Assembly (NCBI GenBank): GCA_903813345.2
Contig: CAIIXF020000003.1
Location: 2,322,109 to 2,386,108, forward strand
Source: Owenia fusiformis
Lineage: Eukaryota; Annelida; Polychaeta; Sabellida; Oweniidae
Direction of reading: 5' to 3'
Length of the DNA stretch: 64,000 nt
Part shown: piece by piece, positions 1-64,000 of the stretch
Layout of the letters: every line of letters begins with the position of its first letter
Position numbering within the stretch: the stretch's first letter is position 1
Notes under the pieces: generated by a model
Seen by the model: the letters and a program-made list of their open reading frames with translations, nothing else
The model's database searches: none
What the model was told of the DNA's origin: nothing
Program-made: the position numbers and the translations under genes

Positions 1-2601
1 GCTGTTTGAGTTCAAATTTTGTATCACGACATGCCCATATATCGGGACTGAATATTGATGTTGCACTATGGTAGCCAATCCGCCTTGGTCATCACCCTTG
101 AAATTTCGACATTTTATAATAGCGCATGCGCATTTGGTAACTTTATAATCCTTTAATTCTTATATTTGATTTAGTGTCTTTATACTGGATTACTAGAATC
201 TATAGGTCTTTGGGTACAACAATTACGTCCACATTGTAAATTATTTTCAGAAACCGAAATACTAAAACCCATCATACCATAGCGCATGCGCAATCGGAAA
301 CTTTATAACCCTTACCAATAGGTTATTTCGCCTGTTCAAACGCATTTATCAGGCTCTGCAGGTCGCCTTGTGTAATTTTGTTTTCAATTTGTATTTATTA
401 ATCCATAGTCTAGAGTCTTGAATAACATTTCAATTTAATTAGACAAACGATACGCTGAAAACTAAAAATGCAATGCGATCGCGGAATAGGAATACACTAA
501 TATGATTGTTGACCGCATTTCGTTCCAGGTGTTACGTTAATCCCCGGTTGTCTCATGTTATCAAACTTGCTCTCTTGTCATTGCAACATTTGCAATGGAA
601 TCTAACAAGAGAGTGCAAACTCTAAGTGTATACCCGTCATAAGAAAAACAACCCCATATATCCCAAAACTATGGTCTAACCTTAAAAGAAACAACTTCTA
701 ATACCTAAATAATAATGATTATATGATTTTTATAGCTCCTAATACAACAATAATTAAGCAGTTCTCTATCCGATTTGATAATTTAACGTCTTCACGCTGG
801 CTATAGTCGATGCAAAAATGTTAACTGATTTGGGCAGGCCTGAGTGCAAAAATGCTAAAGGATGATTACTTCAAGGATCATACTAAGTGAAATAATTTGT
901 ACAATTACTTTAACCATGAGTTTACATACAAACAGTACGTAATGTAAAATAATTCGGAATAAAACTAGATAAAGTATTCAGTTGATATGTAGACATAACC
1001 GGAACGAGGATATATACGAAAATATGTCATATTCGAAAAGCGGGCTGAATCCGAGGAATGAGCAGATCAAGATACGATCAAAATCCGGGAATTCCAGTCG
1101 GCTCGTGGATTGTGTAAGGTTTACATGGCGTGCTTTTTGATTAGACAAATTGCAAACAGACGTTATTTTATTGTCTCCGATCTGTTCTCAATTTTATTTT
1201 AATCATATGTCATAGAGATCATTCTTTATTAACGAAATAGAGATCAAATAAAAAATACGAGGCGGGTTTAAATAAGATGTGATCTAGTGAATCGCGGTCC
1301 ATTCTTCAGTGAGTTAGATAATGAAGTGTTACTATGATTACTCTTCTTCACTTTCAGTTACTTCGACCGGGTCAACGCGGACCATAGGATTATCTTAAAG
1401 GACTTCAATCTCGGTTACACCACGAGAAATTACATTCTTCAACTTTATGATATTGCTCTCCATTCACATATCGGAAAACAGTGAATTCTAATGCTTGTTA
1501 GAAACTACACCCTCGTCCAAAAGTTTGGCACTTTGAGTTTGGGCGACGCTTTTAAGTCTGTTTATTGTTTGAAGAATTTATAAAAACAATATTTTATATA
1601 ATAAGTTTTTTCTTAAATTTCCAATCTAATGTAACTCAGAATAAAAATAAAATCGAAATATAAACGGCCTCTTTGCGCTATCAATGTAGACCCAGAGTTG
1701 CTATACTTTTGTAGGGGGGTTGTATTTGCATGTATCTCATAAGAACTAAGATTGATAACAAACCCGTTCATTAGTAACGTTTATGGTCGACAATGATGCT
1801 TCATCAGTAAGTACAATGTTTCTGATGTTGCCATAAAATTCCCAACGTTTTTATTTTCTCAACTTCTTGATTTTCTGACCTCGATACTCAAGTCTTTATA
1901 TAGTGTATTGCAACGTAAGATGCTTTGATATGGTGCTAGCATTTGATTTATGGATAAATGGATATCATTTGCTATTGACCTAATAGGCTCACTACAAAAA
2001 AGTTCTATGTATTACTCATTTTCTTTCCTCAAGAAGACAGATATGGCCTGTGTTTTGTAGATTCCCACCACGTAATGTACGTACGATTTGGAAATATAGG
2101 TACCTATAGCCCTGCTTTCAATACTTAACCATTTTTTGGTTTAATTTCTCAAAGGGGGGGGGGCTTCGGGCCTGTACACGTGCGTCAGATTTGGAAATAT
2201 ACTTACCTTTAACTCAGTATTGCCCTGCAAGCAATGCTTCCCTTGTCTTAGCAGCGAGGGGGACAAAACATATTCCAATAGTTTGGTTTGGCTTCTATTA
2301 TACTCAGAGAGTAAAGGTCGAAAACGACAAAATTCTTATGACGCATCTGCATTCAACTTTTTTAAATGTGTCAGAACTTGACAAGTGAAACGTACAACTC
2401 TTCAGCCCATAAAACCATTCATTCTCAAATATTTCATTTCAGTTGACCACATTCAAGGCTGAGAGAGAAGCTATGTCTTTTGAGAATGCAATACGCCATC
2501 TATCTTTCCTATCTGAGGCTATTTCATCGTATCATCGAACCTCAATGTCCTCTATTATTATTGCGGAGTAGGTCACAGTAACCCTCTCTATTATTCCTTA
2601 T
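1..2601. other. No gene recognised; AT-rich intergenic DNA
   Basis: I see no convincing coding region here; the short open frames lack domain-like composition or splice context. Two related segments begin at about 116 and 278 and share the core AGCGCATGCGCA followed by a similar 'aactttataa' stretch, so they are an old direct duplication. A poly-G run lies near 2153-2163. The 20-base string at 2203-2222 recurs at about 2676-2695 inside the next repeat. Confidence 0.6.
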
Positions 2602-2856
2602 CACTGGCGGACCTAAAAATTTGGCCTTTTTGGTCATTACTGGGCCTCAATTGATTAATTTTATGCCGTATGCGTACCTTTAACTCAGTATTGCCAAATA
2701 CTGAAGCCAAGTTTTGAAGAAAATTGGCCTCAAATTTTCAAAACGAGGGCCCACCTTTTGGTTTTACGGGCCAAAAAGTTTTTTTGCGCTCAAACGCGGA
2801 TTTTTTTTTATTAAATCTGAAATTTGGGCCTCCCCTTGTTGGTTCCCAGATCCGCC
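2602..2856 (+). mobile_element. Diverged copy of a GGCGGA-ended short inverted-repeat element
   Basis: This starts CACTGGCGGA and ends AGATCCGCC. It shares with two better copies (38369-38702 and 62372-62689) the internal strings GGCCTTTTTGGTCATTACTG, TTTTGAAGAAAA and CTTGTTGGTTCC. A 40-odd-base segment around 2660-2705 replaces family sequence and carries a string also present at 2203-2222, suggesting a local copying event. It has no coding capacity and is non-autonomous. Target duplication is not recognisable at this copy. Confidence 0.6.
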
Positions 2857-4211
2857 ATATTTGCTATGATAGAGAGGAGGTTGCTTAATGTCATTGAGTT
2901 ATTCGATGTTTTATTTCTAATTTGTAATTCTATAAACCATAGACATAAAAATATTTTTATGTCTTTGTATGTATAAACTAACACGCATTTCGCCAATTAC
3001 CCTTTTGAAGAATTCGATTCCGCGTCTTTAATAGTTTCATCTGTGGCAGCTACGATAAGTCTTAAATCCAAAGGGTAATACATCCTCCTAAGCAGGTGTC
3101 AAGAATCCGTACCTCTTTCTTCAATATAAATATTAAGACTAGACATTTATAGTAGATTACTATATAGAATATAGCGCATACATGTATGATATACCAGTAG
3201 GCCCGTAGCCAGGATTTGCCAAGGGGGGGGGGGGGGGGGTCAGTTTTCAAAAAATTCCAGGGGGGTTCACATTTGACAATTTTGACCCAAATATGGCTAA
3301 AACCAAGTGATCAAAATGGTGAAAAACTGCATGATTTTGAAAGAATTTTTGGCTAGGGGGGGGGGGGGGGTCGGCTAGTATCTAGTTTAGTTTGAACAAA
3401 GTATTGGAGCGCGATGGTTATATTCTCGTTCATATATTCCTTGAATACTGTCGTTAGATTGTCACATAAAATGCAGTAATGGAAAATGTAATTATGTCAA
3501 AAATCTCGAGATCGTTCTATGTATTTCTGCATTACAACGATATTTTATCTTTAAATAATGTACTTATTTATATCTCTAACATATTAGGGTTATGTGCATG
3601 TAGGTTTTGGATACAGGGTTTATCTCGAGGCAGATATGTGTATTTCTCGAAGGATCGTGGTGACATTGCGAAATTAAAGGTCGTGTAGCTAAAACAATAT
3701 AAATGTCAATGTTTTAATGTAACAGTGTTACTTGCGTGACATTTAATGAATTACATATTTATTTATGAATTGAAAGTATTAATAAGTACGTGTATATCCG
3801 GTGTCCAGAATAACTTCATTTATGCCATTCCTTTGTTTTTGTTCGATTATCAATAAGATTATTCAGCTCCAAATATCTATGAAGTTCGGGACGTGACATT
3901 AAGGAATCTAGTGAGAGGTGTGTTTGAGGACAAACTTATTTAATATCTGTGGAGTAGTGTAACGTTTCAAAACGTATTGATTTCACAATGTTAGCAAATC
4001 AGTCACAATGTATCTACTTATTGCATAATTAATGATGGCAGATTTTATCTTATTCTAATATTTTTCAAGACACGCAAACGTTAAATATAGAATGACATTT
4101 TTAGGATGAATGACTGAGGAAAAACAGTAGCATATCACATGAAAAGAAGGAAAAAGATTGACACATGTAAATTATCTAATTTTCTAACGGAAACATGTTT
4201 TGTGTTTTCAG
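2857..4211. other. Intergenic; contains a poly-G-bounded repeat
   Basis: No gene is recognised. A segment at about 3202-3372 is bounded by long G runs and contains 'gtagccagg', 'ttcacatttgacaattttg' and 'tgattttgaaagaattttt'. Related sequence without the G runs lies near 27420-27545, and a weaker relative at about 46160-46310. The precursor gene ending at 4912 should have an upstream exon with a signal peptide. I could not pick one out here with confidence. Confidence 0.5.
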
Positions 4212-4912
4212 ATACCGATACAAATGAAGAAGACTATAGTTTAGACGATGTCTTCCAAGAGCTTTATAAATCGGTTACCCCGGTGAAATTCACATGTGAT
4301 AACGAGGCTGACCGGAAGTGTGAAAATGGCGGAACGGGGCCCAGCTGGAACGAGGAAGATAACACGTGCATTTGTCTCTGCAATGACGGATTTACCGGTC
4401 CACAGTGCAGTGATTCAAAAAACCCGGTTGAAGCGTCCGAAGAAGTTGCCAAAAGAGAAAATGTCTGGTTCCACCCGTTCATGAGAGATGGCGAAAAAAG
4501 AGCGGCAAACGTCTGGTTCAATCCACTCATGCGAAACGGTGAAAAACGTGATGGAAATCTATGGTTCCATCCACTGATGAGGGAGGCACAGAAAAAGGCG
4601 CCGGGAGTTTGGTTTAATCCGCTTATGCGTAGTGGGAAAAAGCGTGCCGCAAATGTTTGGTTCAACCCATTGTTGCGTAACCAAGCAATTAGACGTCGAT
4701 CTGGTAACATCTGGTTCAACCCGTTGCTAAGGAACAATGAGAAAAAACGCGCTAACGTTTGGTTCAACCCTCTCCTGAGGCACAACAGGGGTGATGAAGA
4801 GACTTTGAAAGATGACAAACGCAGAGCTAACGTTTGGTTTAACCCCCTTATGAGACAATACAAGAGGGCTAATGTTTGGTTTAACCCGTTGCTACGCAGC
4901 AATGGTGAATAA
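4212..4912 (+). CDS. EGF-like module plus nine-copy peptide precursor, last coding exon (partial gene)
   Basis: This is the 3' exon of a probable secreted peptide precursor. A splice acceptor (tgtgttttcag) ends at 4211. The open frame runs back to 4139, but that lead has no signal peptide, so a leader exon is expected upstream. An acidic segment is followed by one EGF-like module with six cysteines (spacing C-x7-C-x15-C-x-C-x-C-x8-C, including NGG and GFTGPQC). The rest is nine copies of a core N-[VLI]-W-F-[NH]-P-[LF]-[LM]-R (one copy has G for the first N), separated by KR, KK, KKR, RRR or KRR convertase sites and short acidic or amide-rich linkers. Only the SGKKR copy has a Gly placed for C-terminal amidation, which is unusual for a neuropeptide precursor. 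Possible poly(A) signals lie at 5116 and 5208. I do not recognise the peptide family, and a structural repeat protein is the alternative. Precursor architecture is clear; function is inferred. Confidence 0.8.
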
Positions 4913-6118
4913 CCAATAATCTAAGGAGGATGACTCCCAACGATGACGTGCTTCTATTGTCATGACAACATAATGGTTGTTGTTTTGTTGTCAAGTTGGA
5001 AGTCACACTCGGTTAGAAACTCAATACTCAAACATCCATCCATTAGTAAAGATTCATATCCTTTCATTTTGTTCTTTTAACATTCCAGAGACTAAATCAT
5101 ATCATAATTCCTCATAATAAATGTTTGAATTCTATAAATAGATAATCATAAATAACTGAACACACGCCAATGTTAATTTAAAAATCCTTTTGTGATTATG
5201 TACCAGAAATAAAAGCACGATGGAAATCTTAAAAATTCTTTTTCAATTTTCCGCTTTGCATACATTGTCTACACGCCGACTATTGTGTCAGTCGTGTATT
5301 TAGCCCAATGAACTTGGTTTATTACCACTGGATTTACTCTGTTTCACGAAGGGCCCCTTGTATTACATCATGGATCAATCGACAAGGCATAGACAGGTCA
5401 AAATGTCTCCACGTGGGAGGTTAAGCGAACGAGTATGTACGTGCACGTATAATATTATGATTCAGTGAATAACTGTCCCCTTCGCCTCAAGTTTTTCCAG
5501 GGATTATGCATATTTAATTTTACAAGTTACGAAGGAGTGAAATAATCCCAGAAGTCTATAATTGTTCACGTACGAGTTCTCTGAAGTTAAACCTCTAAAT
5601 TAGAGAGAGAAAAATAAGCTAAACATAAGTTCTTAAATTCGTTGTCATAGTAATCTCTGAAGATATATTTTATTCATACAACATGCATATGTGACAACTG
5701 TATGCATTTGATCATGACAACTAAAGGTATCAATGAGCAAAATGTTAGAAATGCTGTTCAGCCCACTAATATTGTCGCCATGGTAACATATATTGTCTTA
5801 TGAACACTCTTGGAACAACTCGCTACTAATCTTATGAAATTCAATCTAATCTAGCCTGTACTTCTCCAAGTACATGTTAGCTCTATAGTAACGCTATGTT
5901 GCCAAGCTGTCACTACCGAGTTGTTATCATTGTAACATCCATTACAAAATTAGAAATAAATAGAGATGATGAAGATTACACAATTTTAATTTTATCCTAT
6001 ATTGTGACGATCGAATCTACATGTAGTCCCAACTATGCCCATGTGGGGGTCGGCATTCCGAATTCATTGGACAAAGACGATTTATTACTAGAAAAAAGTA
6101 AGAAAATATATCTTTAAT
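4913..6118. other. 3' UTR of the peptide precursor, then intergenic DNA
   Basis: AATAAA signals at 5116-5121 and 5208-5213 are likely ends of the precursor transcript. Beyond them I see no gene; the short frame at 5896-6117 has no recognisable features. Confidence 0.5.
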
Positions 6119-6274
6119 GCCTCAGTCACATTTGATCTACGGCAACCGTGCGGCGGTCGTAGCTTCCTAAAATCGAGAGAAAAATGCAAGATAAAATAAG
6201 GATAAGCAGTACGATGTGATGTCTATATCGATTTTGTGAAGCCACTGCCACCGTAGCGCAAATGTGACTGAGCC
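6119..6274. mobile_element. 156-bp inverted-repeat element (MITE)
   Basis: The left end reads GCCTCAGTCACATTTG and the right end CAAATGTGACTGAGCC in inverted form. The similarity continues inward through CTACGG. It has no coding capacity. The short size and terminal inverted repeats fit a miniature DNA element. Confidence 0.65.
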
Positions 6275-7254
6275 TGTATTCGCAAACTTTCGGATGACGG
6301 CTACCGGATAAACCTATTATTTTATGACCAACTCATTTAAATATGAATAGAACCTGCCATGAATAGAACCTGTTCCATTCATATTTAACTAGATAAAATG
6401 TTTAACATAACTATAACGAAAGTATCCATACACAACGTAGGATTATCGAAATTGCCATATTAATTTCAATATTCTTTTTTATCGATAGATATAAAAAAAA
6501 ACTGTTCAACTCCTGTAGAAAAAACTTGGGCCAACGGATCAGGAGTAAAAAAGCTAACCCAAGCAAAGCTAATCATTCAGTCGTCCGGCATGATTTTTAT
6601 GTCATATTTGGCACAGTTGAAACTTGTTAAATGTACTCTTCCTACCCACCCTGTGGTAAGCTTAGTGCCATTTTGTTAGTTTTTCTTTTGGACCTGGATC
6701 TTCCTGCTCTGCACAGGCCCCACCTACACTACAACCTAACCCAGCTGCAAGAGACACAGCCTTATCCATAACTCCCACAACCAAACTCAAGGTTGTGTAA
6801 CATACTTTGTGCAAAGCGTAATACTGTCTTGGCGCCCAACCCATTTAGCGCCCCCCAGCTATATACTCACGCTTGATGCTGCTGCTTACATACCACTAAC
6901 CATGTACCGTGGCCCGAACTAACTGCCCTATATGTCTAGCTTCTCTGCCAAACTTCTGCTTGTAGTGTGTCTATCCAGCAAGAGGAACATGTTAGATAAT
7001 TAGTCTATAAGCTTAGATTAGAAATACTAAAAAGAATGTAATAATTCATTATTTGCAGATGTAGTATAATCTGATAACTGTCTGTTTTAGCATTGTAAGT
7101 GTGTACTTATGTAAGTTGTGCCAACTTGTGTATATGTCATGTTTTGTCCTGTCTGTACTAAATATGCAAATGCATGTACGTATGTAATGTAAGGCTTAAC
7201 TTTGCTTAAAGTCTACATATTTTGCTGGTACTGTATGTAACATAACATAGTCTA
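6275..7254. other. Intergenic and probable LINE 5' untranslated region
   Basis: No gene is seen. The 5' boundary of the LINE whose ORF1 starts at 7255 could not be fixed; part of this stretch is likely its 5' UTR and internal promoter. Confidence 0.4.
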
Positions 7255-8501
7255 ATGACGTCAAGATACAATACAAGGTCAAGGAAATCAGAAGTACCAG
7301 CTACTAAGGAGGAAGCAGCACCAAAACCTAAACGAGGGAGAAAAACTAAAAACCCTGCTAGCGCTTTAGTTAAGCTAAAAACTAACAAAGACTCATGCCC
7401 CTGTAAATGCTTTAACTCCACAAAGGAAGCAGACCTGGAAGCTGAACAAGAGTGGATTCAGTGCGATTACTGCAAACAATGGTGGCACACTCATTGTGCT
7501 AATATAGATGCCAACCAAGTAGAAAATTGCTTTAAATGTTCTATATGTGTCATTAACCACTTACAAAACCCACCTCCCCCCAAGTAGTTACAACAATAAA
7601 AGCTAAATATGTTAAACAATCCTCATCAGTAAGGCAAGATAAACCTAGCTTTAAACATCTACAACAGGAAAATAACAGTTCAGCTAATGCTGTAGAAAAT
7701 ACAGCACATGAAAAACATAACTCTGACCACAAAAGGTGGAGAGATAAAAATTCTGACGAGCTTATTAAAGAAAACATTGTCATAATTGACAACATCAATA
7801 AACCAAACAACTTTATAAATAGCTCTGATATAAAACGTGAAATTTACAAGTACAAACCAAATGTAAATATTGCTTACACATATATGCTACCTAGGGGCGG
7901 AATTGCAGTACACACAGAAACTGCAGAACACAAGGAATCCCTCCTTCAGGACGACTGGAGTCCCGGTGCCTTTGATGGGAGCAAGCTAAACATCCACGAA
8001 CCAGGACCTCAACCCACATGCGTTCTAAAAAACGTGAGATGTAATCTGGATGAGACAGGTATAACTGAGATCATCGCCAATACAACAGGTGTAACAGTAG
8101 ACGTAAGAAGACTTCACTACACTGATACAGGTAAAGCACTGCCAATTGTGAATATCAAATGTAAATCATACAAGGATCTCAAAACAATTTTTGAATCCAA
8201 AATCGTATTTGAGGGAACAACTTGGATCATAAAACCCCACCACAGTGCAAAATTCAAGGTCACACGTTGTTTCAATTGCCAGCGCTACGGTCACGTAGCC
8301 AAAAGCTGTTCTTTTGTCAAAAGGTGCAAATGTGGAAACCCTGGAAATCATGACCCTATTTCTGATTCTTGCAGCAACTCTTGTTGTAACTGTGGGGGCA
8401 CACATAAGGCAAACTCCAACCAATGCCCCATGTTCATTCAACACAAAACCAGACTGCAAAACAGAATATCTCAACATGAAAATAAATCAAGCGAATGTTA
8501 G
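7255..8501 (+). pseudogene. LINE ORF1: PHD finger plus CCHC zinc knuckles, frameshifted
   Basis: ORF1 of the retrotransposon should make a nucleic-acid-binding chaperone for the RNP. The N-terminal basic region is followed by a PHD-type finger (CPCKC, then CDYCKQWWHTHC, then CFKCSIC). The first frame stops at 7587. In the next frame, coding-like sequence continues without a stop from about 7580 to 8501, so one base has been gained or lost at the C run near 7574-7581. The C-terminal part has CFNCQRYGHVAKSC and two more Cys/His clusters (CKCG..., CCNCGGTHKANSNQC), as in LINE ORF1 proteins. It overlaps the ORF2 start at 8476 by 26 bases. A PHD finger in ORF1 occurs in several RNase H-bearing LINE groups; its role there is not established by this sequence. 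Confidence 0.8.
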
Positions 8502-11500
8502 ATCCATTAACACATCTGCTAAATACATTCAGAACATTACGCATGAAAATGTAAAAATATGGTGCCTTACTGAAATTTGGCACCCAGATTTCAAAAAACT
8601 CAACATTCTAAAAAATTGGTCATGGGTCAAAACGGAGAGAACCAACAGGCAGGGTGGGGGGTCAGCAGTGGTGGTGGCTCCAGACATCAAAATGGTAAAA
8701 CATCCAGATCTTATGATCAAAAATCTCGAAACGTCATGGGCAAATATCTATGCTGGCAATGTACACTTTACCTTATGTTCCGCATACATACCTCCAGATG
8801 ATGAGGAGGCAATGAAAACCTTCATAATAGTCGCTGAGAAAGCACTAAATGAAAGCCTCCCTGTCGTCTTCACGGGGGATTTTAATGCGAAACATATGAT
8901 GTGGGGGTGCAAAAACAATAATGCTTTAGGCAACATATTGGTGGGCTTTATAAATAGTCATGGTCTCACTATCTTAAAGTCCCCGTCTAAAGTTTGAAAA
9001 TATTTTTTTATCATTCATTTACTATTTGTCAGGACTTAAAAAGTGATTTTAGAGATTTTTGAACAAAAAAATTATTTTGAAAAAAAGTTGTGAGCATTTC
9101 ATTTCTCAAATATTCAAATTTCCCGCCATTTTTCAAAAAAAGTTGAAATTTCTTAATCATCAAATATTTCTTAGTGCATTTCAAAAAAGATTATATTTTT
9201 AACACCAATGCAAAGATTGAACAAAAGACACACTATTTCAATAATAAAATGTCATATTTAATGGGCCACTTCAATGTTTTAGCTTATCAAAAATATTTTG
9301 AAACATTAGTGATGTCACTAAGGTAACAAAAACTTTTTGAAAAAAATTGAATTTTTTTTTTCGATGTCAATCTTTTCTAAATATGCTAGACTTTCATAAA
9401 AACCAATGTTGATTGTCTAACCAGGTTAAAAGGAAGAATAAATTATGTTTTAGATATCATTGTACCATTGGTTTCTATGAGAACTAAAATTTTGAAATGC
9501 ATTTTTCTCAGAACCATTTTCATGCACTGATAAGTTCATTTCTCACTTGTTTATCAACCGATTTTCTTAATTTTTTCGGCAAAAAACATGGGAGGATGTA
9601 TGCTATGCATTGGTATGAATTGTGGCTAATTTGAAGATATGAGTGACCTCTAAAAGTTGGTTTTAAATAAATTCACAAATTTTGGAACAAAAAGTCTATC
9701 AAAAACCACTTTTTGAAATTAAAAAAAAAAGTTTCACATATCACACTTTGATAACATTGGGTAAGACTACAATATAAGCCAAAGTGGTTTAAACTTTACA
9801 TGGGGCCTTTAAATGATAACACACCAACTAGAGACACCTCCATCATCGACCTCACAATCTGTAGCAACTCTCTCAGACACAAGATCAATGATTGGCATGT
9901 AGATAGTGAAATTTTTCTCAACACTGATCATAAATTAATACAATTCAGTATAGGGGAACTTCCTAAAGCAGAATGTAAGGAATATTGGGATTTCAAAGGT
10001 GCAAACTGGAACGCTTTTACCCATGAATGTAATAACCTATTTTCAATATATCTTACAGCAAGCAACCAGGAAGGGCACTCTAGTGAATCCACAGTAGATG
10101 CAGACTACAGGGAAATCTGCAGACTCATACAGTTAGCCTCTGAGACCACTCTAAATAAGAAGAGGGTAAACAAGCATAGTAAGGGATGGTGGTGCAGGGA
10201 ACTAACGAGCATGGTTAAAACTTTAAGAAAAGCGAAAAGAAAGTTAAATGCTCGGTACGACCCTGCTAACTACCAAGCCTATGTAAAAAGTGTAGACAAA
10301 TTTCAAGAATTGACTGAAAGCTATAAAAATAGCTATTGGGCAAGAATGTTCAGCCAACTTGATAGAAATGGTAATGACAATGCCCTTTGGAGGATTGTCA
10401 ATAGGTATAATTCAGGACAAAACATAAAGAAAACAGTTCAACCAATTGTAAAAAATGGCACAACAGCAGTAACTGATGAAGATATATCAAATGTACTCCT
10501 GGCCAAATATGGCAAGGAAGATTTAGATGTAAAATTAGATGTAGTGTGGTATAATAGCATAATGAGCAGATACAATTTTATAGTTGATTCTGAAAAACAC
10601 AATATCAAATCGGCTCAATATGACAATCAGTGTGAAATTGTGAATGGCGAGATCCACCTAAATGAGGTCAAAAGAGCAATTGATAACATGGCCAAGGCCT
10701 CGGCTCCCAGTCCAAGAGAAAAAATACACAATTTAACAATCAAAAAAGGGGGAATTAACATGATCTCTGCCATCCACAAACTCATACAGAAATGTTGGTG
10801 TAAAGGCACATTACCAAAAGAGTTTACCATTGACCCTAAATTCACATTGCACAAACCCGACAAAGAAACATACAACGATGATGGCTCATATAGGCCAATT
10901 ACACTCGAATCTGTCATTGGTAAGATCTATGAAAGGGTTACAAATGGTAGACTAAATTGGTTAGCTGAGGTAAACCACATGTTATCTTCTTTCCAGGATG
11001 CGTACAGAACGGGAAGAACCTGCACGACCAACCTAATTAGACTGGTACAAGATATCCAAGTAGGATGGAACAACCAGCTAATTACAGTGGCTGTAACAGT
11101 AGATTATTCGTCCTGTTTTGAACGCATTTGGAGGGAGGGGTTGATAGTTAAACTTTTCGACAAGGGTATCAAGGGTAGACTCTTGATATACATAGCTGAG
11201 TATCTTAGCAATAGGGCCTACACTTTGACAGTCAACAATCATACAACTGAGCTCAAAAAGTCACACGTAGGAATCCCTCAAGGGGCCGTGATTTCTCCGA
11301 CACTCTGTAACTTGTACACAGCGGATGCTCTGGCGAAAATAAAATCGCAACATGGGGAATACGCAGATGATGCAATTATATGGTGCAGCGGTAAGACTAT
11401 AGCTGAAGTCGAAAAAACAGTAAATGAGGATTTGGAACATTTGGCCAGATGGTGCTCGCACTGGAACATGGACATAGCAACAAATAAAACAAAAGTGCTT

Positions 11501-13153
11501 GTATTTACACCTCAAGGGTCAATAGAACCAAATGTATCAATATACTTCAAAAACTCAAAACTTGAAGTAGTACCTCAAACTAAAGTGCTCGGCGTCACTA
11601 TAGATAACAAATTAAAGTTCATCTCGCACATAGAGGAAAGGCAAAGGAAGGGCTTCGGGGCTCTTAAACGTATTGCTGACTTTGCGAATGCAAACATCGG
11701 TTGCAAACAAGAGACCTTTACTAAACTGTATAAATCTTTAGTCAGGCCCAACCTGGAATACGGCAGCAGTGTGATAGCCACATCCACAACCAAAGCAGCA
11801 GAAGCCTACAACTCGGTTCAAAGACAGGCACTTCTCAAAGCAACTGGCTGTCTGCACTCAACCAGTACAGAAACGCTAGAGGCGATCACAAATTGTGTGC
11901 CCATCTATACGTTGCTCCGAGCAAGACAAGCTCAAGAACACATCAGAATTCTTATGAAACATGAATCTGAACCGATTCTAGCAGAATTCAAACTCTGGAA
12001 AGCTAATCGCAAACCAGAGAAATGTGTCTCTAATTTTAACATACTGCTATCTAGGACACGGGAATTTGGTAAATCCCTACTCCAAACGCCTCTGGACAAA
12101 GCGTACTCAAATTCAGACTGGTGTCCTTTCTCACCTCTCGGAATACAACTTGACCTTGAAGACTTCACAAGCTCAAAGAGCGCCCAAACTACAAGAATTC
12201 AACAGATTCTACAGAAGATCCCAGTTGATGACACAGTGGTCTTCACGGATGGATCCACACTTGGCAATCCGGGCCCCACTGGATCAGCAGCAATAGTCTA
12301 CGTGGAAGGTCTTGCAGCTGACCCGGTTTGTTTAAATAAACCCATCTCAGCAAAAGGCAACAACTTTATAGCTGAAATTTATGCTTTACTGTTAGGTCTA
12401 GACTTCATACAGGAAATAAACACCAGCCAAAATATATGGCTATTCTGTGATTGCCAACCTGCAATAACCTCTGCTTTTATCTCTGAACACCCAGAAGGTC
12501 ATGTTGAACTGATAAAAAAGATTCGACAACTGTGTGTTAAGATCAAAGATCAAAACAAATGTATAAACTGTCACTGGGTCCCAGGTCATGTAAATATCCA
12601 TGGCAATGAATTAGCAGATAAACACGCAAAAAAAGCAACTAGTTTGGCAGAACAACTTGAGTTTAACACAACCTCTGTTACAAAAAGTGAGGCTTATAAT
12701 GTAGTTCACAAATCCATTAAAAACAAATGGCAAAGGCAATACTCCAACTCTAAAAAAGTTCGGGCCATACAACAGGTTATCACAAAGATTGGATCCAACA
12801 ACCCCCCAGAATCTTCCAATCGCAAGATATCCTGTATTGTCAACCAACTAATTAGTGGACATACCCAACTCAATAGCCACCAAGCCAAAATCAACCCAAA
12901 CATTACATCAAATCTCTGTGAGTACTGCAATAAACCAGAAACTGTCGACCACTATATTAATACATGTGGTCTCTTTGAGCTGGAAAGACAAGAGCTCTAC
13001 TCGAAAGTTGACAATATACTCCTAGGAGAAAATACAAATCCACTACTGGATCTACAGACTCTAAGTGGTCGTAACATAAACCTGTCACAATCAACAAACA
13101 GGACAATATTTCATGCCTTTTGCAATTACATTAGGCAAACCAGGAGATTTTAA
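8476..13153 (+). pseudogene. LINE ORF2: endonuclease-reverse transcriptase-RNase H, split by an 831-bp insertion
   Basis: The start MKINQANVRSIN opens an exonuclease/endonuclease/phosphatase domain with LTEIW, CSAYIPPDD and GDFNAKHMMWG. The frame is cut at 8977 by the element 8978-9808 and resumes in the same frame at 9809 with DTSIIDLTIC and TDHKLI, the rest of the endonuclease. The RT domain follows (GIPQGAVISPTLCNLY; catalytic YADD at 11360-11371). RNase H follows (FTDGST at 12242; AEIYALLLGLD; DCQPA; HWVPGHVNIHGNELAD). A C-terminal CEYCNKPETVDHYINTC zinc-knuckle-like motif ends the protein. All catalytic residues I can check are present. The later segment, 9800-13153, is one uninterrupted frame. 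Confidence 0.88.
8978..9808 (+). mobile_element. 831-bp TTAA-target DNA element, copy 1 (inside LINE ORF2)
   Basis: It is flanked by TTAA at 8974-8977 and 9809-9812. Removing the element plus one TTAA restores an unbroken LINE reading frame, which proves both borders. Ends are AGTCCCCGTCTAAAGTTT and, inverted, AGGCCCCATGTAAAGTTT. There is no long open frame, so it is non-autonomous. TTAA duplication is used by piggyBac and Kolobok elements; which one is undecided from these ends. The second copy at 57690-58520 is in the opposite orientation and of exactly the same length. Confidence 0.9.
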
Positions 13154-13315
13154 ATGAGCACATATAAAAACTGTATATAATAGTATAAGGAATTTTAGAC
13201 TTTTGATAAAGAACAAGTGAATAAGTATCAAGAGCAAGCACAAGGGAATTACCAGTAACACGTGACCAATAAGCGGCATTATAACGCTATAAAGGATACA
13301 AACAAACAAACAAAC

Positions 13316-13910
13316 ATTCTTTCATTCCACCAAGTAGTTTGTTTGTTTGTTTGTTTGTTTGTTTGTTTGTTTGTTTGGAATAGCACAAACAATAAAGTTC
13401 TGAGAGTCGTGATTTTGGCATGTTTTACCATTTTGAGCATGTTTTGTAACTGAAATAGCCATAAAATCTTGACCATTTTCAATCATCGGACCACTGAAAC
13501 TTAGTAGAATGAAAAAATATTTGTAAATGCTTGGCATCATCAATCAATCATCATTTATTTTGTAAAATATGAGTTAAAATCCATACTGGATGACGGAGTT
13601 ATCAAGATTTGGTTGGGTTACCTTTTTTGGCTCACCCCGTACAATAATAGCCTTAAAGATGTCACCTTCGCCTTGGGTGATGTGTGCGCATTTATAAAAT
13701 ATACCGTTTATATTGACGTCATGCTGAAGTCAAACGTACTTTATGTTACACCTGTTACACCTGCATAAGAAAACGTGAACAACATGTACTCTATGTAGTA
13801 CAAGGATTACAGATAACCGCCATTGTAGGCTACGACAACCGCTGTTACCGGCATTGTTGCACATGCGCGTGACTCAGATCACATGACAGTCTTGTGACTC
13901 TATTTTCAAA
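13316..13910. other. Cathepsin X/Z upstream region
   Basis: A (GTTT)n microsatellite lies at about 13337-13377. Just upstream of the first ATG there are TGACTCA (13870-13876) and TCACATGA (13879-13886), an AP-1-like site and an E-box-like site. CACATG-type E-boxes resemble those used in lysosomal genes, but that link is inference. I see no TATA box that I trust. Confidence 0.4.
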
Positions 13911-14035
13911 ATGGCGGGTGTTGTGAAAGCAGTATTTCTGTTTTGTCTCCAGGTTTCTTTAGTTTTTTGTCGTAGCAATAGTGTCAGTGGAGGCTGCTAC
14001 GATCCAAAATATGACGAAGGTATTAAAGGAGTGAA
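13911..14035 (+). CDS. Cathepsin X/Z exon 1: signal peptide and propeptide start
   Basis: Starts at ATG 13911 with a hydrophobic leader ([14 protein letters not shown]) and then the short propeptide containing GGCYDP. In this family the propeptide Cys covalently caps the active-site Cys. The exon ends after two bases of a codon, before gtaagt at 14036. This ATG is chosen because it gives a proper signal peptide. Confidence 0.9.
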
Positions 14036-17000
14036 GTAAGTATAAATGAATAGTTTATGATACGTCTTCCTGATGATTTTTCTCAGCTTCTGTTTTTCAG
14101 GTTTCGAATTCGATTGTTGTTTCACGAATTTCTATAGTCTCTATACAATTCACAAGTTTCTGTGTCACTTGAACATAATCAAGCACCCCAGGGCTGACTT
14201 CTGCAGCTGTCAGCTCGGTAGAGTAAATTCTACAATCTCACTCGAACATAATCACTCATATCAAAGTTGGTGATGTAACAAGTATTATTGGAGACTGGGT
14301 CAAAAATGATGGGTAGAGTTTACTTCGGTCCAAAGCCTTCTCTATATTCCGGCTTTGAGTAGAAGATTGAGCTGCCTTGGTACTATGAATATTGTCCAGA
14401 ACCAGAACCGGAAGCCATTTTTCGCTACAGCGAGAAAATGTCACCATGTGTCAAACTCCGAAATGAAATTTTGAAATATCTAAATCCAGACAAGCAACGC
14501 TTCATCCTAAATATAATTAATATTCTTAAAAATATTTATTAAATTTAAAAAAAATGAGTACTAGGTGCGTGTAGGTGCGTGTAGCACCTTTTCTAGAGTA
14601 CATACGAAATCAATGAAGTTACGTCTAGCTGTAAGCTAGAGACTCAAGTAAGGTAGAGTCTACCTTCTTCTTAGGCCACTGTATCGTGGCCTTCCTGGAA
14701 AGATAATTTCCTGCATGAACAATTGGTCATGTCGTAATCATAAAATTTGAAATCATATGTCCGCCATTTTTCCACATCACAATTTAATTGCGAGTTTTGG
14801 TCTTATTACCTCACCAAAAATTCCAAAACACACATGAAGTGATCAATGTATTAGTTCACATCTTCTGGATCGCTAACTTAGAATTTACAGCCAGTTACTA
14901 ATGTCAGACGTTAACAACATTTCGTCCAGTTTTCAAATATCGCCATTTTTCTTGGAGCCATTTTGTTTTAATTTTAGACGAAATCTTGTCATATTTCATC
15001 AAGGAGTTCAGTCGGTTCCGATTTGATTTATGATTTATTTATCTGGCGATTTTTAAAATATTCAATAAATTTATGACACTCCGACCAGCTTTTTTCAAAT
15101 GGAGTTCACAGTATTCCAGACCTCTAGCCAATTATTGGCTAGAGACTCGAGTAAGGTAGACTCTACCCATCATTTCTGACCCAGTCTCCAATAATACTTG
15201 TTACATCATCAACTTTGATATGAGTGATTATGTTCAAGTGAGATCGTAGAGTTTACTCTACCGAGCTGACAGAAGTCAGCCCTGGGGTGCTTGATTGAAA
15301 ATTCTTTGAAGAGAAAAAATCGAGCCCAGTTTGACTAAACGCTGTGCTGAGTAGCGTTTAAAATACACTATACATTTGAATCAATAGATCTACATAATTT
15401 TTTATTTGTTGTTACATTATTATGATCCTTCAACAGTCTGTTGTTGTAGTAAATCAATGTTCTATAGACAACAAATCTTTTGAATTTAGATTGTAGCCAT
15501 TTTAGGTCTCGCGAGATCTCTTGACTTTTGAAAGTAAATAGTTGTTACAAAATAACTCAGACTAGCTAAATATGAATAGTCACGTGATCTTTTAGCGGCA
15601 ATGCCCATGGGCATGTAAAATACAATGCGCATGTGCATGCATGCGCAAAAGTTAAAAAATGATGCGAATCAGCTCTGGAATTTCTCCACTTAAACTGCAA
15701 ATTACACAACAAGTAGGCCTTATTGTCACCAGGCGTCATGAAAAGGGCAAGTTACCGTTAAATTATTCCAGCGCGCCTGCTGGAAGTTGGAGAAAATCAC
15801 TTCACATGATGGTATATTTGAACGGCCCGTCAGCTGGCTTTTGAGCCAGCTGTGTTCAGTAAGGTAGAGTCATGGGCATTCAATAGATATTTTAGTATTT
15901 TAGTTCAAAAAGGGTAGGCTGGGCACACACATACTGTTTAACCAGTGTATTCCTTCAGTCATATGTAATGCCTTAATGGATCAAGATGAGGCACCATAAT
16001 TTATGGTTGTCACTGTCAGATTTTATTTCCAGCAATCATGGATTGCACCAAGTATATCCAACTTATTGAGTTGTGGAATCATTGGATCAATGTTGCTATA
16101 TTATTACCTTTGACCAGTTTATCCCCGTTCTTTACACCTAAATTACATACCTCAATACATTCTTGAACTCTAAATGATACTTTTCAGTTGATCAAAAACC
16201 CATTATCGTCTTGGTTTATCACCAAAACAATGAAATCTTCATTTTTGATAGCAGCATTTTTGTGCAATATTAAACTTATTTCAACCGTCAAGTTCCATCA
16301 GTACATTCTATCCCGGCATGCACCAGTCATAATGGGAATTCCCTACTAAATCCAACGGCCATTTTGAAAGTGATGGAATATCTATCGATGAAAAAGCTAA
16401 ATGACCTTGTTCTACCAATGCAACCAAGACGATAATAGGTTTGACCACCTGAAAAGCATTCTGAGGTATGTAATTTCGGCGTACAGAAAGATGACAAAGT
16501 GGTTAGAGGTAAAAAATAGCAACATTGATCCAATGATCCCACGGCTATAAGTTGTAGACCTTAATAATATCCAACGATTATAATCTAGTCCCAAGACCAA
16601 GAAGTTTTAGTCTTGCGTGCATACATGTACAAAAGGAACCTATAGATGTTATGTTTCAAATAATGAAAAATTAGGGTACTAGCCAAGCACATAATCCTTA
16701 ACTCAATGAATTCCAACCACCGCCTGAAACATTCTCCCAAAGGCATAAACGTTGCGGCCGTCACAGAATGCAGTAATATGCATTTCAATCTTTAAATCAG
16801 CCAGTATTTCAAAATGTTCCTTAGCATTACCCTTTCAAGTTTCATTTATGTATTCTATTATAGGATCCAACTCCAACTGTCCCCAGTACCAATCATCTCA
16901 CTGGAAAATTAAATCGCTAGATTTATAGATTGACCAATCACAGACATCACTCAGTGTTTTCTATATTTTTTCAAATAAATGCCTCAAATCCAGATGACAG

Positions 17001-20000
17001 ATGTCATCCTTTCAAGTTTAATTCATGTATTTCTTTTCTAGGACATACCCACGTCCACATGAGTATATGAGTTCAAGCTCTCTGCCAAAGAACTGGGATT
17101 GGAGAAATGTTAACGGAACAAACTTTGCAAGTACAACAAGAAATCAACATATACCCCAATGTAAGTTGTAACTAATTTTACTACACCTCAATATAGTTTT
17201 GTCTCAGTCAGTGTGTAAAATAACTTTTTTCATGTTTTTAAATCTCTTGCCAAACTGGGCGTGGCCACTGTCAGTGTTTCGTTATAAATCATTGTACTCG
17301 TTGTACATTGTTGCCTCATTGTTTTTAAACCCCAAGTGAGTGTTATTTTGCCTCATATTAATGCATTGTTATACCCAAATTTAAATTCTACCTCAATGTT
17401 TGATGTCTCATGCATCCCTAAAGGAAAACATGATATCCTTTCATCTCGATTTTTTCATGCATTGGACCCTCCAGCACAAGGAAAAATGCATGGATAAACC
17501 AACATCATTGAGAGTTATTCCTGAATTGGAGGGTAACATTTTTGTGTCACCCTGTACATTGATTAAAAATAAGAAACATCAATTTTTGATTTATTTTAGA
17601 TTGTGGATCTTGTTGGGGCATGGGGACCACCAGCGCCCTCGCAGACAGAATCAACATCAAACGCAAGGCAGCCTGGCCCTCTGCCTACCTCTCTGTACAG
17701 AACGTCATAGACTGCGGCAATGCGGGAAGCTGTGAAGGTGGGGGTCAATTAGGGGTTTACGAATATGCACACAAGAAAGGAATCCCTGATGAAACGTGTA
17801 ACAACTACCAGGCAAAGGATCAGAGTAAGTGAACGGATTGAAAGGAAAAAAATCATATGATTGAACTTTTACCACATCCTACCTGAAAACCAATTTATAC
17901 CCTTTTGAAAAAGATAAAAGTCATGAAAATTTTGAATTTTGAAAATGAAAATTATGCACTGATTAGAGAAGAAAGTCATAGAAAAAATCTAATACTGTCC
18001 CTTATTTTACAGAATGCAATGAATTTGATTAATGTGGAACCTGCACTACATTTGGCAAGTGCCACACCATTGCCAACTACACCTAAAACATTTCAAGCTA
18101 GCCCTTATTTTACAGAGTGCAATGAATTTGACCAATGTGGAACCTGCACTACATTTTGCAAGTGCCACACTATCATGACTATTGCCAACTACACCTAAAA
18201 CATTTCAAGCTATCCCTTATTTTACAGAATGCAATGAATTTGACCAATGTGGAACCTGCACTACATTTGGCAAGTGCCACACCATTGCCAACTACACCTA
18301 AAACATTTCAAGCTATCCCTTATTTTACAGAATGCAATGAATTTGACTAATGTGGAACCTGCACTACATTTGGCAAGTGCCACACTATTGCCAACTACAC
18401 CTAAAACACTTCATGCTATCTCTTATTTTACAGAATGCAATGAATTTGACCAATGTGTAACCTGCACTACATTTGGCAAGTTCCACACTATTGCCAACTA
18501 CACCTAAAACACTTCATGCTATCCCTTATTTTACAGAATGCAATGAATTTGACCAATGTGGAACCTGCACTACATTTGGCAAGTGCCACACCATTGCTAA
18601 CTACACCTAAAACACTTCATGCTATCCCTTATTTTACAGAATGCAATGAATTTGACCAATGTGGAACCTGCACTGCATTTGGCAAGTGCCACACAATTGC
18701 TAACTACACCTAAAACACTTCATGCTATCCCTTATTTTACAGAATGCAATGAATTTGACCAATGTGGAACCTGCACTACATTTGGCAAGTGCCACACTAT
18801 TGCTAACTACACACTTTGGAAGGTTGGTGATTACGGTTCCGTCAGTGGCAGAGACAAAATGATGGCCGAAATCTACAAAAATGGGCCAATAAGGTATGAG
18901 ATGTTCCCTTCCAAAGAAAAATGTTAATGAGCCAATCAGTAGTAATTTAAAAGTACAATAAGATAGGATAATATGAAACCTTAGTGATAAAACATTATTT
19001 AACTCATGAATTTAATTAAATAAAATGATATGATATTACATATTTACTATGTTAGGGGCCAGATCGATATTTTTCTTTTGTCTCAAAAATAATTGAATTT
19101 CTCTGCACAAAAAATTTCACATTCTTTGAACATTTTTTGAAATCAAAGTTTCATTCAATAAAAAATTGTTTTCGACTTTTTACCCCTCTTTCGAACACTA
19201 CTGATCTGGTGCCTAAATGTTATTGTTAACATTTTTTGTTTTATATAACTTGTATTGCTTTATACAGGGTGTCAAATAAATATGTTCTCCCCTTTAATTT
19301 CAAGAGAATGAACTTTTGTGCATAAATGTACATTTAGTTGAGCTAGTCATCTCAAACCTTGTTTTGGTGTTCTGAGTACAATTCAGATATCACGTAGACA
19401 AAAAAGTTATGCAACATTACGTGGATGTTAAAGATAAGGAGGGGAGAAAATATTTATTTGACACCCTGTACATAGAGAGTTGCAAAGCACCGATTTAGTA
19501 CTATTTCCACATCAACAGCACTGAATTATATTTTTCACTTAATTTACACATTTGCTTTGTCCACTGTAGTTACACCCTATATCCCCTAGTAATGCTTAAT
19601 GTGATAGTTAACGCCTTATCCCCTTATACTGCAATACTTACGCCCTATATCTCCTTTATATGATATTTTACCCGAAATCTCCTTTTATTGTGATACTTAT
19701 GCCCTATATCACCTCGATGTGATATTTTACCCCCAAATCTCCTTTTAATGTGATACTTATGCCCTATATCACATCATAATGTGATAATTAAGCGCTATTT
19801 ATATCACCTTCAAATTGTGCATTTTCCATTCCTGCTTCACCCTACCTCCCCATGCACCAGTTGTGGAGTTAAGTGGACTGAAGCCTTTGAGATTTACTCT
19901 GGTGGGATTTTCCATGATTACCACCCATTTGTAAGGGTATGTGTAGATTAGGCTCCATTGCATGTAATATTTTTGGTCATTTTTGTTCTTAATTGACATG

Positions 20001-20470
20001 CATGTATTCTCTTCTTTCCTCACTTTTTCACATTCATATATTTTTATAAGCATGTTCATTTACCCCCCCCCTCTTTGCCACACATACATACATGTTCACT
20101 AGCGTGTTCATAATAGTCCACTCCATGTAAAATTTTCATTCATTTTCTATTTACATTAATGTTTTCTCATTTACTCCCCTCCCTCTTTCACACATATAAA
20201 GTTGACAAGCATGTTTATTCACTCCCATTTTTTCACATACAAAATATTCACAAGCATGTTTATTAAATGTCACCGCATGTTATATTTTCAGTCATTAGCT
20301 CACATGGTGAGCTTTTGCAATCGCTTACTTGTCCGTCTGTCTGTCCGTCCGTCTGTCCGTCCGTCTGTCCGTCAACAATAGTGGCACGTTTTAAAACCTC
20401 TGTCGATAGGATTCCTGTTTTTATGTCCCCACCACATAGTGTGGGGCCATATTGTCGGCCTAGGCGCGTC

Positions 20471-20501
<31 letters not shown>

Positions 20502-23500
20502 CCGTCCGTACGTCCGGCAATTTTCTCCAAAACCGCTACAGATATCACCTTCAAATTTTCAGGGATAACTTATGAGTGCATACAGATGTGGATGAAAAAA
20601 AATTACCTCGATACTTACTTCCTGTCGGCCATTTTGAAGTCAAATGCTAAAATCCTTGTCTGCAAACTTTAAGAAAAACGGCTCCTCAGTTGCTTTTAAA
20701 ACTTTAATATCTTGTTCAGCTCACTTCATTCTAGATCTGATTAGGTTTTGGACCTGTTAGCTCAGTCATGTCAGCCATTTTAAATGTTTTAAGAAAAGTT
20801 AGCGCACGATAATTCTTTGTATCATATTGAATGGTGTTTTTCAGTTTTCATACTTTAACTTTTTAGTAGCTTTATCAATAATTTCAGGTGTACTTTGTTG
20901 TAAAAGCCTATGTTATTGTTAACAGTAGTTATATGTGATAATTTTGGAAAAAGAAATCAGCAAAAACTCATAATCACTTTTTTATTGTCGGCCATTTTGG
21001 ATTTTTCCGTCCTAAAATCTTGTCTGTAAAGTCTTGTCTACATGTTTTCAGGTGAACCGTTTGGTAGATCAATTTCAAATTTTCAGGGATGATTCTTAGT
21101 ATGAAAATCTAGATCTGATTAGTTGTTGGGCATTCTGGGTAAATGTCAAGGCAGCCATTTTGGATTTTCCGTCCTAAAATCTTGTCTGTAAAGTCTTGTC
21201 TACGCATTCCCAGGTGAACTGTTAGGTAGATCAATTTCAAATTTTCAGGGATGATTCTTAGTATAAAAATCTAGATCTGATTAGTTTTTGGGCATTCTGG
21301 GTAAATGTCAAGGCAGCCATTTTGGATTTTCCGTCCTAAAATCTTGTCTGTAAAGTCTTGTCTACGCATTTCCAGGTGAACCGTTTGGTAGATCAATTTG
21401 AAATTTTCAGGGATGATTCTTAGTATGAAAATCTAGATCTTCTTAGTTTTTTGGCATTCTGGATAAATGTCAAGGCAGCCATTTTGGATTTTCCGTCTTA
21501 AAATCTTGCCCGTAAAGTCTTGTCTACGCATTTTTAGCTGAACCGTTTGGTAGATCAATTTCAAATTTTCAGGGATGATTCTTAGTATAAAAATATAGAT
21601 CTGATTAGTTTTTGGGCATTCTGGGTAAATGTCAAGGCAGCCATTTTGGATTTTCCGTCCTAAAATCTTGTCTGTAAAGTCTTGTCTACGCATTTCCAGG
21701 TGAACCGTTTGGTAGATCAATTTGAAATTTTCAGGGATGATTCTTAGTATAAAAATCTAGATCTCATTAGTTTTTTGGCATTCTGGATAAATGTCAAGGC
21801 AGCCATTTTGGATTTTCCGTCTTAAAATCTTGCCCGTAAAGTCTTGTCTACGCATTTTTAGCTGAACCGTTTGGTAGATCAATTTCAAATTTTCAGGGAT
21901 GATTCTTAGTATAAAAATCTAGAACTGATTAGTTTTTGGGCATTCTGGGTAAATGTCAAGGCAGCCATTTTGGATTTTCCGTCCTAAAATCTTGTCTGTA
22001 AAGTCTTGTCTACGTATTTCCAGGTGAACCGTTTGGTAGATCAATTTGAAATTTTCAGGGATGATTCTTAGTATGAAAATCTAGATCTGCTTAGTTTTTT
22101 GGCATTCTGGATAAATGTCAAGGCAGCCATTTTGGATTTTCCGTCTTAAAATCTTGCCCGTAAAGTCTTGTCTACGCATTTTTAGCTGAACCGTTTGGTA
22201 GATCAATTTCAAATTTTCAGGGATGATTCTTAGTATGAAAATCTAGATCTGAATAGTTTTTTGGCATTCTGGATAAATGTCAAGGCAGCCATTTTGGATT
22301 TTCTGTCCTCAAATCTTGTCTGTAAAGTCTTGTTTACATGTTTTCTGGTTAACTGTGTGTCGGATCAATTTCAAATTTTCAGGGGTGGTTCTTAGTATGA
22401 AAATCTAGAACTGACTAATTCTTTGGCATTCTGGGTAAATTTTAAGGTGGCCATTTTGGATTTTCCGTCCTGAAATTTTGTCGGTAAAGTCTTGTCTACT
22501 CATTTTCAGGATAACCATTTGACGGGATCACCAATAGGTGGGGACATTTTGTACACATTTGTGTTCTTGTAAGTTATTTCTGTTCAACATCAATACAGAA
22601 AACTCCCCTATGACTCCTGGTTCAAAAGCTCGCCTGTTTTCAAAATGGCCGCCATTTTTGTCTCGCGAAATTCACTTTTGACTGGCACGTTTTAAAACCT
22701 CTGTCGATAGGATTCCTGTTTTAAGTTATTTCTGTTCAACATCAATACAGAAAACTCCACTATGACTCTTGGTTCAAAAGCTCGCCTATTTTCAAAATGG
22801 CCGCCATTTTTGTCTCGCGAAATTCACTTTTGACCCATTTCCTAATGTAGCTTTACAAATAATTTCAGGTGTCCTACATTGTAAAAATCTGTGTCAATGT
22901 AAAGAGTAGATATATGAAATAATTTTGTTACAAAAAATCAGCGAAAAATTATATCTATTTTTTTATTTTCAGCCATTTTAGTTAACATTGATTTGTCCAT
23001 CTGACTTGTGAAATCCACTTTTCCGTCAACAACAGTGGCACGTTTTAAAACCTCTGTCGATAGGATTCCTGTTTTAAGTTATTTCTGCTCAACATCAATA
23101 CAGAAAACTCCCTTATGACTCCTGGCTCAAAAGCTCGCCTATTTTCAAAATGGCCGCCATTTTTGTCTCGCAAAATTCACTTTTGACCTATTTCCTAGCT
23201 TTACAAATAATTTCAAGTGTCCTACATTGTAAAAATCCATGTCAATGTAAAGAGTAGATGTATGAAATAATTTTGTTACGAAAATTCAGCAAAAAATTAT
23301 ATCCATTTTTTTATTTTCAGCCATTTTAGTTAACATTGATTTGTCCATCTGTCTCGCAAAATCCACTTTTGGACCATTTGCTTTAAACCCTCTGTCGATG
23401 CGATTCCTGTTTTAAGTTAATTTTGTTCAACATCAATACAAAAAACTCTCCTATGACTCTTGGTTCAAAAGCTCGCCTATTTTCAAAATGGTCACCATTC

Positions 23501-26500
23501 TTGTCTCGCGAAATTCACTTTTGGCCCATTTCCTAGCTTTACAAATAATTTCAGCTGTCCTGCATTGTAAAAAGCCATGTCACTGTAAAGAGTAGTTGTA
23601 TGAAATAATTTTTTTGTTACAAAAAATCGGCAAAATATTATATCAGTTTTTTTTTTTCAGCCATTTTAGTTATTCCCGATTTAAAATAATTTTGTTCAAC
23701 ATCAATAAAGAAAAAAAAACTGTGACTCCTGCTTCAAAATCTCGCCTAATTTCAAAATGGCCACCATTTTTGTCTCGGGAAATTCACTTTTGGCCCATTT
23801 CCTAGCTTTACAAATAAGTTCAGGTGTCCTGCATTGTAAAAAGCCATGTCTTTGTAAAGAGTTGTTGTATGAAATAATTTTGTCACAAAAAATCTGCAAA
23901 AAATTATACCCGTCTTTTTTATTTTCACTTTTGAGCAACACCATGTGAGCCCAGTACCCACGGTACTAATTTTTATCTATTCACACTCATTCATTCTCAT
24001 TCAATCCTCTCTCACACTCATGCAAGTTTACAAGCATGATTATTAGACTTCACTGCATGTTATATTTTCAGTCATTTTCTATTTACACTCATTCATTCTC
24101 ATTCAATCCTCTCTTACACTCATGCAAGTTTACAAGCAGGATTATTAGACTTCACTGCATGTTATATTTTCAGTCATTTTCTATTTACACTCAATCATTC
24201 TCATTCAATCCTCTCTTACACTCATGCAAGTTTACAAGCATGATTATTAGACTTCATTGCATGTTATATTTTCAGTCATTTTCTATTTACACTGTACTCA
24301 ATCATTCTCATTCAATCCTCTCTTACACTCATGCAAGTTTACAAGCATGATTATTAGACTTCATTGCATGTAATATTTTCAGTCATTTTCTATTTACACT
24401 CATTCATTCTCATTCAATCCTCTCTCACACTCATGCAAGTTTACAAGCATGATTATTAGACTTCACTGCATGTAATATTTTCAGTCATTTTCTATTTACA
24501 CTCATTCATTCTCATTCAATCCTCTCTTACACTCGTGCAAGTTTACAAGCATGATTATTAGACTTCACTGCATGTTATATTTTCAGTCATTTTCTATTTA
24601 CACTCAATCATTTTCATTCAATCTTCTCTTACACTCATGCAAGTTTACAAACATGTTTATTGGAATCCACTGCATGTAATATTTTCACTCATCTTTATTC
24701 GTACATTTATTTATACTCATTTATTCTCGTTCACTCCCCTCTTTGACAAACATACCTATGCCTTATATCACCTCGTTAAGGGATATTTATACCAGCTTCA
24801 CACTTGCTTTTTACCTACATTTTGCTTTTTTCCATACCTTCACTTAACCTCCTCTACTGACACCAGTTGTGGAGTTGATGCCACTGATACCTTTGAGCTT
24901 TACAATGGCGGGATTTACAAGGAATACAAGCTATTTATAGGGGTAAGTTTAAATAAGACTCCATCGCATGTTCTCTTCCGTACATGTTCACAAGCATGTC
25001 CACCCTCTTTGTATGCACACACATGAAGGGTTTAATTAGCAGCAGGCAACAGGTGATTTTCACTGGTTGTTTTCACAAAATCGCCTGTTTTAAGGAATTT
25101 TCAACTTTTCCATGTAAATTGTATATGATTTCCATTAATTTTGCCTGTTGTTTTCATTTATTTAGCCTGTTGTGAGAAATTCTAGTGAATCCTCTGAACA
25201 CAAACACATTCATGTTAAAACAATGTATCAATAGGGCCTCAGTCTAATATTCTAAGTTTATATGCAACATAGTGTAAAACGTCTCAAACAAAAAACATGC
25301 TGAACTTTGAATGTAAGACCTATCTTCACCTGAAATACTGAATAATCAATTACATGTACTTGAAAACACTTACATTCCACAATAGAGACACTTAAATAAC
25401 ACTTAATATATGAAGATTGTTATCTCTAAACAATACTAGTAGAAGTGGGACTACTTATATATGTGAATCACATTCATGTCATTACATTTCAAAGCACATA
25501 AAGCTAATTTAAACTAACCAACCTGTCCAACGTCCATGCATTGTGATATATCAAATTAAAGCATACTTGAAAATATATGTAACCCTCGTGCCAGTTTTTT
25601 CAAGCTTCACTTATTTTCGATTATCTGCAAAATGTGTTTGTGATATATCAAATTAAAGGTAGTAATGCACCTCACATTAGCATGCATGGCTTTGTACTTC
25701 AAGCATTTTTGAATAATGCAGAAAATACTCATTTTGCATGATGCTTGGGTAGTGATATATCAAATTAAAGTTCATAAAGCACCTCACATTAGCATGCATT
25801 ACAAAAACAAGAGCACTAGAATAATTCATAAAGTCCATCAACTGCATGGGGTATTTGTAGCACATTGTTATATAACAAAGGAAAGCACACCAGATGCATG
25901 TTGCTCTTAAAGACAGACCACCATATGATTATTGCAGTTGCATTACATCTATTCTGATGTAAAATTGTACAACATATGAAAGGCTGTTCTAAAAGTAATC
26001 CTTTTACAATGTTATGTACCAAATGAAAGCTGTGGAATAGATGCAACACCTGCATTGGAGGATTACACAGGAGGCGTTTATAAAGAAATGAAACTTCAAA
26101 TCGGAGTGAGTGAGTGTGTAGCATACATATGGCGTTATGTGCTGGAAGGTTTTGGATACAGGGTTTATCCCAAAGGAAATACTGTGTTCTCTTTAATATA
26201 TGCACATACTCTAATAAACATACACCCTGATTTTACAAGATAATTCATCTAGAAATATCTTTTACCTTTTCCCACAAACATACATACATTCCTTTATTAA
26301 GCCCAGAAGCCTTTAAATTTTGACTGGGATATTGCAATAATTTCCAAAAAGGTAGCCTGTTGCTTGAAGGAACATTCAATATTTTCATTGATATTGTGTC
26401 GATTAGCCCATGAAAACATAATCCATCGATCAATAAATGCATGAGAAAAACATTGAGATATGACATTATGTTATCTAGTATGAGAAAGTCCAGTATGAAA

Positions 26501-29500
26501 GAGGAAAATCATGAAATACCCTATTATCGCCCATATATGAACGGCTCAAAAATCCCTGGGATTCGTAATTTTAAGACATCACCTCCAGAATTTAGGAGAC
26601 GCACTGTGCGTTTATTAGAGAGAATGTGGTACATTTTTTCCCAACTGACTGTAGGGACTGAGGGATATACACATATTTTCATAGGTATCCAAAACAGACC
26701 AAACATAACAGCTGTATCTCCTGCCTACTGTCAGGGGTTTCATTAGCAGCAGGCAACAGGTGATTTTCACTGGTTGTTTTCACAAAATTGCCTGTTGTTT
26801 TTAGGGACTTTTCAACTTTTCTTTGTTAAATTAATGATTTCCATTAATTTTGCCTGTTGTTTTCATTTATTTAGTCTGTTGTGAGAAATTCTAGTGAAAT
26901 CCCTGACTGTGGTTCCTGAAACATTCAACCATCAAAGATTTTCATATACATACACATATACATATTTTTTGTGAATATTTGTAAAATCCTTTTAAAGAGT
27001 GAAAAGTTTTCAAATTAATTGTTAATTTTTCCAAGGTAAACTATATATTCCTACTAGTCATATACCTAGAACCACATATATTGGCCAATGTAATATCATA
27101 TTGGCCAATGTAATATCATATTGGCCAATGTAATATCATATTGGCCAATGTAATATCATATTGACAGCAAAACTGGAGAAAAACTGGCAATAGATGATAA
27201 AGTTGAATATGGATGAATTAATAATCAGATATCCATCAGAGTTTTTTTTATTTATTTTTTTTACATGGTACATTCCATAAACCAAACATTTGTATTCTTT
27301 ACTTGCCAATCACAATATGGCATTACAAGTCAAGGTTTAAGGTAACATGGTTCATTGTATTTGATAAAGAACAGCACCTTGCACTTTATGGCTGTTGAGG
27401 ACAAGGGTAGTCCTTTTCCAACAGGGTTCGGTTTTTAAAAAATCCAAGGATAGGTTCAAATTTGACAATTTTGGCTCAGAATTACTTGAAAAGTGCTCAA
27501 CATCATGAAAACTGTATGATTTTGATAGAATTTTTGGCCAGTAGTGGGTTTGCTTTAGCCTACTGTAATAAAACATCATTAAGTAAAGATACAGGACTAA
27601 ATAGAGTAATCGAATACACACACACACATTAAAAAAAACATAGCGCTTGTGTTTCTGATATTAGTCTTAAACCAATATCATTTCCAAACTTCTATCAAAA
27701 TAATTTGATGATTTTGTGGCTTATTGTGCGCATATTCTCCTGACCTACAAGGTCATTCTGTGTTGGCATTATTCCCCCAAATCCCCCTTCCCCCAGATAT
27801 AACATTGGGAACAGAGGACTATTCCACAAAACCCCCCTTCCCCCAGATATTTCATCGGTACCAGAGGACTATTTCCCTAAATCCCCCTTCCCCCAGATAT
27901 TTCATTGGTACCAGAGGACTATTTCCCTAAACCCCCCTTCCCCCAGATTTTTCATTGGTACCAGAGGACGATTTCCCTAAGTCCCACTCCACCCTTTTCT
28001 CGATATTTTTATGTCCCCACCACATAGTGTGGGGCCATATTGTCAGCCTAGGCGCGTCCGTCTGTCTGTCCGTCCGTCTGAATGAAGAAACCAATGCAGC
28101 AACAACAAATGATGTCCGTCCGTCTGTCCATACGTCCGGCAGTTTTCTCCAAAACCGCTACAGATATCACCTTCAAATTTTCAGGGATAACTTATGAGTG
28201 CATATAAATGTGGATGAATAAAAATTAGCTCGATAGCTACTTCCTGTCGGCCATTTTGAAGTCAAATGCTAAAATCCTTGTCTGCAAACTTTAAGGAAAA
28301 CGGCTTTACAGTTGCTTTTAAAACTTTAACATCTTGTTCAGCTCACTTCATTCTAGATCTGATTAGGTTTTGGACCTGTTAGCTCAGTCATGTCAGCCAT
28401 TTTGAATGTTTGAAGAAAAGTTAGCGCACGATAATACTTTGTATCATATTGAATGGTGTTTTTCAGTTTTCATACTTTAACTATTTAGTAGCTTTATAAA
28501 TAATTTCAGGTGTACTTTGTTGTAAAAGCCTATGTTATTGTTAACAGTAGTTATATGTGATAATTTTGTAAAAAGAAATCAGCAAAAACTCATAATCACT
28601 TTTTTATTGTCGGCCATTTTGGATTTTTCTGTCCTAAAATCTTGTCAGTAAAGTCTTGTCTACGCGTTTTCAGGTGAACCGTTTGGTAGATCAATTTCAA
28701 ATTTTCAGGGATGATTCTTAGTTTGAAAATCTAGATCTGATTAGTTTTTGGGCATTCTGGGTAAATGTCAAGGCAGCCATTTTGGATTTTCCGTCCTAAA
28801 ATCTTGTCTGTAAAGTCTTGTCTATGCATTTCCAGGTGAACCGTTTGGTAGATCAATTTCAAATTTTCAGGGATGATTCTTAGTATGAAAATCTAGATCT
28901 GATCAGTTTTTGGGCATTCTGGGTAAATGTCAAGGCAGCCATTTTGGATTTTCCATCCTAAAATCTTGTCTTTAAAGTCTTGTCTACGCATTTCCAGGTG
29001 AACCGTTTGGTAGATCAATTTCAAATTTTCAGGGATGATTCTTAGTATGAAAATCTATATCTGATTAGTTTTTGGGCATTCTGGGTAAATGTCAAGGCAG
29101 CTATTTTGGATTTTCCGTCCTAAAATCTTGTCTGTAAAGTCTTGTCTACGCATTTCCAGGTGAACCATTTGGTAGATCAATTTTAAATTTTCAGGGATGA
29201 TTCTTAGTATGAAAATCTAGATCTGATTAGTTTTTGGGCATTCTGGGTAAATGTCAAGGCAGCCATTTTGGATTTTCCGTCCTAAAATCTTGTCTGTAAA
29301 GTCTTGTCTAAGCATTTCCAGGTGAACCGTTTGGTAGATCAATTTCAAATTTTCAGGGATGATTCTTAGTATGAAAATCTGGAACAGATTAGTTTTTTGG
29401 CATTCTGGATAAATGTCAAGGCAGCCATTTTGGATTTTCTGTCCTCAAATCTTGTCTATAAAGTTTTGTTTACATGTTTTCTGGTTAACTGTGTGACGGA

Positions 29501-31946
29501 TCAATTTCAAATTTTCAGGGGTGGTTCTTAGTATGAAAATCTGACTGAACTGACTTATTTTTGGCATTCTGGGTAAATTTTATGGTGGCCATTTTGGATT
29601 TTCCGTCCTCAAATTGTGTCGGTAAAGTCTTGTCTACTCATTTTTAGGATAACCATTTGACGGGATCATCCATAGGTGGGGACATTTTGTACACATTTGT
29701 GTTCTTGTTTTGGTATTGCTATGGTCCTAGAATGAAGGAGGTGTATGAAATACATTATTTTCCTAAATCCATCCCCACTCCATCTCCCCAATATGTCATT
29801 GATGGTGCTATGGAACTGAATCCATCTCCACTCCATCTCCCAAATATGTCATAGATGGTGTTATGGTACTGAATCCATCCCCACTCCATCTCCCCAATAT
29901 GTTAATTATTGATGGTGCTATGGTACTGAATCCATCCCCACTCCATCTCCCCAATATGTCATTGATGGTGTTATGGTACTAAAAATGTTAATGCCTCTGA
30001 AAATCAATATATTTATTTGTTTCAACTTGTGATTGCTTTAAAGTTGTGGCATTGAGGCCACTCCAGGTTTGGAGGTGTACAAAGGTGGGATCTATATGGA
30101 AGAAAAGGCTGAGGCTTTTGTAAGTCAAACATTTTAGCTCCCCCTCCCAATAAAATCAAAATTGAATATTTTCAATCTCCTCTTTATTAGGTTATTGTTT
30201 TTATGTCACCACCAGTTATAGTCTCTAACTTTTTTCTGGGTGGTGTTAGGTGGTCAGTGCTCCTAGTCTGTAGAAAATGGCAGGTGGTGACATTTGGCAA
30301 GTTAATGCCTTGTTATATTAGTTTACAAGCAATGAAGTGGAGAGCCTTGGTTTAAGGCATAATGTCCCCCATCTTGATCTATTTTGGTATTACACGTGTG
30401 TATGACTAAAGGAACACACTGATTTAACAGTATTTGATAAAAAAAAGTATGGAATGGAAGTATTTACTTCTCTTTTCTACCTTATTCAAAGATTCCATGG
30501 AGTTTCATCTCAATATCTATGAAAAATTTGGGAACTTCCGAAATGAAAAGTTTGGGAGCTTCGGAACACTTCAAGTTATTATACAATGTAGATTTCATAC
30601 GTTACTCAAAAGGTTAAAATAAGCAAGAAAAGGGTAATTTAAATTCAAAAATATCTGTAAGTACCTCAATTTGTTTATACCAAGGGTGATATATGGATCT
30701 TGTAAAATAATATTCACCATGTATTTGTCTTTGAATGACTGTTAAAAATAATGATCCATAAAATGTATACCTTTTCATATGTATTAGATGATTAAATGTT
30801 TACTTAATAAAAGACCACGTGTTGTATGGCAATTGATTTTAGAGAGTCATATCTTTCAACATGAGTACTTTCTGGCCATAAATACAATGGCTTTTATAAA
30901 AACAATATGTTTTCTTTCAAATGAAGTCCCCATGAGTGTAAAATATCAATCCAACTCTCTGAAAGATTATGGATTAAAAAGAGGATCTTGTTTTTCTCAA
31001 TTTAAACATATCGAAAGTCTCCTCTACACTATATTAACAATTTCCGAAAAGGGGGTGGGTATTGAAATGAGTTAAAGTTAAAAAACAAATATCCCATGTT
31101 ATTTTCCCATAGGGAAAACTGAAATCGAAAATTGATATCTTCAAAAGTAGACTTTCAATACCATTCTTTTTTTAAACATCCCTTAGACCCCTTGTTGAAT
31201 AATGTTTTCATGCAATAAAATTCAGAAAAAGAAGATCCTCTTTTGAGTAAATAAGCTCAATATTTTGAAAAAAAAAGTTGACATGGGGTCCGTATTCATA
31301 ATTTTTCGAATTGTTTGACTTATATTTTTATCATCATGGGTACTTCACTTGAAAGAAAACATATTGTTTTAATGAAAACTACTGTATTTATGCCCAGAAC
31401 GTACTCAGGGTGAAAGATATGACCGTCTAAAATCACTTGCCATACTGCACGTGGTCCTTTAATTTAATGTTATTTAATGTTGCAATTGTTTCAGATCAAC
31501 CATATAATATCAGTAGCTGGATGGGGAGTTGATCCTACTAGCGGAGTGGAATACTGGATTGGACGCAACTCATGGGGACAACCGTGGGTAAGTTGAATGA
31601 CCGTACATGGATCCTCATCGTTTGGGACTTTATCCACTTCTTGGGTCCAAAAGTTGTTTTTTTTATTTTGTGAAAATATCTGTCGACAATGTCATAAAGG
31701 AGTTGAAAATTCATCCTCTATGAAATCCAAATGATTTAATGCCAATATAATCTGTTGATAAAAAAAGAACAAACCGCCAAAATGTAATGTCACTTTATGA
31801 TATGTAATGCCAAATTTTGATTTGTGTTACAGGGAGAATCGGGCTGGTTCCGTATTGTCACCAGTATGTACAAGGGAGGTGAAGGAGACCATTACAATCT
31901 TGGTATTGAGAAGTCATGTGCCTATGCTGACCCAATCCTGCCCTAG
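13911..31946 (+). CDS. Cathepsin X/Z (papain-family lysosomal carboxypeptidase), complete gene with alternative exon 5
   Basis: Seven exons: 13911-14035, 17042-17160, 17600-17824, 18743-18893, one of four exon-5 versions (19861-19936, 24867-24942, 26030-26105, 30044-30119), 31495-31587, 31833-31946. All have matching phases and GT-AG borders. The spliced length is 903 nt with any single exon 5, so 300 residues, close to the family's usual length. Visible hallmarks are a signal peptide (residues 1-20), a short propeptide with the family's single Cys (GGCYDP), TYPRPHEY, the cathepsin X 'HIP' mini-loop in RNQHIPQY, CGSCW with the catalytic Cys, [17 protein letters not shown] with the catalytic His, and RNSWG with the catalytic Asn. 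The family removes single C-terminal residues in lysosomes or outside cells. Residues after CGSCW are GMGTT rather than the common A-[HF]-[AG]-ST, which is odd. A possible poly(A) signal is at 32764. No other protease family carries the HIP loop, so the call is secure. Confidence 0.95.
14178..15295. mobile_element. 1.1-kb element with ~150-bp terminal inverted repeats, in cathepsin intron 1
   Basis: The left end ATCAAGCACCCCAGGGCTGA reappears inverted at 15276-15295. Similarity continues through the 'ggtagagt', 'tatcaaagttggtgatgtaa' and 'ttggagactgggtc' segments of both arms. The interior has no coding region. Target duplication is not clear. It is a non-autonomous foldback-type DNA element. 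Confidence 0.75.
16059..16554. mobile_element. Foldback element, relative of 56929-57468, in intron 1
   Basis: The left arm (from CAACTTATT) and right arm (ending ATAAGTTG) are diverged inverted copies. Both carry ATCATTGGATCAATGTTGCT and 'ttacatacctca'. The right arm includes a segment ('catcgat...attccatcactttcaaaatgg' when inverted) shared with the element at 56929-57468, so they are one family. No coding capacity. Confidence 0.65.
17042..17160 (+). CDS. Cathepsin X/Z exon 2: propeptide end and mature N terminus
   Basis: It lies between ttttctag and gtaagt. It encodes [10 protein letters not shown], then [12 protein letters not shown], the start of the mature enzyme, and ends in the HIP mini-loop (RNQHIPQ), the insertion that gives cathepsin X its carboxymonopeptidase behaviour. 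Phase 2 in, phase 1 out. Confidence 0.95.
17600..17824 (+). CDS. Cathepsin X/Z exon 3: catalytic Cys
   Basis: It is flanked by ttattttag and gtaagt. It carries CGSCW with the nucleophile, [27 protein letters not shown] and [15 protein letters not shown], all strongly typical of cathepsin X. Right after CGSCW the chain reads GMGTT; papain-family enzymes nearly always have Ala there on the active-site helix, so this is a notable substitution. Ends phase 1. Confidence 0.95.
18013..18742 (+). repeat. Seven partial copies of cathepsin exon 4, 103-bp tandem repeat with repeated 3' splice sites
   Basis: Seven units (starts 18013, 18116, 18228, 18331, 18434, 18537, 18640) precede the real exon at 18743. 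All are 103 bp except the second, which has a 9-bp insertion (112 bp). Each unit is an acceptor (cccttattttacag), about 70 bp of exon 4 (TGC AAT GAA TTT GAC ... AAC TAC ACC) and a short link. In each, the exon frame ends at a TAA: just after NYT in most units, and earlier in units 1 and 4. No unit has a donor. Splicing exon 3 to any unit acceptor gives a truncated protein; only the last acceptor is productive. Confidence 0.92.
18743..18893 (+). CDS. Cathepsin X/Z exon 4: productive copy
   Basis: This is the last and only full copy of the tandem series. It begins at the eighth ttttacag acceptor and continues past the point where the others stop, through [20 protein letters not shown] to NGPI, ending at AG|gtatga. 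It encodes [10 protein letters not shown] and the segment before the exon-5 junction. Phase 1 in, phase 2 out. Confidence 0.95.
19265..19468. mobile_element. 204-bp mariner-type MITE
   Basis: TA-flanked (19263-19264, 19469-19470) with inverted ends CAGGGTGTCAAATAAATAT, the 'AGGGTGT' start being typical of Tc1/mariner-derived elements. It has no coding region. It lies in the intron between exon 4 and exon 5a. Confidence 0.8.
19560..19800. repeat. Degenerate minisatellite before exon 5a
   Basis: About four imperfect units of roughly 60-70 bp built on 'tgtgatacttatgccctatatcacc...gatattttacccc.aaatctcctttt'. Related sequence ('ccttatatcacctcgttaaggg') also precedes exon 5b. The intron flank was therefore duplicated with the exon. 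Confidence 0.6.
19861..19936 (+). CDS. Cathepsin X/Z alternative exon 5a
   Basis: A 76-nt open cassette between caccag and gtatgt. It completes the Ser codon of exon 4 and encodes [17 protein letters not shown] and eight further residues, in frame with exon 6. It keeps the conserved Cys-Gly and the GGI core but departs from the other versions at 'KWTEA' (others 'DAT' or 'EAT'). Length is exactly that of 5b-5d when the second of two adjacent possible donors (gtaagg, gtatgt) is used. Its upstream flank resembles that of 5b. It is the most diverged copy and might be rarely used. Confidence 0.75.
20297..23950 (+). mobile_element. Large non-autonomous repeat element 'B' with TTAGCTCACATGGTGAGC end
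   Basis: It begins AGCTCACATGGTGAGCTTTTGC, then TCCG/TCTG runs, and ends CACCATGTGAGC in inverted form. The body has several diverged units of about 300-400 bp with 'tctgtcgataggattcctgtttt', 'caaaatggccgccatttttg' and 'gaaataattttgttac'. The element is split by element A at 20422-22569; the uninterrupted form of the target is seen in its other units (for example near 22700). It interrupts a unit of the minisatellite that continues at about 23960. A partial inverse copy is at about 60430-61242. No coding capacity is seen. Confidence 0.7.
20422..22569 (+). mobile_element. Non-autonomous element 'A', long copy, nested in B
   Basis: Starts TATGTCCCCACCACATAGTG, then 'tgtggggccatattgtcggcctaggcgcgtccgtc', and ends GGTGGGGACATTTTGTACAC plus 'atttgtgttcttg'. 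The middle is a tandem array of about nine units with a period near 162 bp, each with 'ccattttggattttccgtcc', 'cttgtctgtaaagtcttgtcta' and 'gatcaatttcaaattttcaggg'. The 1.7-kb copy at 28010-29709 has the same ends and fewer units. No open reading frame. Confidence 0.75.
23960..24700 (+). repeat. Minisatellite, ~100-bp units, before exon 5b
   Basis: About seven units of roughly 100 bp, each with 'tcatgcaagtttacaagcatgattattagacttcactgcatg', 'tatattttcagtcattttc' and 'tacactcattcattctcattcaatcctctc'. Diverged units also flank exon 5a (19950-20290), so this array and the exon duplicates spread together. Each unit holds a weak acceptor-like 'tatattttcag'. Confidence 0.8.
24867..24942 (+). CDS. 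Cathepsin X/Z alternative exon 5b
   Basis: A 76-nt open cassette between tctactgacaccag and gtaagt, the best-formed splice sites of the four. It encodes [20 protein letters not shown] plus five residues, then joins [11 protein letters not shown] of exon 6. Spacing from GGIY to the catalytic His equals that in known cathepsin X. It is probably the default or ancestral version, though this is inference. Confidence 0.88.
25026..25195 (+). mobile_element. ~170-bp repeat element, copy 1
   Basis: Contains 'ttagcagcaggcaacaggtgattttcactgg', 'gatttccattaattttgcctgttgttttcatttatttag' and 'gagaaattctagtgaa'. A direct copy with clear inverted ends is at 26730-26907. Confidence 0.7.
26030..26105 (+). 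CDS. Cathepsin X/Z alternative exon 5c
   Basis: A 76-nt open cassette, [18 protein letters not shown] and then KEMKLQIG, in frame with exons 4 and 6. The donor is good (gtgagt). The acceptor is weak (accaaatgaaag, with a short pyrimidine tract about 25 bases upstream). That fits a regulated exon or one needing an activator. The coding sequence shows no damage. Confidence 0.82.
26730..26907 (+). mobile_element. 178-bp MITE, copy 2
   Basis: Inverted ends GTCAGGGGTTTCATTA and (inverted) GTCAGGGATTTCACTA. The interior is shared with 25026-25195. No coding capacity. Confidence 0.7.
27080..27163 (+). repeat. 20-bp tandem repeat, four units, CCAAT-containing
   Basis: Four near-perfect units of TATTGGCCAATGTAATATCA. 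TTGGCCAATG contains back-to-back inverted CCAAT boxes (ATTGGCCAAT is palindromic). It lies in the intron between exons 5c and 5d. Confidence 0.85.
27735..27995 (+). repeat. Minisatellite, ~53-bp units
   Basis: Four to five units with 'cccccttcccccagatatttcattggtaccagaggactatttccctaa'. It lies directly before element A copy 2. Confidence 0.8.
28010..29709 (+). mobile_element. Element 'A', short copy
   Basis: Same ends as 20422-22569 (TATGTCCCCACCACATAGTG; GGTGGGGACATTTTGTACAC). The central array has about seven 162-bp units. The TCCG tract after the left end is interrupted by a CAA-rich insert. It lies in the intron between exons 5c and 5d. Confidence 0.75.
29755..29985 (+). repeat. Minisatellite, ~55-60-bp units
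   Basis: About four units of 'aatccatccccactccatctccccaatatgtcattgatggtgctatggtactg'. It immediately precedes exon 5d. Confidence 0.8.
30044..30119 (+). CDS. Cathepsin X/Z alternative exon 5d
   Basis: A 76-nt open cassette between gattgctttaaag and gtaagt. It encodes [20 protein letters not shown] plus KAEAF, in frame. It keeps the Cys-Gly-Ile, Ala-Thr and GGIY core, and differs in the last eight residues next to the catalytic His (acidic, EEKAEAF, against basic and hydrophobic in 5b and 5c). Being nearest exon 6, it could also be the default exon. Confidence 0.86.
30810..31460. mobile_element. ~650-bp foldback element in the last large intron
   Basis: The left arm from AAGACCACGTGTTGTATGGC and the right arm ending GCACGTGGTCCTT are inverted copies. 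Both contain 'gagtcatatctttca'-type and 'aaacatattgttttca'-type segments. It ends about 35 bases before exon 6. TTAA occurs near both borders, but the junctions are not exact. Confidence 0.65.
31495..31587 (+). CDS. Cathepsin X/Z exon 6: catalytic His and Asn
   Basis: It lies between gtttcag and gtaagt. It encodes [27 protein letters not shown]: His of INH and Asn of RNSWG are the remaining catalytic residues. Phase 0 in and out. All four exon-5 versions splice to it in frame. Confidence 0.96.
31833..31946 (+). CDS. Cathepsin X/Z exon 7: C terminus
   Basis: From tgttacag. It encodes [20 protein letters not shown] to the end CAYADPILP and TAG at 31944. The GDPI/ADPI end is typical of the family. 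The 3' UTR probably runs to an AATAAA at 32764-32769. Confidence 0.96.
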
Positions 31947-32790
31947 GCAACACACAGTGGTGCACCCTGGGAAATTACATCATGTGACAGCAGCTGAGGA
32001 TAATATTATGAACAATAACAACCAAAGAACCATAACAACCAAAGGATAACTTCAATCGGATAACATTACAAACTGGTTATAAATCTTTTTATTCGTTAAA
32101 ATTGAAGATGATTCGTCAATTGATGAATTAAGGTGGAAGTAGAACAATTTCATTTTTATTTTGTCATACCCTGAAGATATGATGCAATATTGGGCTTCAT
32201 CTTTCTATCAAAGCCCAGAAGGTATCATCCTTCATGCACAATTTACTAGACCATCTCCTTCTTTGTTTTATCATTACAGATATTTTCTACAGCTATCACA
32301 AGATGTATATACCTGGTTGCCATATTTGCATTCAATTTGACAATTATATTTTTGTATTTGGCAACCCACGGGAATTTTTTTGAGTCTTATGTTGGGTACA
32401 ACTTTCACTTGTCTATATGTGTATTTTTGATCATTTCCTAGTTATACCTGTATCCTTTTGCCAATTTTTTTCAAAATCATGCACTTCAACGGCAAAATTA
32501 CCAATATTTCAGGGCAAAATTGCCAATATTTCAGGTTGCTCTTATCATGATTTGAGAAACTGCAAATGTGTGCTTCACAGACGTTATTTTGAAATTGTAT
32601 ATCCTAGTTAGTTTTTCTACCAAACTGGTATTTGTAAAACAGGGTTATTTTCAAATGGCGAATTAAACTGAATGTTGTCTGCTATCTGTTCTGTCCTTTA
32701 CTTTTGCAAATGTGTATTTTTAATAATGTGCAATTTTAAGTTATATACTCATATTGTATGTAAAATAAAAATTGTTTTTTGTTTATGAAA
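31947..32790 (+). other. Cathepsin X/Z 3' UTR
   Basis: No further coding frame. A short duplication, 'ggcaaaattaccaatatttcagg' and 'ggcaaaattgccaatatttcagg', lies near 32492-32535. AATAAA at 32764-32769 is the best candidate poly(A) signal. Confidence 0.55.
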
Positions 32791-33048
32791 TATCACTATT
32801 ATATGTAATATACAAAGATATTGCTCAATCATTCCAGAAAATTATGTTTGATAATTATTATGTGGTTAAAAAGATGTTACTACAAGCATGTAATTGTATG
32901 TACATTTATCGTATGATCTGGAAAATGAAACCTTCTGATTGGTCAGTTCTTGTGCTGTACCAACCTGTATTGCTACTTAGATTGTCCCCATTGATCGCAA
33001 TACAGAAAACATAGGTACGGAGGGGAAATTCTCAGTAGCAGAGGATCA

Positions 33049-33199
33049 CACGATAAAAACTTTAAAGAATGATTTGAAGTGCAATACAGGATATATTTGC
33101 TCTCGATATTCTGTATTGGCACTCGACTTCTTGTTCCAATACGGAATTTCTTGAGCAGAATATATCCTGTATTGCAATTCAAATCATTCGATAACTTAT
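33049..33199. mobile_element. Palindromic ~150-bp MITE 'P', copy 1
   Basis: Both arms carry AATGATTTGAA and GCAATACAGGATATAT in inverted form, around a centre with TCTCGATATTCTGTATTGGC. A direct copy is at 44632-44785. Confidence 0.75.
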
Positions 33200-34433
33200 A
33201 GCACTGCTAGAAAAGTCTCTTATCAAGTCCATGTCGTTGAGGTGAAATAGAAAATGTACGGTTTTAATAGTGATAAAATCTAATCATTGAGAAATACAGG
33301 GTGTCCATAACAGATAAAGTCAACACTTTATATAGACTTTGTATTGTAACTTGGCTTTGTGAAGATCCTGTATATGCCAGGTAGTTATTAAGCAGTAACT
33401 ACTATTTTATTGGGTAGTTCATGTTGATTGATAAATTTTTTAAATGGGTAAGACCAAGACCAGATCTAATGATTACCCCTACCATTACTCAAAAGTACAG
33501 GTGGACCTCTCTTTTAACCCTTAAATGGTTTTTGGGGTCCGTTTGGACCCCAGAGCTCATTCTTTGCAATAATAATATCAGAAATAATCATTCTATAAAC
33601 ATGAAATTCCATCTTATCCTCAATTAATTCAATTCCTTTCAGATAAAACAAACCAGATATAAATCGCATTAAGAGTTTTTGTGCTACCTGATGCCAAAGA
33701 ACATCACTATCACTGAAACATATTCAATTAATACAGTGTAATATACAGGATGGGCCAAAAAACCACCCCCTAGCCATTATTTCTGATAAATATTCATTTT
33801 TAACATGTACACCAAAAATGATATATCATTTTAAAGATAATTTAATTTGCAACAAAATGATATATAATAGAAGAATTTTCAACAACCCTGGCTTGAGATA
33901 TAACCATTTATGTGGCGTGGGGGTCAAAAAACACTTTTTCATTTTTCATCGATTTTTGCGAACAATAGCCTATTTCTACCAAATTTTACTGTTCAGTTAA
34001 AAATTGCAACATTGCCATGAGTCTTTCATAATTGGATATTATATATTTTTTTCATTCAGTTTTTGAACCATGCATGTGTATGCTTATAAAACAAATTCAT
34101 TTCTTCTTCAGTCTGTCCAAATATGGCTCAATAGACCCATTCCCAATTCCAATCAATTATACTCATTACTTTTGTTAAAATTGAAAACTTTAGATTTTAG
34201 AATTGCAAATTCCTGCAAAGCAGCCATTTTGAACTTTCTGAGGTACAAATCGGAAAAATAATACCATAATTGTGATCCACTCCAAAATTCCTTCAATTTG
34301 AGTATAATAAAGCCATACTTTGAAGGGATCGAAAAATTATTGCGAAATCGTACATTAGACGGCCATTTTGAATTTAACGAGGCTCGAATCAGAAGAAAGA
34401 TACAATATTTGCAATCTACTCTTAATTGCCTTT
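33200..34433. other. No gene; old repeat that hosts the LINE insertion
   Basis: Mostly non-coding repeat. The part from about 34000 shares 'tttgagtataataaagc.atactt' and 'ggccattttga' with 48501-48722, which has a GACG run and 'gaacctcgttctttgggataat'. The LINE fragment entered this kind of repeat. The frame 34298-34621 crosses the border and is not a gene. Confidence 0.5.
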
Positions 34434-34956
34434 CATTTGAGTATCTACCAGGTTCAAGGATAGTGGAGCTATCCTTTTTTCTAAAATTTGGGACTCCTTA
34501 CCATTACAGCTTAGGCAGGTGCCTACTATCTCTTCTTTCAAAGGCCAAATCAAAAAGCACTTCCAAAATTTTCAAAATATTCAGACAAATTCACAAAATT
34601 TATCTCTTCCCCGTAATTTAGAAATCAAACTGAACCAATTACGTGTTGGCCTCTTGTTAAATGCACATAAAATGGTCCACTCTTTTACAACTATCGATTC
34701 TGATGTATGTAGATGTGGTTTAAAACAAACCACAAAGCATTTCCTCTTACACTGTCGCCTCAACAATGATATAAGACACCAAATGCTTGACAGGCAAAAT
34801 GGATTATTCACCGTGCATGACATAAATTTCTCCTTTAACAATTTGAAACAAGATGATAAAATTGAAACTCTTTTGTACACGCCTAACCATCGACAAGGTA
34901 CAGTCACGTGACCGTGACAAAATATGCCGTAGTACACTTTTGATGTACAATGTCAC

Positions 34957-36950
34957 TATTAACTGATTTTAAGCAAAGACTATGATGTAGGTTTGATCCA
35001 GGTTTTCAAAAATAAATTTGAGGAATACAAAAAGGATTTCCTGTTTGATTCCGCGTGTATTCGATTTCAAAGACATTTATTTTCCTAATTACGTTAAAAG
35101 ATCTTCGAGCAGTGCTCGATTTTTTTCGTTGTACGTCTACCCATACAATTGTTCGGTTGGAAAAATGTTGTTTTTTACACATTTCCTTTGATAATTTTCT
35201 CCCCTGACGTCTCGGAGTGTCGAATATTTTAATGAGAATGTGTTCCTCTAAACTGCACAATTTAAGACGGGTTAAGATTGAATAAATATTCATGCATTTG
35301 GTATAATTTAAAAAATCAGAAATGTACGTTGTCAACTCACAGTGTATGTTGTCCCTGTAATTGAAATTCATGAGTTATAATATTAAACATTGCAATGATT
35401 TAATTTCAAAATGCATTAAGGGTTTTATGCGTAACAAGTGATGTTCAACGAACATGCTCCTGTATCCACTGTTCCACAACTGGATGACTCTAACTGCAGT
35501 TAGCTTCATTCAAGATGGTGGACAAAATTCGTTCGTTTTCGATAAATCTCCAATTACAGCCAAACCAAGCTGAATCTTGATCCCAAAAGTTTCGCCATGC
35601 AAACTAATAAAGATATAATTGTAAACAACCACAAATAAAGGCTTAAGCACCCGCGATATTAGAGAAATTGAAAGAAAACGGCTTCACTTAGAATGACTCT
35701 AACTGAAGTGAGTGATGACGTAGGAATGAAGCTAACTGAAACGGGGAATGAAGCTAACTCAATGGGATGAATATATGGACGGCCCTGTCTGTTGTTATAA
35801 GATATCTTAATGTTATTGACTGTTGTTATTGGTTGTAGCCATTTGTATTTTGACATGGAGTGAGTTTCTATTCAATCCCATGGCCGGTGATCGTAGAAAT
35901 TGGACGGAGGGGGAGCAGACAAATTCTGGTAGAAATTTCAACAAATCTGGAAAATTCACTTTTTCAAGACAAAATTTAGTTTACGATTGAATGGCCAAAT
36001 GAATAGGCTTACGGTATGGTAAAATATTGTAAGTATTCTAGGATAAAGTATATGATGTAAAAGGCGAAATGCCGCAAACGTCCGAAAGTCAATGTTTTGC
36101 TAGTCAAGCAAGAATGGTCTACACGACCTGTAATTAAAAAACTTGTAAGTGACATTATCGTCACAAAATTAATGTCATTGCTGAGTAATTAAGTTCCCAT
36201 ACGTAATATAAAAAATAATTGAAGGGGCGGAGGGGGGGGGGCAATATTTCTATTATTCTTATTTTACTATTTTTATTTCTATTACAACTTCACGAAAATT
36301 CTTGTATTTCAAAAATGAACTCATAAAACGTACAATGTAATATAAAGCTGGATTTTACAGCTCTGAAGAATGAAAAATGGGGAATTTTAAGTTATAGGAC
36401 TTCAAGTCTAGAAACATCTCTTATCATGTCTGATATACATAAATGCTCCCCGATGCTCAATAAATAAATGACTTATCCATCACAGATAATCGTCACATTT
36501 TTTCAAGTAGACTAAATGAAGTCGGAAAACCGACTGCGTTCCAATCGACTGTACGACAATATATACAGGATCATGTTCCCCCTGGGACTATTAGACATTA
36601 GTCAGTTACTGAACATGTCCCTCCATTAATTCACCCGTCCCCTTCTTGGCGGTACCAGGCTAGGCGTATACATGTACTGATAACATGCATACCAGCATAC
36701 AAATAATTCAACAAAAGGGGTAGGCTGCATGATACTTCAAGACTTGAGTGACTTCGTTAAGATAAAGTAGCAAATGTAGACTAATGACGTACTCTTTATC
36801 GTTATTTACGCCTACGGTAGTCTAGTGTAAAACCAAACTTTCCATAAATTGGACAAATATTGTGCTTTTGTTAACTTATTCTATCAACAAGCTAAATGAT
36901 TTTAATTTGAAATATACTTAAATAGTAATTATATTTAGTTTATGTAACTG
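34957..36950. other. Left interior of the 13.3-kb element, no clear gene
   Basis: It contains repeat R3 at 35468-35760 and a poly-G stretch near 36230. A minus-strand open frame at 35006-35371 has a basic, somewhat coding-like C-terminal half, but no motif and no splice support. I do not call it a gene. Confidence 0.4.
35468..35760 (+). repeat. Repeat R3, copy 1
   Basis: Starts ACTGTTCCACAACTGGATGA and contains 'ctaactgcagttagcttcattcaagatgg' and 'cacccgcgatattagagaaattgaa'. The inverted copy is at 46350-46642. Short internal inverted segments (TGACTCTAACTG with AAGCTAACT) suggest a MITE-like origin. Confidence 0.75.
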
Positions 36951-36962
36951 GTTTCATGACCA

Positions 36963-37208
36963 TCAATCATTTATGTATACGGAGTTGCAGAATGTGAGTG
37001 TCATCTCCCAGGTAAAGTAAAGGCATATTTTCTGCACTAAACGAAATTTCTTTAAGCACTGGCCGATGTCAAGTAGCAAATGAAGACATATATTCGTATC
37101 TAGTTTCCCAGCTACAATGGCCTGAAGGACACTGACAAAATCGTCACATCTATCCATCTTCTTCATTATTTCCAGCACTCTTTTTCATTACCCCTTCAAG
37201 TTCACTTT
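36963..37208 (-). pseudogene. Unrecognised minus-strand gene, exon 4, frameshifted
   Basis: Acceptor atttattgcag, then ESELEGVMKK in phase with exon 3. That frame soon meets TAG. One base further on, a second frame continues naturally: VLEIMKKMDRCDDFVSVLQA, then IVAGKLDTNICLHLLLDIGQ, ending at a stop at 36963. The simplest reading is a one-base gain in 'aaaaagag'. The NICLHLLLDIGQ-like core reminds me of uncharacterised invertebrate proteins, but I cannot name a family. A sequencing error could also explain it. Confidence 0.6.
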
Positions 37209-37329
37209 CTGCAATAAATCAAATTAAATTACCAACATTTACACGATTGTGCTTCAAATAATCCATTATTATATCTTGATCAATTGTATTAAATGTTATT
37301 GGAGCATTCGAAAACAGCTATTTGTACTA

Positions 37330-37541
37330 CAGGGTGGTAAAAACGTAATTCCAAACCATGCATTTTACTCATATCTTTTGGCGTGTACCACAGGAGGATG
37401 AACATTAACATTGTGACTATCAGTCCGATGGTTATCAAATGCGATAGAAAATTGAATGATGGACAAATGTGCCAAATATCAGTGAGTAATTTCTTAAAAT
37501 AAAAAAGAGGAAAATAGCGACAGCATTTCCATTTTTACCTG
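37330..37541. mobile_element. 212-bp mariner-type MITE in the minus-strand gene's intron
   Basis: TA-flanked with inverted CAGG-GGTAAAAA ends. Its interior ('attgtgactatcagtccgatggt', 'caaatgtgccaaatatcagtgagtaatttctt') matches the flanks of the longer element at 53513-54068, so it is an internal-deletion derivative of that family. Confidence 0.75.
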
Positions 37542-37765
37542 TAGATAATTATTTTGTTAAAGACTGATTAAATTAAAATTGTTTAAGAGTACTCAAACAA
37601 CCAACATGTCTTAATTAATATAATTTCACAATTCCCATTGGCAGACTTGGGGGATGAGGCACACGTATGTTAACGAAATGTGAAAGCAGAGGGTGTTGGC
37701 CAAATGATATTTTGTTTGAAGGGTGCTTCCCAATTACCCTATTTTTATCAAGTGTCTCTCATTAC

Positions 37766-37810
37766 CTGTAATATCACTTTTGACATCTTCGATTCTCTCT
37801 TCGTCAGTTC
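37766..37810 (-). CDS. Unrecognised minus-strand gene, exon 3
   Basis: A 45-nt exon between cttatcttacag and gtaatg, phase 1 in and out, encoding GTDEERIEDVKSDIT. The acidic composition continues exon 2. Phase agreement with exons 2 and 4 is the main support. Confidence 0.6.
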
Positions 37811-38046
37811 CTGTAAGATAAGTGAATTTATACGTATGAAATTTGAACCAAATTATTATTTGAGTTATCAGATATTACATTTTTATGGAGTGGTGACCAT
37901 TTTGAATTAAACGGGCATTTTAATTAGTTATCGCCCTTACACACAGACGGACGGACGGCTTCTCTATTTCCCTAAGAACTTCGTTCAGTGGGATAAAAAA
38001 GTCATTAAGTGTAGTTACGGCGTCAAATTATTTAAAGACAACTCAC

Positions 38047-38118
38047 CTTCTGTCTCATCCAGATCCAAAGCAATCTGTTTATCTGCTCGCTCGATGGGAG
38101 ATTGTGCCTGTTCTTCCA
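38047..38118 (-). CDS. Unrecognised minus-strand gene, exon 2
   Basis: A 72-nt exon between tattttacatag and gtgagt, encoding VEEQAQSPIERADKQIALDL plus DETE. Phase 1 on both sides. It reads as a charged, flexible segment. Confidence 0.65.
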
Positions 38119-38368
38119 CTATGTAAAATATAAATAAAATAAGTATGTCAATTACGAGTATAAAATGACATGAATGAATACGTATATCTCTTATTCAGAG
38201 TCTATTGCAAACAAAACACATTTTAGTTATTCTCCTTGGAGTTAAAAACAATGTCTTTTGAATTTGAAAAATAGAGTAAGTTAAAATTGCAAGCTAAGGG
38301 TCCGACGAGAACGCCATCACCAGAGAACTGCTAAAAGGCCCCCATTGTCACTCGTGACGGGGATATAC

Positions 38369-38702
38369 CACTGGCGGATTAGGGGGGGGGGGGGCCCAGG
38401 GGCCCGGGCCCCCCCCCCCTTGGGTGGGCCCAGAAAAAAAAAATTGGGCCCAAAAAAATTTTTGGGCCAAACAAGGCCTTCAGGCCCCAAAAAGTGGGCC
38501 TTTTTGGTCATTACTGGGCCTTTTAAGGCCTTATTTGTTAATTTCAGGCCAAATTTTGAAGAAAATGGGCCTCAAAATTTCAAAATTTGGGCCCACTTTT
38601 GGATTTTAGGGGCCCAAAATTTTTTTCCGCGCAAGCGCGGACGTTTTTTCTCTGACCTGAAATTTGGGCCCCCCCCCTTGTTGGTTCCTGGATCCGCCCC
38701 TG
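38369..38702 (+). mobile_element. GGCGGAT-ended element, best-preserved copy
   Basis: CACTGGCGGATTAGGGG at the left and GGATCCGCCCCTG at the right, flanked by TATAC on both sides (38364-38368, 38703-38707). The interior is dense in GGGCC/GGCCC and has 'ggcctttttggtcattactgggcc'. 334 bp, no coding. It again shows a 5'-CAC end and a 5-bp duplication, like the 13.3-kb host. Confidence 0.75.
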
Positions 38703-38749
38703 TATACAGGTATCCAGGTATCCAGTAGTTAGACCATTGCCTCACATAA

Positions 38750-39140
38750 TCGTGTTTTAGTGAAAGAAGCATTCTATATTTTGTCCAATGACTCACCACG
38801 ATACAGACTCATAGTCGTCTTTTACTTTACTCCAAGGGGTTTACATTTGAGCATTTCGACCCACAATTACTTGCAAATGGACACGACGTGTTCTAGTGAA
38901 AGAAGAACCCCATTTAGTACCTTTGGGGCCATCACGAGACGTGTTCTAGTGAAAGAAGAACCTCAATTTCCTATATAGCCCCAAAGGCCATAAATGGACG
39001 TGTTCTAGTGAAAGAAGATGCAATGATCTATGGAGCACTATGGACAACCAGGAGGCGTGTTCTAGTGATAGAAGTAGACTTGATTACCTATGTTCTATAG
39101 AACACAACACAACACGAGACGTATTCTTGTGAAAGAAGCA
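38750..39140 (+). repeat. Six spaced direct repeats of a 20-bp motif
   Basis: ACGTGTTCTAGTGAAAGAAG or a close variant at about 38752, 38886, 38939, 39000, 39057 and 39120. The last five are spaced 53-63 bases apart; the first gap is about 134. The sequences between are unlike one another apart from 'cctttggggcc' and 'gccccaaagg' themes. It looks CRISPR-like in layout only. Confidence 0.75.
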
Positions 39141-39245
39141 ATTCACTATAGCTCCATGGTTAATAGGGACTTGTAGTATTCAACTTTGACAAATCTTCAT
39201 ATTTTATGAGATGTTTCAATGGAGAGGTTTCACTGGAGTTATTAA

Positions 39246-39999
39246 GGTGCCGTGGAAGTTAACAGGAAATGACGAAACAGGAAGTGACAAAAAAATTTGC
39301 ATTTTAGACATTTTTTTGAATAAAGATAACAGAGTTCTGGTTTGACCTTCAGTCAATTTGACTATTTCCACATATCATTTACATGACCAGGATCACAATG
39401 TGCATGGTCAGAATGACCCTAAACATGATGAAATAACCTTTTTAGCCCTTTGAAAGTGTGACTGAAAAAAAGCTAAAAGAAGGAGCTAGGGAAGGTAACT
39501 GAACAGAATCTTTTGAATTTTTCAGAAAATGTGCCCAATATAATGCTCTAACTGACACTATCTTTGAAATTTTAGAAAATTGTCTTAAACAAAAATGGCG
39601 GTCATAAAAAGGAAAATAGATCGCTTTTCAAATCAGTTTTTTCATTTTTTTCTTTTTCTATAAATGATATCAAATTTTCAAAGATTGTATCAGTTAGAGC
39701 AATATATTGGGCACATTTTCTGAAAAATTCAAAAGATTCTGTTTAGTGACCTTTCCTACCTCCTTCTTTTAGCTATTTTTCAGTCACATTTTCAGAGGGC
39801 TGAAAAGGTTATTTCATCATGTTTAGGTTCATTCTGACCATGAACATTGTGATCCTGGACCTGTAAATGGTATTTGGAACTAGTTGAATTGACTGGAGGT
39901 CAAAACAGAACTCAGTTATCTTTGTTCAAAAAATGTCTAAAAATGCAAAAAGAATTGTCACTTCCTGTTTTGTCATTTCCTGTTAACTTCCATAGCACC
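39246..39999. mobile_element. 754-bp foldback element with TTAA target duplication
   Basis: TTAA at 39242-39245 and 40000-40003. The ends GGTGCCGTGGAAGTTAACAG and the inverse of GTTAACTTCCATAGCACC continue as arms of about 350 bp, so nearly the whole element is a hairpin around a short centre with 'caaaaatggcgg'. No coding. It lies in the minus-strand gene's first intron, 19 bases beyond the donor of exon 1. Confidence 0.85.
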
Positions 40000-40021
40000 T
40001 TAAAACATCTATATAGCTTAC

Positions 40022-40178
40022 CTTGAATACCATGTGCTTGTCTTTTAAGTCGCAGTTTCATAGAAGTCGGGTCAGCGATTACTTTGTTTCCCTTTGCTTG
40101 TAGTTCTTTGACTTTCACTAACGATACATTGAAATGTCTTGATGCGTATTTGTGTCTACCACTGTCGGGGTCGATCAT
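40022..40178 (-). CDS. Unrecognised minus-strand gene, exon 1
   Basis: ATG at 40178 with an in-frame stop just upstream. It encodes MIDPDSGRHKYASRHFNVSL, then a Lys/Arg-rich stretch ending KLRLKRQAHGIQ and donor gtaagc. The composition (HKYASRHFNVSLVKVKELQAKG) is basic and looks like a DNA- or RNA-binding tail, but I recognise no domain. Exons 1-4 together give about 90 residues before the frameshift. Being inside the 13.3-kb element, it may be an element gene or a captured host gene. Confidence 0.65.
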
Positions 40179-41129
40179 ATGTTATACTAAAATTTTCAGT
40201 GATGTGATTGTTCAAACAATGGCAAAGAGAATTGCGTCAATTTCATCATCTTGTCTCGGGCAATAATAGCACATGTATTGAGCTGGAATTGATAAGTAAT
40301 ATACATTGACCAAAAAGGTTTTTACAACATTATATTCTGCATGACAATACTCGTATGCGAAATCATGGGCTTTCGATAGACAAACTTTGACTTTGATGGT
40401 AACCAGGTAACATAATCACGGGTAGTATCTAAAGCCCCGCTATGATTTAAAAATCGCGAGCAAGTTCCCGCTGAAATCGCGAGCATAGTCCTGTTTATTT
40501 GTATCACTTTGGAAAATGAACCAAAAGGATGAAAATACTTATTACCGTTCTTTGATACTCCAGCAAAACTTTGAAAACAGATTTATTTGACAAAAAATGA
40601 CATGAAAAATGATTATTTTTTACTTGCATGAAGGAAAGGGGCGTCAACATGCACGTTTGCATAATTTACTGTTCATATATTACCTTTATCGTTAAAATAA
40701 AGGCAATAAATACGATTTACATACTCCATAATAAATATCGGATCAAGATGGTCTGTATTGATAAGTTACTGGACAATGACACCTGCCATGGGGGTCGAAA
40801 TACACTATTAAAGGTGTTCCAGTGGCCCCGCCGAAAACATGAGGAGGCCCCGCTGAAAACATGAGGAGACCCCGCTGAAAACACGAGCAAATTTCACGAC
40901 TACCCGCTTCGATCACGAGGAAAGCTTCATCATTATTCCATGAATATAGTGAGCTTCTTTATATGAACGTACACGATAACGTATTAATGACAATCACATA
41001 ACATATCATTCTATGGCAACATTACAAATAATTTTTATATGTAAATATACTTTGTACATTTCGGAGTTAAATGTACATTCTACATAATTCACTATTCCAA
41101 GGATTAAACTTCTGAGGACACATATATTG

Positions 41130-41770
41130 CATTGGTTCTTTTGTCCGACCGTTCATTCGTGCGTGCATTCGACCGAACGTTCGTTTGTGCGTGCGGTCGT
41201 CTGACCGTGCGTTCGTCCGACGGTCCGTTCGTTCATGCGTGCGTTCATCCGACCGATTGTTCGTTCGTGCGTGCATCGCCCAACCATGCGTTCGTGACAG
41301 CGTTCGTCCGACCGTCCATTTGTTCGTTCGTGCGTGCATCCGTTCGTGCGAATGTCCGTCCGTTTGTGTGCGCATGCGTTCGTCTGACCGTCCGTTTGTG
41401 CCTGCTTTCGTCTGACTGCCCTTCATGGGTTCGTCCGTCTAGGCATCCGTTCGTCCGTGCGTGCTTTCGTTCAACCGTCCATTCATGCGTGCGTTCCTCT
41501 GTTTGTTCTTTTTGCGTTCGTTTGTGTGTTCGTTCGTGCGTGCGTTCATTCGTGCGTTTGTTTGTAACTACGTTCTTGCGTGCGTGGGTTCGATCTTTTG
41601 TAAACTGTTTTCTTCTATCTTTCCTTCATGCGTTCTTTTGGCCGCCTATCCGTCCATTTGTTCATTCATTGTTTTTTCGGCTGTTCTTCTGTCCATCCGT
41701 GCGTTCTTTCCTCGTTCGTTTGTTCGTTTGCAGGTTTTCATCAAAATTTGTCTTTCCACTGCCATATGAA
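41130..41770 (+). repeat. CGTTCGTGCG-type degenerate satellite
   Basis: About 640 bp made of short variants of GTTCGT, GCGTGC, CGTCCGACCG, with almost no A. Long open frames on it are by-products of the skew. It directly abuts the purine tract. Confidence 0.9.
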
Positions 41771-41774
41771 AGAA

Positions 41775-44455
41775 TGTAAATAATCAAGAAAGCAAGCAAG
41801 GACGTGAGGAAGTAAACAAGCAACAAAGTAAGTAATTGAGTAAGCAAGCAAGTAAAGAAGGAATGGAGGAAGTAAATCGAGGAAGTGAAGGTGGGAGTAA
41901 TATAAGTAAGCAAGGAAGGAAAAAAGGAAGGAAGGAGGGAAGGAAAGAAGCAATGAAGCAATGAAGGAAGGAAGGAAGGAAGGAAGGAAGGAAACCGAGG
42001 GAGCAAGGAAGGAACGATGCGAGTAAAGAATTAAGCAGGGAAGCTAGCAAGTAAGGAAGCGATGAAGAAAGGAAGCAAGGAAGCAAAGAAGAAAGGAAAC
42101 GAGGAAGCAAGGAAGGAAGGAAGCAAGCAAAGACGCAAAGAAAGGAAGAAAAAAAGCAAGGAAGTAAGTAAGAAAGGAAGGAAGAAGGCGAGAATGCAAG
42201 GAAGCAAGGAGGGAAGAAAGCAAGGAAGAAATGAAGCGAGAAAAGAAGGACATGAGGAAAGAATGAAGGAAACGAGGAAGCAAGGAAGGAGGAAAGTAGG
42301 AAGTGAGGAAGAAAGGAAGCAAGGAAGGAAGGAGGCAAGTGAGGAAGCGATGAAGCAAGGAAAGAAGGAAGCGAGGAAGCAAGGAAGGAGGAAAGATGGA
42401 AGCGAGGAAGCAAGAAAGGAATGGAGCGAGAAAGGAAGGACGCGAGGAAAAAAACGAAAGAAGCGAGGAAGCAAGGAATGAGGAAACAAGGAAGCGAGGA
42501 AGGATGGAAGCAAGGAAGGAGGGAAGTGAGGAAGGAAGGAAGCGAGGAAGCAAGGAAAGAAGAAAGCGAGGAAGCATGGAAGGAGGGAATGAAGCAAGGA
42601 ACGAAGGAAGAAAGTAAGGAAGTGAGGAAGAAATTTGTGAAGGAAGCGAGGAAGCAAAGAAGGGGAAAAGAAGGGAGCGAGGAAGGAAAAAAGCAAGGAA
42701 GGAAAGAGGGAAACGAGGAAAGAAGGAAGCGAGGAAGCAAGGAAGGAATGAAGCGAGGAAGCAAGGTAGGAAGGAAGTGAGGAAGGAAAGATTGCGAGGA
42801 AGGAAGGACGCGAGGAAGCAAAGAAGGAAGGAAGGAAGCAAGGAAGGAAGCAAGGAAACGAGAAAGCGAGGAGGGAAGAAAGCGAGGAAGGAAGGAACTG
42901 AGGAAGAAAGAAAGGACGGAAGCGAAGGAACAAGGAAGGAACGATGGAAGGAAGCAAGGAAGGAAGGAACTGAGGAAGCAAGGAAGGAAGCAAGGAAGGG
43001 AACGAGGAAGAAAGGAAGCCAGGAAGCAAAGAAGGAAGGAAACGATGAATCAAGGAAGGAAGGAAGCAAGCAAAGACGCAAGAAAGGAAGGAAGGAAAAA
43101 AAGCAAGGAAGGAAGTAAGTAAGGAAAGAAGGCGAGAAAGCAAGGAGGGAAGGAGGGAATGAAGCGACAAAAGAACAACGCGAGGAAAGAATGAAGGAAA
43201 CGAGGAAGCAAGGAAGGAGGAAAGAAGGAAGTGAGGAAGGGGGGAAGCAAGGAAGGGAGGATGCAAGTGAGGAAGGAATGAATCGAGGATGCAAGGAAAG
43301 AAGAAAGCGAGGAAGCAAGGAAGGAGGAGAGAAGGAAGCGAGGGAGGAAGCAAGGAAGAAATGAAGCGAAAAAGGAAGGACGCGAGGAAAAAATGAAGGA
43401 ATCGAGGATGCAAGGAAGGAGGAAAAAGGAAGCGGGGAAGGAAGGAAGCAAGGAATGAAGGAGGGAAGTGAGGAAGGAAGGAAGCGAGGAAGGAAGGAAA
43501 GAAGGAAGCGAGGAAGCAAGGAAGAAAGCAAAGAAGGAAGCGAGGAAGCATGGAAGGAAGGAATGAAGCAAGGAAGGAAGGAGGAAAGGAAGTGAGGAAG
43601 AAATTTATGAAGAAAGCGAGGAAACAAAGAAGGAGGAAAGAAAGGAGCGAGGAAGGAAAAAAGCAAGGAAGGAAGCGAGGAAGCAAGGAGGGAAGGAAGC
43701 GAGGAAGCAAGGTAGGAAGGAAGCGAGGAAGGAAAGATGCAAGGACGGAAGGAAGCGAGGAAGCAAGGAAGGAAGGAAGCAAGAAAAGAAGAGGCGAGGA
43801 AGAAAGGAAGGTAGGAATCGAGGAAGGAAAGAAGCAAGGAAGGAAGGAAGCGAGGAAGGAAAGAAGCGAGGAAGCAAGGAAGCCAGGAAGGAAGGAAGCG
43901 AGGAAGCAAGGAGGGAAAGAAGCAAGGAAGGGAGGAAGCAAGGAAGAAGGAAGGAAGCGAGGAAGCAAGGAAAGGAGGAAGCGAGGAAGGAAGTAAGCGA
44001 GGAAGAAAGGAAGGAAGGAACGAAGCGAGGAAGGAAGGATGCAAGGAAGCGAAGAAGCAAGGAAGTGAGGAAGCAAGGAAGGGAGGAAGCAAGGAAGGGA
44101 GGAAGGAAGCAAGGATGGAAGGAAGCGAGGAAGGAAGGATGCAAGAATGCGAGGAAGCAAGAAAGCGAGGAAGGAAGCGAGGAAGCAAGGGAGGAGGGAA
44201 GCAAGGAAGGAAGCAAGAAAGAAAGGAGGGAAGTGAGGAAGGAAGGAAGCTAGGAAGGGAGGAAGCGAAGGAATGAAGTGAGGAAGCAAGGAAGGAATGA
44301 AGCAGGGAAGCAAAGAAGGAAGGAAGCGAGGAAGGGGGAATCAAGGATGGAAGGAAGCGAGGAATGAAGGATGTGAGGAAGCGAGGAAGAAAGCAAGGAA
44401 GGAAGGAAGGAAGCGTAGAAGCAAGGAAGGGAGGAAGCGAGCAAGCAAGTAAGCA
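41775..44455 (+). repeat. 2.7-kb polypurine tract, (GGAAGCAAGGAAGCGA)-type
   Basis: Nearly pure A/G on the plus strand with scattered single C or T, built from GGAA, GCAA, GCGA units in higher-order mixtures. Minus-strand frames of up to 813 codons (Leu/Pro/Ser/Phe-rich) arise because the purine strand rarely gives stop codons on its complement. The mirror-repeat character makes triplex (H-DNA) formation possible. Confidence 0.92.
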
Positions 44456-44631
44456 ACAGGATATTGATATAGGAATAATATTCATAAACGTTATTCTGAC
44501 TAAATCATTTTAGGTTCACCTAAACGCACGCTTCTTACTGAATATCGACTTGTACTCAAAGATGGAACAGAGGGGACAGTTGAAATACAGAAAATACAGA
44601 ATATTTCCTATGGACTATGTAGTAAGATCAC

Positions 44632-44785
44632 ACGATAAAAAACGTTATACAACGATTTGAAGCGCAACATAGGATATATTGTGCTCTCGATATGCTGTAT
44701 TTCCACTTGATTTCATCTCGTGCCAATACAGATTTTTTTAGCACAATATATCCTATACTGCACTTCAAATCATTCAATAACGTAT
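44632..44785. mobile_element. Palindromic MITE 'P', copy 2
   Basis: Same family as 33049-33199: CACACGATAAAAAACGTTAT at the left, GATTTGAAGCGCAACATAGG, and an inverted right arm ending TCAAATCATTCAATAACGTA. Confidence 0.75.
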
Positions 44786-45459
44786 ATTACTTCAAATTAC
44801 GAAAATGAGGTTAAATGTTTAACATTTCGTCCGATCTAATACTCATCACATTTCTCAGATGATCTTTCGTATTCTGTAAAATGGCATGGAAATATGATAC
44901 TGCAGTTTTCCAACAACAACGTATCATAATATGAACTATATATAACAGTTGTGTTTGCTGTTATTGAGAATTGTATTGACAAATAATGTATTCAGCGGGA
45001 TCTTTGCTTAATTGCTCCTGCTAGAAGCGGGGCCTTGAGGGATATGATAAAATTTAAATATAAAATGTTCTGTAAAGCTTTCGGAAGTGAAACTCGGTAC
45101 ATCTTTATTTCATATCACTATCGTTATTTCAACCACAGGACAACATCGTTCTTCACCAATAACGTATAGAAATATAAAGATAAAGATTCAAAATGATACT
45201 TTCTCTCTTCAATTGACAAATAACGAACCACAGAACGACCGTTCGCGATACATTTTTTCCAGCAGTTGCTTTTTTAGTCTCAATACCATGTAATACCATG
45301 TAATCATTGGGAAAAATTAAAAGAAAACGTTTTGTAAATCATACAATTCAAGAACACAAAAAAGAACCCATGACTTCTTTTTATTCCTCGCGATTTCAGC
45401 GGGAACTTGCTCGCGATTTTTAAATCATAGCGGGGCTTTAGATACTACCCGTGATAATG

Positions 45460-46349
45460 TAAAACCTAGTTCCTCATTGAAATATCCATGGTGTATGGCT
45501 TATAGAAGAAAATCAAAACGAACCTGCCATTTCAGTTTAGTTCAGTTTCCCGTCACTACTCATACTAATACCAACTGTAGTGGTCCAGTTAGATTTACAT
45601 CCTAGGATATATTCGTGGCTTAACTTATTAGCTGTTTATCTCGTATTATCCATTGTGTGATCCATTGCCAGTGTGATCTGTAGTATTCTTAACTACTGTA
45701 CTATCCCTTGGAATGCACAGCCTGTGGGGGAACGAGTGCGGTTAATGTTTTCTTTAACCCTGACATGTACGCACCAACTACTTAAACCAGTATCATGCAT
45801 CATGGGAAGGCATCATCTGTGGTCATGTGGTTACATAACAAGACAAAGCCCAGTGCGTATGACAAAACATAGTCTCTCACAAATAATCTAATTAATTAAG
45901 GAAATGTGTTCGAAGTTTAAAAAAAGGAGATTAAGAAGGTGAATTCTGTCATAGGCAATAATTTAGTAAACCGTATACACTTATATTATTTTGATAATGC
46001 ACTGAACAAATAAAAATGAACATTGCCTTTAACTGCATGTCTTCAATATTCAGGTTGTTACATCATTGTATACAATATTGTTGCTTCACGATAAAAGAAA
46101 CCCTTTTTATCCATCATTCGCTTACAATTTAGAATGATAATATTCTCCGGTGCTATTCGAATCGGGGGGGGGGGGTGCTTTTTGATAGTTTTGTTTAGAA
46201 AATCGTGCGAAAAGTGCTCAGAGTGGTGAAAACCTGCGGGAATTTGAAATAATTTCTGGCCAGGGAGGGGGAAACTACCGAACCTCCAGCTTCCCCTGGT
46301 TACGGAACTGCTTATTGGTAATTTGTATAGCCCATTATAAATCTCCATT
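45460..46349. other. Right interior of the 13.3-kb element, no gene
   Basis: No convincing coding region. A poly-G-bounded repeat at about 46160-46310 is a weak relative of 3202-3372. Confidence 0.5.
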
Positions 46350-46642
46350 CAGTTAGAGTCATCAATGGTGAAATCTGTGTTGGAGTTAGCTTCATTATCA
46401 ACCTCAGTTAGAGTCATTCTAAGTGAAGCCGGTTTCATTCAATTTCTCTAATATCGCGGGTGCTTGAGCCTTTATTTGTGGTTGTTTACAATTATATCTT
46501 TATTAGTTTGCATGGCGAAACTTTTGGGATCAAGATTCAGCTTGGTTTGGCTGTAATTGGAGATTTATCGAAAACGAACGAATTTTGTCCACCATCTTGA
46601 ATGAAGCTAACTGCAGTTAGAGTCATCCAGTTGTGGAACAGT
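46350..46642 (-). repeat. Repeat R3, copy 2 (inverted)
   Basis: Inverted copy of 35468-35760 of the same length, with the 'gataaatctccaattacag' and 'cttttgggatcaagattcagcttgg' segments well conserved. Confidence 0.75.
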
Positions 46643-46881
46643 GTGTATCCCTAGTACAGATAAACAGGTAAACGTGATTTTTTCGTTGAATGCTATTTTA
46701 TTTTATGAAAGTGTTAATATGGTGATTAATATGTGACCATGGCGTGATATCTTCCGACCTTATTGGCCACTCGGCGTCGGTACGTAACGTTATGTTTAGT
46801 TGCACTTTTATGAATTTTAATAATCTCAAGGAGTTCATGGAGAGATCTATACTAGCAAGATGAATTTCAAAATTTATGCTA

Positions 46882-47458
46882 TAGGGTGTCCCGAAAGTAT
46901 GGGCCCCCTAGGCAGACATATACCAATGTCTCCATAGTATGTGTCATATATCATTTTAAAGCTCATCCAAAGTTATATTAATTTGCCGAGTATCATGGTT
47001 CAACTCACAAATGGAAAAAGTTACAGGAATACAAAAGTTAGTGTTTGGCCAAAATTAAAGTCAGTTTTACACCAAAACAATAGTCGGTGTGTCTCCTTAG
47101 CCGCCATGTTAACAGCAGCAATACTTTCCATATATGACCTTAAACAGGCTTCAAATAGGGATATGGCGTTTTGTAATCCTCATGAAACCTCAGTTTTTAA
47201 GGCATAAGAAGAGTTTCCTTCGAGAATGGCATCCATATTTTCTGTCACATGGTCAGGGCTGTTTCCAGGATACTGAAATGAACTATCTTTTTGACAAAAC
47301 GCTAATTTTTGAAATGCCTGTTACTTTTTACCATTTGAACCATCATATTTGGCAAATCAATGTAACTTTGGATAAGCTTAAAAATGATATATGACACATA
47401 CTATGGAGACATTGGTATATGTCTGCCTAGGGAGGGGGGCATACTTTGGGACACTGTA
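46882..47458. mobile_element. 577-bp mariner-type element
   Basis: Flanked by TA, ends TAGGGTGTCCCGAAAGTATG and the inverse of CATACTTTGGGACACTGTA, with arms of about 125 bp ('gcagacatataccaatgtctccatagtatgtgtcatatatc'). The AGGGTGTCCC start is typical of mariner-like elements. The interior frames have no transposase motif. Confidence 0.8.
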
Positions 47459-48500
47459 TATCTGGAAAGTGCAGAAGTTCAAAAGCCAGGTATGGAACAC
47501 AAAAAAAAGAATTAGTAACATTGACATTTAATCATATCAATGACAATTTTATGGATTAACGGAAAAAATATTAGGGTAAATATATCTGATATGCCTATTA
47601 AATATTATTACTTTATTATCAAATATGTTCCTTCTATTACACGTACATTATAGCATTTCATTCACTGTAAAATTAACTGTGAATTGAGATCTGTAAGGCC
47701 AATGTGACAACATACATTCGAGTTGACAACATACATTATCTATTTTTCGTAGTAGCATCCAAAGTAAAAAGCGGGTTTGCATTAACTCTGAATGTATATT
47801 TGTATACTTATCTTAAGTTGTGTTAGTCGTAGTTTGGCTGTTACTTGCATAGCAAAACAAAAATTAGAGAGAATTTTGAGAAATTCAGTCAAGATTTAGA
47901 GATCCCTGACGTGCTGGGTAGATCTATAACAAGATATTGAAGTTGCTGAGGATCATTTCAAGTAGATATGCATATTTGCAACTTAATTACAAATCGAATG
48001 CAACAACTACCTGATGATGAACTGACACAATATTGATCAAAACAATGCTAGTTCTTTCCTCGCTTCCTCATTCAAGAAAATGGCTATCTAAAATGGCGGA
48101 AATGACATAGTACATCAAAAGTGTACTACGGTATATTTTGTCAATGTCACGTGACTGTACCTTGTCGATGGTCAGGCGTGTTGTATGGAATTAACTTTTT
48201 AAATATTGAAACAAATAGAGAAGTTTTGTCTATTACAAGTACCTTTATTAATGAATCTATCAAACTTGTCGAATAAGATCATGCAACCTATTCTTTTCAC
48301 CTATTCCAACCAAACTCCCAACCAACCACCAGCAGCCCGCTTTTGTACTGTCAAAATCTGTATATTTTTGTTGTATAATTTTATTGTAGTATGTTTATAT
48401 GTATAGTTGCCAATAATGTTTGCTTCGGCAACTTCTTGAAAAATCTTTGTAAAAAATTACTATGATAATAAAAACAACCACAACAACAACATTTGAGTAT

Positions 48501-50076
48501 AATAAAGCTATACTTCAGAAAGATTTAAAAATTAGCGAAAATTTCTGTTTTCCTGACCCCCCATACACGGCCCTTGGGGGATTTTTGCGAAAAAGTCCCG
48601 TCACTTTTAAAGTGGCGGCCATCTTGAAAAACTGACTGACTAACTGACTGACTGACTGACGGATGGACGGACGGACGGACGGAGGGGTTCACTATATACC
48701 TACCGAACCTCGTTCTTTGGGATAATAATCATTAATTTTGCAAAGTGGGGCAAAATTCAGCTAGGACCCAAGTTTCAAACATTGCAAAAGTCAGTACAGG
48801 GGGACCCACTGTGCAAATGAAAGGATTTCTCACCCAACCATTACCACTTGTGAATGAATGATATATCATTGCAAAGAGGAGAGACGTGGCTTTATTGTAC
48901 ATTGAATGAAATTGATGTAGTCATCACTAGTTTTGTGATTTAACGTGATAACTACTTGTTGCGTTTTTTTGATACGCCCCGTATAATTGTGTACATTTGT
49001 AATCTTATAGTTCCATAGTTGGTATTTTTGCTACTAGTCAGGTTCATTATTATCTCACAGTTCGTGAAAAGTAATTTTGTTAGCAAGTATATTTTATTTA
49101 TTTTTGTACAATACAAGATTTACTACATGCAATTAAACAATCATCCTAAGAACCTACTCATTTTGTCGTGCTATAGTTTGTGTTTTTTATTTTTTGAGCT
49201 GATTAAGATTGAATCCATGAGTAAAACTTCTCTTAGATTAAAGCCATTTCAGTCATCTTCACATTTTACTGGGTCCCCTGATTCCTTCATATTTGTTCAA
49301 TTAGTAATTTTAGCTTTTAATTCCATTTAAAGGGGGCAACACTGCATAGTTAGCTTTTGATACTACATTTATTAGTTTCATTTCTCCATACATCCTTTTA
49401 CTTTACATTTTTACTAAAGAGGTCAGCACCTTACTTAATCGCTTAAAAACAACACAGCTTCATTCATCCCATCTTTGAACCCATGCCAACTGTTCATTTC
49501 ACGCTACCATAACGTAATTTGTACAGGGGTAACTTTGTGAATAGTTTTTGTGCATCATTTCCTTGTACGTAGCAGTGTCGGGAGGCTGTCCTGAGCTGCT
49601 ACAAGATGTTAATTTTTTCGGAATCTCCCTCATACATATTGAAAGTAAATAAAAACATTATTTTACTGAATATTAAGAAATATATTTTTATAATAGTATA
49701 TATTTTTAATACATCGGTAATAAATGCCAGTGTAGCAAATCACATCGAATGCCTTTAAGTTTCACACAAGAACTGCAGTTTATATTTTGTAAAATAGTTT
49801 AACTTAATTTCAGTTATCCCGTACGAACACATTTACAGAAAATGTAGAACATTTCATAGTTCGATGGGATCAATACTGATCATCTTATACATAATACATA
49901 CATGCATTTCACTAAATTAACACAGCTCGGGTATACATTTAATGTTTTGAGTTAAATCCACATGCTCTGCTCATATAAGGGGTAGCCAGAACATGAAAAT
50001 GCAAAACTGAATGCTTTGCTTTAACTGGAATTCCCATTGATCATTATATACATTGTACATTTTATTGAATCTACAC
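48501..50076. other. Old repeat with GACG run, then intergenic DNA
   Basis: 48501-48722 ends in a (GACT/GACG)n tract and 'ggggttcactatatacctaccgaacctcgttctttgggataat', a tail shared with 52030-52135. Beyond that I see no gene; the frame 49019-49330 is T-rich and featureless. A segment near 49940-50010 ('taatgttttgagttaaa..ccacatgc') recurs at about 50999-51060 on the other side of the next element. Confidence 0.5.
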
Positions 50077-50086
50077 CACTCAGAAG

Positions 50087-50980
50087 GGGTTTGTAGAAAA
50101 AACCGGGTACCGGATACCGGGTAGTAAATCCTCCATGCTGGGTTCAAACTTGGTACCCGGTACCCGGTCGAAAAAACCGGGTACCCAAAAAATGAAAAAT
50201 ACGAATATATAACATAATTAGATCATTAGAAAACGTGTAAGATTTGTTTTGAATTTACAAACATGTATGTAACTTCCTTTAAAATTGAGCTAGAAGCTTC
50301 AAATAAAAAGCATTTTAAGGCCCCTTTCTTCCTTTATCATCATGGTCATATTTTCATTGGTCATGGGGGGGGGGGGGTGCGATCGCATCCCCTTCTGGCT
50401 ACGCCCATAACATTGTAAGACGTAACAATTTACACAGTGGACGTTTCGTCGAAAATTGGGATAACTTAAATTATGATTAATAATCAAAATCTTACACGTT
50501 GCATCATGTAAATTAACACACGTCACCTCTCTGCTAAAGTAACGATAGCTATTTACAGATTTAAATTATAATCAAAACAATTCAGGTACCAACATACGAA
50601 CTATTGAAAATAGAGTAAGATTGATTTTTCATGTTTTTCAAATTGTCTTACAATGTCATAGGCGTAGCCAGAAGGGGGTTCGATGGTGCGAACGCATCCC
50701 CTCCCTCATAACCAATGAAAATATGACCAAGATGACAGAGGAAGAAAAGAGCCTTAAAATGCTTTTTATTTGAAGCTTCTAGCTCAATTTTGAAGGAAGT
50801 TACATCATACATTTTTGTTAATTCAAAACAAATCTTACACGTTTTCTAATGATCTAACTATGTAATATATTCGTATTTTTCGTTTTTAGGGTACCCGTTT
50901 TTTCGACCGGGTACCGGGTACCAAGTTTGAACCCAGCATGGAGGATTTACTACCAGGTACCCGTTTTTTTCTACAAACCC
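50087..50980. mobile_element. 894-bp foldback element with 10-bp target duplication
   Basis: CACTCAGAAG flanks both sides (50077-50086, 50981-50990). Ends GGGTTTGTAG and CTACAAACCC open arms of about 325 bp that include repeated GGGTACC/GGTACCC motifs, 'ctccatgctgggttcaaactt', and 'gtagccagaaggggg' next to the loop. A 9-10-bp duplication with long inverted ends fits Mutator-like foldback elements. No transposase. Confidence 0.85.
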
Positions 50981-51239
50981 CACTCAGAAGATACGCATAA
51001 TGTTTTGAGTTAAACCCACATGCACATATAGGGTAGCAAGAAAATGAAGATGCAAAACTGACTGTTTTACTTTCACCGAATGTTCATGTATTGCTATTTT
51101 TGGGAACAGTCTGTAAATTTTCTTGACACCCTATACCCTGCTAAAAGGGTGCCCTACATTGAGGCAAACTAGACAACAGCAACGCCAAAGCGTAGAAAAT
51201 CCCATCAAACAGCCATGGTTGGCATTTTTACAAACAAAG

Positions 51240-52140
51240 TATATAGCAAAAATGGCAGCCATTTTTCAAAATGGCTATCTTCTACCAAAAGTGTCATTAG
51301 ACAGTGTGCCATGCTTATAGTATTCACATACCAAATATGAACAAATTCACTCCACTACTTTTCGAATCAGAGTAATATATGTAAAATTTGAAAAATGGCC
51401 GCCTTCTACCAAAAGTGTCATTAGACAGTGTGCCATGCTTATAGTATTCACATACCAAATATTAACAAAATCGCTCCACTACTTTTCGAGTCATCGTAAA
51501 ATACGTTAAAATGGCGGCCATTTTGAATAATGGCCGCCTTCTACCAAAAGTGTCATTAGACAGTGTGCCATGCTTATAGTATTCACATACCAAATATTAA
51601 CAAAATCGCTCCTCTACTTTTTGAGTTATCCTAAAATAGCGGCCATTTTGAAAAATGGCCGCCTTCTACCAAAAATGCCATTGGATAGTATGCCAAGCTT
51701 ATAGTATTCACATACCAAATATGAACAAAATCGCAAAACTATTCGAGCTACAGCGTAAAATAACGAGTAAAGGCCGCCATTTTCCAAGATGGCTGCCATG
51801 TGCTTCTTTAATATCTACATTTCTAGCTTTATTAATGTCCTATATAATTTTTTTACATTTGAAACATATTGCTATTACAGTTTTAAATATTGCACCTAAA
51901 TTACTGTAAAATCGGCACTAAAATGGCCGCCATTTTCAAATGAGCGGCCATTTTTAAAATCGGAATTTCTACACCCATAGGGTATACGTGTGCAAAATAT
52001 GAACAAAATCGGACCAATGGTATTTGAGTTATTGCCCAGACGGACGTACGGACGTACGTATGTACGTAAGTACGGACTACGGACGGAAGGAGGTGTTCCC
52101 TATATCCCTCCGAACTTCGGTCGATGGGATAATACTACCT
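51240..52140 (+). repeat. Tandem-unit repeat with GGCCGCCATTTT segments and GACG/TACG tail
   Basis: About four units of roughly 130 bp with 'ttctaccaaaagtgtcattagacagtgtgccatgcttatagtattcacatacc'. It ends in a GACGTACG tract and 'cctccgaacttcggtcgatgggataat'. It has the same general structure as elements A and B. No coding. Confidence 0.8.
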
Positions 52141-52489
52141 GTATAGCTACCCTCTATAATATATATAATCCCAATATCCTGAGCCTCATAAAGGATAATC
52201 TTTATATATTTCCTGGACACCATATACAGTCTCCATATTTCTCATAGATTGTACTCGTCGATTTTTATAATTTTTAACCAAGCTGTCTTGATTTTACATC
52301 TGGGATATAATCATGAGTACAAGTACCAAATATCATACCTCAAGACTGAAAAATGTTGACTTTATCATATACATTTTGAATTTGATACATGATTCTTGAC
52401 ACAACATCTTTACATCATATTTAACATCAATTAGGAATATTTAATCCTGAAAATATCACTTCAGCAAATAATACAATATTTGATATTCA

Positions 52490-53012
52490 GAGGCCTTATC
52501 ACGCACTCGTCGCAAGATTTGCGTCTGGGTTGCGTTTGCGAATCGACAATTTGGGCTAGCGCAACTCCTGCGTTGCGTCTTATCACAGGGAAGCGAAGCG
52601 AATTGGAACGAATTCAAAGAGTAGAGAGAAAGTATACATTCAAGTTGACCTTGGACAAGTGTGTCATTAAGTGAAACTCCTGGATGTTATCTTCATACTA
52701 GTACTTTTTTAACTTATTACAAATCTCTACTTTATACTAATACCTTTTAATGCCTTAAAATAAAAATACCTCCTAGATTGACGCATATAAAATAGATAAT
52801 AATTGTCTCAAAGATGGGTTATATTCGCAATTGATTTGCGGCAGGGTAAGAGCTATGCAACATTTTGGTCAGTTGCGATTGAAACATCTTTCAATTTGCG
52901 ATTGCGTTGCGCTGAGCGGATGATACAAATCCTGATTGCGATTCGCAAAAACTTGAGTTAGGTTGTGGTGCGCTTGCGAATCTGCGCTGCGACGAGTGCG
53001 TTATGAGGCCTC
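52490..53012. mobile_element. 523-bp inverted-repeat element rich in TTGCG/CGCAA
   Basis: Ends GAGGCCTTATCACGCACTCG and, inverted, GAGGCCTCATAACGCACTCG, both followed by TCGCA. Inside are many TTGCG and CGCAA words near both ends, the kind of subterminal repeats that transposases bind (as in hAT-like elements). No coding; target duplication unclear. Confidence 0.75.
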
Positions 53013-53512
53013 AGCTCTCTAGGTCCATGTCCATTTAACACTATATTCACTTAAAGGTAATTTGTACCTCCCTCAATACTTTGAGAATAAGGGAGCATTT
53101 CAAAAGATCAATGTCAAAAAATTAAATGTATTTAAACAGATAGGGGGAGGGTTAATAACCTAAAAGTAAACTCATCTACATTCAAATAATTGAAATTATA
53201 ATATCAAGTGTGACCAACAAAATCAACATTTCTAAAACACAGTTATGAGGGGGAGGGGTCAAAGATTAACTGCTCAATTACGTCTCTGTAATAATACAAC
53301 ATTGTTCTTTTGAGATCTTCCCTAACCTTGATACCACTATACAGAACATATTTAAATCAAACTGGCATACATTTCATCATTCAGTGAAACCCCATCATAT
53401 TATACAGACTGTAATCTTTTCATCAAAATTGAGTAAATTTGATTTATTTAGATTTTATCAAATGGGAAACCCAGTGTCATTACTTATTGAACACCCTGTA
53501 TACAGACAGGGT

Positions 53513-54068
53513 GGTCAAAAAATGAAAACCCTGCATTTTCCTTAAATCTTTGTCATTTAAAAAAAATTACTCACACATTTGTACATCATTGAATTTCCTA
53601 CCACCCTTCCATATTTCATGACCATCAGACTGATAGTCACAATTTAACAGGACTTTGAATAACATGCTTCAGGTTTGGCCATTATCGCGCTGTATGCAAA
53701 CAGCACAGTTGTCAATGACCCGAATGCAGTCCTTAGCAGGTATGGCCTTAAAAACACGATTGATATCACTTTTGAGGTTTGCAATTGTCCTGAGGTCATT
53801 CTCATATACTCTATCTCTGCCAATACCCACACGTAGGAACATTTTAGACGACGAGTACAGGTTTCCTGACAGCGCAATAGTGGCCACTGGGGAACATTCT
53901 TTAAGGTGCTGTAACATTGTGATTATCGATCTGATGGTCATAAAATAAAGTAAGCTGAGTAGGAAACTGAATTATGTACAAATGTGCAAAATATCAGGGA
54001 GTTATTTCTTAAATGACAAATATATGAAGAAAATGGTGTAAGGGTTTCCACTTCTTTTGACCACCCTG
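53513..54068 (-). mobile_element. Mariner-like element with a remnant transposase 3' end
   Basis: Inverted ends CAGGGTGGTCA plus arms with 'atttcatgaccatcag..gat' and 'caaatgtgcaaaatatcagggagttatttctt'. The minus strand at about 53669-53880 encodes RVYENDLRTIANLKSDINRV and FKAIPAKDCIRVIDN, matching the last part of Tc1/mariner-family transposases (DRVYxNxPxT..ELKxxIxxxxxxI). The catalytic part is missing. The short relative is at 37330-37541. Confidence 0.75.
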
Positions 54069-54600
54069 TACATGTTATCATTAAATTAAGCATCAGTTGC
54101 TAACTCAGATCCGATAACATAGCATAGTAGTTTTGCCCAAAACAAGCTATTTTGGATTCCATTAAATCACATTTTATAATATGTAGAAGCACATGTTGTA
54201 TATGTATAGGATATCCTATGATTTTGAGGGATATCATTTTTATCAACGAGTTGATATCAATATCTGAATAAGTAGATATATCACTTTTTAAAATATATTT
54301 CAAATTGAAAGAAGTTTGTGTATCTAGCTTCCAATAACCACTCCCCCTCTCCTTTAATTCTTACATTGAAATTATGTAAAAATATGACTTGAAAATAAAT
54401 ATTCACAATTTTAAGATAAACTAAAAATCACATTCACAATTATACATATTTGAATATAATACTCACATGCTTACCCATATATCCATACAAAATGATTTAA
54501 TCCTATATTATATACATCCTTTAAATTGCGTTCATGCTAAATGATGTTCTTTCTGCTGGAATTGTCACTTTTGTTTTAACTCTTTGATTCTTTGGCATGA
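54069..54600. other. No gene recognised
   Basis: AT-rich sequence without features I can support. Confidence 0.5.
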
Positions 54601-54619
54601 TCTGTGTTAATTATCAATG

Positions 54620-54905
54620 TTGTTGTAATTGTTGTTTTCTTGTTTACTGTTGTGTAATTGTTGTTGTCTTGTTTACTGTTGTTGTAATTGTTTTTGTCTT
54701 GTTTACTGTTGTGTAATTGTTGTTGTCTTGTTTACTGTTGTTGTAATTGTTTTTGTCTTGTTTACTGTTGTGTAATTGTTGTTGTCTTGTTTACTGTTGT
54801 TGTAATTGTTTTTGTCTTGTTTACTGTTGTGTAATTGTTGTTGTCTTGTTTACTGTTGTTGTAATTGTTTTTGTCTTGTTTATATTGTTGATGTAATTGT
54901 TGTTA
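54620..54905 (+). repeat. 54-bp-class minisatellite (TTGTTG-rich)
   Basis: About five units of 'ttgttgtaattgttttt/gttgtcttgtttactgttgtg' alternating between two variants. The open frame over it is a by-product. Confidence 0.85.
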
Positions 54906-55305
54906 ATGTCCGTGCTGGTGTTGTTGTTTTTGTTGATTATTCTGTTCACTTTCAGGGAGCTAGACTGAAAGATAACATTAAAAATCATAATCAAAATTCA
55001 ATTGTTTCATACTTATCTTGAACAAATTTTGAACAAGTCCACTTTTCAATTCATTAAATGACACAAATGAAGACAAAAATATGAGATTTGTTCCACAGTT
55101 AAATAAATACTTGTCAGAAAAAAACATTCGTATTGTTTACATTCATTATTTACATTCTACTAATTTCAGATTGATTAGATTTAGCAATTTGAAATCTATT
55201 TTATCCAATGAATATCATAAAATATTTCATTTGAGTCATACTTTAGTATCAGATGTTGTGTTTTAGTTGCTGTTGTTATTTTATTGTTTCATATTTACCT
55301 TAGTC

Positions 55306-56072
55306 TCAGTAGTTGACAATGAACAGCTTGCCTTTTTCATCCCCCACTAGCAATTCACCCGCCTCATTCACATGTACAGCTTGTGGGTAGTGCACACCAT
55401 CTGCAGATGTCAGGAGCAGACTATGAAATGTTGCGTTGGGTGTGAGGAGTTGTACCCTGTGGTTGAATCTGTCTGCTACAATAATAAATCCATTGCTATC
55501 TGTGCAGACACCATAGGGATGATACAGCTGTCCCTCTCCTGAGCCAAACTCTCCATAATGGAGGATTTCATGGCCGTCTCTGTTGATCACTTTGATGAAA
55601 TGACCATCAAAGTCACTTACTATGATCTCACTGTTTATGCCAACTGCCACATTATAAGGGTCTCTGAACATACCAGATGGAGAGATCAGTGTGGAGTTCC
55701 CATTTGCTGAATCCACCATATAGACTCCTCTGGTTTGGTCATCAGTCACTATGAACCAACCTGCTGACAGTGAGGCTATAGCACGTAGCCTACTTTCAGG
55801 TGCTGCACAGGTGATGGTACGAATGAGCGACCCATCCTCACTGTATATAAGGATCTTGTTGCTGTAGGGGAAGGTTGTGAATGCCAGCTGGCCATCTGTG
55901 GTTTTTGTAAGGCGTAAGAAGTCCTTGTTTATTTCTTTGACCATCTGGAATGTATTGCTGTTGTAGATCTTTGTTGTAGACCCACCTTTTGCAATTATAT
56001 TCCCCAGGCTGGTCACTGTTAGATCATAAATAGGACCAGATTGGAGCTGGTTCTTCACAACACTTGGTTTGA
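55306..56072 (-). CDS. NHL-repeat protein (TRIM/tripartite-like), last exon
   Basis: Minus-strand terminal exon: acceptor gtgtaatttcag, then VKPSVVKNQLQSGPIYDLTV, ending IVNY and TGA at 55306, with AATAAA about 20 bases beyond. It encodes about 255 residues of a beta-propeller with NHL motifs, such as DPYNVAVGINSEIIVSDFDG, GEGQLYHPYGVCTDSNGFII followed by VADRFNHRVQLL, and HYPQAVHVNEAGELLVGD. NHL propellers at the C terminus of TRIM2/3/32-like proteins bind protein or RNA. RING, B-box and coiled-coil parts, if present, lie beyond the window. The preceding exon is probably at 63969-64000. TRIM identity is inference; the propeller is clear. Confidence 0.88.
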
Positions 56073-56265
56073 CTGAAATTACACAAAAATATAAAAACAA
56101 ATTAGACAAATGACTACAGTTGGGGACATAAATAAATGACAGGTGGATTTGCTGAAGTGAGGATTTCCCATGTTAAAAATAAGAGAATTTACAAGAGGCC
56201 ATACATCAGTGGTTGAGATTATACAAAATGTAAAATATACAAATTTTAAGGGATATATCTAGACC

Positions 56266-56822
56266 ATAGGCCCCGGGAACATGTATAAAATAGCGAGTCG
56301 ACATCTGTATTACTACTTCTTCTTTAGTTGATGGATGTTTGAAACGGGAGCGTAGCGAGCGCGAAAAATTTGAGGTGTTCAAAATTTGGCAAGGTGTAAT
56401 AAAATTTAAAGGTGTTCAGATTTGGACCAAGGTGTCCACATTTTGAGGGGAGGTGTTCAACATTTCCAAGTCACTCATGTTAGGTGTTCCCAAGTTGACA
56501 GGCCTGACACTTTGAAGAAGATTTTGGAGAGATTTGGGAATACAATTTGATACCAGTAAGGAGAACTAGTGCCAAGACTAAAAAAATTTGAAAAATTTTC
56601 AATCTTAGTTGGTTCATTCATTCGGTACTCACCATTAACCATAGCTTCCCAAGATAATTGGACTACATAGCTTCATAACACACATGCGATTGCGAACTAT
56701 ACTACACATGGATTGAATTGGACCATAGGCCCCGGGAACATGTATAAAATAGCGAGTCGACATCTGTATTAGTAGTAATACAGATGTCGACTCGCTATTT
56801 TATACATGTTCCCGGGGCCTAT
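56266..56822. repeat. 47-bp sequence in three copies, two forming a perfect hairpin
   Basis: ATAGGCCCCGGGAACATGTA and the following 27 bases occur at 56266-56312 and 56725-56771. They occur inverted at 56776-56822, immediately after a 4-base gap, making a 47/47 perfect palindrome. The outer pair could be the ends of a small element containing 56313-56775. Confidence 0.85.
56332..56506 (-). mobile_element. Partial copy of the CAGGCCTGTCAA element
   Basis: Matches the left part of 62989-63427 in reverse ('ttgaacacctcaaatttttcgc.ctcgctacgctc', ending GTTGACAGGCCTG). The other end is missing. Confidence 0.75.
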
Positions 56823-56928
56823 GATCTAGACAATATTGGAAATTATGGGCTTTCAGACCACCATAATTAGGAAATGGTGATCGAAAATCGACCTGTCATT
56901 TATTTTTGTCCCCAACTGTATAATATTA

Positions 56929-57468
56929 TCCCGTTCCCGGACTATAGTCCTGCACTGAGCGCATTCATTTGCCTGTACGATTACAACTTGGGAGAATTAT
57001 CTACGCCCCTTACACTTAAGATACCTACCTCAATGCATTATAGAACTCAAGATGTAACTTCTAATATATTGGAACCGCCGATTGTCTGGGTATATCGGCA
57101 GAACGGGAACATTTTCTCTTTTTCATCGAGTGAGATTCCATCACTTTTCAAAATGGCGGTTGGATTTAAAAGGGGAATCCCCCGTTTGGCTGTCCCGGAT
57201 GTAGCCCGGAAGTACCAATATGGAGGAATTTGACGGTTGAAATAAGTTAAATGTTACACGCAAATATTGCGATCAAAAACGAAAATGTCTTCGTTCTGCC
57301 GATAAACCCAGACAATTGTGGATTCAACTACACGAAAAAAATGCTAAATTACCAAGGAATCTATTGAAGTAGGTATCTGAAGTGTAAGATGAGTAAAAAA
57401 TTCTCCCATGTTGTAATCGCACAGGCAAAAGATTGAGATGTTCACAGGACCATAGTCCGGGAACGGGA
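56929..57468. mobile_element. 540-bp TA-flanked foldback element
   Basis: TA at 56927-56928 and 57469-57470. Ends TCCCGTTCCCGGACTAT and its inverse, with further inverted matches ('gattacaacttgggagaatt' against 'attctcccatgttgtaatc'). It includes 'ccatcacttttcaaaatggcggttgg', shared with 16059-16554. Likely Tc1/mariner-type by target. The open frame across it is spurious. Confidence 0.8.
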
Positions 57469-57689
57469 TAAGTATAATAGTCTATAGAACTCTTGAAATA
57501 GAATTTTCATTTTTCAATTATGAATTATGATGTTTATAAGATCAAAATAAAAACATCCAATTATAATTCCAATCAGTTTAGTTCAAATGAAGTTAAATAT
57601 GTCATACATTTAGAAGCTCTTTTATGAATATGTGTTGCTTTTTGAAATATGCAGACGACTTTGAATTGATAATTAGGTCAACATCTTAA

Positions 57690-58520
57690 AGGCCCCATAT
57701 AAAGTTTAAACCACTTTGGCTTATATTGTAGTCTTACCCAATGTTATCAAAGTGTGATATGGGAAACTTTTTTTTTTAATTTCAAAAAGTGGTTTTTGAT
57801 AGACTTTTTGTTCCAAAATTTGTGAATTTATTTAAAACCAACTTTTAGAGGTCACTCATATCTTCTAATTGGCCACAATTCATATCAATGCATAGCATTC
57901 ATCCTCCCATGTTTTTTGCCGAAAAGATTAAGAAAATCGATTCATAAATAAGCGAGAAATGAACTTATCAGTGCATGAAAATGGTTCTGAGAAAAATGCA
58001 TTTCAAAATTTTAGTTCTCATAGAAACCAATGGTACAATGATATCTAAGACATAATTTATTCTTCCTTTTAACCTGGTTAGACAATCAACATTGGTTTTT
58101 TATGAAAGTCTAACATATTTAGAAAAGATTGACATCGAAAAAAAAATTTCAATTTTTTCAAAAAGTTTTTGTTACCTTAGTGACATCACTAATGTTTCAA
58201 AATATTTTTGATATGTTAAAACATTGAAGTGGCCCATTAAATATGGCATTTTATTATTGAAATAGTGTGTCCTTTCTTCAACCTTTGCATTGGTGTTAAA
58301 AAGATAATCTTTTTTGAAATGCATTAAGAAATATTTGATGATTAAGAAATTTCAACTTTTTTTGAAAAATGGCGGGAAATTTGAATATTTGAGAAATGAA
58401 ATGCTCACAACTTTTTTTTCAAACATTTTTTTTGTTCAAAAATCTCTAAAATCACTTTTTAAGTCCTGACAAATAGTAAATGAATGATCAAAAAATATTT
58501 TCAAACTTTAGACGGGGACT
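57690..58520 (-). mobile_element. 831-bp TTAA-target DNA element, copy 2
   Basis: Flanked by TTAA (57686-57689, 58521-58524). Inverted with respect to 8978-9808 and of identical length, with scattered substitutions only. It lies in the long intron of the NHL gene. Confidence 0.9.
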
Positions 58521-58524
58521 TTAA

Positions 58525-59181
58525 AGGACAGGGGTGATATTGATGTTTTGTTTACTTTTTGTTCTATTGAATACGAATTGATTTATTAGCTTACATCCCC
58601 TGGCTTTTATTTGGAATGATCCAAAGGGGTCCCAACCAATCTAGAACAACATTTTGTTTTCATGAATTAAATGACCTCCCAAAAATTGTAATTATTTGAA
58701 ATGTATTTCTGTATAAAAATAGTGTATTTACAGTAAATATTAAATCTGGATTTAGAGCTTTTTCTACTATTTTCATTTCCTTGTTTTAGCATAAATAGCA
58801 TAAAATCAAGTGCAAGTGTTTTATGATTTTTTGTAAGGGCCATGTTAACTGTTTTCTGATCATACTCCAGTTTTATGAACTTTATTATATGGAAGAGGGA
58901 GGGGGAGGGGTTTCTTGTTGTTGGAGTTATTGAAGGAAGGATGTGGGGCTGCATAAATGAATGGAATATGCAATATTCTGGGGGGCAAAATATGATTTTT
59001 TAGATTTAAGATTTAAATGAACAGTAACAAAATAGAAAGATTATGAACTAAAAACTTAAATAAAATATATCAATGTACTGGTTGAAAGAAAACAGCTTTT
59101 AAAAAATTGCTATACCTACGCTGGTCTGGATTTACTTCATGTTTAACTGTGTGCAAATATCATTATTCCAAATTTGCTTGA
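58525..59181. other. Intronic sequence, no gene recognised
   Basis: AT-rich with a G-rich run near 58890. The minus-strand frame at 58667-58954 has no supporting feature. Confidence 0.5.
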
Positions 59182-59830
59182 TCACGGGTTACTAGAGTAT
59201 CCGCGTATATTGAGTATGACCGGTTCTAAGCTTACGAGTGTGACCGTATTTCTGTTCCTATAAACAGACGAGGTGAGTACTTGCTTTTTATGATTCTCAG
59301 TTTTAAAGAGATCAATATTAAAATCACCCATCAAAAATATAGTCTTTTTCTCATTTACAACTCTAGCTAATAGTTCATCAAGTAATGTATTAAAATCAGA
59401 AATATTAATGTTCGGAGGCTTATAAATAGTAAGAATAATCACATTTTGAGAGTTTTCCTTAGGAATTTCTATAGCTAAAGATTCACAGTCATTGCTTTTC
59501 AAAGTAAGGTCATTTCTTTGTATATATTTAATTCCCTTTAAAATGTGTAAAGCTACACCACCACCATGTTTATACTGTCGAGAACAGAATTCACTATTAT
59601 AATTATTTTGTACATATAATTGTTCAATATCTTTCTTAAGCCACGTTTCTGACATTCCAATAACAGAAATCTTATTTTCAGCATTTCCATAAAATTATTA
59701 AATTTTCATTCATTTTTGGACAAACTTCTCATATTTATATGAAGAAGTGATAGATCTTTAGTGTTTTGAAGAGCACGAGCAATCTGATCTATATTCAAAT
59801 AGTTGCATTTTGACATTAATGTATGGATGG
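59182..59830 (-). pseudogene. LINE endonuclease fragment
   Basis: Minus strand: a piece with LHINMRSLSKNE, then frame breaks, then MSETWLKKDIEQLYVQNNYN, YKHGGGVALHI, ILTIYKPPNINISDFNTLLD and MGDFNIDLFKTE. These are the N-terminal motifs of a CR1/jockey-type endonuclease domain. At least one frameshift or stop lies between the two parts, and the coding similarity fades after FKTE, so this is a dead fragment. Confidence 0.8.
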
Positions 59831-60020
59831 TTAAGTCTTCATCGTTCAGAGAATCATTCATATTATCATCGATCGGGTTAAAAGATAAGTTTTCTTAAAT
59901 AATCAAAAGAGCTGAAGCTTGAAGCTAGGTCAAAAAATTCCTTTAGGTGTTGTATCATAAAAAGGCAATAACACTAGATCTTTGTTTAGCCAGGGGGGCA
60001 CATTACAAATATGCAAATGT

Positions 60021-60412
60021 TTATTTGATGTCACTTATTGCCAAAATGTCATTGATGATTCTTGGTATCTGATTTGACAGCCCTCTAGGGGAAATGCCTG
60101 GTTTAAACTTGGTAATAACAACAATACCATGTTGAATATCATCAGTTTTGAGTCTATCCAGTAGTTGTTTCCCAATGCCATATAGACCGCAATCATTGTA
60201 TCCCTCTTTAATAGATCCATCACTGTTTGCGATTCTATAAGCATAGACGTTGTGTGCAGCTTTGGCAATGGTGTTGACTTTGAGCATCTTCATCAAGACA
60301 GTTGAAGCCTGCTTAATGGTAGATACAGATGCAGAATGCCCCTGAGCAGTGACCCCTTGATTGTATATGACTGTATGTTGAATCACATCATCAGGAATAT
60401 CCTCAAAATCAG
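60021..60412 (-). CDS. UPF0029/IMPACT-like domain, terminal exon
   Basis: Minus strand, possible acceptor acttccaactttag before 60412, stop TAA at 60021. It encodes about 130 residues starting ADFEDIPDDVIQHTVIYNQG. The core IAKAAHNVYAYRI, then EGYNDCGLYGIGKQLLDRLK, then GIVVITKFKPG, resembles the UPF0029 (IMPACT/YigZ) domain, whose usual pattern is A-[ST]-H-N-x-[YF]-A-Y-R, DDGE-x-x-AG-x-x-LL and VVV-[ST]-RW-[YF]-GG. Here the DDGE acid pair is DCGL and the RWYGG is KFKPG, so it is a diverged member. IMPACT proteins regulate the eIF2 kinase GCN2; no such role can be claimed here. Repeat B abuts its 5' side. It may be an old gene or a transposon-borne gene. Confidence 0.6.
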
Positions 60413-60429
60413 CTAAAGTTGGAAGTTGA

Positions 60430-61242
60430 TGTAATTTTTGCCAAATTTTTTGGTAACAAAATTATTTCATACAACTACTTTTTACAATGACATGACTTTT
60501 TAACAATGCAGGAAACCTGAAATTATTTGTAAAGCTAGGAAATGGGCCACAAGTGAATTTTGCAAGACAAAAATGGCGACCATTTTAAAAATAGGCAAGC
60601 TTTTGAACCAGGAGTCATAGGGGAGTTTTCTAAATTGATGTTGAACAAAGATAACTTAAAACGGAAATCCTATTGACAGAAGTTTTAAGGCAAATGGTCC
60701 AAAAAAGGAGTTCGCAAGATAGATGGACAAATCAATGTTAACTAAAATGGCTGAAAATAAAAAATGGATAACATTTTTTGCCGATTTTTTGTATTTCATT
60801 CAACTACTCTTTACAGTAACATGGCTTTTTACAATGCAGGACACCTGAAATTATTTTTAAAGCTAGGAAATGGGCCAAAAGTGAATTTCAAGAGACGAAA
60901 ATGGCGACTTTTTTGAAAATAGGCAAGGTTTTGCACCAGAAGTCATAGGGGAGTTTTTTGAATTGATGTTGAACAAATATAACTTAAAACGGGAATGCTA
61001 TCAACACAGGTTTTAAAGCAAATGGTCCAAAAGTGAATTTCGCGAGACAAAAATGGCGGCCATTTTGAAAATAGGCGGGCTTTTGAACCAGGAGTCAAGA
61101 GGGGTTTTTCTATATTGATGTTGAAAAAAATAACATAAAAGGGAATCCTGTTGACAGAGGTTATGAAACTGGCCAATTGTTGACAGCTTGACAGACGGAC
61201 AGACAAACGGAGTGATTGCAATAGCTCATCATGTGAGCTAAA
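60430..61242 (-). mobile_element. Partial inverted copy of element 'B'
   Basis: Ends GTGATTGCAATAGCTCATCATGTGAGCTAA-like at 61242 (the reverse of the 20297 start). It holds two to three body units ('aaaatggcg.ccattttgaaaataggc', 'ggagttttctaaattgatgttgaac'). Confidence 0.75.
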
Positions 61243-61680
61243 AACAACAACATTACACCAACATAATGAGACATTTGGGCTGTAGCTAATACATATTCTC
61301 TGAAATAGATACATCAGCAGGGACTATGATCAATAAACTGCTTTTGCTTTATTAAAAGTAGGTCAAATGGGTTTTTATAATTTCTTCTATTTCATGGCAT
61401 ATTTGAATTCTGGATGTGATTTTCTACCAAAACAACTTGATTTGCAGTTATTTATTTTAATTCAAATTTTAAAGATTTTACAGTTTTCTCAAAAAGGCCA
61501 GGCTAAATCCCTATTGGCACAATGTTAAAATAAAATAAAATATAGTATTCATAATAGTATTACAGATATTAATCAAACAAGGAAAATACTTCCTAGATGA
61601 CAATGCTTTCTCTTATATTGGATTTCTATATTTTTATATATAGTGACCTACATACTTAATAAGTCATACAAATTCTTTTC
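61243..61680. other. No gene recognised
   Basis: AT-rich intronic or intergenic sequence. Confidence 0.5.
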
Positions 61681-62371
61681 CTGGCAGATATCAGTGCAAA
61701 CGATATTTACAGGAGGACAATAATTCCTCTTACATTACTTGTCCTGGCAGAAATTATAGCAAACTAGGACAATATATTCTGGAGGACAATACTTTCTCTT
61801 ATAATAGATTTCCATACTATTATATAGTGACCTACATACGTAACAAGTCATACAAACTCTTCCTGGCAGATGTCAATGCAAACGAGGACAATATTTACAG
61901 GAGGACAATAATTCCTCTTACATTATACTTGTCCTGGCAGATATTATAGCAAACTAGGACAATATTTCCTGGAGGACAATACTTTCTCTTATAGTAGATT
62001 TCCATACTTTTATATAGTGACCTTCATATGTAACAAGTCATACAAACTCTTCCTGGCAGATATCAGTGCAAACGAGGACAATATTTACATGAGGACAATA
62101 ATTCCTCTTACGTTACTTGTCCTGGCAGATATTATAGCAAACTAGGACAATATTTCCCCAAGGACAAAAATAATGCTTACATAAGATTCCCATGTTCCTT
62201 TAAACAGTTATACAGTCTTTTCCTGGAAGATATACTATACATGCGAACTAGGACAATATTTCCTAGAGGGCAATAATTCCTCTTACATTAATTTCTCAAA
62301 CTTTCATATGGTGTCCTTTAAACTTTACCAGTCATACAAAGTCTTCTCCTGGTGAATACCAATCCAAACTA

Positions 62372-62689
62372 CACTGGCGGATTAGGGGGGGGGGGGGGGG
62401 CCTGGGGGCCCGCCCCCCCCCCCCCCTTGGGTGGGCCCAGAAAAATACAAATTGGGCCCAAAAAATTTTGGGCCAAAAAAGGCCTTAAGGCCCCAAAAAG
62501 TGGGCCTTTTTGGTCATAACTGGGCCTTTTAAGGCCTTATTTTTTAAATTCAGGCCAAATTTTGAAGAAAATGGGCCTCAAAATTTCAAAATTTGGGCCC
62601 ACTTTTGGGTTTAAGGGGCCAAAAATTTTTCGTTTTTTTCTCTGACCTGAAATTTGGGCCCCCCTTGTTGGTTCCCAGATCCGCCCCTG
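62372..62689 (+). mobile_element. GGCGGAT-ended element, copy 3
   Basis: CACTGGCGGATTAGGGG to ATCCGCCCCTG, flanked by AAACTA (62366-62371, 62690-62695), which also occurs in uninterrupted units of the array. 318 bp, same family as 38369-38702. Confidence 0.8.
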
Positions 62690-62988
62690 AAACTAGGTAC
62701 TAGGACAATATTCCCTGAGGGACAATAGTTCCTCTTCACTAGATTCCCATACATTAATATGTTGACCTTCAAACTAAAGCAGTCACACAAGTCTTGTCCT
62801 GGCAGACATCAATGCAAACTTGGACAATATTTCCCGGGGGACAATAATTCATCTTACATGTACATTAGATTCCCATACATTAATATGGTAATTTTCAAAC
62901 TAAACCAGTCATACAAAGTCTTGTCCAGGCAGTTATCAATGCAAACTAGGACAATATTTCCCGGGGACAATAATTCATCTTACATTAG

Positions 62989-63427
62989 CAGGCCTGTCAA
63001 CTTGGGAACACCTAACATGAGTGACTTGGAAATGTTGAACACCTCCCCTCAAAATGTGGACACCTTGGTCCAAATGTGAACACCTTGATCCAAATTTTGA
63101 ACACCTCAAATTTTTCGCACTCGCTACGCTCGCGTTTCAAACATCCGTCAACGGGGGGGGGGGGGGGGGAACGGAATGCGTGACATATACGTAATTCGCT
63201 TGAAAAGTCCGAACGAAATGCGTACGTTTTTTTCCGGCGTTCGTATTTTTGCTGGGTAGACGATCTTTTTTAGAAATTTTTTTACAGAATGATTTTTGCT
63301 TGACAATTACCAGGTAAAATGCGTATTTGCGTGACATTTTCTGTCACGCAAAAATAACTGGCGTGACTTCAAATTCTTCAGCAAATGCGTGACAAATACG
63401 CAAATTGCGGGACAGTTGACAGGCCTG
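62989..63427 (+). mobile_element. 439-bp element with CAGGCCTGTCAA ends and 6-bp duplication
   Basis: CATTAG at 62983-62988 and 63428-63433; ends CAGGCCTGTCAAC and TTGACAGGCCTG. The interior has repeated 'gaacacct' words on the left, a long G run near 63153, and repeated 'gcgtgaca' words on the right. A partial second copy is at 56332-56506. No coding capacity. Confidence 0.8.
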
Positions 63428-63569
63428 CATTAGATTCCCATACATTAATATGTTACTTTTAAAACTAAAGCAGTCATACAAAGTCTTGTCCAGGCAGATA
63501 TCAATGCAAACTAGGACAATATTCACTGAAGGACAATAATTCCTCTTACATCAGATTCCTATATTTTAA

Positions 63570-63968
63570 TATGATGATGTTAATACTGAACCAATCATTA
63601 AATTTTTTAATTTTTAATTTTCAAAATAACCCTAAGACCTTGCTCTATAAGAATCCAGTGAGTAACTTAGGGCACACAAAGTTTTTTAATATTTTGCTCA
63701 GCTGCTGACCTATGAAGAAAAGCTTTAGAAGGTTAAATCTTAAATCTTGATGATTTTGAAAAAATACTTTCTTTGACCTTTTTAACCTTTTTTTGATTTT
63801 GAGCTAAAATTCTTAAGTCTAGAGTCAGATTTGAACTTCTGGCATTTAATTTATCAAAAATTACGTTATTCTAGGAAAATGGTGGCCATTTTGAAAATTA
63901 GCTGTCATCTTGAAAATTCTTTCTTGAACAAATCTAGTGTGAGTATGAGCATACTTAATAAAACTCAC
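63570..63968. other. Intronic sequence, no gene recognised
   Basis: This forms the 5' part of the long intron of the minus-strand NHL gene if the exon at 63969 is real. Confidence 0.45.
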
Positions 63969-64000
63969 CTGTAACACCAACCACGTATGACTCAATTTCA
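63969..64000 (-). CDS. Probable preceding exon of the NHL-repeat gene (cut by window edge)
   Basis: On the minus strand, EIESYVVGVT is followed by G and donor gtgagt at 63968. The single leftover base matches the phase needed by the 55306-56072 exon (G + TC = Val). There are only 32 bases in view, so this rests on the donor, the phase and the open frame. Confidence 0.5.

Follow-up and report, generated by a model that had tools for sequence, protein, structure and literature searches.

In CYP4F3, ketohexokinase A/C and PKM, the choice between two mutually exclusive exons changes the kinetics of the enzyme or its substrate. As in the gene described here, exon choice in these proteins alters an active-site or regulatory segment, but none of them is a cathepsin and each offers two alternatives. 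The nearest parallel is found in the insect serpins, PpSerpin-1 (PMC10513286) and a further insect serpin gene, Manduca serpin-1, in which a constant scaffold is combined, as it would be here, with a choice of specificity-determining exons. According to the available text of the PpSerpin-1 report, nonsynonymous rates are higher in its alternative exons than in its constitutive ones. The serpin exon encodes the C-terminal bait loop of a protease inhibitor, whereas in the gene considered below the protease carries the choice, in one of its internal exons. For cysteine cathepsins, no report of mutually exclusive exons was found in the literature searched, most subscription journals lying outside it, and the statement of an earlier note on this DNA that none is known for cathepsin X/Z agrees with this search. 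In the accessible portion of a 2026 review of CTSZ (PMC13257197), neither the word start 'splic' nor 'isoform' appears (0 times each), and 'exon' appears a single time, in the legend to a figure.

The window, a stretch of 64,000 nucleotides from Owenia fusiformis, contains a complete seven-exon cathepsin X/Z gene at 13911-31946 on the plus strand, whose fifth exon is present in four versions (cassettes 5a to 5d). The introns have AG/GT borders, the exons form a single open frame once they are joined, and the product is a 300-aa preprocathepsin X/Z. The parts of the gene are as follows.

Exon 1, 13911..14035, plus strand: ATG, signal peptide and the beginning of the short propeptide (CYDPKYDEG), from the sequence and the joined frame.
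Exon 2, 17042..17160, plus strand: end of the propeptide, TYPRPHEY..., beginning of the mature enzyme and the cathepsin X mini-loop HIPQ(Y), aligned to 1deu/1ef7.
Exon 3, 17600..17824, plus strand: catalytic Cys (YCGSCW), from the joined frame and the 1deu alignment.
Exon 4, 18743..18893, plus strand: ends in ...NGPI plus the AG of the shared Ser codon (...ATA AG, then the junction).
Cassette 5a, 19861..19936, plus strand: (S) and 25 residues, Trp at the cathepsin B Val176 position, alternative in-frame donor at 19931.
Cassette 5b, 24867..24942, plus strand: (S) and 25 residues.
Cassette 5c, 26030..26105, plus strand: (S) and 25 residues.
Cassette 5d, 30044..30119, plus strand: (S) and 25 residues.
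Exon 6, 31495..31587, plus strand: INH with the catalytic His, NSWG with the catalytic Asn, and the S1' Trp.
Exon 7, 31833..31946, plus strand: C terminus and stop codon TAG.

The identity of the gene, which the earlier note had given as cathepsin X/Z, is borne out by comparison with known structures. In the PDB, isoform b has its best match in human procathepsin X (1deu, E 4.5e-134), and it matches 1ef7 with E 3.9e-124. All four isoforms match Peptidase_C1 (PF00112), with E values from 5.9e-46 to 9.8e-48. The CGSCW, INH and RNSWG motifs of isoform b align to 1deu, the catalytic Cys, His and Asn thus being present, and the Cys and the GG of its cassette match procathepsin X in the same alignment. 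There, too, the mini-loop NQHIPQYCGSCW is identical to that of procathepsin X; the exact residues of the cathepsin X mini-loop before the catalytic Cys we take to be HIPQY. The Cys segment of the propeptide (11 residues) aligns at the sequence level with CYRPLRGDGLA of 1deu, and its Cys would tie to the active site. The family, the mini-loop and the catalytic residues are common to the Owenia gene and human cathepsin X/Z (CTSZ; 1deu, 1ef7), but the 1deu alignment shows YDE and KCN where the human enzyme has its RGD and ECD motifs. The available part of PMC13257197 treats the role of the mini-loop in cathepsin X and names the RGD and ECD motifs for human CTSZ; these motifs are not known as defining in invertebrates. 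By its sequence, the gene is a cathepsin X/Z of the papain family (C1A), with a predicted carboxypeptidase activity.

The remainder of the window holds several features of its own. An ORF at 4139-4912 (plus strand) looks by eye like a neuropeptide precursor: behind an EGF-like Cys motif it has nine repeats of the form WF(N/H)P(L/F)(M/L)R, of which most stand between K/R cleavage sites; the motif FNPLMR was not found in the literature searched. At 7255-13153 (plus strand), a zinc-knuckle ORF and a reverse transcriptase/RNase H-like ORF, with an interruption of about 0.8 kb near 9000-9800, form an element which by eye we take to be a non-LTR retrotransposon. A long purine-biased low-complexity array, open in several frames, extends over about 41000-44500 and has a GC skew of 0.40 and an AT skew of 0.37 over 40001-44000. 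Across the right edge of the window (C3:2386084-2386200, minus strand) runs a short and weak match centred on the NSWG motif. Similar weak matches, with about 41-55% identity over 22-40 residues, occur elsewhere on C3; these may be other papain-family exons or a repeat.

The four cassettes, at 19861, 24867, 26030 and 30044, had been described in the earlier note as exons of 76 nt that are open, AG/GT-flanked and of the same phase, and all of these properties were confirmed. Each cassette is preceded by AG and followed by GT, is open in the frame of exon 4, completes the Ser codon begun there and joins exon 6 in phase 0, also as claimed. The Ser codon is AGC in 5c and AGT in 5a, 5b and 5d. In 5a, a second possible in-frame donor (GTAAGG at 19931) lies 6 nt upstream of the first. 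Stretches rich in A are found just before the AG of 5c and 5d.

When a single cassette is spliced between exons 1-4 and exons 6-7, a 300-aa protein results in all four cases, and the other 12 of the 16 subsets (none, all pairs, all triples and all four) run into a premature stop. Four copies together restore the frame yet still stop. The stop is at codon 211 when no cassette is included and at codon 236 or 250 in the combinations. The exon lengths place the no-cassette stop 80 nt upstream of the last junction and the stops of the combinations farther upstream still. The usual rule for nonsense-mediated decay is a distance of 50 nt. As all of these stops are upstream of the last junction by more than 50 nt, the transcripts carrying them should be open to this decay. 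Single choice, which had been attributed to the frame, is on these computed transcripts enforced more firmly than by frame alone, as the stops come soon after the junctions.

A profile was made from the four cassettes and the human segment. The cassettes score 75.4-86.4, values that are high by construction because they are part of the profile; the highest score elsewhere in the 64 kb is 18.6, and 40 shuffled windows reach 20.4 at most. This profile scan of the 64-kb window thus gave neither a fifth cassette nor a decayed one.

The cassettes are not equally distant from one another. The eight residues preceding the catalytic His had been said to differ greatly, which is true of the pairs a-c and a-d, with 0/8 identities each, and of a-b, b-d and c-d, with 2/8 each, but not of b-c, where 6/8 are identical. 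At the protein level 5a agrees with 5c, and likewise with 5d, in 8 of 25 residues. The nucleotide likeness of 5a is at the level of shuffled sequence for 5c (z -1.6), barely above it for 5d (z 2.4), and very pronounced for 5b (z 23.9).

The position of the cassette in the enzyme can be described by comparison with cathepsin B. The cathepsin B segment used agrees with the PDB over 40 residues, and the alignment of the cassette to it is ungapped all the way from GPI(S) to the catalytic His. The available text of PMC4220004 gives Phe174, Val176, Phe180, Leu181, Met196 and Trp221 as the cathepsin B pocket for large hydrophobic residues; we read this as the P1' pocket, since the text goes on to P2'. 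In what is accessible of two further papers, the S1' site of cathepsin B consists of Val176, Leu181, Met196, His199 and Trp221 (PMC12304826), and Val176, Leu181 and Trp221 lie together with Trp30 in a hydrophobic pocket (PMC8391575). Counting back from His199, positions 174, 176, 180, 181 and 196 fall in the cassette, which are five of the six P1' pocket residues. Their equivalents in human cathepsin X are Ile155, Ala157, Leu161, Ala162 and Tyr177, and the cassette as a whole corresponds to Cys153-Tyr177 in the mature numbering of 1ef7. The Trp221 equivalent and the His lie in the constant exon 6. The residues at 174/176/180/181/196 are V-W-F-E-R in 5a, V-A-F-E-G in 5b, I-A-L-E-G in 5c and I-A-L-E-F in 5d, so that one position is constant, two vary mildly and two vary strongly.

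Cathepsin X is a strict carboxypeptidase according to the available text of PMC13257197, and its S1' pocket should therefore hold the C-terminal residue of the substrate. The alternative exon should supply most of the wall of this pocket, and the choice of exon likely changes the S1' specificity. As 5b and 5c agree in 6/8 of their final residues, three types of pocket are likelier than four. Cassette 5a is predicted to give a pocket narrowed by its Trp, and 5d one with a Phe at the rim. The pockets of 5b and 5c are predicted to be alike, and the main difference between these two cassettes would be the place or time of their splicing. The suggestion of the earlier note that splicing could switch specificity is sharpened by this alignment, in which the cassette covers five of the six cathepsin B P1' residues, but four specificities are too many.

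Taken together, it is probable that mutually exclusive exons, with splicing predicted from the DNA, re-line the S1' pocket of a single cathepsin X/Z gene. In the mature transcript, a single cassette would link exon 4 with exon 6. Transcripts that contain none, or two or more, of the cassettes would encounter the computed early stop and would presumably be removed by nonsense-mediated decay. The cassette included would form the wall of the S1' pocket, by its ungapped homology to cathepsin B, and the C-terminal residues that the enzyme trims probably depend on this choice.

The means by which exclusion could be achieved were considered as well. Steric blocking is disfavoured by the spacings of the cassettes (4930, 1087 and 3938 nt), which are too long for it, and a U2/U12 mismatch by the donors, which look U2-type by eye. 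Docking and selector sequences were sought by scanning 220 nt on each side of the cassettes against 18894-19600 and 30360-31490, with six shuffles for each scan. Two of the four scans fell within their six shuffles and two beat all six, by 0.1 and 0.6 kcal/mol: the upstream regions paired with intron 4 at -16.8 (best shuffle -16.7) and the downstream regions with the last intron at -20.6 (best shuffle -20.0). These four scans around the cassettes yielded no convincing RNA-pairing element. Inverted repeats form 55 pairs in 18800-31600, and none of the 25 pairs inspected among these was recognised as a docking site. The stops that follow double or empty splices would serve as a backstop for the exclusive choice.

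The introns of the gene contain a number of repeated structures. At 18013-18742, the real exon 4 is preceded by seven decayed tandem copies of its 3' splice site together with its first ~66 nt. These copies are 103-nt units, one of them longer, and each runs into a TAA codon (NYT, stop); intron 3 thus contains a series of decoy acceptors whose use would terminate translation. In the last intron, a 136-nt inverted repeat (30808-30943 and 31326-31461, 85% complementary) ends 33 nt before exon 6 and would form a long hairpin beside the splice site. One 162-nt satellite occupies 20991-22521 and 28613-29643 in two of the introns between cassettes, in both cases inside a larger repeated stretch.

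The comparison of silent and replacement differences among the four copies, which the earlier note had proposed, divides the pairs. With rounded counts, a silent excess is found for b-c (pS 0.72 vs pN 0.26, Fisher p 0.001) and for c-d (pS 0.82 vs pN 0.29, Fisher p printed as 0.000), and it is not significant in the same test for b-d (p 0.28) or for the pairs with 5a (a-c 0.10, a-b 0.13, a-d 1.0). The excess of differences at third codon positions is significant for b-c (p 0.008), c-d (0.011) and a-c (0.033), and falls short of significance in the pairs b-d (p 0.059), a-d (0.135) and a-b (0.52). Among b, c and d, the 76-nt flanks on either side are unlike (z -0.5 to 1.8) and the exons are alike (z 10.7-12.7). 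As the silent excess of b-c and c-d occurs amid unlike introns, 5b, 5c and 5d look as if they are kept by selection, with a clear Fisher signal in these two of the six pairs.

The same results bear on a different reading, namely that the exons are truly mutually exclusive but that the choice between them tunes regulation, stability, dimer contact or localisation and not substrate preference. Cassettes 5b and 5c have nearly the same pocket residues as well as their near-identical segment before the His, yet the pair is under strong purifying selection, which is easiest to understand if their expression differs. This likeness speaks against specificity as the main purpose of the exon choice. In addition, the last eight residues of the cassette, where most pairs differ most, include one named pocket position, the final one. 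However, the Val176 equivalent is a Trp and the Met196 equivalent an Arg in 5a, and the latter is a Phe in 5d; such replacements are unlikely to be neutral for binding. We consider this reading rather unlikely.

Cassette 5a has a history of its own. A blastn match between 5a and 5b spans the exon and its flanks with 71% identity. The two are identical at 56/76 positions of the exon, at 73/107 to 82/103 positions of the upstream flank and at 23/29 positions downstream. Under three gap penalties, the alignment of the upstream flank, with 103-107 bases aligned, is broken by 4 to 10 runs of gaps, whereas the exon contains none at two of the penalties and two 1-nt gaps at the lowest; the 29 comparable bases downstream have no gap either. 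On this comparison, 5a is a younger duplicate of 5b with recognisable flanks, which changes fast and has kept its length and frame. A tandem duplication of exon 5 would thus have produced an old set (b, c and d), and a-b would be a later duplication. Between 5a and 5b there is no silent excess (pS 0.10, pN 0.32, p 0.13), and positive selection between them was rejected as not significant at the same p of 0.13. When 20 changes are simulated under neutrality, an open frame and replacements as conservative as those of the 5a-5b pair are kept in 7-11% of the runs (P 0.07-0.11). Cassette 5a may be maintained, as its frame, its length and its splice sites are intact, but this is less certain than for b, c and d. 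With no silent excess against 5b and as many differences as in the flanks, 5a alone of the four could be decaying.

It is unlikely that the cassettes are only partly in use, with 5b, 5c and 5d working and 5a a young decaying duplicate, or with one cassette dominating and the others rarely spliced. The comparison of 5a with 5b, in which purifying selection leaves no sign at the substitution level, would fit such a state, as would the W-T of 5a in place of the A-T found in 5b, 5c, 5d and the human enzyme. The A-rich stretches before 5c and 5d may also make weak acceptors of these two. However, 5a has kept its frame, its length and both splice sites next to an upstream flank broken by gaps, and several of its 13 replacements relative to 5b are conservative (E/D, I/L, F/Y, D/E, V/I).

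The assembly searched for further copies comprises 498,259,871 bases in 525 contigs; the searches are exon-wise and may miss weak matches. Of its 15 homeodomain matches at E 1e-12 or better, 11 are clustered on C1 at 17.97-18.47 Mb, all of them on the plus strand, one more is on C1 at 56.85 Mb, and three are on C2. The available text of PMC9977687 describes for O. fusiformis a compact Hox cluster on chromosome 1, with Post1 farther downstream on the chromosome, and the arrangement found here fits this species or a close relative. The full protein gave 32 matches at E 10 or better. Those at this locus are exons 1-4, 6 and 7, cassettes 5a, 5b and 5c, and the seven units of the exon-4 array (80-96% identity). 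The remaining 16, none of them over 58% identity, are other papain-family genes or chance. Cassette 5d is absent from this list, but the protein made with 5d has three genome matches, which are 5d, 5c and 5b of this gene. The human C-terminal part gave 22 matches, with 68 and 63% identity for exons 6 and 7 of this gene and 55% or less for all others, and the DNA of exons 6-7 has one genome match, its own locus. The 5c region has one full genome match and, with 40 of 436 candidates scored, at least 64 other, short matches to an adjacent repeat, which starts about 13 nt past the end of 5c (about 26119-26191) and often has a close inverted partner. By full protein, human C-terminal part and exon DNA, the 498-Mb assembly thus yielded this cathepsin Z gene and no other. 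It was the one eukaryotic genome searched for the cassettes. No relatives were found in viral_contigs, and none of 29 pattern matches in genome_contigs is a relative. An assembly artefact, in which tandem paralogous genes were collapsed or mis-joined so that their exon 5s merged into one gene, and which the earlier note had named as a refutation, is very improbable: the introns, rich in tandem arrays and repeats, are difficult to assemble, but in these searches none of exons 1-4, 6 and 7 turned up a second time in intact form, intact extra copies exist of exon 5 alone, the divergence among the cassettes is that of old paralogs although they share single flanking exons, and a mis-join would need the clean deletion of every other exon.

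A four-member cluster of mutually exclusive exons is thus the best reading of the DNA. More tentatively, and with a chance that we place a little below even, the choice among the four exons would produce carboxypeptidases with at least three S1' linings, and C-terminal trimming would be set by splicing, by tissue or by life stage. Developmental and adult transcriptomes of Owenia fusiformis exist, as stated in the available text of PMC9977687. Mutually exclusive exons are well known, and here the piece that is swapped would be most of one substrate pocket. If this is true, one gene would be a natural set of matched enzymes that differ only around S1', from which the rules of cathepsin X specificity could be read directly, and the gene of a lysosomal protease could be diversified by splicing.
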